NCBI GenBank assembly: GCA_963682025.1
Contig: OY821521.1
Location: 113,806,080 to 113,870,079, forward strand
Direction of reading: 5' to 3'
Length of the DNA: 64,000 nucleotides
Source: Cordilura impudica
Lineage: Eukaryota > Arthropoda > Insecta > Diptera > Scathophagidae
Shown here in pieces: positions 1 to 64,000 of this stretch (the first letter of the stretch is position 1; every line of letters starts with the position of its first letter). Position numbers and translations under genes: made by a program. The notes under the pieces are model-generated. The model searched no databases. It was not told the origin of the DNA and saw only the letters and a list, made by a program, of their open reading frames with translations.

Positions 1-1
1 G

Positions 2-358
2 AATACTAACAACTTTAACAACAATAATAGGAATCTTAATGGTAATAATAGCCAAAGACACAATAACTGGATTGGTAATAGAAATAGAGGGAACAATGCA
101 TACCAAAATAATACGAATAGAAGCAACCACAACAATAATAGGAACAATAACAATAATAACAACTACAGGAACAACGCATATTATAACAACAATAGAAACA
201 ACACTAATAACTATAGGAATAATAATAACAACGTACAAAGAGGTAGCAATAGAAATAACAATAATAGAAGATATCGTAATGTGAATCAGATACAGAACCA
301 GGGAAACTCCCAAATTCCGGAGATGATAACATCCCAATCTTCAGAAACAGCACAGTAG
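2..358 (+). pseudogene. gag C-terminal part of the 412/mdg1-like element
   Basis: The frame starting at base 2 is open to TAG at 356-358 and encodes a tail made mostly of asparagine and arginine (NNNNRN-type runs). This is the low-complexity basic tail known from 412/mdg1 gag proteins, which package the element RNA. The N-terminal part lies outside the window. The following pol frame starts in the -1 frame relative to gag, and the two frames overlap before the gag stop, as expected for -1 ribosomal frameshifting in this group. An 81-residue ORF in another frame (39-284) is a shadow of this repeat-like coding. Confidence 0.7.
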
Positions 359-361
359 AAA

Positions 362-1200
362 CCACAAAGATATACAGTATAGCATCGAACCTTAGAAATT
401 ACGTTAGATTGAATATTGATGACACGGACAAGGAAATTACATTTTTGATAGATACAGGTGCGGACATATCGCTTTGTAACAGGAAGATCCTGATGACTAC
501 TGTAATTTGACGGGGATTTCGGAACAAATAATTAGATCACTTGGTTCAACAACAATAGGAATAAAAATAAACGATGTGAAAATTCAGCATAAAGTGCAAA
601 TGGTTACGGATAATATACCAATAAATACCGATGGAATCTTGGGTAGAGATTTTTTAACTAAATATAGATGTAATATCGATTATGATAGATATGTGCTAAC
701 TTTCAGCATTGGTGATGAGACTATGACGATCCCGATTCACGATAATGTTTTTAGAGTTAATAAGATAACAATTCCAGGCAGAAGCGAAATAATTGTACCA
801 TTTAATGTGAAGCTAGAGGAGGACCCTGTTATATTGAATAGGGAAATAACGAAAGGAGTTTATTTGGCAAATGCAATAGTACCCAAAAGGGGAAACCAGC
901 ACGTTAAATTGTTGAATGTAACGAATGAGATAATACATGAGAGTGGAGACCATGCCATTGAGGGATTATGAGATTTGTTCGGTCAAAAGTGTTGGAGGTA
1001 ATAACAGAGATGCGGAAATAAGGTTTAAGAAATTATTGGAAAGTTTAAATTTGAAAGACTTGAATGATGAGGACGTGGGGGAACTTAAATCAATACTGAG
1101 AGAATACCAATCGATATTTCATATTAAGGATGAAGACCTTACCACAAATAACTTCTACACACAATCAATAGACTTACATGACAAAAATCCAAATATATAG
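362..1200 (+). pseudogene. pol: aspartic protease and linker, 412/mdg1-like
   Basis: Protease region of pol. The active-site triad reads FLIDTGADISL near 445-477, and the later glycine-rich strand reads GILGRDFL near 634-657. The domain would cut the Gag-Pol polyprotein. The reading frame shifts near 485-492 (before GISEQIIRSLG) and again near 945-965, so no intact product is possible. The stretch after 965 (LKDLNDEDVGELKSILREY) is the linker that precedes RT in this lineage. Coding stops at 1200, where the Penelope-like element begins. It resumes at about 2997 with KNYHLPH and TEIDSQVQGLLAKN. Confidence 0.75.
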
Positions 1201-1208
1201 GAGGTATT

Positions 1209-2546
1209 TTGAAAAACATAGTACTTGAAAAATACAACATAAAGAATTCTGTACAACTGAAAGAAAAATTAGAAGGAATATGCTTGGACGAAGATGATAT
1301 ATTAGTATCTTTAGACGTGGTATCGTTGTTTACTAACATACCCATACATTTAGCTATTAGTAACATAATGACAAAGTGGAATACGCTGCGCAATCACACA
1401 AAAATACCCAGAACACAATTTTTACAGATACTTAAGTTTTGCCTAAACGACAATAATTATTTTATGTATGGTGAAAAACTCTACAACCAGACATATGGAA
1501 TGCCTATGGGAAATCCACTGTCCCCAACTATAGCTAACATTGTCCTGGATACTTTACTGGAAGAAACCGCAGGAGAATTGCGAAAAAACAATGTACAAAT
1601 TAAACTCTTATCGAAATATATAGACGATTTATTTGCTATAATAAAACAAAAGGACGAAGATATAATTTTGAAAATATTAAACAGTTATCACACGAAATTA
1701 AAATTCACAATGGAAAAAGAGGAAAATAATGCCATTCCATATCTGGATATAAAAATTTATAGGGAAAACAATAGCATTATAACAGATTGGTATACAAAAT
1801 CAATTGCTTCTGGACGACTAATAAACTACAATTCAACACAACCGATGGGACAAAAAATAAACACGGCAAGAAATTTAATTACAAAAGCTATGAAACTAAG
1901 TGATGATAGATTTAAATCGAAAAACATTATAAAAATTACAGATATTTTAACAAAAAACAACTTTCCAATACAAATTACAAGAAATTTAATTAATAATGTA
2001 ACAAACATCAAACATTCAAGGGGTAACACTACCAACAATACATCTGGCAACGCCAAATTCTACAGCCTACCCTACGTACCTAAACTTACAGAAAATAAAC
2101 AACTCAGGGAAATAATAAAAGACAACGAAATAATACTAGCACATAGACCAAGTAAAACAATAAATTCACTATTTACAAAAACAAAAACAAAGATCGAAAA
2201 GAGAGAACAAAGTAATGTTGTCTATGAGATCAAATGCATAGGCAAAGCAGAGGAAACGTGTGGTAAAGTTTATGTGGGTACAACAAAAAGAAGTTTAGGC
2301 ACACGAATAGAAGAACATAAAGCCGACATAAGTAAAAGCAGACAAAGTACTGCACTGGCAATACATTGTTTTGAAGAGGGACACACAGCCGATTTAAATA
2401 ATGTTAAGATTTTAGACAAAGAAAGAAAAGAGAAAAAACGCTACACTTTAGAAAGTCTTAGAATACAACAACGTAACGCGAGTGCAATAAATAGGAGAGA
2501 AGATATAGATAACATCAACTCTAACTACACTGTAGCAATAATTTAG
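1209..2546 (+). CDS. Penelope-like reverse transcriptase with GIY-YIG endonuclease, N-terminally truncated
   Basis: A 445-codon open frame without internal stops. Residues 30-165 carry RT blocks: LVSLDVVSLFTNIP, the GMPMGNPLSPTIANIVLD block, and the catalytic box YIDDLFAI near residue 138. Residues about 335-390 form the GIY-YIG nuclease (VVYEIKCIGK, GKVYVGTTKRSLGTRIEEH), which nicks target DNA for priming. Penelope proteins are usually about 800 residues, so roughly the first third to half (finger and N-terminal domains) is lost. The start codon given is only the first possible one in the open stretch (TTG at 1209), not the native start. There is no sign of selection or expression; it is the remnant of a once active element. 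Confidence 0.8.
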   Translation: MKNIVLEKYNIKNSVQLKEKLEGICLDEDDILVSLDVVSLFTNIPIHLAISNIMTKWNTLRNHTKIPRTQFLQILKFCLNDNNYFMYGEKLYNQTYGMPMGNPLSPTIANIVLDTLLEETAGELRKNNVQIKLLSKYIDDLFAIIKQKDEDIILKILNSYHTKLKFTMEKEENNAIPYLDIKIYRENNSIITDWYTKSIASGRLINYNSTQPMGQKINTARNLITKAMKLSDDRFKSKNIIKITDILTKNNFPIQITRNLINNVTNIKHSRGNTTNNTSGNAKFYSLPYVPKLTENKQLREIIKDNEIILAHRPSKTINSLFTKTKTKIEKREQSNVVYEIKCIGKAEETCGKVYVGTTKRSLGTRIEEHKADISKSRQSTALAIHCFEEGHTADLNNVKILDKERKEKKRYTLESLRIQQRNASAINRREDIDNINSNYTVAII

Positions 2547-2821
2547 TTTTAACTCAACTGTGATTGTAGCATAATTAAGAATTATTACTGTGATATTTTT
2601 CTTTTGTATTTTTACGATTATTTTTATTAAATTATACATATAAGTGTTTTGTGTCGTTGATAATAAACCTGTGATATTTTTCTATAAAAATAATGTAAAT
2701 CTGAAAAAGGATTATCTGTAAGTGAAATATTCTTAAAACAAATGTAGAAATTATATGTTGTTATTTACATTTTATTTTTCTTATTTATGTTTTATGTGGT
2801 TGCCAGATCTAATAAAATATT

Positions 2822-2863
2822 CTCCCTGAGGAAGTTGGAAAAAATACCAACGAAACGTCGGAG
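2822..2863 (+). ncRNA. hammerhead ribozyme motif of the Penelope-like element
   Basis: The core reads CTGAGGA (2826-2832), a five-base-pair helix II made by GTTGG (2834-2838) and CCAAC (2847-2851), then GAAA (2852-2855). A minimal helix III ACGT (2855-2858) follows, and C2859 is the predicted cleavage base. CTCC (2822-2825) pairs with GGAG (2860-2863) to make helix I. The very short palindromic helix III is a known feature of hammerheads in Penelope-like elements, which are thought to act as dimers. One extra A (2833) lies between the CUGANGA box and helix II. Activity is not shown by the sequence. Confidence 0.7.
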
Positions 2864-2996
2864 TAAAACAATGAAATAAATAATCTTTTATTTATATAAG
2901 TACTTGACCTTGAAAGCCTGATTTAGAGAACGCTAAAGAAACAAACTAAAATAGAAAATAGAAAAAGGTCGATAAATATACAACGAAATCAAATAA

Positions 2997-4794
2997 AGAA
3001 TTACCACCTACCACACACACACACAACGGAAATAGATTCTCAGGTCCAGGGACTATTAGCGAAGAACATAATTGAACCATCCATTATTCCATATAACGCA
3101 CCATTACTATTGGTTCCGAAAAAGGGCCACACTGACAAAAGAGAATGGAGATTGGTCGTGGATTTTAGGAAACTCAATGACAAAATTATAAATGATAAGT
3201 TTCCATTAACGCGTTTGGATGACATTTTGGACAGACTTGGCAGAGCCAAATATTTTTCAACTTTGGATATGACGAGCTCATTCCACCAAATTGAGCTAGA
3301 TCAAAAGTCCAGACCATATACAGCTTTTTCTACACCTAATGGTCATTTTCAGTTTAAGAGACTACCTTTTGGATTGAGGATATCGTCAAACAGTTTTCAG
3401 CGTATGCTAACAATAGCACTGTCGGGTTTGGAATCAGAGGCATTTCTCTATGTTGACGACATCATAGTATTCGGTTGTAGCATACAACACCATAATCACA
3501 ATTTAGTGAGGGTTTTCGACAGACTAAGGAGATATAATTTGAAACTAAATCCGGATAAATGTCAATTTTTGAGACCGGTGGTGATATATCTTGGTCATCT
3601 GATTACTCCCAACGGCATCAAGCCGGATCCATCAAAATTTGATGCAATAACTAGATATCCCATTCCAAAGAATGCAGACGAGGTGAGAAGATTCGTGGCA
3701 TTTTGTAATTACTATAGAAGATTTGTAAAAGATTTCGCTAAAACGGCAAGTTGTTTGAATGCTATGTTAAAAAAAGGTGCAAAATTTCAATGGTCAACAC
3801 AATGTCAAACGGCTTTTGAAACATTAAAAAGCAAACTAATAAGTCCACCGATTCTTCAATATCCAAACTTTGAGGAACAATTTATACTAACAACAGACGC
3901 ATCGGATTATGCGCTGGGAGCAATATTATCGCAGGGAGAAATTGGCAAAGATGGACCTATATCTTTCGCAAGCCGTTCATTGAACAAACATGAAAGGAAC
4001 AAACCAGTAATAGAGAAAGAATTATTGGGCATATACTGGGGAATACAATTTTTTCGTCCATACCTGTATGGCAGAAAGTTTACTGTAGTGACTGACCATC
4101 GTCCATTAGTCGCATTATTTTCTCATAAAAACCCGAATTCCAAATTAACAAGAATTAGACTAGAACTATCGGATTATGATTTCGAAATAATATTTAAAAA
4201 AAGGGACAAGCAACACAAATGCAGACGCATTATCAAGAATAGAATTAAATTCTGACATATTGAAAGCTATGGTACCCAATAAAATTGACGAATTAAGCAA
4301 AAAGACGCTGGTGATCACTAGAACAATGAAAAGGAAAATGATACAAAATGAGGTAAATAATGATAAAATTGATAATGAGGATAAATATGAAATTGAGGAA
4401 AAAGATGAATCATCTTCTATTGAGCGTCATGAACTCAAAATGTGGGGATGTACATCCATGAAAGATATAAAACGTGCAAGAAAACTAAAATTTATATTAA
4501 CAAAGTCGACAAAGGAATATTTACGAATTGAAGACAATCATTCTGTGAACCACACGATCGTAAAATGTAGTAATAATCCCATTTATCTAGATAACATGTT
4601 GGAGAAACTATGTTTCAGGTTAAGCAGATTGAACTATGCTATATTCGCACTGGAAAAAGGTGACGAAATATTTGATATTATAACCCATGGGAAATTAAAA
4701 GAAAAATTTAACAAGATTAAAAATAATAATGACGTCAAAATTATACTATATACTAAACCTCAGAACATAATAACTGTATCACAACACACCATGC
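2997..4794 (+). pseudogene. pol: reverse transcriptase and RNase H, 412/mdg1-like
   Basis: After the Penelope insertion the pol frame resumes with KNYHLPH and is open to 4255. RT motifs are present in order: RLVVDFRKLNDKI, TLDMTSSFHQIELD, LPFGLRISSNSFQRM and the catalytic box FLYVDDIIVFG near 3450-3480. RNase H follows (LTTDASDYALGAILSQGE, VTDHRPLVALF). A shift in an A-run near 4196-4203 moves the frame. The next part (NADALSRI onward, then a lysine/glutamate-rich linker at 4260-4794) is therefore read in the third frame. The RT active site is intact, but the polyprotein cannot be made in one piece. The linker between RNase H and integrase resembles that of 412 elements in position only. Confidence 0.8.
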
Positions 4795-5796
4795 GGAGGT
4801 CATTTCGGGATAAGAAAGACTTTAATAAGGCTTAAACAAAAATATGTATGGAAAAATATGCACAAGATGGTAAGAAAATATGTATCCACGTGTGATCTTT
4901 GTCAAAGGAACAAACAGATAAGGCACACAAAAGAACCATTCAATATAACGGACACACCTGGGAATAGTTTTGAGACCGTGGTAATTGACACAGTAGGACC
5001 ACTGCGTCCATCAGGTTTTTACAGATACATACTGACAATGCAGTGTAAACTGACAAAATATATTATAGCAGTTCCTATGGAGACAAAAGAAGCCAAATCA
5101 ATAGCAAAGGCTATGGTTGAGGGTTTGATATTAAGATATGGGACATTTAAAACTTTAAAATCTGACAAGGGTACAGAATTTACAAACGAACTTTTAAGGG
5201 AAGTATGCAATTTGTTAAAAATAGAACAGAGATTCTCAACGCCATACCATCACGAGACTTTAGGTACAGTCGGACGGAATCATAGAGTCCTAAATGAATA
5301 CTTTTTGTCTTTCGTAGATGAAGATAATTGGCACGAATGGATTTCATACTACGCATTTGCATATAACATAACACCACATATCGATACAGAATACTCCCCA
5401 TTTGAATTGGTTTTTGGAAAATTACCAAACGTACCGGGTGAAAACTTTACAGGCAATGACAAAATATACAATATAGATAACTATGCAAATGAGCTCAAAA
5501 TTAGGTTAAGAAAATCATTAGATTATGCTAGGGAAATAATACTAGAGGTAAAGAAAAAACGTAGACTTAATTCATTTAATAAGGAAAACAGCATACAATT
5601 AAAAATAGGAGATTTAGTACTAGTTAAAGTAGAAAATAGAAAAAAATATGAAGCTCCATATAGGGAACCATATGAAGTAACTAAAATTGATGACTTAAAT
5701 GTCACTTTGAAAATTTAAGATAAAGAGAAAATATTACATAAAAATTTATTAAAGAAATATAATGAAAAAAAATTGACAAACAAACAAAATGTATAA
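4795..5796 (+). pseudogene. pol: integrase, 412/mdg1-like
   Basis: Integrase region, open in one frame from 4795 to a stop at 5716-5718, then open again in the same frame to 5796. The HH-CC zinc-binding domain begins with GGHFGIRKTLIRLK and ends with STCDLCQRNK. The catalytic core shows the first Asp in VIDTVGPL, the second in LKSDKGTEF, and a degenerate helix around YHHETLGTVGRNHR. In that helix the usual Glu context is altered from the typical TNGQ.ER form, though 412-type enzymes also vary here. A frameshift just upstream (near 4793) separates it from the linker. It would join element DNA to the genome; this copy is broken. Confidence 0.75.
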
Positions 5797-6278
5797 AAGA
5801 AAACAATATGCACACAAATAAACAAAAACAAATAAATATATACAAAAATATGTACGTTAATAAATTTGTTAATGTAGAAATAAAAATTGTAACACTATAT
5901 AGAATAAGAATTTAGTTCAATAAGTTTAATCGTTTTTTTTTTATTTAATTTTTACTGTAAAAATTCAAATTTCAATCAACACAACATGTACATTTCTATC
6001 CATGACTCAATTAACCAAAACTTCAAAACCATACTTAGTAATATGAAGATTAACAAAATATACTAAAATAAATCAGATTACCGAATATTTTTTTCAAGAG
6101 TCCAAAATCCAAAACAATTAAACGAAAAATATTGTAAACATTAACCAAACAGTATAAACAAGAATGAATCATATTGCACTTAAAACAAAACCCATTCAAT
6201 TCAAAGACACCGTACTACATTTTAAAATCAAACAACTTTTATTACAAACAGTTGTAGGATTTTTTTTTAGAACCGGGG
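5797..6278 (+). other. AT-rich untranslated stretch before the 3' LTR
   Basis: No ORF with recognisable similarity and no env-like features (no signal peptide, furin-type site or membrane anchor). The only ORF of note (6164-6349, 61 residues) crosses the inferred LTR start and looks like chance. The stretch ends in CCGGGG, a weak purine tract just before the probable LTR. Confidence 0.5.
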
Positions 6279-6728
6279 TGTCGTGTATACATGACGTAGC
6301 GAACGAATGTAGGCCAAATGCTAACGTACAGCGTCATGTATACAAATAATGGGGTGGCTCTCATTTCTATGGCACGAGTCATACACATACACTACATATG
6401 ATCAATAGTCAATGTACTGAATGGAATGCGGCAGCACTTGTATTCTCAGTAAGTAATAATGAAACTGAGAGTGAAGCCGCGCGCCACTAGACATTGATTC
6501 AATGAGTAAGCCACACCCCATTAACTAATTGAATGTAAAATTAGATTATCGAGAGTATGTTTAGAACATCTCTCTTAGTATTAATAATTATTAAGAGTAC
6601 TTTAAAAAGTTCTCTTTAGCGAAGAAGTCTAGAACTTCTCATAAGTTCTTTATAAGCAGAATAATTATTAGTAAATAAAGCATTAACATTTTAGACTTGA
6701 AAACAACAAGTGTTCTTTTTTATTCACA
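6279..6728 (+). repeat. probable 3' LTR of the 412/mdg1-like element
   Basis: Begins TGTCGTGTATAC after a G-rich run and ends near TATTCACA, about 450 bp, close to the usual LTR size in 412/mdg1 elements. It contains a polyadenylation signal (AATAAA, 6674-6679). Its partner LTR lies outside the window, so both ends are inferred rather than proven. Confidence 0.55.
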
Positions 6729-6775
6729 CCAACACCAAACATTGTCAAACATTATAAAAAAAGCAAATAAATCAA

Positions 6776-8456
6776 ATCGAGGAAGAGCCGAAAACAACAG
6801 TAGAAGAAAACAGAGATGACCAACGTGGGAATCGAGCAAAGGTGATGTATTCGTGTAATATAAATGGGAAAAATATTTGGTTTGAAATTGATACCGGCTC
6901 GCCTGTCTCTATTATCAATTTAGATGACGCTAAGAAGTACGTTCCACAGCTGAAAGTCAACAAATCTGATACAGAACTTATAAGTTATTGTGGTGTAACA
7001 TTAGAATGCCTCGGTTTTGTACGTGTGCAAGTAGCAACTGAAAATCGGAGTACACAGGCCAATCTGTATATCGTTCGTTCCAAACGGAAACCATTGCTAG
7101 GTAGAGAATGGCTACGTGAAATAAAATTAAATTGGAATAAGGTACTTAATGTGCAACTTCACAGTCAGTCAAACGTAAATTGCATTGAGTCGAAGCAGAA
7201 ACCAAATGAAATTGAGCGGAAACTGAAAAAAGAATTTCCAATAGTTTTTCACCGTCTATGGGTAAGATTTTAAATATGCAGACGCGGCTATATCTAAAAC
7301 CAACAGCTACACCAAAATTTCTGAAAGCCAGTCGTGTAGCGTTTCCTTTGTGGGAGGCGGTAGAAAAGGAGCTCGATAATCAGGTAGCAGAGGGGTTACT
7401 CGTTAAAGTGGAGAAGAGCGAATGGGCTACTCCAATTGTAGTGGTACGTAAAACAAATGGGGCCGTGCGAATTTGCGGCGATTACAAGGTAACTTTGAAT
7501 CCAGAGTTGTTGATTGACAAACACCCAACTCCAACTATAGATGAGCTATTTAGGAAAGTGTCGGGTGGTGACAAATTTTCTAAGATCAAAAGCGTATCTA
7601 CAACTCGAGGTGCACCCTGAGGACAGACACCTACTAACATTGAATACGCACAAGGGCCTGTATCAGCCAACAAGATTAATGTTTGGAGTGGCAAGTGCCC
7701 CAGCAAAATGGCAGCGCTTTATGGAGCAGGTTGTTGGTGATATATCAGGGGTATCCGTTTTCTTAGATAATATAAAGATCACAGCGGAAAATGATGCAAT
7801 TCATGTGCAGCGACTGCGTGAAGTGTTCAGGAGATTGGAAAAGTGCAACATGCGCGTCAACTGGGAAAAGTGCGAACTAATGAAGAATTCGATTGAATAC
7901 TGTGGCTTCATTATCGATAAAGAAGGAATTCATCGAATGCAATGCAAAATCGAAGCAATACAGATTTCGTAAAAAACCTCTGAGTAAACTTCTGCAAAAT
8001 AACGTTGAGTTCGTTTTTGATACGGATTGTGAGAGGGCATTCCACGAAGTTAAAAATCAGATGCAAACAAATATAGTTCTGACTCATTACGACCCTAGGT
8101 TACGGGTTGTTTAGCAGTAGATGCAAGTCCCATTGGGGTTGGGGCAGTGTTGAGTCACGTATACGACGATGGTACGGAGAGGCCGTTGCAATTCGCATCG
8201 CAAACATTGAATCAAGTTCAACAACGTTACAGCCAAATCGATAAAGAAGCGTATGCAGTTATTTACGGGGTTCGTAAACTCTACCAATACCTTTATGGAA
8301 GAAAATTTATATTGGTTACTGATAATAAAGCCATTGCACAAATATTCTCACCAGATAAAGGGCTACCAACATTATCAGATACGCGTATGCAGCATTATGC
8401 CATATACTTGGAACATTTTGATTATGAAATCCGGTTCAGGAAATCTAAAGAAAATT
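6776..8456 (+). pseudogene. pol: protease, RT and RNase H of the K02A2.6-like element
   Basis: Protease reads FEIDTGSPVSIINL (6884-6925) with LLGREWL later. RT follows in pieces: 7258-7610 in one frame, 7575-7972 in another, with a shift near 7590 inside the motif after GGDKFSKI. The catalytic box reads VFLDNIKIT instead of FLDDI, so the second Asp of the YXDD-type site is Asn. After KIEAIQ (near 7960) the connection region is missing, and coding resumes at FRKKPLSKLLQNN, an internal deletion. RNase H (AVDASPIGVGAVLSHV, VTDNKAIAQIF) is split by another shift near 8110. The stop TAG at 8456-8458 replaces one residue before NADALSRLP. Confidence 0.8.
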
Positions 8457-9482
8457 AGAATGCGGACGCTTTATCGCGGTTGCCTAGCAACGACGAATGC
8501 GAATATGTTGAGGAAGTTGATTTAATTGAAGAAGATATGATTGAAAATTTACCGGTGACAGCGGCAGAGTTGAGAGAAGTTACGAAAACTGACGATGAAG
8601 TAAAAATTCTCATGAATTGGCTTAAATTTGGTCGTGAAGCTGAAGCAAAGGATCGTTTTGGAGTTCCGATTACGGAATTTAATATACATAATGGATGTTT
8701 GATGCGTGGAATTCGAGTGTACATTCCGAAACCTTTGCGGAAAAGAATTCTCGATGAGCTGCACACAGCGCATTTTGCTATGACCAAAATGAAGACATTG
8801 GCAAGAGCGTATTGTTGGTGGAATCGATTGGACAAGGACATTGAAAATATTGTATCAAATTGCACAGCGTGCCAAACCAACCGGGCAGATCCGAAAAAGA
8901 CAGCCGTCCAAATTTGGAAAGCACCTAATCGACCGTTCGAAAGGGTTCATGTTAACTACGCGGGTCCATTTTTAGGAAAATATTTGTTTGTATTAGTAGA
9001 CGCTTTCAGCAAAAGGCCCGAAGTACATGTAGTTCCAACATGACTATGGAAACGACAATCCAGAAATGTAGAGACATTTTCGCTGCATTCGGAATACCAA
9101 CCGTGTTAGTCAGTGATCATGGAGCTCAATTCAACTCATTGGATTTTCAGACATTTTTAAAGAATAATGGAATTATCCCCAAACAAGGTGCGCCGTACCA
9201 TCCCGCCACAAATGGACAGGCGGAGAGATTTATTCAGACTTTTAAGAACAAATTAAAAACATTAAAATTTAATGGTAAGAACATAAATACAAAGCTTCCA
9301 AAAATTCTAATGGCATATCGGAGATCGATACACCCGACTACTGGGAAATCACCATCCATGCTTATGCTTGGACGCCAAATACAGTCACGGCTGGAATTGA
9401 TCTTACCACAGAACGAGACGCACCAGATTGATTGTCAAAAATCTTTGAAACATTTCTCTGCAGGTGAGAAAGTCGCAGCGCG
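8457..9482 (+). pseudogene. pol: integrase (first part) of the K02A2.6-like element
   Basis: The zinc-binding part shows HTAHFAMTKMKTLARAYCWW and CTACQTNR. The core starts HVNYAGPFLGKYLF, where the family normally has HVDYAGPF, so the first catalytic Asp is Asn. A frameshift near 9040 follows. The second Asp (VSDHGAQFNS) and Glu (NGQAERFIQTFKNK) are intact. Coding runs to GEKVAA at 9482, where the errantivirus LTR begins. It continues after the insertion with RDYLGK at 16857. The dead active site fits a long-inactive copy. Confidence 0.8.
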
Positions 9483-10198
9483 AGTTACGTACTCGCCCTC
9501 CACGCAACCCGAACTAGATATCATCGCAGACAACAACGACATTAATATTATAGTACAGAAATACATGACAAAAGCAATATAAAACATTTAGTAAAACCAC
9601 CCGGAAATCATTTAACGAAAAATAAACAAATCCACAAAAATACCTTCAGCGTCACTTACACTGTTGTTATTTTTGTAGACCACCTAGAAAAAACCAAGAC
9701 CTAAGCAATATAAAACATTTAGTAAAACCACCCGGAAATCATTTAACAAAAAATAAACAAATCCACAAAAATACCAACGGTGTCACTTATACTGTCGTTA
9801 TTTTTGTAGACCACCAAGAAAAAACCAAGACCTAAGCAATAAACCATAAATACATTTAGACACTTAAAACACTTAAAGTAAATCCATATGTAAGCATAAC
9901 TAAGATAACCCAAATTGTAAACCCACCATATGTATAACAATAAAAACTAAAATAACCTAGATTGTAAAACCATATGTCATCATAACTAGAATGAAGAATT
10001 TCTATAAATACCAAAGTAAGATTATTGTAAAAGTTAGTCTTAAGACCCACCACAAACCTAAAGGTTGTTATATTTAAATAAAATTAAAAGGTGTTTTTAC
10101 AAAGAAATTATTTTGTTTTAATTTTTTCTTAAGAAAAAAATAAGACCATAATTTGGCACAGTCTTAAGACCAAATTCATAAAATAAAGACACATAATT
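9483..10198 (+). repeat. 5' LTR of the errantivirus
   Basis: Starts AGTTACGTACTCG and ends ACATAATT. It differs from the 3' LTR by about three substitutions and one base of an A-run. The first 100 bases encode the end of env in the 3' copy, so here they form an orphan tail fused in frame to the interrupted integrase ORF. An internal 131-bp tandem duplication and an AATAAA signal (10077-10082) are present. Confidence 0.9.
9572..9833 (+). repeat. 131-bp tandem duplication inside the LTR
   Basis: AAGCAATATAAAACATTTAG starts at 9572 and again at 9703, and its first bases start a third time at 9834. The two units differ at a few positions. The same duplication is in the 3' LTR (16227 and 16358), so it was already in the parent element. 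Repeated units in the U3 part of LTRs often carry enhancer function; that is inference here. Confidence 0.85.
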
Positions 10199-10208
10199 GG
10201 CGCAGTCG
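10198..10208 (+). promoter_or_regulatory. primer binding site, tRNA-Ser type
   Basis: TGGCGCAGTCG lies at the 5' LTR end, its first T overlapping the LTR. It is complementary to the 3' end of a serine tRNA as used by 17.6 and 297 elements. It primes minus-strand DNA synthesis. Confidence 0.8.
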
Positions 10209-10472
10209 CGGAAATTAAATTCTAAAGAATTTAATTTGAAAAAAAAACCTACACAACTGCCTTTAAATTCTGAAGAATTTAAAAAGAAAATTTTCACTGC
10301 AAATCCCAAGGGACCCTTCAGTGATAAAGATAATTAAATTTAGATATCATTACCGAAACCGGTCGTGGAATCAGCGAAAACTTGAAGAAAAAACGTATTA
10401 CTAGTGCTTTCCAAACCTTACTTGAGCAACATCAGATTACGCTTCCAGCTACGAGAAAAAGGAAAAAGTAAA

Positions 10473-11600
10473 ATGTCGCTACAAGACCGATTTAATGAAA
10501 ATCGTAACGTCAACCACGAAGACGAACTTAATGAAGTTATAAGAAGACAGGAGGCTGCAATTCACCAATTGCAAGAACAACTCCAGCAACAGCAAGTACA
10601 ACAGCAACTTCAGCAAATTCAACAACTTCAGCAGCAGCAACAACCACAAGCACAACAACAACAAGGTATATGGTTAACACCAAAAGATCTGTTAACACAA
10701 TTCCGACAATTGAGAAGCCTTGATAAGGACCACGATGCAACAGCCTTCATAGCATCAGTAGAAGCAGTCTTAGCACTATGCCCTAAAGAAAACCAGCAAC
10801 TGATAAATTTGGCAACCGCCATAATCATGAACGAGAAAATTAGCGGCGATGCAGGCGACTACATTAGAGGACTAGGAACGGATGCAACATGGGACCAGAT
10901 AAAGGCGAAATTGATAGATCACCACCGACCAAGAACAACATACTCAGACATATTCAGCAGATGCAGAAACGTTAAAGTGAGTAACCTTAGAGAATTATTT
11001 ACATATTTTGAAAAGAGCAAATCTGAGCTAAATAAGATATATATGTACGACGAGACGAGGCCACAAATATATGAGCCAAATCGAGTCGATAAAGACCTAG
11101 TTAACATTTTAATTGAGAAGATAGATGTACCATTACGATCACACAGCGACCAAAATAGTACACCAAACGAAGTTATAACAAATTACACTAGAATTAGAGC
11201 TTTGGATGACCCTAGGACGATACACTACCGTCATAGGAAGAAAAGCCAACAGACACAATACAGTACCAATAAAACAGAACAAACACAACACAAACAACAA
11301 ACACAGTACAATAATAATAGGTCACAACAAAACAACACTAATAAACCAACACAATATAACGATAATAAACAAACTCAACAATATAATAAAAATCAATCCG
11401 GATACTACAAACGGAATTATCAGAATTATAAGACAAATAATTCGGCACAAACAAAAACGTCACATATGAGCGTCGATGCGCAACAACCGAACGTGACAAA
11501 TCACCCCACATATATGGAAGTAGATACAATACAAGAAGTTGAATCTGACACAGAGAGTGTAAATTTTATAATGCAGCCTCTAGATCAACACTCCCCATAA
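10473..11600 (+). CDS. gag: errantivirus Gag
   Basis: An open frame runs to TAA at 11598-11600. I prefer ATG 10473 (MSLQDRFNENRN) over an in-frame upstream ATG at 10404, because Gag-like sequence starts there. The protein has a glutamine-rich coiled stretch at residues 30-65, a capsid-like middle part (LLTQFRQLRSLDKDHDATAF), and a long tail rich in Gln, Asn, Thr and Tyr. There are no CCHC zinc knuckles, as in other 17.6/297-type Gags. It forms the particle that packages element RNA. The pol frame is -1 relative to gag and is already open before the gag stop, fitting programmed -1 frameshifting. The frame is intact. Confidence 0.8.
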   Translation: MSLQDRFNENRNVNHEDELNEVIRRQEAAIHQLQEQLQQQQVQQQLQQIQQLQQQQQPQAQQQQGIWLTPKDLLTQFRQLRSLDKDHDATAFIASVEAVLALCPKENQQLINLATAIIMNEKISGDAGDYIRGLGTDATWDQIKAKLIDHHRPRTTYSDIFSRCRNVKVSNLRELFTYFEKSKSELNKIYMYDETRPQIYEPNRVDKDLVNILIEKIDVPLRSHSDQNSTPNEVITNYTRIRALDDPRTIHYRHRKKSQQTQYSTNKTEQTQHKQQTQYNNNRSQQNNTNKPTQYNDNKQTQQYNKNQSGYYKRNYQNYKTNNSAQTKTSHMSVDAQQPNVTNHPTYMEVDTIQEVESDTESVNFIMQPLDQHSP

Positions 11601-14600
11601 TAATTCTTACAATAGGCAAAAAGAAAATAAGATGCCTAATCGATACGGGCTCCACAACTAGCATATTAAAAACTACTATACTAGTGGAGCAATACCCGAA
11701 AACAGAATTGGAAAAACCCCAATTCTGTAGAACTATTAACGGTTTAAATGAAGTAAAATACACTACCATCACGCCATTCCCAAAAGAATTCAGGTGCCTA
11801 GGGACCTTAAAATGGAAATTAATAGACTTTTCCAACCCCCATTTTTCAGGCATAATAGGACAAAATTTCCTTACGAAATTAAAGGCAACAATTGATTGCG
11901 AAAATAAAATTATTAATATGTTGGGAACAAAATTGTACTTCGAAGAATACAATTACCCAACGGAAATCGAGAACGTTTCCACATTAGAACTATTACAAGA
12001 AAATTGTACAGATTTCAACCTCGTCCACCTCAATTTTGAAGAAAGTTAAACGACAAAAAGGTTACTTGCAAAATTCAAAGATCTTTTCTTTAAAGAAGGT
12101 GATACTCTCTCGGCAACGAATGAGATCCACCACGAAATAAACACAACCATCGATAAACCACTTTACTCAAAAACATATAGGTATCCACAGATACACGAGG
12201 AAGAAATAAATCGACAAATTAAAGAAATGTTAGAACAGAACATAATAAAGAAAAGCAACTCACCCTACAATAGCCCATTGTGGATAGTTGAAAAGAAATT
12301 GGATAATTCGGGCAAAAAAAATATAGACTCGTCATCGATTATCATAAACTCAATTAATTTACGGTAGACGACAAATATCCCATCCCCAACTTAAACTCAT
12401 TATTAGATAAGCTAGGAAGATCACAATACTTTACCACTCTCGACTTAGCAAAAGGCTTTCACCAGATACTGGTCAGGGAAGAAGACAGGAAGAAAACAGT
12501 CTTCTCAACACCATCGGGACATTACGAGTTCATTCGAATGCCATTTGGGCTAAAAAATGCCCCCTCTACATTTCAAAGGCTAATGAACGAGGTCCTTAGA
12601 GACCACATAAACAAGACATGTGTCGTCTATATGGATGACATCCTTGTGTTCAGCACATCCCTACAAGAACACATAACCACCTTGGGGGAAATATTTCAAC
12701 TCCTAAGGAAGGCAAAATTTAAAATTCAGATTGATAAATGCGACTTTCTGAAGAAAGAAACGCAATTCTTGGGTCACGTCCTTACGACCCAAGGTATTCG
12801 ACCAAACCCCAATAAAGTTTCAATTATTCGAAAACTTAAAATACCGACTACGGGAAAGCAGATAAAATCTCTCTTGGGGATGACCGGCTTTTACCGGAAA
12901 TTTATAAAAGATTACGCGAAAATCGCGTATCCAATGTCAAAATACCTAAAAAAGGATCAAAAAATCAACATTAACGACCCTGCATATTTAGTAGCATTCG
13001 AAAAACTAAAAGATTTAGTCACAAACTCACCAATATTAAGGTACCCAAATTTTAGCAAAAAATTCAAAGTCACAACCGACGCAAGCAATTTCGCGATAGG
13101 AGCAGTACTCTCACAAGAGGGACACCCTATCGCATATGCATCTCGTACCCTAAATAAACACGAGTGCAACTATGCAACGATAGAAAAGGAGCTATTAGCG
13201 ATTGTGTGGGCGGTTAAATACTTTAGGCCATATCTATTCGGTAGAGAAATTGACCTGGAAAGTGACCACCAACCACTCAAATGGTTAATGACGAAATACT
13301 CGGGAAGGGATATAAATCCAAGACTCCAAAGATGGCTTATAAGCCTAGGAGAATATAAATTCTCTCTCGAGTATATAAAGGGCAAAACCAACAATATAGC
13401 CGATTTCCTAAGCAGGATTAGAAACGATGAAATACATCACTGGGAAGATGAAATATATCTTGAGGAAACCCAGGGAATTCAAGAAGAGCAAGAAGACGAC
13501 AACGCCTCGTTAGAAGTACAGACTGTCCATTCCCAAGAAGAGGACTTAGGTTACAATGTACCTATTCTAGAGACGATCGTCAATAGGTTTAAAACACAGA
13601 TAATTCTCATAAAAGAGAAGGACGAAACAATAAAAACCATTTTTGGAAACAAAATCATTTACATAGAAAGAAACGATATGGATAAAGGGTATACACTCGA
13701 TATCCTACGCAGAGAATTAATGAAAGGAAAAGTGGGAATATACTCCTACCTCAACGACCGCGAATATTACCAACTCTATAAAACTATAGGAAAGGAATAT
13801 TCAGAAAATCCCCACATCAAGTTCGTAAAATGCTCTATTATAGCAAAAAATATTGAATCTGAGGACGAACTAAAAACACAGATCGCACTTTTTCATAAGC
13901 ATGAAAGCGGTCATTGCGGTATAACAGCAACATACGAAAAGCTAAAAACGCTAATATACAACCCAGACCTCAAAACGCAAATTTATAAGATCATAAATAA
14001 TTGTGATATATGCAGCGGAGGGAAATACGATAGAAACCCAATCAAAAACAAATTTTATTTAACAGAAACACCCAAAACGATAAATGAAATAATTCACGTA
14101 GATACATACGTGAATAGCAAACATTCATTCATCGTTTTCATAGACAAGTTTTCGAAACACGCTACTTGTTTGTATCTATCAGATAGGAATCAAAGAACAC
14201 TCGAAAGCAAATTTCAAGAGTTCATAGCGTTAAAAGGAAAACCTAACAAATTCGTATTCGATAACGAATTTAACATTAAAACAATAAGGGAGTTTCTACA
14301 ACAACAAGGTATTCAGTACCATGCAACAAAACCAAACAGTCACACGGGTAATAGTGATATAGAAAGACTCAATAATACATTGACAGAAAAGATTAGAACA
14401 CTCAACCTTGAGGAGAAATTACCAATAACAACACAAATTAACAAAGCAATCACACTTTACAATAACAACTTCCATAGCACTATAAAATGCTCACCACTCG
14501 AGGTACAGAATTTTAAAGTAGATCATAACACTATTTTTCAAAGACTAACAAAAGCAAAACAAACAAGATTAGAAAAAGCTAATGCAAACAGGGAAACATA

Positions 14601-14811
14601 CAATGAAAACAGGGACATCGGATTTATAAAAAATTATAAAAATGTCAGGCACAAAGAACAACCGAAATACAGAAAAGCAAATCTACGGAATATTCATACT
14701 TCCAATATAAAACGATCATCCAAATTTGCAGGTATTAATCTTACTAATGCTAACGATGACAATTCCCCTAACTGCAGCATCGATAACGCTAACACCGATA
14801 ACCGCAACTAA
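11594..14811 (+). pseudogene. pol: errantivirus Pol (protease, RT, RNase H, integrase), broken
   Basis: Protease: CLIDTGSTTSIL (about 11630-11665). An in-frame TAA at 12047-12049 falls in the linker before RT. A run of eight A at 12313-12320 shifts the frame, and a TAA at 12355-12357 follows directly. From 12358 the frame is open for 817 codons to TAG/TAA at 14811. RT motifs: TLDLAKGFHQILV, MPFGLKNAPSTFQRL, and YMDDILVF near 12630. RNase H: TTDASNFAIGAVLSQ and ESDHQPLKWL. Integrase: HKHESGHC ... CDICSGG zinc domain, first Asp in HVDTYVNS, second in FVFDNEFN, Glu in GNSDIERLNNTL. All catalytic residues remain; only the three lesions break it. It overlaps the env start by 86 bases. Confidence 0.85.
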
Positions 14812-16237
14812 CGGATACTGCATGTTACCAACAGAAACCGTGGAAATGGTCAATGAGACGAATCTAATATTACACATTATAAAACCACATGAATTAAGCA
14901 ACATACTGTATAACATACAGGAGAATATAAAAACCCTATCAGTAGATACAAAACAACATCTACTAACTCAAATAAAAACAATAGAAGCAAAAATTAGGTC
15001 TATAACACCCAATAACAAGAGACAAAAGCGAGGCATCCTGAATATAGTGGGAGACGCCCAAAAATGGCTCTTTGGAACTATGAACGACGACGATAGACAA
15101 CAAATCGAACAACGTCTCAATAACAACAGAATTAACAACCTACAAACAATAAATACTATAAACCAACAAATCGAAATAAATACGAACTTTAATAACTCAA
15201 TCTCAATACTAAAAGAAACAATACTTGACGACAGAAACAAAATAGCAAGTTACGTAAATAATATACAATCACATACTAACGATATTTACAGTAGACTAAC
15301 GTACCACGACCAATTACTGAAACTACAATACCTAGAGAACAAAGTTGACGAAATATTAGACAACATAGCCTCAGCGAAATACAACACCTTACACCCATCC
15401 ATACTAACGGCAGAGGAAATCAATAAATATGAGATTGACTTTCTAAAAATTAAATTAAGTAGGATAGGAGTCATGATGTATAACGACTCAATAATACTAG
15501 CAATTAAGTTACCAACTAACAGCATAGAATTTACACAATACACAATTGTACCCATCACAAACGAAAACCATCAAAAAATAGATGAAATATCAGAAAAGAT
15601 TGTTAAAATACAAAATAACACATTCTCCTTTGTAGAAAATAAAATTTTCAACGAGCTTAAACTAAGCAGCAATTGCGTAGCTAAAAACAATTGTAAACTA
15701 ATTAAAGATCTCGATACAAAAATAGAAGTAATAAATGACGGCACATTGCTTATACAAAACCCAGGAGAACTACTAATCACATCAAAATGTAACGAAACAG
15801 AGACAATCCATACAATACTTAATAATACACTCCTGGAGTTCATAAACTGTACAATCTTAATCCAAGATAAACAATTTTCAAATAAACAAAATATATATAT
15901 ACAAAAATTCGAAGAAGACAAAACAAATGTAAATTATAATTTCACAGACAAACCATCATTCAAAGAAATAATCATAAAAGAAGTAGAGAATATTAAAGAA
16001 ATACGAGAACTTAAAATAAGAAACATAATCTCAGACACAAGTCTAATAGCCATAGTTTTAATTCTAAGCATAATAATAATATACGGCTATATAAAAATCA
16101 ACAGAATTAAGGAGAATCCCATATCAATAGGGGGAGGAGTTACGTACTCGCCCTCCACGCAACCCGAACTAGATATCATCACAGACAACAACGACATTAA
16201 TATTATAGTACAGAAATACATGACAAAAGCAATATAA
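14726..16237 (+). CDS. env: errantivirus envelope protein
   Basis: A 503-codon open frame; the first residues after the start are hydrophobic and may act as signal peptide. It overlaps the pol end. A furin-type site (RQKR, about residue 105) is followed by GILNIVGDAQKWLFG, the conserved fusion-peptide region of insect errantiviral envelopes. Coiled, Asn- and Ile-rich sequence follows. A single membrane anchor lies near residues 432-452 (SLIAIVLILSIIIIYGY), and then a short cytoplasmic tail. The last 33 residues are encoded inside the 3' LTR, with the stop at 16235-16237. The role is surface protein for cell entry in infectious members of the group; function of this copy is unknown. The frame is intact. 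Confidence 0.8.
   Translation: MQVLILLMLTMTIPLTAASITLTPITATNGYCMLPTETVEMVNETNLILHIIKPHELSNILYNIQENIKTLSVDTKQHLLTQIKTIEAKIRSITPNNKRQKRGILNIVGDAQKWLFGTMNDDDRQQIEQRLNNNRINNLQTINTINQQIEINTNFNNSISILKETILDDRNKIASYVNNIQSHTNDIYSRLTYHDQLLKLQYLENKVDEILDNIASAKYNTLHPSILTAEEINKYEIDFLKIKLSRIGVMMYNDSIILAIKLPTNSIEFTQYTIVPITNENHQKIDEISEKIVKIQNNTFSFVENKIFNELKLSSNCVAKNNCKLIKDLDTKIEVINDGTLLIQNPGELLITSKCNETETIHTILNNTLLEFINCTILIQDKQFSNKQNIYIQKFEEDKTNVNYNFTDKPSFKEIIIKEVENIKEIRELKIRNIISDTSLIAIVLILSIIIIYGYIKINRIKENPISIGGGVTYSPSTQPELDIITDNNDINIIVQKYMTKAI
16127..16137 (+). promoter_or_regulatory. polypurine tract
   Basis: An AGGGGGAGG-type run lies directly before the 3' LTR start at 16138. It primes plus-strand DNA synthesis in LTR retroelements. 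It also sits inside the env frame. Confidence 0.75.
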
Positions 16238-16852
16238 AACATTTAGTAAAACCACCCGGAAATCATTTAACGAAAAATAAACAAATCCACAAAAATACCT
16301 TCAGCGTCACTTACACTGTCGTTATTTTTGTAGACCACCTAGAAAAAACCAAGACCTAAGCAATATAAAACATTTAGTAAAACCACCCGGAAATCATTTA
16401 ACAAAAAATAAACAAATCCACAAAAATACCAACGGTGTCACTTATACTGTCGTTATTTTTGTAGACCACCAAGAAAAAACCAAGACCTAAGCAATAAACC
16501 ATAAATACATTTAGACACTTAAAACACTTAAAGTAAATCCATATGTAAGCATAACTAAGATAACCCAAATTGTAAACCCACCATATGTATAACAATAAAA
16601 ACTAAAATAACCTAGATTGTAAAACCATATGTCATCATAACTAGAATTAAGAATTTCTATAAATACCAAAGTAAGATTATTGTAAAAGTTAGTCTTAAGA
16701 CCCACCACAAACCTAAAGGTTGTTATATTTAAATAAAATTAAAAGGTGTTTTTACAAAGAAATTATTTTGTTTTAATTTTTTCTTAAGAAAAAATAAGAC
16801 CATAATTTGGCACAGTCTTAAGACCAAATTCATAAAATAAAGACACATAATT
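16138..16852 (+). repeat. 3' LTR of the errantivirus
   Basis: Same sequence as the 5' LTR apart from about four positions. It contains the env stop codon, the two 131-bp tandem units (16227 and 16358) and AATAAA near 16734. It is followed by the CGCG target duplicate and then by integrase coding of the older element. Confidence 0.9.
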
Positions 16853-16856
16853 CGCG

Positions 16857-17276
16857 TGACTACTTAGGCAAAATAAGTGGCAATTTGGCAGAGTAATCGA
16901 AAGACAAGGTGATTTACATTATAGAAGTCAACTCGACGACAAAAGAACTTGGAAACGACACGTAGACCAATTGCGTAAGGTTGGTGAATTGGTAGATGGG
17001 TCACTAGTGACTGAACAAGTTCATCAACAACCAATTCAAGTTTCGCCTATTCAATTGTTAAGCAACAGTCCATCTCCGGTTATCAACAATAATAGCGACG
17101 AACTAAATGCAGGTGCATTGAACATTGTTACGCCATCGGAACCAAGTTTTAGTCCTGTAGCAACACCTCATCCAGAGACGATATCATCAGCAGCTCCAGT
17201 CGATATAACATCAAGGGATATAGCAGTACGCCGTTCCAATCGTATCAGGAAGCTGCCAAAACGCTATGAAGAGTAA
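16857..17276 (+). pseudogene. integrase C-terminus and tail of the K02A2.6-like element
   Basis: Joins the integrase broken at 9482: RDYLGK directly follows the insertion. After a one-base shift near 16880 the frame gives WQFGRVIERQGDLHYR and WKRHVDQLRK, the SH3-like C-terminal domain that binds DNA. A Pro/Ser/Thr-rich tail follows (from ATG-like 16971) and ends RRSNRIRKLPKRYEE. Such RRS.R.RK.P.RY endings are typical of this pol family. Stop at 17274-17276. Confidence 0.8.
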
Positions 17277-17299
17277 CACCAAAATAAGTAGCAGAGAGA

Positions 17300-17448
17300 T
17301 GTAGTATATGTATTTGTATTTCACATGTATATGAATGAGTATATGAGTTAGAATTGTAAGAGTAGTTGTAGTAAAAGATAACATGTAAAAATAAATAAAT
17401 GAAATCAGTCAGTTGTAATATGAACATCACTGTGTATGGATGCAACAG
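17300..17448 (+). repeat. possible short 3' LTR of the K02A2.6-like element
   Basis: Begins TGTAGTATATG after the purine-rich AGCAGAGAGA and ends TGCAACA, with AATAAA near 17391. It lies 24 bases after the pol stop. No second copy was found in the window, so the ends are a guess. Confidence 0.35.
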
Positions 17449-18316
17449 GTATGAAAGCTAAAACTATACTCCGTCGACTCAAGTCAGCTTAAAAAATTCG
17501 GTTAGCAAATGTGGAAAATATAAAAAAAAATAAAAATAGTTCATATGTATATGTCCCATTGGCCGTGAAAGGGTTAAATAAACAAAATAAAAATAAAAAA
17601 AATGGTTTGTACTTTTAAAACGCAAATCATCAATAGCTGTAGTGAAAATACCAAAAAGCTAATCGATGCTACAATAAATAAATCTTTGTTTGTTCTCAGC
17701 TGGATAGCACGTGTGGCTTTGCTGTTATTTCTTGTGTTATTACTGATGTTATTATTACAATTAGTGTTGTTTCTTAAATTAGGGAAATCTAGATTTGATT
17801 GAAATGAGTTGTTTTGTTGTCTGCTGTTATTCCGACGGTGCTTGATGGAAAATCAAAAAAATTTGATTTTGTCGATGTCACATACAAACAAATTTTCACT
17901 AATGCAATGCTGCTGGCTGCGATTGTAGTCGTGTAGTCAGCTACTTGTCTTATTTTTAAAACGACAGCAACATAAAACAACAATATAAACAGCTGTTTTT
18001 ATACAAAAGCATTTTTATTTCAGTAGTGACAATTATATTTTTTTTTTCTACTTTATTAAAATAGAAAAACATGCATGATTCTATATAAACTTGACTTAAA
18101 TATACAAATACTTATTTTTAATGCATTATTATAACGTAAAAACAAATAAATAAATTTACTTAACCGCTTTTGATTATTAATAGAATTATTATAGCATTTC
18201 ATTTTGCGATTAATTTTTTCAACAAAATAAAATATTTCATAGCACTAAAAATATCTTTTTGTTATATTGTCAACACTATTTTTGTTTTGTAGCCAACAAA
18301 AATAGAAATTAGCCTG
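17449..18316. other. AT-rich intergenic DNA with small repeat fragments
   Basis: No gene is seen. It contains a minus-strand LINE ORF1 relic (listed separately). The stretch around 17838-17925 resembles the interior of the small TIR element at 35921-36163 (shared GTCACA and CAAATTTTCAC blocks). Confidence 0.5.
17600..17802 (-). pseudogene. Jockey-like LINE ORF1 C-terminal relic
   Basis: Read on the minus strand, this matches the Asn-rich end of the ORF1 found at 19700-19950 (LPNLRNN-type start, NNNTS runs, NKDLF, then FFGIFTTAIDDL-like coding). The plus-strand leucine-rich ORF over it is a shadow. It is a fragment of the same LINE family in opposite orientation. Confidence 0.65.
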
Positions 18317-18784
18317 AAGGTGCTATTACACGAAGTGTTTTTTACATACGTACTGTCACTTTTTTTATCCATATGCAATTCTTCATGTTTGTCAAAATTG
18401 TCTTTTACATACGATTCATAATTTTTGCTATCATACGTGCGTATGTATTTCCGTATGACATAACCTCTAAATGTAAACAACAGCTGATTTAATTTGTGAA
18501 TTTACAAAAATTTGCTGTTAAAAAAAGGTTATATATTTTTTAATTGTTAATTCATACTAAACAATTTATTTTTCTTTCAATATTAATCTTTAATATTTAC
18601 TCTGTTTCAGTTCGAATCTAACTCTCTTTACGAACGGTTGTGTAAAAAATCAAAGCGCTTAGAGTACAACTATTTAAAATTAAAAACAAGTGTTTATTTT
18701 TGTTTTTGCAATTGCCTATTCTTGATCTCATTTGAACTCACGTGGTAGACAATCCAGCTTTAAAACAGGAATAAAAATTTTGCG

Positions 18785-19951
18785 ATGGCCCGAGGGGCCA
18801 AATCTTCATCAAAAAGAAAGCTTGTGAATAAGAAGATGACAAAACTTCCTCCGGGTTTTGTTAACCCGAACATGGCGTCAACTTCAAGCAACAGATTCAG
18901 CCTGCTTGCTGACCTCAATGATATGGACGTAACTCCCGTATCAAATATTAACGATGTTAAGGAACACAAACCTCCACCCATTGTTGTAGAAGCTAACGCT
19001 TCATTTACAGAAATACAAAAGCTACTTGGTAAGGATTGCATTTTCAAACGTACTTCAATTGGTACCAAAATTTTTGCTCCTAGTAATAAAATGTACGAAT
19101 GCTACAAGCAAATACTTAAAGAGAATAAGATGGAGTTTCATTCTTATGGCTCCAAAGAAAATAGGTTATACACCACCTTTTTACACGGTTTACCCCGCAT
19201 AAGCTCTGAGGAAATCTCCAAGGAGCTAAAAAACTACAACCTATCCCCCTCTTCCGTAACTGAAATAACCACCAAATTCAGTTCAAACAATAATGCAGTT
19301 TATAAAGTTCAATTTGTTCGTAAAAATTTTAATCCAACTGCTTTAAAAAATGTACGAACAATTTCTAATATTATAATTTCTTGGAAAAAATATAAATCGA
19401 AATCCAAGAACAAACCAACTCAATGCTGGAACTGCTTGATGTATGGCCATGGCGGTGAACATTGCCATCGAAGTGCTGCATGTATGATATGTGCAGAACA
19501 ACATCATACAAGTGTGTGTCCGTTTAACACAAATGAAAAAAGACCAGCTGTTTTTACATGCTTTAATTGCAAAAAACAAGGAAAAGAGAGAACTGATCAC
19601 TCTGCAAACGATATCAACTGTCCGTTACGTTCTCTCTATTTGGAAACTAGAACAAGAGTTACTTCTAAAAGTCTGAATAAAAGCAGACAACAACAAAATA
19701 ACTCATTTCAATTTAATGTGGGAGATTTTCCTAACTTAAGAAACAACAACACAAATTGTAACAATAACATCAACAATAACAGCAAAGCTACATATGCTAA
19801 CCAGCTGAAAACAAACAACGATTTATTTAGCATTGATGAGCTTTTTGATATTTTCACTACAGCTATGGATGATTTGCATAGGTGCACTTCAAAAGTACAA
19901 CAAATCAAAGTTGTAATGTCAATGGTAAAATACGCCCATGGATTATACTAA
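18785..19951 (+). CDS. Jockey-like LINE ORF1 (Gag-like nucleic-acid-binding protein)
   Basis: A 388-residue open frame. Residues 60-200 form an RRM-like region (FTEIQKLLGKDCIFKRTSIG, LYTTFLHGLPRISSEEI). Three zinc knuckles follow at residues 217-285: CWNCLMYGHGGEHC, CMICAEQHHTSVC and CFNCKKQGKERTDHSANDINC. The tail is rich in Asn. It would bind LINE RNA and help form the RNP. It overlaps ORF2 by 14 bases (ATG 19938). The frame is intact. Two other relics of the same ORF are in the window, both on the minus strand (17600-17802, 36230-37141). Confidence 0.85.
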   Translation: MARGAKSSSKRKLVNKKMTKLPPGFVNPNMASTSSNRFSLLADLNDMDVTPVSNINDVKEHKPPPIVVEANASFTEIQKLLGKDCIFKRTSIGTKIFAPSNKMYECYKQILKENKMEFHSYGSKENRLYTTFLHGLPRISSEEISKELKNYNLSPSSVTEITTKFSSNNNAVYKVQFVRKNFNPTALKNVRTISNIIISWKKYKSKSKNKPTQCWNCLMYGHGGEHCHRSAACMICAEQHHTSVCPFNTNEKRPAVFTCFNCKKQGKERTDHSANDINCPLRSLYLETRTRVTSKSLNKSRQQQNNSFQFNVGDFPNLRNNNTNCNNNINNNSKATYANQLKTNNDLFSIDELFDIFTTAMDDLHRCTSKVQQIKVVMSMVKYAHGLY

Positions 19952-22900
19952 TAATTTAAACGAATTCAAAATGCTTCACTTGAATGCTAATGGCATTTCA
20001 AACTTTTCTAAATTAAAACAATTTGAGATACTAATTGAACGAGAAAATATTAAAATAGCGTCTTTGAATGAAACTTTTTTTTCAGAAAATCATAGACCCT
20101 ATTTTAAAAATTATTATTTATATAGAAGTGACAGAACAGATGCAAGAGGATGAGGAGTAGCTCTGTTAATTCATAAATCTGTCGCTCATAAAAACCTCTT
20201 TATATCAAACACTTCATCAATCGAAAACATCTCAATTGAAGTTATTATAAATAATAGACCTATTGTTGTATCTTCATTATATTCACCAAGATATACCCAT
20301 AACTTCTGTGCTGATATCTTGAACCTAACACCTTCCACCAAAGAATACATAGTTTTTGGTGACCTAAATGCCAAACATTGCTCTTGGAATTGCCGTTCAA
20401 ATAATACTGCAGGAATCGCACTGAACAATCTACAGCAATCAAGCAATTTTTTTATACACTATCCTAATAGTCCAACCCTATTCCCCCATCAACACAATCG
20501 CGAAGCATCTACAGTCGATATTATTTTAAGCAATACCGCTTTGAATATAGACGTAAAGACAATGGATTACGAAATACCATCAGACCATCGCCCCATTATG
20601 TGTACACTTAAAAGATCAGTGGCCTCGCAGGTTGACCTCAACTATTATGATTATAGTGCAACCAACTGGAACATTTATATGAATTTTTTAGAAAATAAAA
20701 TCACGTTAAATTCGGATATATACAATACCAAGGTAATAATTGATCAGGAAATACAAAAATTTATAAATGTAGTTTTTGAAGCAAGGGATGCGTCTACACC
20801 TAAAATAACTCAACAAAATAATTTCACATTACCAGAAAGTACTGTGAAATATATTAAACTAAGACGAAGCTTTAAAAGAAAAAGCCAACGATCTTCAAAT
20901 ATAGCCGAGCAAACTTTTTATAATCAATGTACTAAGTTTCTAAGTAACACGATTGATAAAAGTATTAATTCGGAACGCAATAAGAAATGGTGTAATTATT
21001 GTCCAATTTAAAACCAGGTGATAAATCATTTTGGAGAATAAGCAGGAACTTGCGAGGAAAAGGAAAAAATCAAGTCTTTCACCTTGAGGTTGGAAATACA
21101 AGGATAACATCTGATAAGGACAAGGCTGAAGTCCTGGCAAATACATTTGTCAAAGCAAATAACCTCACTTCGAATTACAACCACTCAGCGGATATAGTAA
21201 TAAATTCAACAGTAAATAATTTTAAGAAGGAAAATCCCACTTCTGAGTCAGCAATTTATACATCTCTAGAAGAAGTAATGAATATTGTCTCATCAATAAA
21301 ACCCTCAAACACAATCGCGAAGCATCTACAGTCGATATTATTTTAAGCAATACCGCTTTGAATATAGACGTAAAGACAATGGATTACGAAATACCATCAG
21401 ACCATCGCCCCATTATGTGTACACTTAAAAGATCAGTGGCCTCGCAGGTTGACCTCAACTATTATGATTATAGTGCAACCAACTGGAACATTTATATGAA
21501 TTTTTTAGAAAATAAAATCACGTTAAATTCGGATATATACAATACCAAGGTAATAATTGATCAGGAAATACAAAAATTTATAAATGTAGTTTTTGAAGCA
21601 AGGGATGCGTCTACACCTAAAATAACTCAACAAAATAATTTCACATTACCAGAAAGTACTGTGAAATATATTAAACTAAGACGAAGCTTTAAAAGAAAAA
21701 GCCAACGATCTTCAAATATAGCCGAGCAAACTTTTTATAATCAATGTACTAAGTTTCTAAGTAACATGATTGATAAAAGTATTAATTCGGAACGCAATAA
21801 GAAATGGTGTAATTATTGTCCAATTTAAAACCAGGTGATAAATCATTTTGGAGAATAAGCAGGAACTTGCGAGGAAAAGGAAAAAATCAAGTCTCTCACC
21901 TTGAGGTTGGAAATACAAGGATAACATCTGATAAGGACAAGGCTGAAGTCCTGGCAAATACATTTGTCAAAGCAAATAACCTCACTTCGAATTACAACCA
22001 CTCAGCGGATATAGTAATAAATTCAACAGTAAATAATTTTAAGAAGGAAAATCCCACTTCTGAGTCAGCAATTTATACATCTCTAGAAGAAGTAATGAAT
22101 ATTGTCTCATCAATAAAACCCTCAAAATCTCCTGGTTTTGACAATGTTCCCAACCTGCTCTTAAAGAAACTACCACTCAAAGCTCTAAAATTACTGGTTA
22201 TAATATTTAACAGCTGCATCAAACTCAACTATTTCCCAAACCATTTCAAAAACGCTAAGGTTATAGCTATCAACAAACCTAGTAAGCCAAAAAATAACCC
22301 AAATAGCTATAGACCTATTAGTTTATTAAGTAACTTAGGTAAAATATTTGAAAAAATACTACATTCTCGTCTTAGTGAATTTGTAACGACCAATTCTATT
22401 GTTGCTAAAGAACAATTTGGATTTAAAAAAGGGCATAGCACTACTCACCAAATAAACAGAATTAAAAATCAAATAATCACAAATAAAAACAATAAACGTT
22501 CAACGGGTTTAATATTGTTAGATATTGAAAAAGCGTTTGACACCGTTTGGCATAATGGCCTAGTATTTAAACTTCTTGATGCAAATATACCAAAATATTT
22601 ATTCAAACTTATTTCAGATTTCATTCACGGCAGAAGCTTTAAAGTTGCGATTAATAATGAAACATCATCTCCAAAAACCATTACCACAGGGTTACCTCAA
22701 GGATCAGTCTTGTCGCCAATGCTTTACTCGATATATACATCCGATTTCAATGTTCCGAAATATATGAAAGTTGCTTACTACGCAGATGATACTGCGTTAA
22801 TTTCTTCAAACAAACTTACAAGTGCACTCCTGTAGAAAATGGAAAAGGGACTTGTTAATTGCAGTAAATATTTTCACAAATGGAAAATCAAAATTAATCC

Positions 22901-23423
22901 AAACAAGACCCAAGCAATTATTTTTCCGTTCAACAAATCTCCCAAAAGACTGCCAAGACGTCATCTTCATATACGAAATAATACCATAAATGTACTTAAT
23001 CATGTCAAATATCTCGGAGTTGTCTTGGACAAAAAGCTTACTTTTAAACAACATATTATGGCTATGTGTCAAAAAGCTATAAAATCATTTAAAGCATTAT
23101 GGCCACTACTAAATAGAAGGTCATTTCTAAACCCCAAAAACAAAAATCTACTCTTCAAAAGTGTTATAAGGCCGATATTAACATATGCGTGTCCTATTTG
23201 GAGTGACGCTGCCAACTGCCACCTAAAACGCTTACAAATTATACAAAACAAATGTCTTAAAATGATAAATAAAAAGCCGTGGAGGTATCCTACAAATCTT
23301 CTTCATGAAGAAACAGGTTATGAAAAAATTATCGATTTCATATCAAGGATTAATAACAATTACTTTGCCAAAATTGAAAATTCCTCTTACCCACTGATAA
23401 GAGAATGTAGAGAAATAACGTAA
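19938..23423 (+). pseudogene. Jockey-like LINE ORF2: AP endonuclease and reverse transcriptase, broken
   Basis: The endonuclease begins MLHLNANGISNF and shows ASLNETFF, FGDLNAKH and SDHRPIMCTL. A TGA (20151-20153) replaces a Gly in the GGGVALL block. A frameshift lies near 21000. The stretch 20493-21309 is then repeated at 21310-22126. RT follows: PGFDNVPNLLLKKL, SYRPISLLSNLGKIFEK, LLDIEKAFDTVWH, GLPQGSVLSPMLY and the catalytic AYYADDTALI near 22780. A TAG (22833-22835) sits between RT and the C-terminal part (VKYLGVVLDKKLTF). It would nick target DNA and copy the LINE RNA. The frameshift is in both duplicated units, so it is older than the duplication. Confidence 0.85.
20493..22126 (+). repeat. 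817-bp tandem duplication within LINE ORF2
   Basis: Unit 1 (20493-21309) and unit 2 (21310-22126) are in direct contact. I see two differences (T/C near 20948/21765 and T/C near 21076/21893), so about 99.8% identity. The junction shows only one to three bases of shared sequence (CAA). 817 is not a multiple of three. Confidence 0.9.
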
Positions 23424-24116
23424 AATTAAAAAGAAATCACCAAATTGAAAATTATATGCTTATAGAGGTCTATTATTTCTAATAAACCTTCTATAAGCAT
23501 ATAAATATTTTCAGATAGTATTTGAATTTATTAAATCATATAAAGGTTTTTTTCCTCCCATTTTCCTTTAAAAATCATTAAAAAATAAAATAAAAACTAT
23601 TTAATGTCTTTAGATCCTATATATTATTTGTTGAAATATCTATGTAAAGATAAGATCTCATATGTAAATATCAAATTTGTTAAAATATGTAAATAAAGGA
23701 AGAATGTATAATTGAATTGAAATTTACTCTGTTTTTCTTTTGCCAGAAGCAGGGTTGCATTTTCATTTGTTTGTCATGCAAAAATAGAACCTGTTCTAAA
23801 TGAAAAATGTACATGTGACTTTCCTCATGTACTGTACATAAACAATGTTTCATGGGTATCACACGATGTGTACAACTTTTGTTGTGGGAAAATTTGACAG
23901 TACATATGTAAAAAACACATCGTGTAATAGCACCTTAAGTTGACTACAGCAGCAAAAGTGGTCGTGTAGTCGTACAGCTGTGTTGGTGTCAAAATAGTCG
24001 TTTTCATATAAACGTGTGTATGTTATTTTTGACATGCTATAGTCGTGTTTGGCATACTAGCTCCAGTATGGCAAAGTAATAAAATTTCTCAAACCACTAA
24101 ACTTAGAATTTTTTAG

Positions 24117-24557
24117 GCAAATGTCAAGTCTGTCCTATTATATGGGTGTACAACCTGGAAAGTCACCAACAGGATCACAAAACGATTGCAAACATTTGTC
24201 AACCGCTGCCTAAGAAGGATATTACGTATCTTTTGGCCTCAAACAATATCGAATGCCGAGTTGTTACTAAAAGCAAAGCAAATGGAAGTAGCAACTGAGA
24301 TACGTAAACGGAAATGGCAGTGGATTGGACACACTCTCCGTCGAAATGATGATAATGTATCCAAGCAAGCTCTTAGATGGAACCCATTTCATCAAGATGG
24401 CAGAGAAAGTGGTAGGCCGCGTATAACATGGAGACGTTCAACAGAATCCGAAATGAATCAACTGGGTGTATCTTGGAACGAATTAAGGTCTATTTCTCAA
24501 AACCGAGTCAGATGGAGATCTGCAATTATTGGCGCCCTATGCTCCAGCGGGAGTTAG
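24117..24557 (+). pseudogene. RTE-like LINE RT C-terminal fragment
   Basis: The open frame gives NVKSVLLYGCTTWKVTN, LQTFVNRCLRRILRIFWP, RKRKWQWIGHTLRRNDDN and GRPRITWRRS. This is the C-terminal region after the RT domain that is well conserved in RTE/SR2-type non-LTR elements. The rest of the element is missing on both sides. The fragment lies between the two 493-bp MITE copies. Just after it, 24636-24658 resembles the end of the TIR element at 35921-36163. Confidence 0.7.
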
Positions 24558-24658
24558 AGGAACATATATATAGTCGTGTAGCCGCTGTCGTCTATGTGTT
24601 TAATGCATAATACTACCATAATGATTGATGTGAATTTGACAAGTGTATATTGCCCTTT

Positions 24659-25151
24659 AAGGTGCTATTACACGATGTGTTTTTTACATATGTACTGTCA
24701 CTTTTTTTATCCATATGAAATTCCTCATGTCTGTCAAAATTGTCTTGTACATATGATTCATAATTTTTGCTATCACACGTGCATATGTATTTCCGTATGA
24801 CATAACCTCTAAATGTAAACAACAACTGATTTAATTTGTGAATTTACAAAAATTTATTGTCAAAAAAAAGTTATATATTTTTTAATTGTTAATTAATATT
24901 AAACAATTTATTTTTCTGTCAATATTAATCTTTATAATTTACCCTGTTTTTCTTTCGCCACAAGCAGTGTTGTATTTTCATATGTTTGTCATGCAGAAAT
25001 AGAACCTGTTCTAATTGAAAAATGTACACGTGACTTCTCTCATGTATTGTACATAAACAATGTTTCATATGTATCACACGATGTGTTCAACTTTTGTTGT
25101 GGGAAAATTTGACAGTACATATGTAAAAAACACATCATGTTATAGCACCTT
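24659..25151. mobile_element. 493-bp TIR element (MITE, copy 2), intact
   Basis: Ends AAGGTGCTATTACACG and its inverted complement near 25136-25151. Inverted identity extends about 40 bases. It has no ORF. It is the empty-site reference for the LINE insertion in copy 1 (here AATTTACCCTGTTTTTC appears once). Confidence 0.85.
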
Positions 25152-25156
25152 TGAGC

Positions 25157-25672
25157 GGGATATACAAGGTCAAAATGATTGAACTGCATTTTGGTGGTAT
25201 TAGTGAAAATGTATTTGTATGTGTCACACCGAGATGATTGAAGCAAAATCAAAAATTTTAGATTTTCTGTTTGCATGACGTACGAATTTGATGTTTGTAT
25301 ATCGTTGATTGATCAAGCATGTTCTCATTTTTAATGTGACTTTGAAGCAAGTGGTTGTGAGGAGATGTCGGATGAAAGGAAAAATATTTTACAATTGCTG
25401 GAAGCTTGGCATTAAGTTTTCATGGGTAAATGAATTCCTTTTTTTAACCACTCCTTCATCCAGATACGTTTCTTCTTCTTTTTTCATTTTCTTTTGCTTT
25501 TAAGCACACTGCCAAAATGGCGACAAGTGTATCGTCCGCTACCGACATGATGTTTTCAGCACAAAATCAAAAACCAAATGAATGATTGAAGTGCTATGCA
25601 GTACCGTGTATGTTCAAAGCTTCATGCACACTTACATGAATTTGACGTCAAGCATTTTGACCGTGTATACTC
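25157..25672. mobile_element. small TIR element, second family (copy 1)
   Basis: Begins GGGATATACAAGGTCAAAATG and ends CATTTTGACCGTGTATAC, inverted ends of about 18 bases. A second copy in the same direction is at 35608-36224, so the two flank the big inverted repeat in direct orientation. It has no credible coding. Confidence 0.65.
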
Positions 25673-26397
25673 GTCTTAAAAAGTTATTCTTGTTCTAATG
25701 CGGCCTACACACGAGGCAACCAGTTGAAGCAATGGTTGTAGCAACAATGATACACAATTGATACAACGGTTGCCTCAATTAGCCAGAAATATCAAAAAGT
25801 TTTGATATTTTTCGTTGGTTGAGGCAACCGTTGCTACGTGTACATCACCGTCCAACCAGTCCAGACACACACTAGCGACATCTACATTTTTGTTTGTGAA
25901 CTACATAAATTTTCATAATATTTTTACAACCACTTTCAGATGAAACAACTATATTAATGTAATATGCTGTCACCCTTATACACGTTGTATATTTTTTTTA
26001 TTATTTATTTCTGCTTATTCATTGTCACAAATTGAAATTTCTGTGGGCAAATTAACGCGTTCTTATTGCAGTTAATTGTATTATAAATTGAAATAAGTGT
26101 GTTAAATAAGATTTACATTATAACTGATATTTGCTGACAAAATAATGTAATTAAAGTGAGTGTGTTTAACATTACATATTACAGTAAATAAATTTATAGA
26201 AAAAATATAGTATTCCAGGTAATTTCATTAAAACTCGAAATATAAATAAAATATATTGGAAATAAATAAAACTAATTTTTATTTCTCGTTTAGATAAATC
26301 TGTTGCCGATTGCGTTGAAACCTTATTTGGAGTATAGCATATGATGCTAAAGAAGCTAGTGAACCTAGTAGTACTTTTCCTGACTGTTGTTACTGTT

Positions 26398-27225
26398 TAT
26401 GGCTCTTAGACTTCGTCCAAATCTCCACTGCTACACTACACCCAATGGTGAAGAAACGCCGAGTTATACGAAATTTGAACAAGCTTTGAAATATAAATTC
26501 CGCGGCAGATCGTACTTTTTGCAAGCCATTATTTATGCCTCATACTCCCAATAGATTGTGTTTAGAATTCTGGGTGATGCTGTATTGGATTATTTGATAA
26601 GGCTTTTGTATGAAGACCCTAGGCAACATTCACCTGGGGCCTTAAACGATTTGAGATCTGCTTTAGTTAACAATACCGTATTTGCGTAATTAGCTGTAAG
26701 GCATGAAAACCGCAAATATTTTATACACATGTCTCAGGTCGTAACGAAGCTATTGATCGTTTTGTGCGTATTCATACGAAAAATGGTTATAGTATAAGTA
26801 AACGAAGAGGTTAATATTATGAAGTCGTTGAAATACCAAAGGCATTAATTAGGTGATGTTTTCGAGTCTGTTGCAGGTGCGATATTTTTAGACTCGAATA
26901 TGTCTTTAGATGCTGTGTAGTTGGTTTGCAATAATATGATGCGTCCTGAAATTGAACAATTTAGCAATTCGGTGCCAAAATTACAAATAAGGGAACTACT
27001 TGGATAAGAACTGCCAAATTTATGTTATTTTTTATGCTTTAACATTTAAATTGTACATGGGATCAAATTTTTAATTTTCAGCAAACCCGAAAAATTAACT
27101 GATGGCCGACGTGTTCGTGTTACCGTACAAGTTTTTCGGTAGAAAATATCGGATTGCCAAATGTACTGCTGATAAATGTGCTTTACGTCAGTTGAAGAAT
27201 TTTTTTTATATTTTAATCTATGTTG
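26398..27225 (+). pseudogene. Dcr-1: Dicer-1 fragment: RNase IIIb and dsRNA-binding domain, left arm
   Basis: The translation in pieces matches the C-terminal end of insect Dicer-1: [95 protein letters not shown] and YRIAKCTADKCALRQLK. The acidic catalytic context of RNase IIIb (GDAVLDYL) is visible. Lesions: loss of about five codons and a base before GDAVLD, a stop after NNTVFA, stops in the middle, and a likely unspliced intron at about 27013-27081 that ends TTTTCAG before the KPEKL block. An intron argues for DNA capture, not retrocopying. In its functional form the enzyme makes microRNAs; this copy cannot. Confidence 0.85.
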
Positions 27226-27919
27226 TGTAGTTAGATCGAAAAATTCAAAAAAATATATACCTACATTTCATCATGTTCTTTTGTTTTAGTTTTGAAATAA
27301 ATGCCCGTAGTTTCGTTTTATTTTTGCATAGATGCAGAGATAATTAAAAATTTACATTAAATTCTAGTTTTAAATTAAAGCAATCAAAAGGAACTAATGT
27401 TGTAGTTAGAGGTTTAACTTTAGCCATTTGTAGTTTTGGCTTTACTTTCGACTTTTTTACGCGTTTTAAGCGATCTATATATTATGTTTTTAATTTTATT
27501 AAATTAAAAATATAATTCCACTCTGACCATACCGCCAATTGCACCAACTTACATTTTTTCTATTCGTATTGATTTTGTTGCTTCTATTGTTTACTTTTAT
27601 CAAAATTAAATCCTTCATTAACTTCATTCCAAGGTGTACAAGTCCGTCTACTTACAGGAATAAAAAAGTAGAAAATTAATGTTTTATGTATGAAGCTAAC
27701 GGTATAGTACCCAATGTGATGGGAATATTACCAGACAAATTACGATGAGAAGCATTACACGAACTCTACATGCAAGTCATAATCAAAAACAATACAATAC
27801 CACAATTCAACTTGCGAAAAGTTTCGTCACCAGCAACTGCACCAATGGTTAGCTTAGCTATAGTAATTAGTGATTACTTCCTTTCGGCCCTGGGTTGAGT
27901 AGTATTGTATGCAATTGTC
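27226..27919. other. left-arm DNA between the Dicer-1 and Noc3-like pieces
   Basis: AT-rich, no gene recognised. Its minus-strand reading GAVAGDETFRKLNCGI (27780-27840) may be a further coding relic; I do not recognise it. The same piece recurs at 29610-29690 and 33270-33330. Confidence 0.4.
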
Positions 27920-28525
27920 TTAAAACAAATTTTTACAAGCATCAGCAAAACCCTCCAAAATGTCACTCAAAACCTTAGAATTGGCTTTTTTCTCATCCAA
28001 CTCCTATTTTAACTCAGCCAACTTTTTATGTTGTTTGCGTTCCTTTTTCGATAAACTCAACAAACGTTTACAATGAGCCTCCAACTTCTTTTGTTTCAAT
28101 TCATTTTCTTTCTCTGCATCTACATAAACATTTTTTATCTTCAAAGCCCACAAACAAGTTATACATTCCAAGTTGAAATTGTTGTTTTTAGCGTTGATTA
28201 AATGATTAACGCGACGTACATATTGTGAAAAGAGTCATGTGAAGCTTTTTATCATTGGCAAACACAAAACGGAAACAGTTCTTAATATCATGTTTACTTT
28301 CATCATCCTTTCATCATCACCAGCAGCATGTTTACTTTTCGTTGTTTTTGCCTCTTTTCGATTGCAAAAATTTCGAATCTTCACCATCCAGCATGTCGGC
28401 TACATTATCCAGTATCTTCATATTGTTCATCATCGTTGTTTTGCTTCTTCCTTCTTGGCCGCCTTTTTTTGTGCCAGCGATAGTAATTTTTGCTTTCTTC
28501 CTTCGGCCCTGGCTTGAGTAGTCTT
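27920..28525 (-). pseudogene. Noc3-like nucleolar protein fragment, left arm
   Basis: Minus-strand coding gives, in pieces, YEDxLDNVADMLDGED, RRVNHLINAKNNNFNLECIT, ALKIKNVYVDAEKENELKQ, RLLSLSKKERKQHKKLAELK and NSKVLSDILEGFADACK. This order and wording fits the central part of NOC3 proteins (large-subunit ribosome assembly), as I know the family. Frameshifts and stops (for example after KKLAELK) break it. It ends at TAA near 27920, earlier than a full Noc3. The neighbouring Dicer-1 piece points the other way, so the two are tail to tail. Confidence 0.6.
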
Positions 28526-29156
28526 GAATGTAATTGTCTTACGTAAAACAAATCACAAGCTATGTGTTTTAATATACACCTTTTATACATATTTTTATAT
28601 CAAAACAGATAATACGATATTCTTAATGTTTTTTAAATGTTTATCAATAGCAAATACTCACTATTTTTTCCATTATAATTGTTTTTCATGCTGGTTACAA
28701 ACATGTGTAGCTGTTCACTTGCACACATTACATTTTATTTTTTAATCTCTTTCTCAAAGTTGTTATAGCAATTCTAAGAAAAAAAAGGTAAACAAAGCCA
28801 TACGGTTCGTGTTTACTTTTTTGACAGCTGTCAAGTTGTCACGACTGTGTAAAAGCCTAGTTAGCCACAAGTAACCTTAACCAAACGTGTCAGCTGTTTT
28901 TTTCTGTTACATGAAAAGCATTTAGAGCAGTTACCGAACTCAACTGTCACGTAACCGGAACGTCCCAATCTGTTGAAAATAGATTTTTGCTACGTTTGTA
29001 CGTGACATTTGCGAACAGCTGATAAAGTTTGGTTAATTTTACACAGCAACATGATGGTTCGTTTTTTACGTTCTATAATTGCACTAAATGCCAACGTTAC
29101 ATTTACGGTACGGATACATTTTAACAACGTGTGGCTAACTAGGCCTTTAGGCTGTG

Positions 29157-29760
29157 GTCACAGCCTAACACCACAGCTTATACCAGTTGTGACAGCTTGA
29201 CAGCTGTCAAAAAAGCAATCTCGAACCGTATGGCTTTGTTTACCTTTTTCTCCATTTTGTTTTGGTAAAGAAGTGCGAAAGAGATTAAAAAAATAGAATA
29301 TACAAAATATAATGTGTGCAAGTGAACAGCTATAGAACATGTTTTCAACCACTGACAGCATAAAAAATAAAAACAATGGAAATTTAGTGAGTATAAACAT
29401 TGAAAAAAATTCATAAAATTGTATTTTTGACAAATTAACATTAAATTTAGTAATCTGTGGTATTTCCTTTTCAGAAGTAAAAGGTATAATAGGTGCATAC
29501 TAAAACCTAAAGCTTGTGATTGTGATAATACCAGTAATGTTGGTATAAATGCTGGTAAATTTGCCAGTTACATTCACCACTGCTCAACCCAGGGCCGAAA
29601 GGAAGGAATCAAAAATTACTATAGTTGAGCTAACTATTGGTCCAGTTGCTGGTGGCGAGTCACGAAACTTTTCGCAAGTTGAATTGTGGTATTAATGCTT
29701 TGGATTATGACTTGCGCGTGAGTGGTCCTAAATCGAAATTTGTCCGGTATTATTCAATGC
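29157..29760. repeat. third, diverged copy of inverted-repeat arm sequence
   Basis: 29157-29520 matches the right-arm end at 32265-32590 (CGAACCGTATGGCTTTGTTT, AATGTGTGCAAGTGAACAGC). 29577-29760 matches 33219-33430 (CTCAACCCAGGGCCGAAAGG). Between them the Noc3-like piece is missing. It is more diverged than the two arms are from each other. Confidence 0.75.
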
Positions 29761-29939
29761 TTTGGGCACTACGCCATTGGCTTTATAAATAAAACATTAA
29801 TTGACACTTTTTTTACTCTTCCGCAACTGAAGACAAAATCTCAAATATAACAACAGATATCTACAATTGAGAACGCTTCTAAACAACAGCCTGTTGAACA
29901 GATTTAATTTTATAAAGGCTAGTAAACCCTTAAAAATGT

Positions 29940-30235
29940 GAGTTCCAAAAATTAACAATTACGAACAACAAATACAAAACCACCAAGAACTACAAAAATT
30001 GATTGAGTATTTGGAAATGGGATTGAAGTATAAAGAAAAACAACTTCAGTAAAATGTAAAACAGACAAAACAACAAATGACTTACAAAAATTAGTAGATG
30101 GACTACAAGCAGAAGTAGCTAAGAAAGCCCAACTTAAAGTTGAAAAGGAAAGCAGAAAATTTCAGTGGCATAGAAAAGGATTTGTTGTAACAATTGCAAG
30201 AACCAAAAGCAGAAAAACAATGTAAGTTAATAATA
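29940..30235 (+). pseudogene. unrecognised coiled-coil-like coding relic
   Basis: Broken frames give NYEQQIQNHQELQKLIEYLE, LKYKEKQLQ and LVDGLQAEVAKKAQLKVEKE, heptad-like sequence. It ends at AATGTAAGTTAATA, a possible splice donor. I do not recognise the family. The stops inside it rule out a product. Confidence 0.35.
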
Positions 30236-30606
30236 TATATAAACATTTTGAAATCACTGATATTCATATATGCACTGCATTTGTTTTTAAACCTTACAGT
30301 GACGATTATATAATTAAAGTTTTAAGCCAAACTCTTCCAGTTTTCTTTGCTACAATATATTTTTCTGCCTCTTCTGTGCATGATATGATAATCATTTTTT
30401 ATTAAGATATTTAGTATTGATTGTTATTTATTTTTTAAATTTGTGTACTTATAGCAACAGGAAAAATTGTTGAGTACAATAAGCAAAGCTGCTGTTGGAG
30501 GCAGTTTTTCGGATAAAGGAATAGACAAAAAGACTTGCGGGATGTGCCTAAACGTTTGTGTCCAGAGGCAGTAAAAGTTTGTGCTGGCACAGCCCTATCA
30601 GTACCT

Positions 30607-30792
30607 TTAAATCAGTGGATAGAACCGGTCTTCACAACCCAGATTAGACAGCTTGAGGAGACATTTCTGCGAGTGTATACTCGTTGGATCAGTGGCTATA
30701 TTACTCGCAATACCAAAATATATTATTTTAAGACGGCCGTTAACCATAAGAAAACTATCTGGTTTTAAATCTGAATGTATTTTGCTGGACAT
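30607..30792 (-). pseudogene. protein kinase fragment, TTK/Mps1-like
   Basis: A 61-codon minus-strand ORF includes HSDLKPDSFLMVNGRLKIIY, then FGIASNIATDPTS. The catalytic loop HSDLKP followed by FLMV, and the FGIASNI segment, are typical of TTK/Mps1 checkpoint kinases. The metal-binding DFG motif reads YFG, so this fragment is dead even apart from truncation. The expected activation segment does not follow. It is the third host-gene fragment in this region. Confidence 0.6.
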
Positions 30793-32614
30793 AGTTTACA
30801 GCCAGATTATAGTTTACAGTATTTGATGTACAAAGTTTGTGAGGTTATATAAAGGTAAATTTGTTGTGTAACTTTGTAAAGCTAGCAACTTTGTTGTAAA
30901 TCGACCACCTAATTGTAAAAGTTATTAAAAAAAACCATTGGATTTTAATAAAAAACACTATATTGACTTTTGTAAAAGATGTTTATTATTTGTTATAAAT
31001 ATGTAAGAACAAGATCTGAATATCAATTTAATATAGAAAAAATAACAAATTTAGAATATACAAAAAATATATAAATATAGACATACCGGTTCGGATCCCT
31101 CGGTAACGTATGGAGTCTTGCCTCCCCAAGATCACAACCCATTAAACACACACTATATTAAAAAAAATATATATATATATATATAAATAACATTGTTTAA
31201 TTTTTTATTAATTCAAGTTCGTATCTACTTATATGCATTATAATTTTTAGGAGAAAAATGTATAAATACCCACTTAGAAGCTTATAGTTAAACAAGTATG
31301 AAAATTATACCATGCGTTCACAGGCCCTATCTCTAAGGCCCAACTAATTGGATATAGAAAATAAGCATAAATCAAATTTTAACATAGACAGATTTTCACC
31401 AATTTAAATAGCGTTCATCCTATGGCCGATAGACGCTTCTATACTACATTGCATCAAAATATATTCATATTTGCGAGCTGTAGTTTGGTTACAAGGTTTA
31501 CATGGACACAGAGACGGACGGACGGACATTGCTAAATCAACTCACAAAGTGATTGAGCCAATCGGTATAATTAAAGATGGTTACAAACATCAGCACTAAG
31601 TCATTATACCCTAACCACAAAGCGAATACATTAAAATTGTAGTGGGTGTTAACTGTAACTTGTCTTCGGTTAATATATTTTCTCTTGTTAAAAGAGCTTC
31701 TCCAACCGTACCGACCAATACATTCTTTAATTCAGCATTAACTTGTCTGAAATTTGAATTGGCCATGAAAATTGGTGCGCTCTTCTTTGTTTCTGTAATT
31801 CCTCTATGTTCTAACTCTGCAGAATCCTTAATCCCTCTATTTGTCCGCCTCAGGAGGTTCTTCTAACACTTAAGTTTTCATGGTGGACATTTGTCACACC
31901 TAGATTTGTTGGGCAAACAACCATTGGTGTACCTGTTGCTTAGCTTTTTTCTGTACACTAGTATTTACACATTTTCTTTTTAAACTATAATGCATATTCT
32001 GTTACTTACTTTAATGCCATTATTATTTATTTTTTATATTTAAAAAATTTTATTTGTGATAAACTGTGCTGTGGAATTTTCAAAAAATTTCTTCCCAAAT
32101 TAGAATTTTTGACAGTAATAATCACAAATAAATAAAAACAATGTATACAACGTGTATAAAGGTGATAGCATATACTTTTTAATATAGCTGTTGCTTCCGA
32201 TTTCTTTACAAAATGCAACCCTGATTTGATTGTTAAAACAAAAATACAGTGTTGTATACAGTGCTGTGGCCTAACACAGTCGTGACAACTTGACAGCTGT
32301 CAAAAAAGTAAACACGAACCGTATGGCTTTGTTTACCTTTTTTTTTCTTAGAATTGCTCTAACAAATATGAGAAAGAGATTAAAAAATAAAATATACAAA
32401 ATATAATGTGTGCAAGTGAACAGCTACACATGTTTGTAACAAGCATAAAAAACTATAATAATGGAAAAAATAGTGAGTATTTGCTATTGATAAACATTTA
32501 AAAAACATTAATAATATCGTATTATCTGTTTTGATATAAAAATATGTATAAAAGGTGTATATTAAAACACATAGCTTGTGATTTGTTTTACGTAAGACAA
32601 TTACATTCAAGACT

Positions 32615-33204
32615 ACTCAAGTCAGGGCCGAAGGAAGAAAGCAAAAATTACTATTGCTGGCACAAAAAAAAGGCGGCCAAGAAGGAAGAAGCAAAACAAC
32701 GATGATGAACAATATGAAGATGCTGGATAATGTAGCCGACATGCTGGATGGTGAAGATTCGAAATTTTTGCAATCGAAAAGAGGCAAAAACAACGAAAAG
32801 TAAACATGCTGCTGGTGATGATGAAAGTAAACATGATATTAAGAATTGTTTCCGTTTTGTGTTTGCCAATGATAAAAAGCTTCACATGACTCTTTTCACA
32901 ATATGTACGTCGCGTAAATCATTTAATCAACGCCAAAAACAACAATTTCAACTTAGAATGTATAACTTGTTTGTGGGCTTTGAAGATAAAAAATGTTTAT
33001 GTAGATGCAGAGAAAGAAAATAAATTGAAACAAAAGAAGTTAGAGGCTCATCGTCAACGTTTGTTGAGTTTATCGAAAAAGGAACGCAAAAAACATAAAA
33101 AGTTGGCTGAGTAAAAATAGGAGCTGGATGAGACAAAAGCCAATTCTAAGGTTTTGAGTGACATTTTGGAGGGTTTTGCTGATGCTTGTAAAAATTTGTT
33201 TTAA
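32615..33204 (+). pseudogene. Noc3-like fragment, right arm
   Basis: Same coding as in the left arm, here on the plus strand: DMLDGEDSKFLQSKRG, then NVYVDAEKE-type and SKKERKKHKKLAE stretches, and SDILEGFADACKNLF before TAA near 33203. The shared stop after KKLAE in both arms shows it was already broken before the arms were duplicated. Confidence 0.6.
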
Positions 33205-34169
33205 GACAATTGCATACAATACTACTCAACCCAGGGCCGAAAGGAAGTAATCACAAATTACTATAGCTAAGCTAACCATTGGTGCAGTTGCTGGTGACGA
33301 AACTTTTCGCAAGTTGAATTGTGGTATTGTATTATTGTTTTTGATTATGACTTGCATGTAGAGTTCGTGTAATGCTTCTCATCGTAATTTGTCTGGTAAT
33401 ATTCCCATCACATTGGGTACTATACCGTTAGCTTCATACATAAAGCATTAATTTTCTACTTTTTTATTCCTGTAAGTAGACGGACTTGTACACCTTGGAA
33501 TGAAGTTAATGGAGGATTTAATTTTGATAAAAGTAAACAATAACAAAATCAATACGAATAGAAAAAATGTAAGTTGGTGCAATTGGCGGTATGGTCAGAG
33601 TGGAATTATGTTGTTAATTTAATAAAATATGTGAATTATATTTTCAACAGTTCGAAAGCAAATAAATCTTAGTAGGAGAGAACGACCAACCATTAGCAGA
33701 AATGGTAGCGCAACCTACATATTATACAAAAGCCCATCAATCCTTAAACAAATTTTAATATATAAGAGAAGGATGAAATAAAAAATGTATTTGTAGATTT
33801 CCAACGTTTTTAAACATGATGTCCCCAAAATGATGACAATGTATGCTCAATTTATGAAAAGTAATATATAGATCGCTTAAAACGCGTAAAAAAGTCGAAA
33901 GTAAAGCCAAAACTACAAATGGCTAAAGTTAAACCTCTAACTACAACATTAGTTCCTTTTGATTGCTTTAATTTAAAACTAGAATTTAATGTAAATTTTT
34001 AATTATCTCTGCATCTATGCAAAAATAAAACGAAACTACGGGCATTTATTTCAAAACTAAAACAAAAGAATGGTTTATTATTTGAAAAACTTTTTTGATA
34101 CTTTAACATAATGAAATGTATATATTTTTTTGAATTTTTCGATCTAACTACACAACATAGATTAAAATA

Positions 34170-34978
34170 TAAAAAAAATTCTTCAACTGACGTAAAGCAC
34201 ATTTATCAGCAGTACATTTGGCAATCCGATATTTTCTACCGAAAAACTTGTACGGTAACACGAACACGTCGGCCATCAGTTAATTTTTCGGGTTTGCTGA
34301 AAATTAAAAATTTGATCCCATGTACAATTTAAATGTTAAAGCATAAAAAATAACATAAATTTGGCAGTTTCAGGTTCTTATCCAAGTAGTCCCCTTATTT
34401 GTAATTTTGGCACCGAATTGCTAAATTGTTCAATTTCAGGACGCATCATATTATTGTAAACCAACTACACAGCATCTAGACATATTCGAGTCTAAAAATA
34501 TCGCACCTGCAACAGACTCGAAAACATCACCTAATTAATGCCTTTGGTATTTCAACGTCTTCATAATATTAACCTCTTCGTTTATACTATAACCATTTTT
34601 CGTATGAATACGCACAAAACGATCAATAGCTTCGTTACGACCTGAGACATGTGTCTAAAATATTTGGGGTTTTCATGCCTTACAGCTAATTACACAAATA
34701 CGGTATTGTTAACTAAAGCAGATCTCAAATCGGTTAAGGCTCCAGGTGAATGTTGCCTAGGGTCTTCATACAAAAGCCTTATCAAATAATCCAATACAGC
34801 ATCACCCAGAATTCTAAACACAATCTATTGGGAGTATGAGGCATAAATAATGGCTTGCAACAAGTACGATCTGCCGCGGAATTTATATTTCAAAGCTTGT
34901 TCAAATTTCGTATAACCCGGCGCTTCTTCACCATTGGGTGTAGTGTAGCAGTGGAGATTTGGACGAAGTCTAAGAGCC
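34170..34978 (-). pseudogene. Dcr-1: Dicer-1 fragment, right arm
   Basis: Reverse-complement partner of 26398-27225 with the same codon losses, stops and intron remnant. At several sites it looks closer to functional Dicer-1 than the left arm: RSYLLQ rather than [15 protein letters not shown] rather than ALNDLRSAL, and KYFRHMS rather than KYFIHMS. Not translatable as a protein. Confidence 0.85.
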
Positions 34979-35607
34979 ATAAACAGTAACAACAGTCAGG
35001 AAAAGTACTACTAGGTTCACTAGCTTCTTTAGCATCATATGCTATACTCCAAATAAGGTTTCAACGCAATCGGCAACAGATTTATCTAAACGAGAAATAA
35101 AAATTAGTTTTATTTATTTCCAATATATTTTATTTATATTTCGAGTTTTAATGAAATTACCTGGAATACTATATATTTTCTGTAAATTTATTTACTGTAA
35201 CGCGTTATGTTAAACACACTCACTTTAATTACATTATTATTTTGTCAGCAAATATCAGTTATAATGTAAATCTTATTTTACACACTTATTTCAATTTATA
35301 ATACAATTAACTGCAATAAGAACGCGTTAATTTGCCAACAGAAATTTCAATTTGTGACAATGAATAAGCAGAAATAAATAATAAAAAAAATATACAACGT
35401 GTATAAGGGTGACAGCATATTATATTAATATAGTTGTTTCCTCTGAAAGTGGTTGTAAAAATATTATGAAAATTTCTGTAATTCACAAAGAAAAATGTAG
35501 ATGTCGCTAGTGTGTGTCTGGACTGGTTGGACGGTGCTGTGGTGTATATCATTGTTGATACAACCATTACTTCAACTGGTTGCCTCGTGTGTAGGCCGCA
35601 TAAAGCG

Positions 35608-36224
35608 GGATATACACGGTCAAAATGCATGACAAGCATTGTAGTGGTATTAGTGAAAATGTGTTTTTATGTGTCACACCGACGATAATTGAAGCAAAAT
35701 CAGAAATTTTAGATTTTTTGCTCGTTTGACGTGCGATTTTGATGTGTGTATATCGTTGATCGTCCTGCATGGTCTCATTTTTGATGTGACTTCGAAGCGA
35801 ATGGATGTAGAAATGTACGAAGAAAAGAAAAACGTGTTAGAATTGATAGAAGACATGGTGTTTACAGCACAAAATCAAATACCAAATGAATGATTAAAGA
35901 GCTATGCAGTATCGTGAAAAGGGCCACTATACACTTGTCAACCACTTGACATCAAGCGTCGTGTACGTCTGCTTGACGGTAGCATATACATTTGCTGTAC
36001 GACCGTACAGTATGAGAAAATACAATACTCTCTCGTCCAGCATGCTAAAAATCTAAAATTTTTGATTTTTCATCCAGCATCGTCGGTGTCACACATACTA
36101 ACAAATTTTCACGAATACCATCATAATGCTGGATGGGAATTAGATCAGTGTGTATTGCCCTTTAGAGAAAAGCTTCATGCACACATACATGAATTTGACG
36201 GCCAGCATTTTGACCGTGTATACT
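35608..36224. mobile_element. small TIR element, second family (copy 2), with nested element
   Basis: Begins TATACACGGTCAAAATG and ends CATTTTGACCGTGTATA. The interior is split at about 35921-36163 by another small TIR element. It lies directly next to the right end of the large inverted repeat. Confidence 0.65.
35921..36163. mobile_element. small TIR element, third family, nested
   Basis: Starts GGGCCACTATACACTTGTCA and ends GTGTATTGCCCTTT. Copy 1 of the host element reads across the site without it (CAGTACCGTG then AGCTTCATGC). A related end is seen at 24636-24658. No coding. Confidence 0.6.
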
Positions 36225-36229
36225 GGCCG

Positions 36230-37141
36230 TAGGAGAGTTGACGTTTGCAGAGTGATGAGTTCTCTCTTTTCCATGTTTTGCGATTGAAGCATGTAAAAAC
36301 AGCTGATCTTTTTCATTTGTATTAAATGGACACAAACTTGTATGATCTGCACATATCATACACGCAGAACTTCAATGACAATGTTCACCGAGATAGTCTA
36401 AGAATCACGGGGGGCCGGGTTTCATGAAATTTTGTAAGTTAAAATCCGAAGAAATTTTTTTTTTATTCTCTTTAACCGTACTCTTACCTTGAAAAACTTC
36501 ATAATCCAATTTTGTGTAGTTTTCTACTTGTATATTATATGGAAAAAGTTCTAATTTGTAAACAAAAATTTTTTTATTTAAAGCAAAATGAGTTTTACGT
36601 ACATATATCCATACATGAAGTAGTTCCAGCATTGAGTTGGTATGTTCCTGGATTGGGTTTTGTATCGTTTCCAAGAAATTATATTGGAAATTGTTCCTAC
36701 ATTTTTTAAGGCAGTTGGGTTAAATTTTTTACGAACAAATTGAACTTTGTAAACTCCAATATTGTTCGAACTGAATTTGGTGACTATTTCAGTTACAGAA
36801 GAAGGGGATAGGTTGTAGTTTTTTAGTTCTTCGGTGATGTCCTCAGAGTTTATACGGGGTAAACCGTTTAAAAATATGGTGTATAACCGATTATCTTTGG
36901 AGCCATAAGAATAAAACTCTATCTTTATTTGTTTGCAGCAGTCGTACATTTCTTTACTAGGAGCAAAAATTTTGGTACCAATTGAAGTACGTTTGAAAAT
37001 ACAATCCTTACCAAGAAGTTTTTGTATTTCTGTAAATGATGCGTTAGCTTCTACAATTGTAAACATGAATTGGCCCGCAAGGGTTAATTTTGTTGAGAGG
37101 TTATATCGATTTCCGATATCCACTTTTAAAGATAAGTGCAA
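36230..37141 (-). pseudogene. Jockey-like LINE ORF1 relic
   Basis: On the minus strand this matches the ORF1 at 18785-19951: SFTEIQKLLGKDCIFKRTS, LNGLPRINSEDITEELK and PTALKNVGTISNIISW, then, after a 235-base interruption (about 36370-36605), the zinc-knuckle end MICADHTSLCPFNTNEK. Only ORF1 is left. The interrupting piece holds nothing I recognise. The 5' side (37065-37141) has no LINE similarity. Confidence 0.75.
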
Positions 37142-37342
37142 ACAATAGATGCAACTTTAAATGACCATCTACAAACAGGCGTCGAGAGGTAATTTTTTGT
37201 GGCAACCCTAAAAAGTACTATACATGCGATCATATTAAAATAAGTCTGTGCTTTTCCCGCAAACTGTAGTTGTACCAAAATTTGATTTTAGTCCATATAT
37301 TTTTTAATTTGTGAATTACAGATAGAGAAATCACAAAATCAA

Positions 37343-38771
<1,429 letters not shown>

Positions 38772-39704
38772 TTTACTTTTTTAAGCCACGGAATAATTAT
38801 AAAATGAAAATAGGCAAATGACTGTGAAAGACTTTATTTTGTCAACCATTCACAATAGAATACCCCCACTTAATAATTATAAGGTACCAAGGTTGCCATC
38901 TAAAGAGCTAAATATGGCTAGATTTAAAAATTTGCAAACGTTTTTTTTAATTTGATTACTTTGAAAACAGTAGTTTTTCTTTTTAGTTTATTCTATTTTC
39001 ACAACTTAAAAAAAGCCAATATATTTTATAATTATTTTGCTTCTAAATTCTTTTTTAACATATCCGCTATCTAGTTTTCAAATTAATACAATAAACTCTC
39101 CTGTGCTTGTTCCTTGATCGTAAAATGTCGAATGAAGTTATGGAAAGATTATAACATAGAGAAATTAAAAACAGGGCTACCAAGTTGTATTACACGCTCG
39201 CGAAAGATTTGCGGCGCTAGTAGCAAGCGAGTCGCTTATAATACCATTCAATGTATTTCTAGCGCCCGAGGAAACTGAGTTTGTGTTAGAAATTCCTAAT
39301 GTGTTTGAAGTGTTTCACAACAAATCTTTTAAACAAATCTTTCTTGTTCTTGACATCTATTTTATTAACGAACAGTTTTGTTAGATCGAATAATTCGTTA
39401 TTACAATCTGCCATTTTTCTGTGAAATAAAAATTATCTAATGAAAACACAATTCTTTTTTTTTTTTCTGAAATGCGCATATAAAAACGTAATTTTGTTAA
39501 TGACTGTAAAATTTTCTAAAATTGAAAAACCTTGTTAGACTCGGTGTGGTGGAGAAACCCTATCTCTTCTTATTAGGTCCAATAACTAATTGGATATACA
39601 ATGGCTCACAGCTTATTTGACCCACCTCATAAAATTTAAAATGAGTATCTTTTAAACCAAAACATATGTATATCAACATACATGGGGAATTGTCCAATCC
39701 TGGC
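38772..39704. other. upstream region of Asna1, no gene seen
   Basis: AT-rich. The Asna1 promoter should lie in the first few hundred bases. No long ORF and no clear TE coding before the Tc1-like fragment. A copy-like start GGTCCAATAACTAATTGGAT near 39575 resembles 31328-31352 (GGCCCAACTAATTGGATAT), a small shared repeat. Confidence 0.4.
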
Positions 39705-39916
39705 TTGTCTACAATTGCCCCCACGTTATGAAACCGCCAGCACAATCACCAGATCTAAATGTGATCGAATATGTGTGGGCCATTTTGGACACCAACATGC
39801 GCAAACGTAACATTTCAAATAAAAACGATTTAAAAACCGCCTTAATTGAGGAATGGGCTAAAATACCTTCGGAAAGTGCAATGAAATTGGTAAAAATCTA
39901 TTTCAAATCGCCTTAA
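39705..39916 (+). pseudogene. Tc1-like transposase C-terminal fragment
   Basis: The frame gives PPAQSPDLNVIEYVWAILDT followed by a helical end (LKTALIEEWAKI). PPQSPDLNPIE is the third catalytic block of Tc1/mariner transposases, with the final acidic residue here in NVIE. The first two catalytic blocks are absent. A poly-G run and an AT microsatellite follow. Confidence 0.75.
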
Positions 39917-39936
39917 ATTGGTTATAGACCAAAGGT

Positions 39937-39963
39937 GGGGGGGGGGGGGGCATACTGAATATT

Positions 39964-40004
<41 letters not shown>
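39937..40004. repeat. poly-G run and (AT)n microsatellite
   Basis: Fourteen G at 39937-39950 and about 19 AT units at 39967-40004. Both are prone to length change and assembly error. Confidence 0.9.
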
Positions 40005-40006
<2 letters not shown>

Positions 40007-40482
40007 CTATATTATATATTCCAAATTAATAGAAACCTTATGATGTATAAGATGAGGTTGCTCTTAATTCAGAATATATAAAAAATACGTCCTGAAAAAA
40101 GTCCAAATAAAATGCGACATTTTGTGTCAGAAAAGAAAACGGCATAAGAGTGGCAATTTGGTTGTGTTAATATGAAAAAGTTCACCATTAATTCTGGGAT
40201 TCTTCTTTAGACCAATATTTATGGTCGAAAAATGTACCGATCCTAAAAAAAAATATATACAAGCGTTCATCCTCTATGGCCGATTTGCTTTTGTCGATTT
40301 ATATATGTTGTTCTTCCAGAACCCTTTATTGTATGTTTTTCATACATTTTGTATTGTGTTGATAATAAATGTTGTTTAAATAGTTCACTATGATAACAAA
40401 TACATAGGCAAAAGTGCACTTTATGGGGCGCACCGCGAAAGAAAAAAATGAAAAATTACCTCCTCCTGGAATTAATCCGGAG
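40005..40482. other. AT-rich DNA between Tc1 fragment and long-TIR element
   Basis: No gene is recognised. It may hold the Tc1 3' end and the outer part of the next element. Confidence 0.4.
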
Positions 40483-40745
40483 ATTACGAAAATCGATACG
40501 AGAGGGGGGGAAAATGCCCCTGGGCGGCCCCAGGTTGCCTCAAAAAGGGACCCAAAATTGGGGAAAAATCATGTAGGTACTCAAACTTCCTGGAATTTGA
40601 TAGGGATAAAAAAAGAAAAAAAATTTGGGGCGTGGTTCCAGGTGTCCCCAGCCCCCCCCCCCCCTAACATTGGGGGCCTGATCCATTTTATAAGTGTGGG
40701 TATTCAAATGAAAAGGAAATCGGAGAGCATTAAGAAAATAGAATA
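40483..40745 (+). repeat. left inverted end of an unclassified long-TIR element
   Basis: GATTACGAAAATCGATAC at 40483, the block AATTTGGGGCGTGG, and ATTCAAATGAAAAGGAAATC recur inverted at 41340-41575 and 46490-46966. It contains runs of C and G (40652-40663). A 110-codon ORF over it is not a plausible protein. Confidence 0.7.
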
Positions 40746-41069
40746 ATTTTTGGATACTGTTGTTGTTTTTTTGTAATTTTTTCGAAAATGAAAAAAAAAA
40801 TTTTATCGATGCAGGTTTGACAGATTATACGAGGGGGTGCTTTAATACCATGTGAGATAAGGACATGATGGCTTTACCTCTCATTCAATAGGGAGATAAA
40901 GTCATTAGCAATATTAGAAAATGGCTTTATCTCTCATTTCAGTTTTCTTATTTTTATAATTAAGAGGTAATGGTTTTACCTTTTAGAAAATGTTTAAATT
41001 AGATGTAAACATTCCGTAAAAGGGAAAATCAATAGTTTTCTTATTTTTATTATTAAGTATTGAAATCTG

Positions 41070-41250
41070 GCTTCGCATACTAAAGTTTTCCTGCGTTTAA
41101 GGGTTTTCTCCTCCAGTAGGACGCGGCAGGTGGCTTCGCTGAATAAAGTTTTCCTGCGTGGCGGCCTGCGGCCGCGCTTAAGGGTTTTCTCCTTCAGTAG
41201 GAGGCAGGTGGCTTCGCTGAATAAAGTTTTCCTGCGTACGTCACAAGAAT
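41070..41250. repeat. short tandem array inside the long-TIR element
   Basis: Three imperfect units built on GGCTTCGCTGAATAAAGTTT, then TCCTGCGT and AAGGGTTTTCTCC with CAGTAGGA. The unit length varies (about 60-75). The stretch 40746-41069 before it repeats GGCTTTACCTCTCATT-like blocks and has no gene. Confidence 0.7.
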
Positions 41251-41339
41251 AAAAAAATGTGTTTTATAAACAAGATTTATACCTAATACCGTTAATAGTT
41301 TCCATTTTACTACATTTATACCTATTACCATGAATAGTT

Positions 41340-41572
41340 TTCATTTTTATTATTATATTTTCTTAATGCTCTCCGATTTCCCTTTCATTTGAATACCCAC
41401 ACTTATAAAATGGATCAGGCCCCCATTGTTAGGGGGGCCTGGGGACACTTGGGACCACGCCCCAAATTTTTTTCTTTTTTATCTCTATAAGATTCCCGGA
41501 AGTTTGAGTACCCACATGATTTTTTCGCAAATTTTTCAGTATTTTGGCAATTTTCAGAAGTTTATTTATTTT
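41340..41572 (-). repeat. inverted copy of the long-TIR end, next to LINE insertion
   Basis: Complement of 40600-40745: ATGCTCTCCGATTTCCCTTT, GGATCAGGCCCCCATTG and CCCGGAAGTTTGAGTACCC. Broken off at TTTTCAGAAG, where the CR1-like LINE begins. Confidence 0.7.
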
Positions 41573-41855
41573 ATTTATTTATTTATCCATTCATTTCCGT
41601 AATATAAAGCCATTTAGGCCAAAACAAATATATTACACAGTAATAGAAACCTAAGTTAATAACTTAATACTAATCAGTACAGATCAAATCACAACACATA
41701 TCTCATTAGCTCCCCAGCCATAATACATACAAGCAAATAGTTACCGCTTTTATTAGAAAGTAGTGCTAATAGGATCCAATTAGAGGTAGCACAACCAAAA
41801 CTACTCACAAAAGCTGAATAAAATAATGAAAATAGAAAAAATAAAAATATAAAAA

Positions 41856-44681
41856 TCAATCTGAACCATAAAGAAGTCTCATGAGTTTCAGACGAAAAAC
41901 ATTATTTGAGTGCGAAAAAATCCGCAATTCCAATGGAAGTTTATTCCAATACCTTGTGACTCTGACAACGAAAGATCTACCAAAAGCCGATCTAACAATT
42001 CTAGGGGAAACAAAGTGTGGGTTTCTATTAAATGATGAAAAGAAAAAGGTTCTACACAGGGCAGAGGGTCGACCACTTTTCATAATCTTATGAAACGTAA
42101 CCAAATTACGATATTTAATAAAAGATTTAAAAGAGCATCCAAGAAATCGTTTAACAAAGCCTGAAATATGATCTCTACGTCTAACATTAAATACAAATCG
42201 AACAATAGTATTTACTATGCACTTCAGCCTAGTAAGGTTAATACCAATCGTACCAGAAAAAACTTCAAATCCGTAAAGGACTTGTGACATCAAAATTGCA
42301 TGAGCTAATCTCTTCTTAACACACAAAGGCAGAAATATATTCGTACGATTAATTTTACGCAGAGAACCCCAAATCCTACCCGACAAAGCATTAATATGAT
42401 TGCCAAAAGAGAGCTTCTTGTCAATTACTACACCCAAGCATTTATGATGATCAACAAATTGAACTACATCATCCCCTAAGAAAATATCCAAATCCAAAAA
42501 GAAACGATTTGTAGGTCCAAACATAATCGCCTTAGTTTTAGATGCATTTACCGATAAAGAATTCGCCACAGTCCATTGCATCACATGCACTGAGCATGAA
42601 TTTATGTTATCCTCAAAAACTTCTACAAACCTACGGTTACCACTAAATAAAAGGAATACATCATCAGCAAACAAAAAAGTAGAACAGCATCTTGAATTAG
42701 TAACATCCACAAGGTCATTAACATAAAGAATGAATAAAAGCGGACCCAATACCGATCCTTGAGGGACTCCAGAAAATAGAGGAAGTATACTAGATTCAGT
42801 CCCATTTGCCGATACAAACTGAGACCTACCAGTCAAGTAGGACATTATAAGTCTGCAGGCAGCCATAGAGAAATTAAATTCATTCTTAAGTTTAGTGATC
42901 ATTGTAGAAAAATCAACAGAATTAAAGGCTTTCGATAAATCCATAGAAACCAAAACACTTAATCTATCATCATTTATGTTCTCCCTACTAGAATCAGTAA
43001 GTCTAAGAAGCAGCGAAGTGGTATTCACACCTTGGCGAAAGGCATATTGCGTTTCACAAATCTTTCTAGAAGTAAAACAAATCATCTGATCCTTTAATAT
43101 ATGCTCAACAACCTTAGACAGAGCAGGGAGAATAGAAATAGGCCTCAAATCATCTGGGCTATGCACAACCCTAGATTTAGGAATAGGAACCACACGCGCT
43201 ATTTTCCAAGCTGCAGGGAAAGTCGACATAGTCAAGATCGAATTTACTAGGTGTAAAATTACACCAGATATAAAAGGAAAAACTACCTTCAAGAAATGAA
43301 TCGGCACACCATCGATGCCAACCGACCTAGACTTCACCTTGTTCAGAGCCTCAAACAATTCTACCTCATTTATACCACTAAAAGAAAAGGATCCATCAGA
43401 ATCATGAAAGTTGTTAAAGTTAAAATTACCATGATTAGAAGCACCAGAACATGCAAAATAGCTATTAATAGCATCAGAATCAAGCAACAAGTCAATATTA
43501 TCATCACCAATACAACCCGAGCCTCGAATTACCCTCCAGAACCCAGCAGAATCCAGTCCACCAAAAAGCCTCGAAAAGTGCTTTCTCTTTTCCCTGCGAA
43601 TCACGTTTTTTGCCCTATTGCGAAGTTTGCAATATGTTCTCCAATTCAGCCATGACCGATCAGATAGAAAAGCAGAATAAGATAGATCCCTGAGAGATCT
43701 CGCGAGGACAATACTACTAGACTTCATCCAAGCATCACCTTCATAACGTACAGCAATTCTAACAGTAGGGACATAGAAATAAAGAGTGCTTAAAAGAGAG
43801 CTCACAAGGGAACATTTGACATCAATATCTATAGAATTAAAGATTCGCGATAAATCAAACTCATTTAGAGACTGAAACACACCATCCCAATCAATGTTCT
43901 TAAAATCACGATATTCTAAAAATTCTTGAAAAAAATCAATATTAAAGACAAAAGAAGCAAATATAAGCGAGTGATCAGAAATAGATGGACATTGCACCTG
44001 ATCAGAAAAACTTATCGAAACATTACTAATCATAAAAAAATCAATAAGGGACGTAGACCTGCTTCTTAAGTCAAGGTGAGTAGGCTTAGAATTATGAACC
44101 ACAGATAGATTGCACCTCAAACATAGAGAGCGAAATATATCAGATTTCGAAGAGTTAAATAAATTGTAATTAAAATCACCCACGACAATAATATTAGAGT
44201 ATTTAGAAAATAACCCACAATGTTCCCACTCGAACTTCATCAAATCACCATTTGGTAGATAAACCACCCCAAACAAAAGTTTTATTTTACTGAAACATAA
44301 CTCAACAAACAGGGATTCACAACCAGGGATTAGAACTTTGGAAACAACTTTAAACTTTAGCTTTTTGGATATATAAATTCCAACTCCACCACCTCTAGAG
44401 GGATATGAGCGCTCGCTACGGCAGATTCTATATCCGTGAATTGCAACCGCTCTATCAGAAATATGATCATTTAACCATGTTTCCGTAACAGCAAACACAT
44501 CAAACATACTACTGGTAAGAATGGATTTAAGTTCATCAAGTTTAAAAGAATTTGCACTAGGTGATAAACTACGACAATTTAAGTGAGCCACTTTAAAATG
44601 ACCCTGATATGGAAGCAAGACATTATTCAGGTACGTACTACCACTAACAACTGGACCAAGATTATCATTAGAAGACATCAA
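41856..44681 (-). CDS. CR1-like LINE ORF2: endonuclease and reverse transcriptase
   Basis: 941 codons without a stop. AP endonuclease at residues 30-240: AHLNCRSLSPS, VFAVTETWLND, GVGIYISKKL, VGDFNYNLF and SISDHSLIFAS. RT at about 480-760: VGIDGVPIHFLK, DLRPISILPALSKV, SMDLSKAFNSVDF, GVPQGSVLGPLLFILYVNDL and the catalytic LFADDVFLLF. A C-terminal part includes HKCLGVVIDKKLSF and SQVLYGFEVFSG. Every catalytic residue I can check is present, so the enzyme could be active. It nicks target DNA and reverse-transcribes the LINE RNA at the nick. A 233-base gap separates it from ORF1. Base composition matches the surrounding DNA. Confidence 0.9.
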   Translation of the reverse strand: MMSSNDNLGPVVSGSTYLNNVLLPYQGHFKVAHLNCRSLSPSANSFKLDELKSILTSSMFDVFAVTETWLNDHISDRAVAIHGYRICRSERSYPSRGGGVGIYISKKLKFKVVSKVLIPGCESLFVELCFSKIKLLFGVVYLPNGDLMKFEWEHCGLFSKYSNIIVVGDFNYNLFNSSKSDIFRSLCLRCNLSVVHNSKPTHLDLRSRSTSLIDFFMISNVSISFSDQVQCPSISDHSLIFASFVFNIDFFQEFLEYRDFKNIDWDGVFQSLNEFDLSRIFNSIDIDVKCSLVSSLLSTLYFYVPTVRIAVRYEGDAWMKSSSIVLARSLRDLSYSAFLSDRSWLNWRTYCKLRNRAKNVIRREKRKHFSRLFGGLDSAGFWRVIRGSGCIGDDNIDLLLDSDAINSYFACSGASNHGNFNFNNFHDSDGSFSFSGINEVELFEALNKVKSRSVGIDGVPIHFLKVVFPFISGVILHLVNSILTMSTFPAAWKIARVVPIPKSRVVHSPDDLRPISILPALSKVVEHILKDQMICFTSRKICETQYAFRQGVNTTSLLLRLTDSSRENINDDRLSVLVSMDLSKAFNSVDFSTMITKLKNEFNFSMAACRLIMSYLTGRSQFVSANGTESSILPLFSGVPQGSVLGPLLFILYVNDLVDVTNSRCCSTFLFADDVFLLFSGNRRFVEVFEDNINSCSVHVMQWTVANSLSVNASKTKAIMFGPTNRFFLDLDIFLGDDVVQFVDHHKCLGVVIDKKLSFGNHINALSGRIWGSLRKINRTNIFLPLCVKKRLAHAILMSQVLYGFEVFSGTIGINLTRLKCIVNTIVRFVFNVRRRDHISGFVKRFLGCSFKSFIKYRNLVTFHKIMKSGRPSALCRTFFFSSFNRNPHFVSPRIVRSAFGRSFVVRVTRYWNKLPLELRIFSHSNNVFRLKLMRLLYGSD

Positions 44682-44914
44682 AACAAGATTTAATTATGGT
44701 AGGGAACAATGAGAAACATGCGAAATGAAAAGCACCAAAAATTAAAATTAATATCAAACAATTCATAACAACAAATTAATATAATTCATAAATCAACAGC
44801 TGATCACAAAAGTTAAGAAGATCATATAAAAAAATATAAAGAAAAAACCGTATTGATGTGAAGAATATATCAAAAAAAAAAAAGAAAAAAAAATAATGAT
44901 AAGAACCAAATCCA

Positions 44915-45934
44915 TTAGGCAGAAACACCTTCCTTCAACAAGGCAGCACACCCAATGGCATCAACAACAACTTCCTTACCATCCAGCATTATCACCTTAG
45001 CTCTAGGCTTATCAGCATCCAACACTTTGAACTTCATAATGATTTTGTCTTTAAGCAACTTACGACATGTAGCATTAATCTTCCCAGCAGCAGGCGAGTA
45101 ATGATCATTAAGGAATACTCTTTTTGCAATTCTCAGATCATTCGAACTATTAGCAGCAAAACGATCATTTAAATCAGAAGCACAATTTGCATCATTCTGT
45201 ATATTGGAACCATGATTTCGATCCAGCTTGACCAAATCAGACACAACCAGCGAACGAGTTTTAATAGTTTTAAAGTAACCCCTCATAATTTCGTCCCGTA
45301 CCATGACGCTGTTAAACTTCACCAGCAAAAACTTCTTGTTATATATATAACAGACATGATTTATGTCATGGAGACTAATGGGCACATTGTAGATGGTACC
45401 CAACTCAATAATGGGAAGTGTAAGATTAGCTAAACCCACTGGCAAGCCACCAATGATCAAATCAGAGCGGTTTAGTTTTCGATGAAGTGCATTGTTCTCA
45501 ACCTCCAAGTGCAACATCTTCGAAGAAGTAGAAGACTCAACATGCTTGATAAGTTTATTGCAATTAACCACCTCAGACTTCAGTTCTTTAATACATGTAG
45601 AAACTTCCCGCTTAAAATCAGCAACAATTTCAGCAAATGTTTGTCTGATGGTGCAACGCTCATCACCTTTACGAATAAAGTCATCAATTTTGCCATTTAA
45701 AATTTCAATATCACCCCGCAACGAGTGGTCAACTGACGTAGGTGGATTCTTTCCACAAGAAGAGCAGACAAAAGACAAATTCTTAAAATCTTTCATTGCT
45801 TTGAGCTCATCATCAGTAATGCCTTCACAGGATGAATGAAACCACAAATGGCAGACTTTACACTGGGCACCTGTCTGCGTTTTCGTAAAATTAGCTTGGC
45901 ATGCTCCACACAGTTCTTTTTTACCACCAGCCAT
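44915..45934 (-). CDS. CR1-like LINE ORF1 with PHD-type zinc finger
   Basis: I take the start at 45934 (MAGGKKELCGACQ), since the upstream in-frame ATG (46018) would add 28 unrelated residues. Residues 8-60 form a PHD/ESX-type C4HC3 finger (CGACQ, CKVCHLWFHSSCEG, CSSCGK). A coiled coil follows (about 75-160). An RRM-like part comes next (LIIGGLPVGLANLTLP, FLLVKFNSVMVRDEIM), then a basic C-terminal domain (LNDHYSPAAGKINATCRKLL). PHD-type ORF1 proteins are known in CR1-group LINEs and bind LINE RNA. The frame is intact. Confidence 0.85.
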   Translation of the reverse strand: MAGGKKELCGACQANFTKTQTGAQCKVCHLWFHSSCEGITDDELKAMKDFKNLSFVCSSCGKNPPTSVDHSLRGDIEILNGKIDDFIRKGDERCTIRQTFAEIVADFKREVSTCIKELKSEVVNCNKLIKHVESSTSSKMLHLEVENNALHRKLNRSDLIIGGLPVGLANLTLPIIELGTIYNVPISLHDINHVCYIYNKKFLLVKFNSVMVRDEIMRGYFKTIKTRSLVVSDLVKLDRNHGSNIQNDANCASDLNDRFAANSSNDLRIAKRVFLNDHYSPAAGKINATCRKLLKDKIIMKFKVLDADKPRAKVIMLDGKEVVVDAIGCAALLKEGVSA

Positions 45935-45983
45935 GATGTTATATATAAAATTCCTATTGTGAACAGCACAATATGGTATAAGT

Positions 45984-46376
45984 TCCGCAAAATAATGAGA
46001 TGGCAAATACTGCAGCAAAAAATGGTGACAGTTGACTCAGCAAAAACAGCACGAGGCACACCACAAAGCAACAACAAAACAGCAATACAACAGCAAAATG
46101 GCATCAAAAGTTATGAAGAATAAAGCAATATTCAAAAATTCCACAAAAGATAATGCAACTTATATTGAATTATATTGAATTCCGCAAAATAATGAGATGG
46201 TAAATACTGCAGCAAAAATGGCGACAGTTGACTCAGCAAAAACAGCACGAGGCGCACCACAAAGCAACAACAAAACAGCAATACAACAGCAAAATGGCAT
46301 CAAAAAGTTATGAAGAATAAAGCAATATTCAAAAATTCCACAAAAGATATTGCAACTTATATTGAATGGTTCATTA
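45984..46376 (-). repeat. two tandem 197-bp units at the LINE 5' end
   Basis: TCCGCAAAATAATGAGATGG occurs at 45984 and 46181. Whole units differ at only a few bases. They overlap the untranslated start of the LINE. Tandem promoter monomers are known in several LINE families; that role here is inference. Confidence 0.85.
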
Positions 46377-46489
46377 AAAAAAAAACAACAATTAATAATT
46401 CTTTATTTTTATCGCAGTTAAGCAAATTAAATAGAGATCGATCAGCCGATGTAAAAATCACGTCTACTCAGGCATAGCGTTGCCAGATT

Positions 46490-46966
46490 TTCCAGAAGTT
46501 TTTTAAAATTTTTCGTAAAAGGCTAAAAATTTGAAATTTTTCGCAAAAATTGTTGCAAAAAAACATTCCCTGTACTATTTTCCTTACTGTTTTCCGCATT
46601 CGATATAAAAAGATGATAAAAAAAATTTTAAAATTTGGAAAAAAAATTAAAATAGTTTTCTTAAAATGTCCGAAAATATGGCATTTCCTCTAAAAATTTT
46701 GGAAACATTATTTAATATTCCTATTCCTCTCAAATTTCTCTTTCATTTGAATACCCACACTTATATAATGGGTCAGGCCCCCAATTTTAAGGGGGGCCTG
46801 GGGACCACGGCCAAAAAAATTTTTTTGTTATTTTTGATCCCTATAAAATTCCCGGAAGTTTGAGTACCCATATGATTTTTTCGCAATTTGGCGTTGCTTT
46901 TTGCGGGCCCTTGGGCCCGACCAGGGTATTTTCCCCTCTCTGGTATCGATTTTCGTAATCAGCGAG
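46490..46966 (-). repeat. right inverted end of the long-TIR element
   Basis: Contains the same blocks as 41340-41572 (GAATACCCACACTTATATAA, CCCGGAAGTTTGAGTACCC). It then continues to GGTATCGATTTTCGTAATC near 46942-46960, complement of the start at 40483. So the element spans about 40483-46966 with the LINE inside. I see no transposase. Confidence 0.7.
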
Positions 46967-47364
46967 TGATTTTGATTAAGATAGCCGACTATTTATTCGG
47001 CGATGAGACCACAGTTTACTTTACTATAATGATGGGTCCAACTGTATGAATTTATATAATGAATTGAATTGAATTCTATTTTGAAAAATCATCTAAATAT
47101 TATTATCGGAAATTAAATAAAGAAGTTCTATTAAGATATACCCAATCATCCAAAACTGTTTTTAGTTGGAGGGATATGTCTGTAACATTAAATTATTGCA
47201 ACCCATCCGCTTAAACAATTATGCAATCGTTTTGTGAATATAAAAAAGCCTTTTAAATCAAAACAATTTTTGGAGAATCTCAAATTCGTGTTAAAATTAA
47301 AGATTGTATTTTTTTAATCCATATTGACCGAAAGATGTTTCAATCATAACTGTCAGCACTATTC
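46967..47364. other. AT-rich DNA downstream of mRpL43
   Basis: No gene seen. It should hold the mRpL43 3' UTR (minus strand), with AATCTTTAATTTTAAC about 70 bases after the stop. Confidence 0.4.
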
Positions 47365-48053
47365 TTATTCTGCGCGTTTCAAAGCCAGAACTTTGTCACC
47401 TATAAGTTTTTGTTGGTTTTTGAATAATTCAATAAGTTTTTCTGTAGCCGATTGTTGAATATCTAATGGACGTGACAATTCGTTGTTTGGATAACAAGTC
47501 AATTGATTTTCGGGACTGCATAGCATAAATGGAGTCCATGGCCCCTGAATCGATGGTATGTCAGTATGCCACATTTTACGTAAACGCACTGAACTTGATG
47601 ATCCATTCTGTGTCTTCAGCAACTCGATCCATTTCAGTATGTCTTCCTTGGAAGAATTGCGACAATTTAACCATTCACGTTCACCGTTAACTGCAATGGA
47701 TTTCATATGTATGATAAGATCGTCGTTCGAATCAACAATGACCAGAATGTAACTTACGATATTCGCCTACCAATACAGGTGTACGATGACGTCTGGGTTT
47801 AACATATACCACAATACCAGGATTCACCTTCGCAAAATCCAATAAGCTGTTTTCTAAAAAATCCCTATAATAATTTTATTAAAAATTGTAGTATTTTGAA
47901 AAAACCATTCATTTACCTCATTCCCTTACTGGAACCATTGTTTTTACAAAATTTAAGTGTAACTCTCTGCAGCTGGCACACATATCGACCCAATCCGTTT
48001 TGTAAAGGAGCTTGAGGAAATCCTGATTTTAAAAATAAATGACTATTAGCCAT
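47365..48053 (-). CDS. mRpL43: mitochondrial ribosomal protein L43, three exons
   Basis: Exons (minus strand): 48053-47917, 47864-47758, 47690-47365. GT-AG introns of 52 and 67 bases; total 570 bases, 189 residues. The start [20 protein letters not shown] and the blocks [48 protein letters not shown] and [11 protein letters not shown] match insect mRpL43. The N-terminal part is the L51/S25/CI-B8 thioredoxin-like fold. The protein is a nuclear-encoded part of the large mitochondrial ribosomal subunit. The reading frame is intact. It lies 1.9 kb beyond the start of the CR1-like LINE, with no sign of disruption. Confidence 0.95.
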
Positions 48054-48661
48054 TTTATAGTTAAGTTTCTTCCTGCAGTTGTAACCAAATAACCTAAAAA
48101 GTTAGTCAAAGACAGAGGTGTTCGTTTGTTTTGTCTCAATCAGTACTGTCAAATTGGAATTAAAAAATCACTCATGGGGAAGTATTTAAACCGCCCGTTT
48201 ACACCAGCATGCATGGGCCTGTGGTGTGATTGTTCCAGCCGATTGTACAAAATCAAAATGAGTTTCATATTTTTGTGATTGCACAATCATGCTGGTGTCG
48301 TGCATGGGACATATTTCTCATTATAATAGAATTTTTGAAGATCAAACATCGCGCATGGATGAATTTTATGACGAACATAAATTTATTTTTTTAGACATAA
48401 TATTTAATATCGTATAATTTGAATATGTAATAATTTATAACAATTAGATAGTATTTAGTTAATAAATGTAAAAAATTAAAACAAAAATTATTTTAAGGTC
48501 ACTATTCGTATCGATGTTTTCAATACGCTCTTTGCAAAATAATGATGATTGTACCAACAAGCTGGTGTGGTATGTACTTCGATCTTGACGCCCATCCTAC
48601 ACATGCCACTGTCACTACAGCTGTATACGTATTATCAACGTAAAATTTTTCGAATCGCCAT
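48054..48661. other. upstream region of mRpL43
   Basis: Probable promoter near the start. A small inverted pair (CACCAGCATGCATGGG at 48203 and CATGCTGGTGTCGTGCATGG at 48286) suggests another small foldback repeat. No coding. Confidence 0.45.
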
Positions 48662-49169
48662 TAAAGCTGCGTTCACACTACGTGTTTTGCTTGTGTTTTT
48701 GTTAGTTTTTTAGCACGTGTAATTTGTACACATAGTGTGAACCCTTTCAAACATTGTTTATGTACAACACATTTTGCAAGATATATGTAAATTTTTCAAT
48801 TAGAGCAGGTTCTATTTTGCCAAGACAAACATATGAAAATACAACACTGCTTGTGGCGAAAGAAAAAGAGTAAATTATAAAGATTAATAGTGAAAGAAAA
48901 ATTAATTGTTTAATATTAATTAACAATTAAAAAATATATAAAACATATAACTTTATTTTTAACAATAAATTTTTCTAAATTCACAAATTAAATCAGCTGT
49001 TGTTTACATTTAGAGGTTATGTCATACGGAAATACATATGTACGTTTGAACGCAAAAATTATGAATCGTATGTAAAACGCTAATTTTGACACAAACACGG
49101 AATTACGTATGGATCGTAAAACTGAATTTACATATGGAAAATACACATAGTGTAAACACACCTTTAGCA
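48662..49169. mobile_element. relative of the 493-bp TIR element, inverted
   Basis: Ends GCTGCGTTCACACTACGTG and CACATAGTGTAAACACACC are inverted. The interior is the reverse complement of parts of 24659-25151 (AGAGGTTATGTCATACGGAA, AGAGCAGGTTCTATTTTGC). It is a diverged member of the same family. Its right end is also part of the segmental duplication. Confidence 0.65.
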
Positions 49170-51575
49170 TTTGTGCTTACACAGCCACTGCAATTTCGTT
49201 TTGAAAATGTCGAAGCGTAAACTTCCACCACCATACACATCTCTTTTGCTATATTATTGTAGGGTTTATTCTTTAAATCGTTAATAGTGCGTCTACATCT
49301 AATCAAAATCTAGTATATACGGGATTTCGTGCGAAATCTAGCTCATTTTTACTAGATTTCCCATACAAAACAAAATCTAGCTCGTTACTAGATTTGTGCA
49401 AAATCTTGTCAAACTTGGCCTCTACCAAATGATACTACTGTGTTTTTTTAATATTGTAGTAGAAAATTACAACGCAGTGACTGAAAAATTGATATTTAAA
49501 AACGAAAGCAAACAAGTTGAATAAAAAGAAAATAAAATATTACCGTGCGTGCCGATAGCCTCGGATTTTATACGAATAGTTGGCAACGCGAAATTTTTAC
49601 AATGTATTCCAATACTTATGGGGGTGGATTCTCCAGTTTGGGATAACTAATTTTAACACAAATAAGATTTAAATAAATATTAGAACATTTATAAAAACTA
49701 AATTCTTGTTTTTTAATGGGATTTATTGGGACTGGAATATTTCAAGGCGGATTCCAGCAAAATGGGGCTCTGTGACATGGAGCACGGTATGTAAAATTGA
49801 AGCCTAGGCAAAGACGGACTTAAAAGCCTTCCGTGCCAAAAATCACGATTGGCGTTTTTGGAAAAACTGGGAATCTTTATTTTTGTTGTCAGACCCACTT
49901 TGGCTATTTCTAGAGGGTGTGTATAATTATTGTTTTGGTACACAATGCTATGAATTTTTTGTGTATTGTACTTTCTATGGAGTTTGTTGACATTACGCCA
50001 AATGATTTGCGTAGAAGGGTTTGGGTTTATTTCGGATATATATTCATAAAAACTGTAATTTTTAGCTCTTTTGGGATGTTTTTGGATTAAGCCGTTAGCT
50101 TTTCGATATTCGATCTTTTTTTCCAAATAAGTTCTTGAGCCATCAATGTACAGTTTAATGTTATTACTATCTTTTAGTAGTGATTTGTTGACTGAAGGTA
50201 TTATAATTTTTTTTAAATATTGCGACGTCTTTATTACTGTTATTGCTGAATGGAATGTTAATTTCTTTATTGTTGATTAAATGTATATATTTAGGACAGT
50301 TTGCTACATTTGTTTGAAATTTAAGATATTTTTAATGTTATCCATAACATCCATACTCTTACTCCATACTCCAATAATGTAGAGAAAGCTAAAAATTGGA
50401 AAAACTCAGCTTGTTCGTACAAACTCTGGTACATAAAAAGAAAAAAACATTTCTCATGTTCTTTTCTTTCAAATGTTGAGTTAAATAGTTGATTAAGCAT
50501 GAGTTGAAGTAATAGGCAGAGGGATGCTGAAGATGAACAAGTCGCTTTGATCGAAAGTAGCTACTCCATCTAGCGCTATCTTCAATTTTTTTTCCAATAT
50601 TTCTCCTACATTACAAAAATTATTATCTTTCTTTCATTAGAAAATATATACATGATCTTAAACCGAACAATAAATAACTAATTATTCCAATATAGATCAA
50701 CAATACATAACAATAACAAAAAAAAAAATGATCTTTAAAAAAAAAATAATTGTTTTTACCAACTTCGCCAATACGATGTATGATAGATTTATTTTTACTA
50801 TACCAACCAAGGTTTGATGTTCAAAATTGGATGCGAAAAACTGGATAAACAGGATCTGATGTTGATTGCAGGATTCTATCGAAGGCAGGATTTTTCTTGC
50901 AGGATTTCACTGAACGCAATCGAACATTTAAACTATTTGTTTTTTTACTGTTTTATTCAGTTTGAGATTTCCGCAGGATCGCCATGAAGTGTAGGCAGGA
51001 TCATCATGATCGAGCTTTGTTTACATTCAAGTTTGTACTACATATACTACACTGGAAATCAAAATCCCCCGGGGGCGTGCCTGATTTTTTTTATGGAGCC
51101 CACACCGGGCTTCCATAGGGGCTGATAATAAAGGGGAAAAAATAGAAATCTGTGATAATTTAATGATTTTTCTTTAATTATTAATATTATTATTGTATTA
51201 TTTATACAATTCGGTTTACATTACTGTTTTGTGATTATGATGCTATTTTTTTTATGACACTGGTTCGTAAATGCAGTAAATTTGTGCATCATTGCAGCAG
51301 TTTTGCCAAGTTATGTTGCTGATGCGTGATTAGTCATTGCAGATGCTTTGTTACTGCTGCACAGAGTTTGATTTTAGAACGTTTGGCACAATAACATTAA
51401 CATACATATTACTGAAAACCTTGATTCTAAAAATTACAACTTTTTGTTAACTTATAATAAAAAATAGAATTAAAAGAAATACTTTTTGTTATTAAAATTC
51501 AATTAAAACGAAAAAGAAGGCAGATTCCTAAAGTAAAAAATTACTTTGAAACAATAAAACAATATGAAGATGATG
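49030..51575. repeat. segmental duplication, copy A
   Basis: Direct repeat with 61798-63962. It begins GGAAATACATATGTACGTTT and ends TATGGCTGACTT-like. Copy A has about 310 bases (near 49852-50160) that copy B lacks between short GATT repeats, and about 90 bases more at 49210-49250 and 49690-49715. Shared parts look about 98-99% identical. Between 50350 and 51575 there is no gene. Motif CAGGAT occurs about seven times at 50848-51000. Confidence 0.9.
49713..50330 (-). pseudogene. LINE ORF2 fragment (Jockey/I-like linker before RT)
   Basis: The minus-strand ORF reads KKIEYRKANGLIQKHPKRAK, YISEINPNPSTQIIWRNVNK and LEIAKVGLTTK. Such text with INP.T....WR.. is typical of the region between endonuclease and RT in Jockey/I-group LINEs. 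Both sides are missing or degraded. Part of it was lost in copy B. Confidence 0.55.
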
Positions 51576-52299
51576 GCTGACTTCATAAACGCAGTTTGTA
51601 AAGCAGCACTGCAAAAGAATTCATTTACAAGCAAAACATTGTTTTATGGCAGTATGCTTTCTTAAATAATGAAATGACAACTTAATACATTTATGAACGT
51701 GCAAAAGTTTGTTCCTTCACAGATTAGATTGTGTTTCTTTGTGTGACTAACTTTTTGTAAAATTCAGTATTTTAAAATGAATTTTCAGAAAAAATTATGC
51801 GCTATTCTTTTGAAACCCGCCTTCAAATTGGCTGATTGTAAAAATTCAAGCAGCACTTTATTCAAAAAAAAAAATTATAAACAAAAGAAAGCGTCGTCGT
51901 ATAGCATTATTAATTAGCCAAAATTCAAAGAGAAAAATTTTAAAAATTTTAATTTTTGTAAAATTATCGCAAGTTGCGATAAAAAAAAATTATCGCAAGC
52001 ATGCGAATGAAAAAAGTAAATTTCAGGTATTTATTACCAAATATTATATTTTGATAAAACTAATTTATACTTTCAATTTTAAGAAGTTGAAGATTGCGAT
52101 TAAACCCTGGTGGCATTCACGTACAATTGGACGTATTGAAATTACGTTACAAAAAGCATTAGAAATTACAATTTAAAAACATAGCAATAATTGTTCTTTC
52201 AGAGATGTCCGTGATCGCTTTGGCATGACAATTGGTCTCTCATATAAGGTTTTTGTAAGTCATTAAAACGATTTACCGCCTAAAGGGAGATGTTTTCAA
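51576..52299. other. AT-rich DNA, no gene seen
   Basis: No credible ORF. TTATCGCAAG and TGCGATAA repeats near 51960-52010 form a small hairpin. Confidence 0.4.
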
Positions 52300-52394
52300 A
52301 TTTCAAAAACTGCAGCTGATATCTGGCTCATGCTCGTATTTCTTCTCAGTCCTGTCCATTGGACAATCTAAGTGGGAGTAATCTTTAACTTGAC

Positions 52395-54330
52395 TTATTC
52401 CGTTCCATTGCCTTCATAAAGCCTGTTTATAGGTTTATCCTCCTTTATCCTGATTGCCGTTGCTAGGGCTTTCTTTTGCACCACTATATGTAGTGAGCTT
52501 TGGTCTAAGAGTACTTCAAGTGATGCCGTTTGTATCCCACTTAGCTCCATTTGAGTTGATTTTAACTCTGTCCTTTTTGGCCCAAGCAATAGCTCCATAG
52601 GTCACGATTGGACGGACCATCATGGAGTACATCCATATTTCACCTCTGTTTTTGGTTCGATGACTTCTTCCAGAATTTGAATTGCTTTCCATCTTGGAAG
52701 TTTTCTTCTCCTGGTAAATGGTACAATAGTGGTCTTTGTCGGATTGACGTTCAGTCATGTTGCCCTACACCATTGATTGATAATTCTCAGCCCTCTTTGG
52801 ACAATGTAGCAAAGGGTTTCCTCGAATTTGCCTCTCACTATTACGACTATATCATCCGCGTAGCCTTGACATTCTATACCTGCCTCCAACAGTTCCATTA
52901 ATAGTCCATCAACAACCAGCCTCCACATTAGAGGTGAAAGAACCCCTCCGTGTGGACATCCTCTGGTTGTGTTGACTGCTATGGTTTCCCCTTCTTCGGT
53001 TTAATGTCCTTTTTATTACATCATATGAAGTTTATCAAAGGCTCCTTCTATATCTAGGAAGACACAACGGCTAGTGATTTTTGAATAGTTCCCACCAGGT
53101 TGGTAAGAGCGTTCTCTGTTGATCTGCCCGCTCTATATGTATGCTGGTTTGGATGCAAAGGCATCTGTTGTAATATACCACATCTTAGATAGTTGTCCAA
53201 AGCTTTATCAAGTGTCTTCAACATGAAAGATGTTAGGCTTATTAGTTTGAAGGATTTTGGATGTGCAGTGTCCTTCTTTCCCACTTTGGGCATGAACACC
53301 ACTTTTGCCCTCCTCCATGCCTCTGGTATATACACCAAGGCCAAGCTTCTATGCCCGATATTTACTAAGAATGGTAAAATTTCCTTTATGTCATTTTGTA
53401 ATAAGGCAGAAAAATCCCATCGGTTCCAGGGGACTTGTAGGGTTGAAAGGTGCCTAAAGCCCATTCTAGTCTTTCCCTTGAACAAATTTCTGTTGCTACT
53501 TGCCTATTTTCCTGACTAGGATTTCTTGGACTGTTGCTCGACAGTTCGTTGTCTACTGCCACACTTCTTGGAAAGTGTGTCTTTAATAACAACTCTGCCT
53601 TTTCTCGGCCATTTTTTGTGTAACTACCGTCTTCTTTCTTAAGTGACATTGTTAGTTTTGGCCCGCATTTCACGAATGTTCTGTATAGCCTTGCCGTTTC
53701 TGGAAGAGATTCCATATTTTCACAGAATTTCCTAAAGCTAATTCTTTTTGCTTTCCTAATCTCTTTATTATATTCAGTTAGTTTGGCCCTACTAAGCTCC
53801 CACTGCCCGTTTCACTTTGATCTATTGCCGAGCCTACGAACTTCGGTTCTGAGTGTGGAGAGATTATCGTTCCACCATACTGCGTCTTTCTCCTTGCCCC
53901 TCGGTTTCTCAGGGCAGCTAAAAAAAAATAGGCATCCAGCAGGGCCTCCTTCAGTTGGGTCACACTGTCATCGAGGTCATACTGATTCCGTATGCGTCTG
54001 CTCAATGTTATGTCTTTAGGTTGTGGCCTAGGATTTCATTGTGCTTCTCCCAATTTGTTTTCCTGGTATTTCTGTAGGAAGTTGCCTAAAGATAATTAAT
54101 ATCTTTACTAATTAATATGCATGCTCTGGGCTACGTATGTCTACTGTCCCATATTACCTTGCCGCTACCGTAGCTTAGTGCTCTGATTGCACCCTTACAG
54201 TGCCAGGGTTCTTGGATCAATATCATGCCCAGGTTAAATTTTTAAAATGCCCTAGCGATCGCTGCGGATGCAGATATTGCATGGTGGACGTAAACCTGGG
54301 CGAATTTGATATATGATCCGTTATTAGACA
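52395..54330 (-). pseudogene. Loa/R1-like LINE ORF2, broken
   Basis: Near 54190-54290 the endonuclease start is seen (LHHAISASAAIARAF, LGMILIQEPWHCKGAIRAL), then most of the domain is deleted. RT: YKSPGTDGI, IPEAWRRAKVVFMPKVGK, LTSFMLKTLDKALDNYLR, HTYRAGRSTENALTNLV, RGCPHGGVLSPLMWRLV and the catalytic GYADDIVVIV near 52855. The C-terminal end is MELLLGPKRTELKS, which is followed by only a short stretch. At least four frameshifts separate the pieces. This element is dead. Confidence 0.75.
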
Positions 54331-54335
54331 TTATG

Positions 54336-55661
54336 CTACTTATTGTTGCTGCTGTCACTTAATAGCATTTCTTCTTCATCCTCGTCAATTGGAGCATCAG
54401 AATGGCCTGGATCCATGCCCTCCATGTCGCTTTCATATATCTTCGGTACAGATGTCGACACGTTTACGGTTAGGATCTCTGTCTCCTCTAATGGTTTTGC
54501 GGGGTCTGGGTTGGACTCTTTTTCTTTTCCCCTCGCTATTCCATGCACCGAAACCTCGCCATATCTGTAGTTTATCGTATTGCCTGATTTCTTGATGGCT
54601 TCCAGCGATTGCTCGTCAAAACCTATAGTCATCAGCTGGCCATTGCCTTCTGCCCGGGTTCTTATAACCTTCCACAGGGGCGAGTTAATGCCTTCATTCT
54701 ATGCACTTATCAGAGCTATTATCTGCTCCGTTGTCTGGCATCTGGGAAGGAAGATGGTGACCGTATGTGCTCTAGGTACCTCATCTCCGGTACACGTGCT
54801 TAGCGGTGCCTTGTCCCACGTCGACAGTTGGGAGGCGTCTTGCCTGAGCTATTTAGCCGTCTCGGCGTCTTTACAGTCGACGGGTATATGCCCCTATTGG
54901 AAGTGAATGCCCTCAAACTTAAGTTTGTGGTCCCATCCTTTGGCAACGTCTGTCAGTATGGCTTCTTCCAATACCATCAGCTCCTGTGTGGTTAGGTTGA
55001 CCTCAGGGTTTCCCTTCAGCAGCACTGCCATCCTAACCGCCTTATAGACATTTGCGTAGCTTTTGCTCGCTGTTCTCTCCGTATTTGCTGCGGTGTTTCT
55101 AGCAGATAGTTCTGCAAACCTAGGCTTTTTGCCTTCTGCTCGTTGCGGGGGTGTGATCATTTTATTTCCGCGCTTGCCCGTTTGTTGGTTTGCCTGGGCT
55201 GCTTCTTCTGGCTTAGCTCTGTGCTCGTCAGCCTTCTTCCTTGCCTTTATGTGTCCTAGGCCTCTCTCAATGTATCTCAAGTAGCATCTGCAGCCTGCCC
55301 CGCTAAGACCTTTTCTTAGTGGGTCATCAAATGCACCAGGTTGTTCTGGTGCTGGTACCTTTGGGATTCTGCGACTTTCATGGCCTCGGGGTTTATGTTT
55401 TGGTCCTGTAGTATAAGCCTCAGTTCTTGCTACTTTTGCACCCAATTTTGGTCGCCACGCTAAATTTCTCGATGTTGTCGCTTCTGCCCTTTGGGTTTTT
55501 GCCTCAGACAATTTTGCACCAGCGGTATTGCTTGTTGTCCCTGTTGATCCACTCTCCAACGTTGCTTCTGCACTTTTTGCAGGCGATATCAATACTTTGG
55601 TCTTCTCGATTGGAGCTTTTGCACTTCTTGGTCCTACACTCATCAAAAGCCTGTCTAACAA
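54336..55661 (-). pseudogene. Loa-like LINE ORF1, frameshifted
   Basis: The first part (55661-54894) is open: basic, Ala/Thr/Lys-rich, then GCRCYLRYIERGLGHIKARK, a short block typical of ORF1 of Loa/Trim-type LINEs, and VNLTTQELMVLEEAILTDV near the end. After frameshifts the last part (54632-54336) reads TIGFDEQSLEAIKKSGNTIN and ends acidic (DEDEEEMLLSDSSNNK). No zinc knuckles are found. It would bind the LINE RNA. Confidence 0.65.
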
Positions 55662-55690
55662 GGGTAACCCCGCCGGGAAACTACTAGCTC

Positions 55691-55956
55691 GTATATCCCA
55701 TCAGTATAGCCTTTTGAATCATTGTGAAATCAAGCCCCCGCACCACGTCAAGGTGACTGTCAACGTGATGGATTTCTACCACAAATTGAAATATTTGATG
55801 TATTTTTAGTTTTACCGCCAAGAAAAATGTAAAAATAAGAATATAGCAAGCACCAAAGAATCGTAAATAAAAACAATGCACAAATTTGACAGATATTGCG
55901 CATTGAAAAGCATCGCCATGCAATAATGAACTTGCGATATTGCCAAAACTAATTTG
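55691..55956. other. unassigned DNA
   Basis: No gene seen. The minus-strand ORF over it (55684-55968) has no recognisable features. Confidence 0.4.
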
Positions 55957-56392
55957 GGGTTCACACAAGGCAATGTTTGTTGCGCTACTTTTTTCAATTC
56001 TCTTTTAAAGTTGTATTAATGTTCACACAGAAAAATTTATTGCCGCAACTTTTCGTTTTCTTTTGGTTCCAAATTCTTAAATTTTTGACAGTTCATTTTA
56101 TTTAGTTTGTGTAAAAAGAATTTATTATTGGTTCAAAGAGAAAAATCTATTTGTGTGAAAAAATGGAAGTCAAAGAAAAAAACGAGATAAAAAAATAATA
56201 AAATAAATGAAGCAAAGAATGAAAAGAAATGTCATATAATAACCTGCAGCTAACTTCATGTTAATAATTACGAATGGCACAACAAAACGAATTGCCTAGT
56301 ACAAGCAACTCCGAACCAAATACCTCTCTTATTTCCCGTCTCTCCAACAAACTCAAAAATTCCGCAAAAAAAAATTGCCTTGTGTGAACTGG
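55957..56392. mobile_element. small TIR element, fourth family
   Basis: GGTTCACACAAGGCAATGTT at the left and AATTGCCTTGTGTGAACTGG at the right are inverted, about 18 bases. The middle has TGTTCACACAGAAAAATTTA, a partial extra end. No coding. Confidence 0.7.
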
Positions 56393-56589
56393 GTCTAAGT
56401 CTACTGTGTTGCATTGCAAACTGCATATATGAATTCAGCCGATGTGTTCCATAGCCACTTTCAAAAGTCTCAATCTTCTTTTTATTTATTTATTTTTATT
56501 TAAATTTGTATAAACAATTTTTATATAATGTACTACCTACTCTGCCATTCTGCACCAATGTTTAATTTTCTTTTGTGCAGTCACATAAT

Positions 56590-57316
56590 GGTAGAAGAGT
56601 TGCCCAAAGAGTTGGCAAATAGGGACTTATATACAAAGAAGGGTGACTTTTTATAAACAGGTACATGACTTACGATCAGATTCATCATTTAAAAATAGGA
56701 CAGACTTAGAACACCATAACATACAATTTAGACAGCAGGAAAACATCCTTGAAATTAGTAATTTCGGCATGGTGTCGCAATTCCCCCTTGATCCTATGCA
56801 CTTGGTGGACCTTGGAGTTACCAAAAAGCTTTTAAGCTTGATTAAAAAAAAAGGTAATGTGACTGAAATGAACAAAAAATTAATTTTCTATGTAAGTTTG
56901 TGCCATCTGAGTTTGGACGGGTTTGTAGAAATTTTGACGACTTTTCTAACTGGAAATCAACTGAATATAGACAATTCCTACTTTATTCGATAATATTTGT
57001 TTTAAAAGATTGTATAGATGAAGATTCGTACTACCATTTCCTTCTTTTGCATTCTGGCGTAAGACTTCTTTCAAATAATAATTCTTTTGAAAGCGAAGGA
57101 AATGTTTCCCAAAACATGTTAGAAGAATTTGTTCGTTTATTTGGAGTTATTTATGGCGAACATTTGATTAGTTTCAATATTCATGGGTTATTGCATTTGT
57201 CTGACTGTGCGAAGCATTGTGGGCCTTTGGACAACTTTTCCGCGTATAAGTTTGAAAATTATATGCAATATTTGAAAAAATTAATAACGAATTATATTAA
57301 TTCCATTACTTCATAA
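56590..57316 (+). pseudogene. DNA-transposon transposase-like fragment (possibly EnSpm/CACTA-like)
   Basis: Two overlapping frames. The first (56643-56990) reads FGMVSQFPLDPMHLVDLGVT, the second (56900-57316) RNFDDFSNWKSTEYRQFLLY, FNIHGLLHLSDCAKHCGPLD and FSAYKFENYMQYLKKLI. The HLxxHL.......GPLDxFSAFxFENY block recalls the DUF4218-like C-terminal part of CACTA transposases. That link is inference from wording. A frameshift near 56900 breaks it. The N-terminal catalytic part is missing or unrecognised. Confidence 0.5.
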
Positions 57317-57429
57317 TATTTTCCACGATTTTTCAAATTAAAATTCTAGAATACATTTAAAGCATTTTTTTAGTTATATTTTTAATTTAAATTTAGTATA
57401 AAAATAATTCTAATAAAAACAAGACAAAA

Positions 57430-58625
57430 ATGTCACAAAATAACGGTGAAATTGAACGGATGTATTCTACCAACAATCGCGCCTCCACACAGCAGCCAAC
57501 AACTTCAAACCCACAAGGTTAGACAATCATTTCAATTATTTTATTAAATTATATTGTAATTTACTTTGATTTTTACTTATTATTACGACAAAAAGCCGCG
57601 GTTAAAAGACGTCATTTTTATACAATGAACGAATATAACAAGCCGCCATCTGATCCAAAAAAAAAAACAGTCGAAAATAGAGATCAGAGAAGATTTCCGA
57701 ATCAGCCCTCCAGAAAAAGAAAATAGTAATTCTGCCTCAACCAATGGTTTGTTTATTTATTTTTATTAATAATATTTTCCTAATTAACTGTAAAGTTTTT
57801 TATACTCACTTCTCCCTACTTGCATTTACAATTTTCGTTCCAAAGTTGTTTCATAATTTTTAAAAATATTTACAGATGTTCTCCAAACTATTCTTTCAAA
57901 TCAGAGTACGATTTTGGAGAACCAAAAAGATATGAAGGAGCGTATAACAATTTTGGAAAAAGGCGTAAAAGAAAACGTAAATATACAATATATTATTATT
58001 TGGAACACTTATTCTGAATTATTTTTAAGGTTGTAGATAATTGTGTATTAATGGCACAGAATAGCACTACCAGAGAGTGCAAAGTTATTCTGCAAAAACC
58101 CTATAAGTCCATAATACGGTTAACCGGCGAGGATGAAAATGAGCTGCAAATAGAGATTGGGGCTACATTACCATTGGCATCTTTTGATGCAGCTCAAGTT
58201 GTTGAGGAGAAGCTGATGAAGCCTGAGCACCTCGAGGCAATGGAATTTTAAAATATATTGCAGGCTATATTTGCCCGTTAATAAATAATAAATTTATCTA
58301 ATATTTACAGAATTCGTATTTGTTCCAGCTTAAAGGTGCCAAAGGAACAGTGGATCAAGTGTTCCGAAGAATTTGAAGCGATGACCTGGTAAGCCAATTT
58401 AATTTTGATGGAAGAACGGAGAAGCGAGCGTTGATGGAGCTGACGCTCATAAACAAATTATTATGTGGTATGATTTTGAATCGCTAAATATTTAGTCTTC
58501 TTATTAATATTTTCTTATATTTCCAGATGTTTTTGCGGCTGAAGGCCGAAATTCCTTCGAAAAAGCGTGGAGCTTAGCCAAAATAGGCACAAACAACGAA
58601 AATTTGCCAAAAAAAAAAAAAAAAT
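57430..58625 (+). pseudogene. DUF4806-like multi-exon gene remnant
   Basis: Exon-like pieces are split by short AT-rich introns with CAG ends: MSQNNGEIERMYSTNNRAST (57430), a basic part (FYTMNEYNKPPSDPKKK), a coiled coil (LSNQSTILENQKDMKERI), then EIGATLPLASFDAAQVVEEK ... HLEAMEF (58140-58250), YLFQLKGAKGTVDQVFRR (58318) and FNFDGRTEKRALMELTLI (58402). The last three have the layout of DUF4806 domains, found in many transposon-linked insect genes. Frame breaks near 57728 and 58375 suggest it is no longer functional. It is placed just after the transposase piece, as part of one element. Confidence 0.5.
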
Positions 58626-58639
58626 AGCTTTACCTGATG

Positions 58640-58950
58640 TGATGATCTCATTTTAATTATTTATTATTCTGTGTTTTGTTTTTTTTTATTATTATTTGTC
58701 TTTTTTGTTATATTAGTTTTACTTTGTGGTCTCATTTTAAATGAATTTTTTAAACTTTTTTTTTTATTTATTTATTATTTTATGTTTTGTTTTTTTATTA
58801 TTATTTTTCTTTTTTGTTATATTAGTTTTACTTCGTGATCTCATTTTAAATGAATTTTTTAAACTCTTTTTTTAATTATTTATTATTTTGTGTTGTTTTT
58901 TATTATTCTTTGTGCTTTTTGTTATATTATTTTTACTTTGTTTTCGTTGG
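58640..58950. repeat. AT-rich tandem repeat, about 108-bp unit
   Basis: GATCTCATTTTAAATGAATT-like starts at 58645 (partial), 58729 and 58837, each with TTTTTTGTTATATTAGTTTT. About 2.7 units. Confidence 0.8.
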
Positions 58951-59069
58951 AATAAAATTTTATTGAAAACATTATATGAAGGGTTATTATTAGTACAATA
59001 TCAAAAACCAATTTATAGGGATATAATAATAGGTAGAATTCAGTAGCACTAACCGATAAAAAAAACGGT

Positions 59070-59250
59070 TAACTAACGAGTTACATATAGGGTTACAATA
59101 ACTGGTATTATTAGGTAGGAATAACTGAAATGTGTAACAGTTAACTAACAAGTTATTAATAATATAATACTACCGGTAATGTTATAGTTAACTAACAAGT
59201 TATTTATAGCATAATACTACCAGTCATGCTACCGTTAACTAAGGAGTTAT
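59070..59250. repeat. minisatellite built on GTTAACTAACAAGTTAT
   Basis: Four imperfect copies at about 59079, 59138, 59180 and 59231, spaced 40-60 bases, with ATAATACTACC between. Each core is partly palindromic (GTTAAC). Confidence 0.75.
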
Positions 59251-59469
59251 AAATACGTTAGCACTGATGTGTGCGAGAGAGAACACTATAGTGTTTTGTT
59301 TTCAAAAAATAAATGCGATAGAAAGAGATATCTGCTCACACGTATAGAAGGTTAGTTTTTTCCCAAGGCCATGTACAAAATAACTGAAAGTTTTCGAATT
59401 TCTAACTTATACTTTGGTTATGAGTACTTTTTATATAACGCGTTATATAACCCGTACTGTTCTTACCCC

Positions 59470-61083
59470 CTATCTTACATCACACTGCAATTGTGAAATC
59501 GTTTTGTACGTATTATCAACGAAAAATTGTTCGAATTAGTCGAATCCATCGCCATTAACTTTTGTGCTCACACATCTGACTGCAATCTCATTTTTAAAAT
59601 GTTGTCGAAGCGTAAACTTAAAAAAATTTTTTTACTTCTCTCTCTTATATTTTTTAAAAATAGAGTTACCGAGTTTATTATACAGGCACATGTTTGAGGG
59701 AAAATGTTTACATTTATTATTATAAGTTTTATTTTAATAATAGTTAATAATATTTATGCTCTATAATTAACAAAATTGCGTTTTTATAATCGTATTTGAA
59801 GAAATAAATCATAATAATAGATTTAACAAGTTAAAACTTTAATTACAATTTTGCAGAATACAGTAAATTTGCATTAAATTTATAACAGGGTAACATTAAT
59901 CATCGTTAGTGGCAGCCACTACTCGCACGAAAAATTTGGTGCGATTAGTGTGACCACTGCGGAAAATATGTGTGTATTAGTGAAAAAATGTGAGTGTATT
60001 GAGTTTTTCGAACTTGCAGTGTGTTGTGAGATAGGGGGGTTACTGGTACGTACACAACGATTTCACAGTTGCAGTGTGATGTGAGATAGCAGGGTTAGTG
60101 TGACCACTGCGGAAAATGTGTGTGTATTAGTAAAAAAATGTGAGTGTATTGAGTTTTTCCAACTTGCAATGTGATGTGAGATAGCAGGGTTACCCTGCTG
60201 AAATCGTTGTGGACGTATTATCAACGAAAAAATAGTCGAATCCATCGCCATTTACTTATGTGTTCACACATCTGACTGCAATCTAAATTTTAAAATGTTG
60301 TCGAAGCGTAAACTTGAAAAAATTTGTTTACTTCTCAAATTTAAGAAAAAAAATTTTCACCACCTCCACCATCATACCCATCTCTTTTGCTATATTTTCA
60401 TAGGCGTTGTTCTTTAAATCATTGCGCCTGTATGAATTACTGCTCATATCCTACAAAAGAGGGTGGGAGTGATATAAATTAATTAATTTTAAAATATTTT
60501 CTTGGCTGTTTGGCGTCCATATTCACTTTTTGTTTTTTGTTTAATAGAGTTACCGAGTTTATTATATAGGCACATGTTAGAGGGAAAATGTTAACATTTA
60601 TTAATATTAGTATTATTTTAATAATAGTTAAAAATATTTATGCTCTATAATTAACAAACTTGCGTTTGTATATGCGCATTTCAAGAAATAAATCATAATA
60701 ATAGACTTAACAAGTTAAAACTTTAATTACAATTTTGCAGAATCCAGTAAATTTGCATTAAATTTATAACAGGGTAACATTAACCATCGTTAGTGGCAGC
60801 CATTACTCGCACGAAAAATTTGGTGCCATTAGTGTGACCACTGCGGAAAATACGTGTGCATTAGTAAAAAAATTTGAGTGTATTGCGTTTTTCGAACTTG
60901 CAGTGTGATGTATGATAGGGGGTAAGATATATTGTTCATATCCTACAAAAAGGGTGGCAATGGTATAAATTAATTCATATTCACTTTTTGTTTTGTTTGC
61001 AAAATAGAGTTACCGAGTTCATTATATAGGCACATTTTTGGGGGAAACCGTTAATATGTATTATTAGTATTATTTTAATAATA
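59470..61083. repeat. large tandem repeats, two full and one partial unit
   Basis: GTATTATCAACGAAAAA, TGTTGTCGAAGCGTAAACTT, ATAGAGTTACCGAGTTTATT and TAACAGGGTAACATTAA occur in order from 59508 and again from 60207. Offsets are about 697 at the start and 885 after an insert. A third start lies at 60928. A 140-base sub-repeat (GTGTGACCACTGCGGAAAAT) lies at 59950, 60090 and 60834. No coding. Confidence 0.8.
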
Positions 61084-61797
61084 AAGGGTTTTTCAACAGG
61101 GACGCTACAAAAGTAGAAAGACAGGGACAGCAAACGACGCCATATTTCTTGCCGCTCTTTTGACATTTCTCTTTAGTAAGGTTTGCCATTTCATGATGGA
61201 GAGATACAAGAGCCAACAACGAGTCAAAATTATTAAAATTTACTACCGAAATTCGGAGTCAGTGGCCTCAACGTTAATTTATGGTCGTCATAATCGTCCT
61301 AGCAGATCAACAATTGAGCGTCTAGTGGAAAAATTTGAATCCACAGGCACAGTACAAAATGTTCTCGTGCCAGTGAGACAAAGAAGTGCCCATAGTGTCG
61401 AGAATATTGCTGCCGCCGAGGCTTCAGTTGAAGAAAGCCCAAATGTGTCTCTCACACGTCGTTCTCAAGCGTTGGGCATCTCTGTGACGTCGTTGTGGCG
61501 AATTTTGCGAAAAGATCTTGGCCTACATCATTACAAGATCAAATTGACGCAAGAACTGAAGCCGCTTGACCACCAGAAGCGTCGTATGTTCTTGAATTGG
61601 GCTGAGCAACAACTTGAAAATGATTCGGATTTTCATCGAAAAATCATCTTCAGCGATGAGGCTCATTTCTGGCTGAATGGCTTCGTCAATAAACAAAATA
61701 TGCGTAATGGGTCACCCAGCAATCCACACGTTCTCCATAAGTCATCATTGCATCCCGAAAAAATTGCGGTTTGGTGCGGATTATGGGCCGGCGGCGG
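61083..61797 (+). mobile_element. Tc1/mariner-group transposon, 3' part lost
   Basis: Starts AAAGGGTTTTTCAACAGGG, a plausible terminal repeat. The transposase is cut at 61797, exactly where segmental-duplication copy B begins. The right terminal repeat is not seen. Confidence 0.7.
61193..61797 (+). pseudogene. Tc1/mariner-group transposase, truncated
   Basis: The start MMERYKSQQRVKIIKIYYRN is followed by a helix-turn-helix (RPSRSTIERLVEKFESTG), then a second one (VSLTRRSQALGISVTSLWRI). The first catalytic Asp is in IIFSDEAHFWLNG. The frame is open up to AVWCGLWAGG and then runs into unrelated DNA, so the second Asp block and the last acidic residue are lost. The second domain order matches the bipartite DNA-binding domain of this group. 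Intact in the remaining part, so truncation may be recent. Confidence 0.8.
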
Positions 61798-63962
61798 AAA
61801 TACATATGTACGTTTGAACGCAAAAATTATGAATCGTATGTAAAACGCTAATTTTGACACACACACGGAATTACGTATGGATCGTAAAACTGAATTTTCA
61901 TATGGAAAATACACATAGTGTAAACACACCTTTAGCATTTGTGCTTACACAGCCACTGCAATTTCGTTTTGAAAATGTCGCTATATTTTCGTAGGGTTTA
62001 TTCCTTAAATCGTTAATAGTGCGTCTACATCTAAGCAAAATCTAGTATATACGGGATTTCGTGCGAAATCTAGCTCATTTTTACTAGATTTCCCATACAA
62101 ATCTAGCTCGTTACTAGATTTGTGCAAAATCTTGTCAAACTTGGCCTCTACCAAATGATACTACTGTGTTTTTTTAATATTGTAGTAGAAAATTACAACG
62201 CAGTGACTGAAAAATTGATATTTAAAAACGAAAGCAAACAAGTTGAATAAAAAGAAAATAAAATATTACCGTGCGTGCCGATAGCCTCGAAAAATAGCCT
62301 CGGATTTTATACGAATAGTTGGCAACGCGAAATTTTTACAATGTATTCCAATACTTATGGGAGTGGATTCTCCAGTTTGGGATAACTAATTTTAACACAA
62401 ATAAGATTTAAATAAATATTAGAACTTTTAATGGGATTTATTGGGACTGGAATATTTCAAGGCGGATTCCAGCAAAATGGGGCTCTGTGACATGGAGCAC
62501 GGTATGTAAAATTGAAGCCTAGGCAAAGACGGACTAAAAAGCCTTCCGTGCCAAAAATCACGATTTGTTGACTGAAGGTATTATAATTTTTTTTAAATAT
62601 TGCGACGTCTTTATTACTGTTATTGCTGAATGGAATGTTAATTTCTTTATTGTTGATTAAATGTATATATTTCGGACAGTTTGCTACATTTGTTTGAAAT
62701 TTAAGATATTTTTAATGTTATCCATAACATCCATACTCTTACTCCATACTCCAATAATGTAGAGAAAGCTAAAAATTGGAAAAACTCAGCTTGTTCGTAC
62801 AAACTCTCGTACATAAAAAGAAAAAAACATTTCTCATGTTCTTTTCTTTCAAATGTTGAGTTAAATAGTTGATTAAGCATGAGTTGAAGTAATAGGCAGA
62901 GGGATGCTGAAGATGAACAAGTCGCTTTGATCGAAAGTAGCTACTCCATCTAGCGCTATCTTCAATTTTTTTCCAATATTTCTCTTACATTACAAAAATT
63001 ATTATCTTTCTTTCATTAGAAAATATATACATGATCTTAAACCGAACAATAAATAACTAATTATTCCAATATAGATCAACAATACATAACAATAACAAAA
63101 AAAAAAAATGATCTTTAAAAAAAAATAATTGTTTTTACCAACTTCGCCAATACGATGTATGATAGATTTATTTTTACTATACCAACCAAGGTTTGATGTT
63201 CAAAATTGGATGCGAAAAACTGGATAAACAGGATCTGATGTTGATTGCAGGATTCTATCGAAGGCAGGATTTTTCTTGCAGGATTTCACTGAACGCAATC
63301 GAACATTTAAACTATTTGTTTTTTTTACTGTTTTATTCAGTTTGAGATTTCCGCAGGATCGCCATAAAGTGTAGGCAGGATCATCATGATCGAGCTTTGT
63401 TTACATTCAAGTTTGTACTACATATACTACACTGGAAATCAAAATCCCCCGGGGGCGTGCCTGATTTTTTTTATGGAGTCCACACCGGGCTTCCATAGGG
63501 GCTGATAATAAAGGGAAAAAATAGAAATCTGTGATAATTTAATGATTTTTCTTTAATTATTAATATTATTATTGTATTATTTATACAATTCGGTTTACAT
63601 TACTGTTTTGTGATTATGATGCTATTTTTTAAATGACACTGGTTCGTAAATGCAGTAAATTTGTGCATCATTGCAGCAGTTTTGCCAAGTTATGTTGCTG
63701 ATGCGTGATTAGTCATTGCAGATGCTTTGTTACTGCTGCACAGAGTTTGATTTTAGAACGTTTTGCACAATAACATTAACGTACATATTACTGAAAACCT
63801 TGATTCTAAAAATGACAACTTTTTGTTAACTTATAATAAAAAATAGAATTAAAAGAAAGACTTTTTGTTATTAAAATTCAATTAAAACGAAAAAGAAGGC
63901 AGATTCCTAAAGTAAAAAATTACTGTGAAACAATAAAACAATATGAAGAGTATGGCTGACTT
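61798..63962. repeat. segmental duplication, copy B
   Basis: Direct copy of 49030-51575 with deletions (see copy A). It includes the end of the inverted MITE relative (61798-61936). The last 38 bases of the window differ from copy A. No gene recognised. Confidence 0.9.
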
Positions 63963-64000
63963 TTTGCATCAACTTATTCTTCGACAGTATTTAATAATCT

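Follow-up and report, generated by a model that had tools for sequence, protein, structure and literature searches.

A dispersed non-autonomous transposon with pieces of Dicer-1 and Noc3 forms the arms of a large inverted repeat in Cordilura impudica

A stretch of 64,000 nucleotides from the dipteran Cordilura impudica (assembly GCA_963682025.1, contig OY821521.1; this whole stretch is the window) contains a large inverted repeat with Dicer-1 sequence in both arms. Very probably the arms go back to two copies of one hAT-like non-autonomous cut-and-paste transposon with pieces of host genes, which inserted independently and in opposite orientation. The transposon carries a contiguous 3' stretch of Dicer-1 with intron sequence, plus separate, reversed pieces of Noc3. 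An RNA acting on Dicer-1 is not needed to explain the inverted repeat. The captures would have come first and the spread afterwards; movement would have used a transposase supplied from another element, with the gene pieces as passengers.

The initial annotation had described the inverted repeat, and its size and identity were confirmed. Arms of 3,005 bp (plus strand) and 3,268 bp (minus strand) were 98.1% identical where aligned, with indels; about 230 bp present in the right arm near 33628-33862 are absent from the left arm. In a self-comparison of the window the main blocks had E = 0, therefore chance is excluded. The originally proposed span, 25699 to 35600, does contain the inverted repeat, but at its outer edges (25698-25756 and 35543-35601) a distinct inverted match of 59 bp lies beyond the elements. 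Similarly, the reported 3.4-kb spacer corresponds to an inter-arm distance of 3,418 bp, yet most of it is a nested transposon belonging inside the right-hand element, which truly extends from 35536 down to 29159, nested transposon included. The inverted repeat is real, yet it is not one palindromic structure. An assembly artefact would be an unlikely source, given the roughly 2% difference between the arms and, for each of them, a closer copy elsewhere in the genome than the opposite arm. Rfam, searched at gathering scores, had no match anywhere in the window.

Table 1. Features of the inverted repeat and its surroundings (positions in the window).
Feature	Position	Strand	Remark
Left flank of left-arm element, 8 bp GTGTACAT	25838..25845	+	Partner not found; right tip of that copy lost
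Left arm, one copy of the transposon with Dicer-1 and Noc3 pieces (element length ~3.27 kb); ends ~9 bp short on the right, ~230 bp internal loss	25846..28850	+	
Captured Dicer-1 segment, left arm; broken, with last exons, intron sequence and DNA past the stop	26207..27480	+	
Captured Noc3 pieces, left arm; antisense to Dicer piece	27942..28436	-	
Inter-element stretch of ~300 bp, putatively MITE-like, short inverted ends GCCTAGTTAGCCACA	28851..29151	.	Sequence read directly
Right-side target duplication of right-arm element, ACCACAG (minus strand), lacking one base compared with CACCACAG of the other side	29152..29158	-	
Tip of right-arm element past the nested insertion: GTGTTAGGC (9 bp, duplicated on nested insertion) followed by TGTG	29159..29171	-	
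Nested related non-autonomous transposon CACAGC...GCTGTG, bulk of spacer	29172..32268	-	
Right arm: body of full-length copy, youngest subfamily	32269..35536	-	
Captured Dicer-1 segment, right arm (element 365-1764)	33773..35172	-	
Captured Noc3 pieces, right arm (element 2355-2838), antisense to Dicer piece	32699..33182	+	
Left-side target duplication of right-arm element, CACCACAG on minus strand	35537..35544	-	

Both arms are copies of a non-autonomous DNA transposon of approximately 3.27 kb with the ends CACCGTCC...GGCTGTG. This composite transposon is present at 40 or more loci of the 1.49-Gb genome, with common ends and in subfamilies; some places hold partial copies. The terminal inverted repeat is short and imperfect (CACCGTCCAAC versus CACAGCCTAAC, 8 of 11 bases match); in hAT transposons such repeats measure 10-25 bp. 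Exact 8-bp direct target duplications were found at 29 of 36 fetched loci and comprised 28 different sequences; two further loci had one or two mismatches in the duplication and five had none. The left arm is without a pair of target duplications, and the pair of the right arm differs by one base.

The members of a young subfamily are 99.4-99.9% identical. The right arm is 99.8% identical to copy L016 (C4:159.36 Mb) and the left arm 98.7% to copy L009, compared with 98.1% between the arms. In a tree, the right arm was placed within a clade of 12 rows (SH-aLRT 99), the left arm within another clade (support 85). Because the arms belong to different subfamilies they are considered independent insertions. 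This contradicts a single event, i.e. palindromic duplication of one Dicer-1 pseudogene, as might be suggested by the opposite orientation, the 98% identity and the close spacing. Furthermore, each arm begins at the exact transposon end and the flanking bases differ. By comparison, L020 elsewhere in the genome is an inverted pair with identical arms and looks like the product of a single event. Palindromic duplication is, in our view, practically untenable. The suggested special hairpin locus thus turned out to consist of two ordinary members of a dispersed family, independently inserted and from different subfamilies.

The right copy received an insertion of a related transposon in its last 13 bp; as a result the arms, previously about 300 bp apart, are now separated by 3.4 kb. 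A 9-bp duplication derived from the tip of the host copy itself accompanies the insertion. This nested transposon is itself a dispersed family, with at least 40 places and main matches of 91-99%. The spacer had no Pfam match in six frames.

The RNase IIIb and dsRNA-binding part of Dicer-1 assigned to the arms was borne out. Pfam identified RNase III in the Dicer piece (E 1.3e-12, 48.8 bits, cut-off 27) and, just under the cut-off of 26, the Dicer dsRBD (E 1.6e-5, 25.8 bits). The best PDB match was Dcr-1, 8dfv (E 1.5e-52), and the piece directly matches Dcr-1 DNA of the same genome. The native gene is located at C1:~0.3 Mb; in the stretch examined, dimerisation domain through C-terminus, its frames are open. 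According to the DNA match the capture is a contiguous genomic stretch of last exons, intron sequence and downstream DNA. Its colinear alignment with native Dcr-1 takes in a complete intron, portions of two more and genomic DNA past the stop. The Dicer piece is broken by stops and deletions, and the lesions are common to nearly all copies that cover them. Such damage would also be compatible with a processed, i.e. reverse-transcribed, pseudogene that was duplicated later; however, the intron sequence and post-stop DNA retained in alignment with the native gene leave this origin with virtually no chance. Compared with native Dcr-1, the right arm diverges by about 8% at codon positions 1 and 2 (19/235 and 20/240) and by 15% in introns plus post-stop sequence (84/560). 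Such a difference is expected for a neutrally evolving element branch and native exons under constraint. The captured Dicer piece decays at a neutral-looking rate.

The Noc3-like piece proposed for the arms was likewise verified: its match to the native gene is 87% over 302 bp of DNA. A PDB search with the Noc3 part had no convincing match. The capture consists of three non-adjacent pieces, antisense within the element. Native Noc3 has an open frame and lies at C1:331.8 Mb. The opposite orientation of the Dcr-1 and Noc3 pieces suggested a single capture of convergent neighbours; this was rejected on account of the ~331 Mb between the native genes and the non-adjacency of the three Noc3 pieces.

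Which transposase might mobilise the element? Target site duplications of 8 bp are as expected of hAT transposons. Helitrons are not known to make target site duplications, and a Helitron was rejected on the basis of the 8-bp duplications. Pfam reported no transposase in the left arm or in the spacer. The terminal CAC is unlike the usual hAT start, and this counts for mobilisation of the same transposon by a P-superfamily instead of a hAT transposase. In the duplications, T is at position 2 in 15/28 and A at position 7 in 17/28 (counts from 28 duplications, locus L010 left out). P elements favour a similar palindromic target, GTCCGGAC, and also have 8-bp duplications (PMC3276498). However, the target pattern would be compatible with nTnnnnAn, reported for Hermes (PMC10368747), the terminal inverted repeat is short and imperfect, and the genome is rich in intact hAT transposases, as found in a search for that superfamily. 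P-superfamily mobilisation is possible but somewhat doubtful.

Regarding a hAT source, eight sampled hAT transposase loci had no convincing end in common with the element within the 1 kb downstream that was covered, in which the end of at least one family was not reached. The best match at these loci was AT-rich, 63% over 208 bp and away from the tip. In a hAT family of 618 codons two copies part after 283 bp, and the tip is unlike that of the Dicer-1/Noc3 element; in a 616-codon family the element end lies beyond the 1 kb examined.

A read-through transcript of the inverted repeat would, as initially annotated, be expected to form a long hairpin, with 1,957 perfect 21-mers shared by the arms. 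Of these, 45 (only about 2%) match the native Dicer-1 coding sequence exactly and seven match Noc3. The numbers of 21-mers in common with Dicer-1 coding sequence were zero in 200 shuffled elements, in the nested element and in two other parts of the window. Because of the 45 matching 21-mers an effect of a hairpin on Dicer-1 would be possible. The arm pair might then be an hpRNA-like locus, read through and processed to Dicer-2-dependent siRNAs which lower Dicer-1 (and Noc3) mRNA. A long inverted repeat of hpRNA type is present, and in D. simulans the arms of an hpRNA homologous to the small-RNA gene tapas yield matching siRNAs (PMC10317233). Drosophila hpRNA loci such as hp-ODox1 similarly are inverted repeats homologous to a small-RNA pathway gene; they are recognised by Dicer-2-dependent ~21-nt siRNAs and a primary transcript, which for the arms here would be predictions. 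The 3.4-kb gap with its nested transposon, the different subfamilies of the arms and the small fraction of Dicer-1-matching 21-mers speak against such a locus. Moreover, complementarity to Dicer-1 does not seem to be kept because the Dicer piece decayed at a neutral-looking rate. We consider an hpRNA-like locus very improbable, and the proposed regulation of Dicer-1 by its own pseudogene was not borne out. With the arms as independent transposon insertions, any dsRNA or siRNA from the pair would be incidental. Conceivably the transposon itself might gain, if close inverted copies (such as the arm pair and a pair with identical arms at C3:157.13 Mb) were dispersed dsRNA sources dampening Dicer-1. 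This appears far-fetched; if true, the element family would interfere with the small-RNA machinery of its host.

We read the element as a high-copy 'Pack-TIR' carrying a gene of the RNAi machinery. Segments of native Dcr-1 and Noc3 are enclosed by the element ends, the 28 distinct sequences among the 29 exact duplications denote independent transpositions, and the parental genes are identifiable by their open native frames. Host DNA in a TIR transposon and distinct target duplications are shared with the animal Pack-TIRs of Tan et al. (2021; PMC8277862), e.g. Pack-hAT-N8_XT of a frog and Ssk-FB4 of D. melanogaster. In contrast to those, here at least 40 places and two captured genes are involved, one of them for RNAi machinery. 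Gene capture by DNA transposons is familiar in plants, whereas that animal survey counted no more than four multicopy cases among reference genomes and no Pack-TIR at all in those of insects; Ssk-FB4 was an additional case with four copies in fly populations. The hAT with histone H3 in Dothideomycete fungi (PMC6710886) also captured a housekeeping gene and has many broken copies next to an intact native gene, yet it is fungal, RIP-inactivated and carries one gene. In C. elegans, Turmoil-1 (PMC2572040) likewise has fragments of two unrelated host genes transduplicated into one transposon; it is a different transposon and its fragments are within the inverted terminal repeats. A literature search of limited extent retrieved no description of a Dicer-carrying transposon. 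The family comprises at least 40 copies, carries two captured genes and includes a young subfamily, and so offers many independent insertions for studying capture, spread and side effects. Dicer-1 as captured gene poses a specific question that is cheap to address: do close inverted copies produce siRNAs against a core RNAi gene?

The element copy L029 was rejected as holder of a less-decayed Dicer stretch, having only a 4-bp deletion that restores the frame. L049 and L050 were dismissed as Dicer-1 pseudogenes; L050 resembles the Dicer-1 locus through a repeat present in both. L050 has an open frame, which we take to be Dicer-2-like.

The two arms of the inverted repeat, which lie in opposite orientation around a 3,418-bp spacer, are 98.1% identical where they align, with indels besides, in keeping with the initial annotation, which had put them at about 98%. 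Its report of Dicer-1 sequence in the arms was borne out by concordant matches to Pfam, PDB (best match Dcr-1 8dfv, E 1.5e-52) and the DNA of the native gene, and that of Noc3 sequence by a DNA match to native Noc3; the translated Noc3 piece alone gave no convincing match in PDB. The 'giant hairpin' is a by-product of two insertions, side by side, of a dispersed transposon.

The left arm matches at least 40 places in the 1.486-Gb genome, the two in the window, which is part of contig C5, counted in. The main matches have 94-98% identity (one second half 89%), and most share start and end points. Some of these places may be segmental or haplotype duplicates. We fetched 36 loci besides the window (L009-L044), leaving out a listed copy at 235.4 Mb of contig C4. 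The transposon, here termed the Dicer element, is ~3,272 bp long with the ends CACCGTCCAAC...GTTAGGCTGTG. An exact 8-bp direct duplication was present at 29 of the 36 loci (26 called by script; L010, L034 and L035 read from the flanks), and with one and two mismatches at L037 and L039, respectively. No 8-bp duplication was found at L012, L013, L041, L042 and L043. L012 and L013 are one insertion that was duplicated, because their flanks are identical and the copies 99.9% alike. One end is missing in both L041 and L043. L042 is chimeric, combined with a second family, that of the transposon nested in the spacer. L019 and L024 occupy one target repeat, facing opposite ways, and carry an identical 8-bp duplication. 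Together with L009 and L026 they are separate insertions at or adjoining one 8-bp site, CATAAGAC, one of them reversed; the site itself lies inside repeated target sequence.

We read the Dicer element as a real, if unusual, multicopy Pack-TIR with Dicer-1 and Noc3 as its cargo. The paper that defines Pack-TIRs (Tan et al. 2021; PMC8277862) reports none from insect reference genomes; its multicopy examples number four, from frog and alligator, and to these it adds Ssk-FB4 of D. melanogaster populations. The nearest parallel for amplification is a fungal hAT with histone H3 (PMC6710886), and for double capture Turmoil-1 with two genes (PMC2572040).

The 8-bp target duplications and the length of the Dicer element agree with the hAT features given in PMC3942097, and its terminal repeats, short but imperfect, may do so too. 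The duplications carried T at position 2 in 15/28 and A at position 7 in 17/28, which may reflect a preference like the nTnnnnAn of Hermes (PMC10368747). P elements, too, make 8-bp duplications and prefer a palindrome of similar kind (PMC3276498); Galileo makes 7-bp duplications (PMC2775673). A search covering hAT transposases returned more than 20 frames without stops of 616-618 codons on many contigs, many with the same score, which suggests a recently active hAT family. Eight sampled stretches downstream of hAT transposases contained no convincing match to the element ends; the best, at L064, was 63% over 208 AT-rich bases, without the tip and in a family whose end was not reached. We call the Dicer element hAT-like.

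Identities and phylogeny argue that the window's arms inserted independently of each other. The right arm shares 99.4-99.8% identity with a young subfamily (L014-L017, L021-L023, L027 and L028) vs 98.1% with the left arm, whose closest relative among 21 other copies compared is L009 (98.7%). In a tree of 36 copies, with the partial L041, L042 and L043 dropped, the right arm falls within a 12-row clade (SH-aLRT 99) and the left arm within another (SH-aLRT 85); 18 of 33 inner branches are weakly supported. If 40 copies were evenly spread, ~0.01 pairs no more than 10 kb apart would be expected, so the closeness of the arms is unusual under that assumption. Many copies, however, are grouped midway along the large contigs, and ~45 kb from the pair there is a third one.

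Followed along the minus strand, the right arm runs ...GACTGTGTTAGGC / CACAGC...GCTGTG / GTGTTAGGC / TGTG / ACCACAG. From this order of junctions, the spacer is mostly a second transposon, which entered the right arm no more than 13 bp from the arm's end and duplicated 9 bp of it (8 or 9 by reading of the transposon's end). The target duplication that belongs to the right arm has CACCACAG at one flank and ACCACAG at the opposite one. If the nested element were removed, the arms would be ~300 bp apart. Its family occupies at least 40 places (main matches 91-99%) and is related to the Dicer element, at 69-80% similarity near the ends; the first bases of the left end of the window's copy are unlike those of the full-length copy L054. 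A short interspersed repeat inside the nested element recurs at the native Dicer-1 locus, in the flank of Noc3 and at the Dicer-2 locus, and is a trap for similarity searches.

Native Dicer-1 is located at ~0.3 Mb of contig C1, with open exons (as read from the dimerisation domain onwards) and 92% identity to PDB Dcr-1 over 123 residues. Element positions 365-1764 are colinear with 5238-6925 of the native sequence (L045+L051) and comprise the last part of one intron, internally deleted exons reaching from DKSVADCVE to the C-terminus, a trace of a second intron, the whole third intron and ~450 bp beyond the stop. Because introns and post-stop DNA align in order, genomic DNA was captured, not mRNA. 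Positions 2355-2838 match three non-adjacent pieces of native Noc3 (C1:331.8 Mb), antisense. In nearly all covering copies the same stops recur and some six residues around CYQRLE are gone, hence most damage to the Dicer frame is older than the spread; one of the common stops is missing in each of L034, L039 and L040.

Against native Dicer-1, the right arm differs at 19/235, 20/240 and 31/240 of codon positions 1, 2 and 3 (exons A+B), and at 84/560 sites in intron and post-stop DNA. The other eight copies compared gave similar figures save the left arm's post-stop part (96/383), an excess which we put down to misalignment beside its deletion. The pattern fits ~8% change at all sites on the element branch and mainly silent-site change on the native branch; nothing in it suggests selection keeping the captured piece matched to Dicer-1. 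Single copies depart from the majority sequence at 0.5-1.3% of sites (L039, 2.1%), which puts the spread long after the capture. The capture may have happened in another species and been followed by horizontal transfer.

A perfect duplex of the two arms contains 1,957 different 21-mers, of which 45 match native Dicer-1 coding sequence, 15 its introns, 2 its post-stop DNA and 7 Noc3. None of the controls, which were 200 shuffled elements, the nested element and the window stretches 1-20000 and 36001-64000, shared a 21-mer with the Dicer-1 coding sequence. Targeting of Dicer-1 would thus be chemically possible. Some other copies match more extensively: L034 and L039 agree with one exon over runs of as many as 60 bases. 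L020 (C3:157129500-157139300) holds two inverted Dicer elements whose aligned parts are 100% identical and which have a single target duplication divided between them. It looks like a one-event inverted duplication and, as a candidate for a hairpin, surpasses the pair in the window. Among precedents for an inverted repeat with a match to a small-RNA gene, hp-ODox1 (PMC10317233) comes closest. The nearest gene found, Get3/ASNA1, is oriented towards the window's repeat; from its stop to the repeat there are four possible poly(A) signals. It is apparently complete, with introns, 1.8 kb from the repeat.

Native Dicer-1 itself lies inside a near-perfect inverted duplication (L045/L046, C1:296000-312572 and 357288-373860), 99.88% over 3.3 kb and 100% in mirrored 387- and 501-bp samples. 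The copies are 60 kb apart close to the start of C1, and more central samples are not mirrored; the duplication could be real or an assembly artefact. Separately, an unrelated ~1.36-kb repeated unit, TGTTGCG...CGTAACA (L047 795-2150 and L048 802-2150; C2:188.34 and 188.37 Mb), carries another Dicer-1 exon with intron at ~90% identity. Elsewhere in the window, a region with a long open frame looks like an intact LINE.

Features of the window, in window coordinates
Feature	Position	Strand	Remarks
Left arm (Dicer element)	25846-28850	+	
Nested transposon	29172-32268		
Interspersed repeat	31306-31580		inside nested transposon
Right arm (Dicer element)	32269-35536	-	
Get3/ASNA1	38771-37349	-	
LINE-like region	41856-44693	-	945-codon open frame; endonuclease and reverse transcriptase domains in region
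Direct repeat	50182-51583 / 62562-63962		98.6% identity
Direct repeat	9482-10202 / 16137-16856		99.3% identity
Direct repeat	20485-21309 / 21302-22126		99.5% identity; tandem copy inside retroelement-like frame
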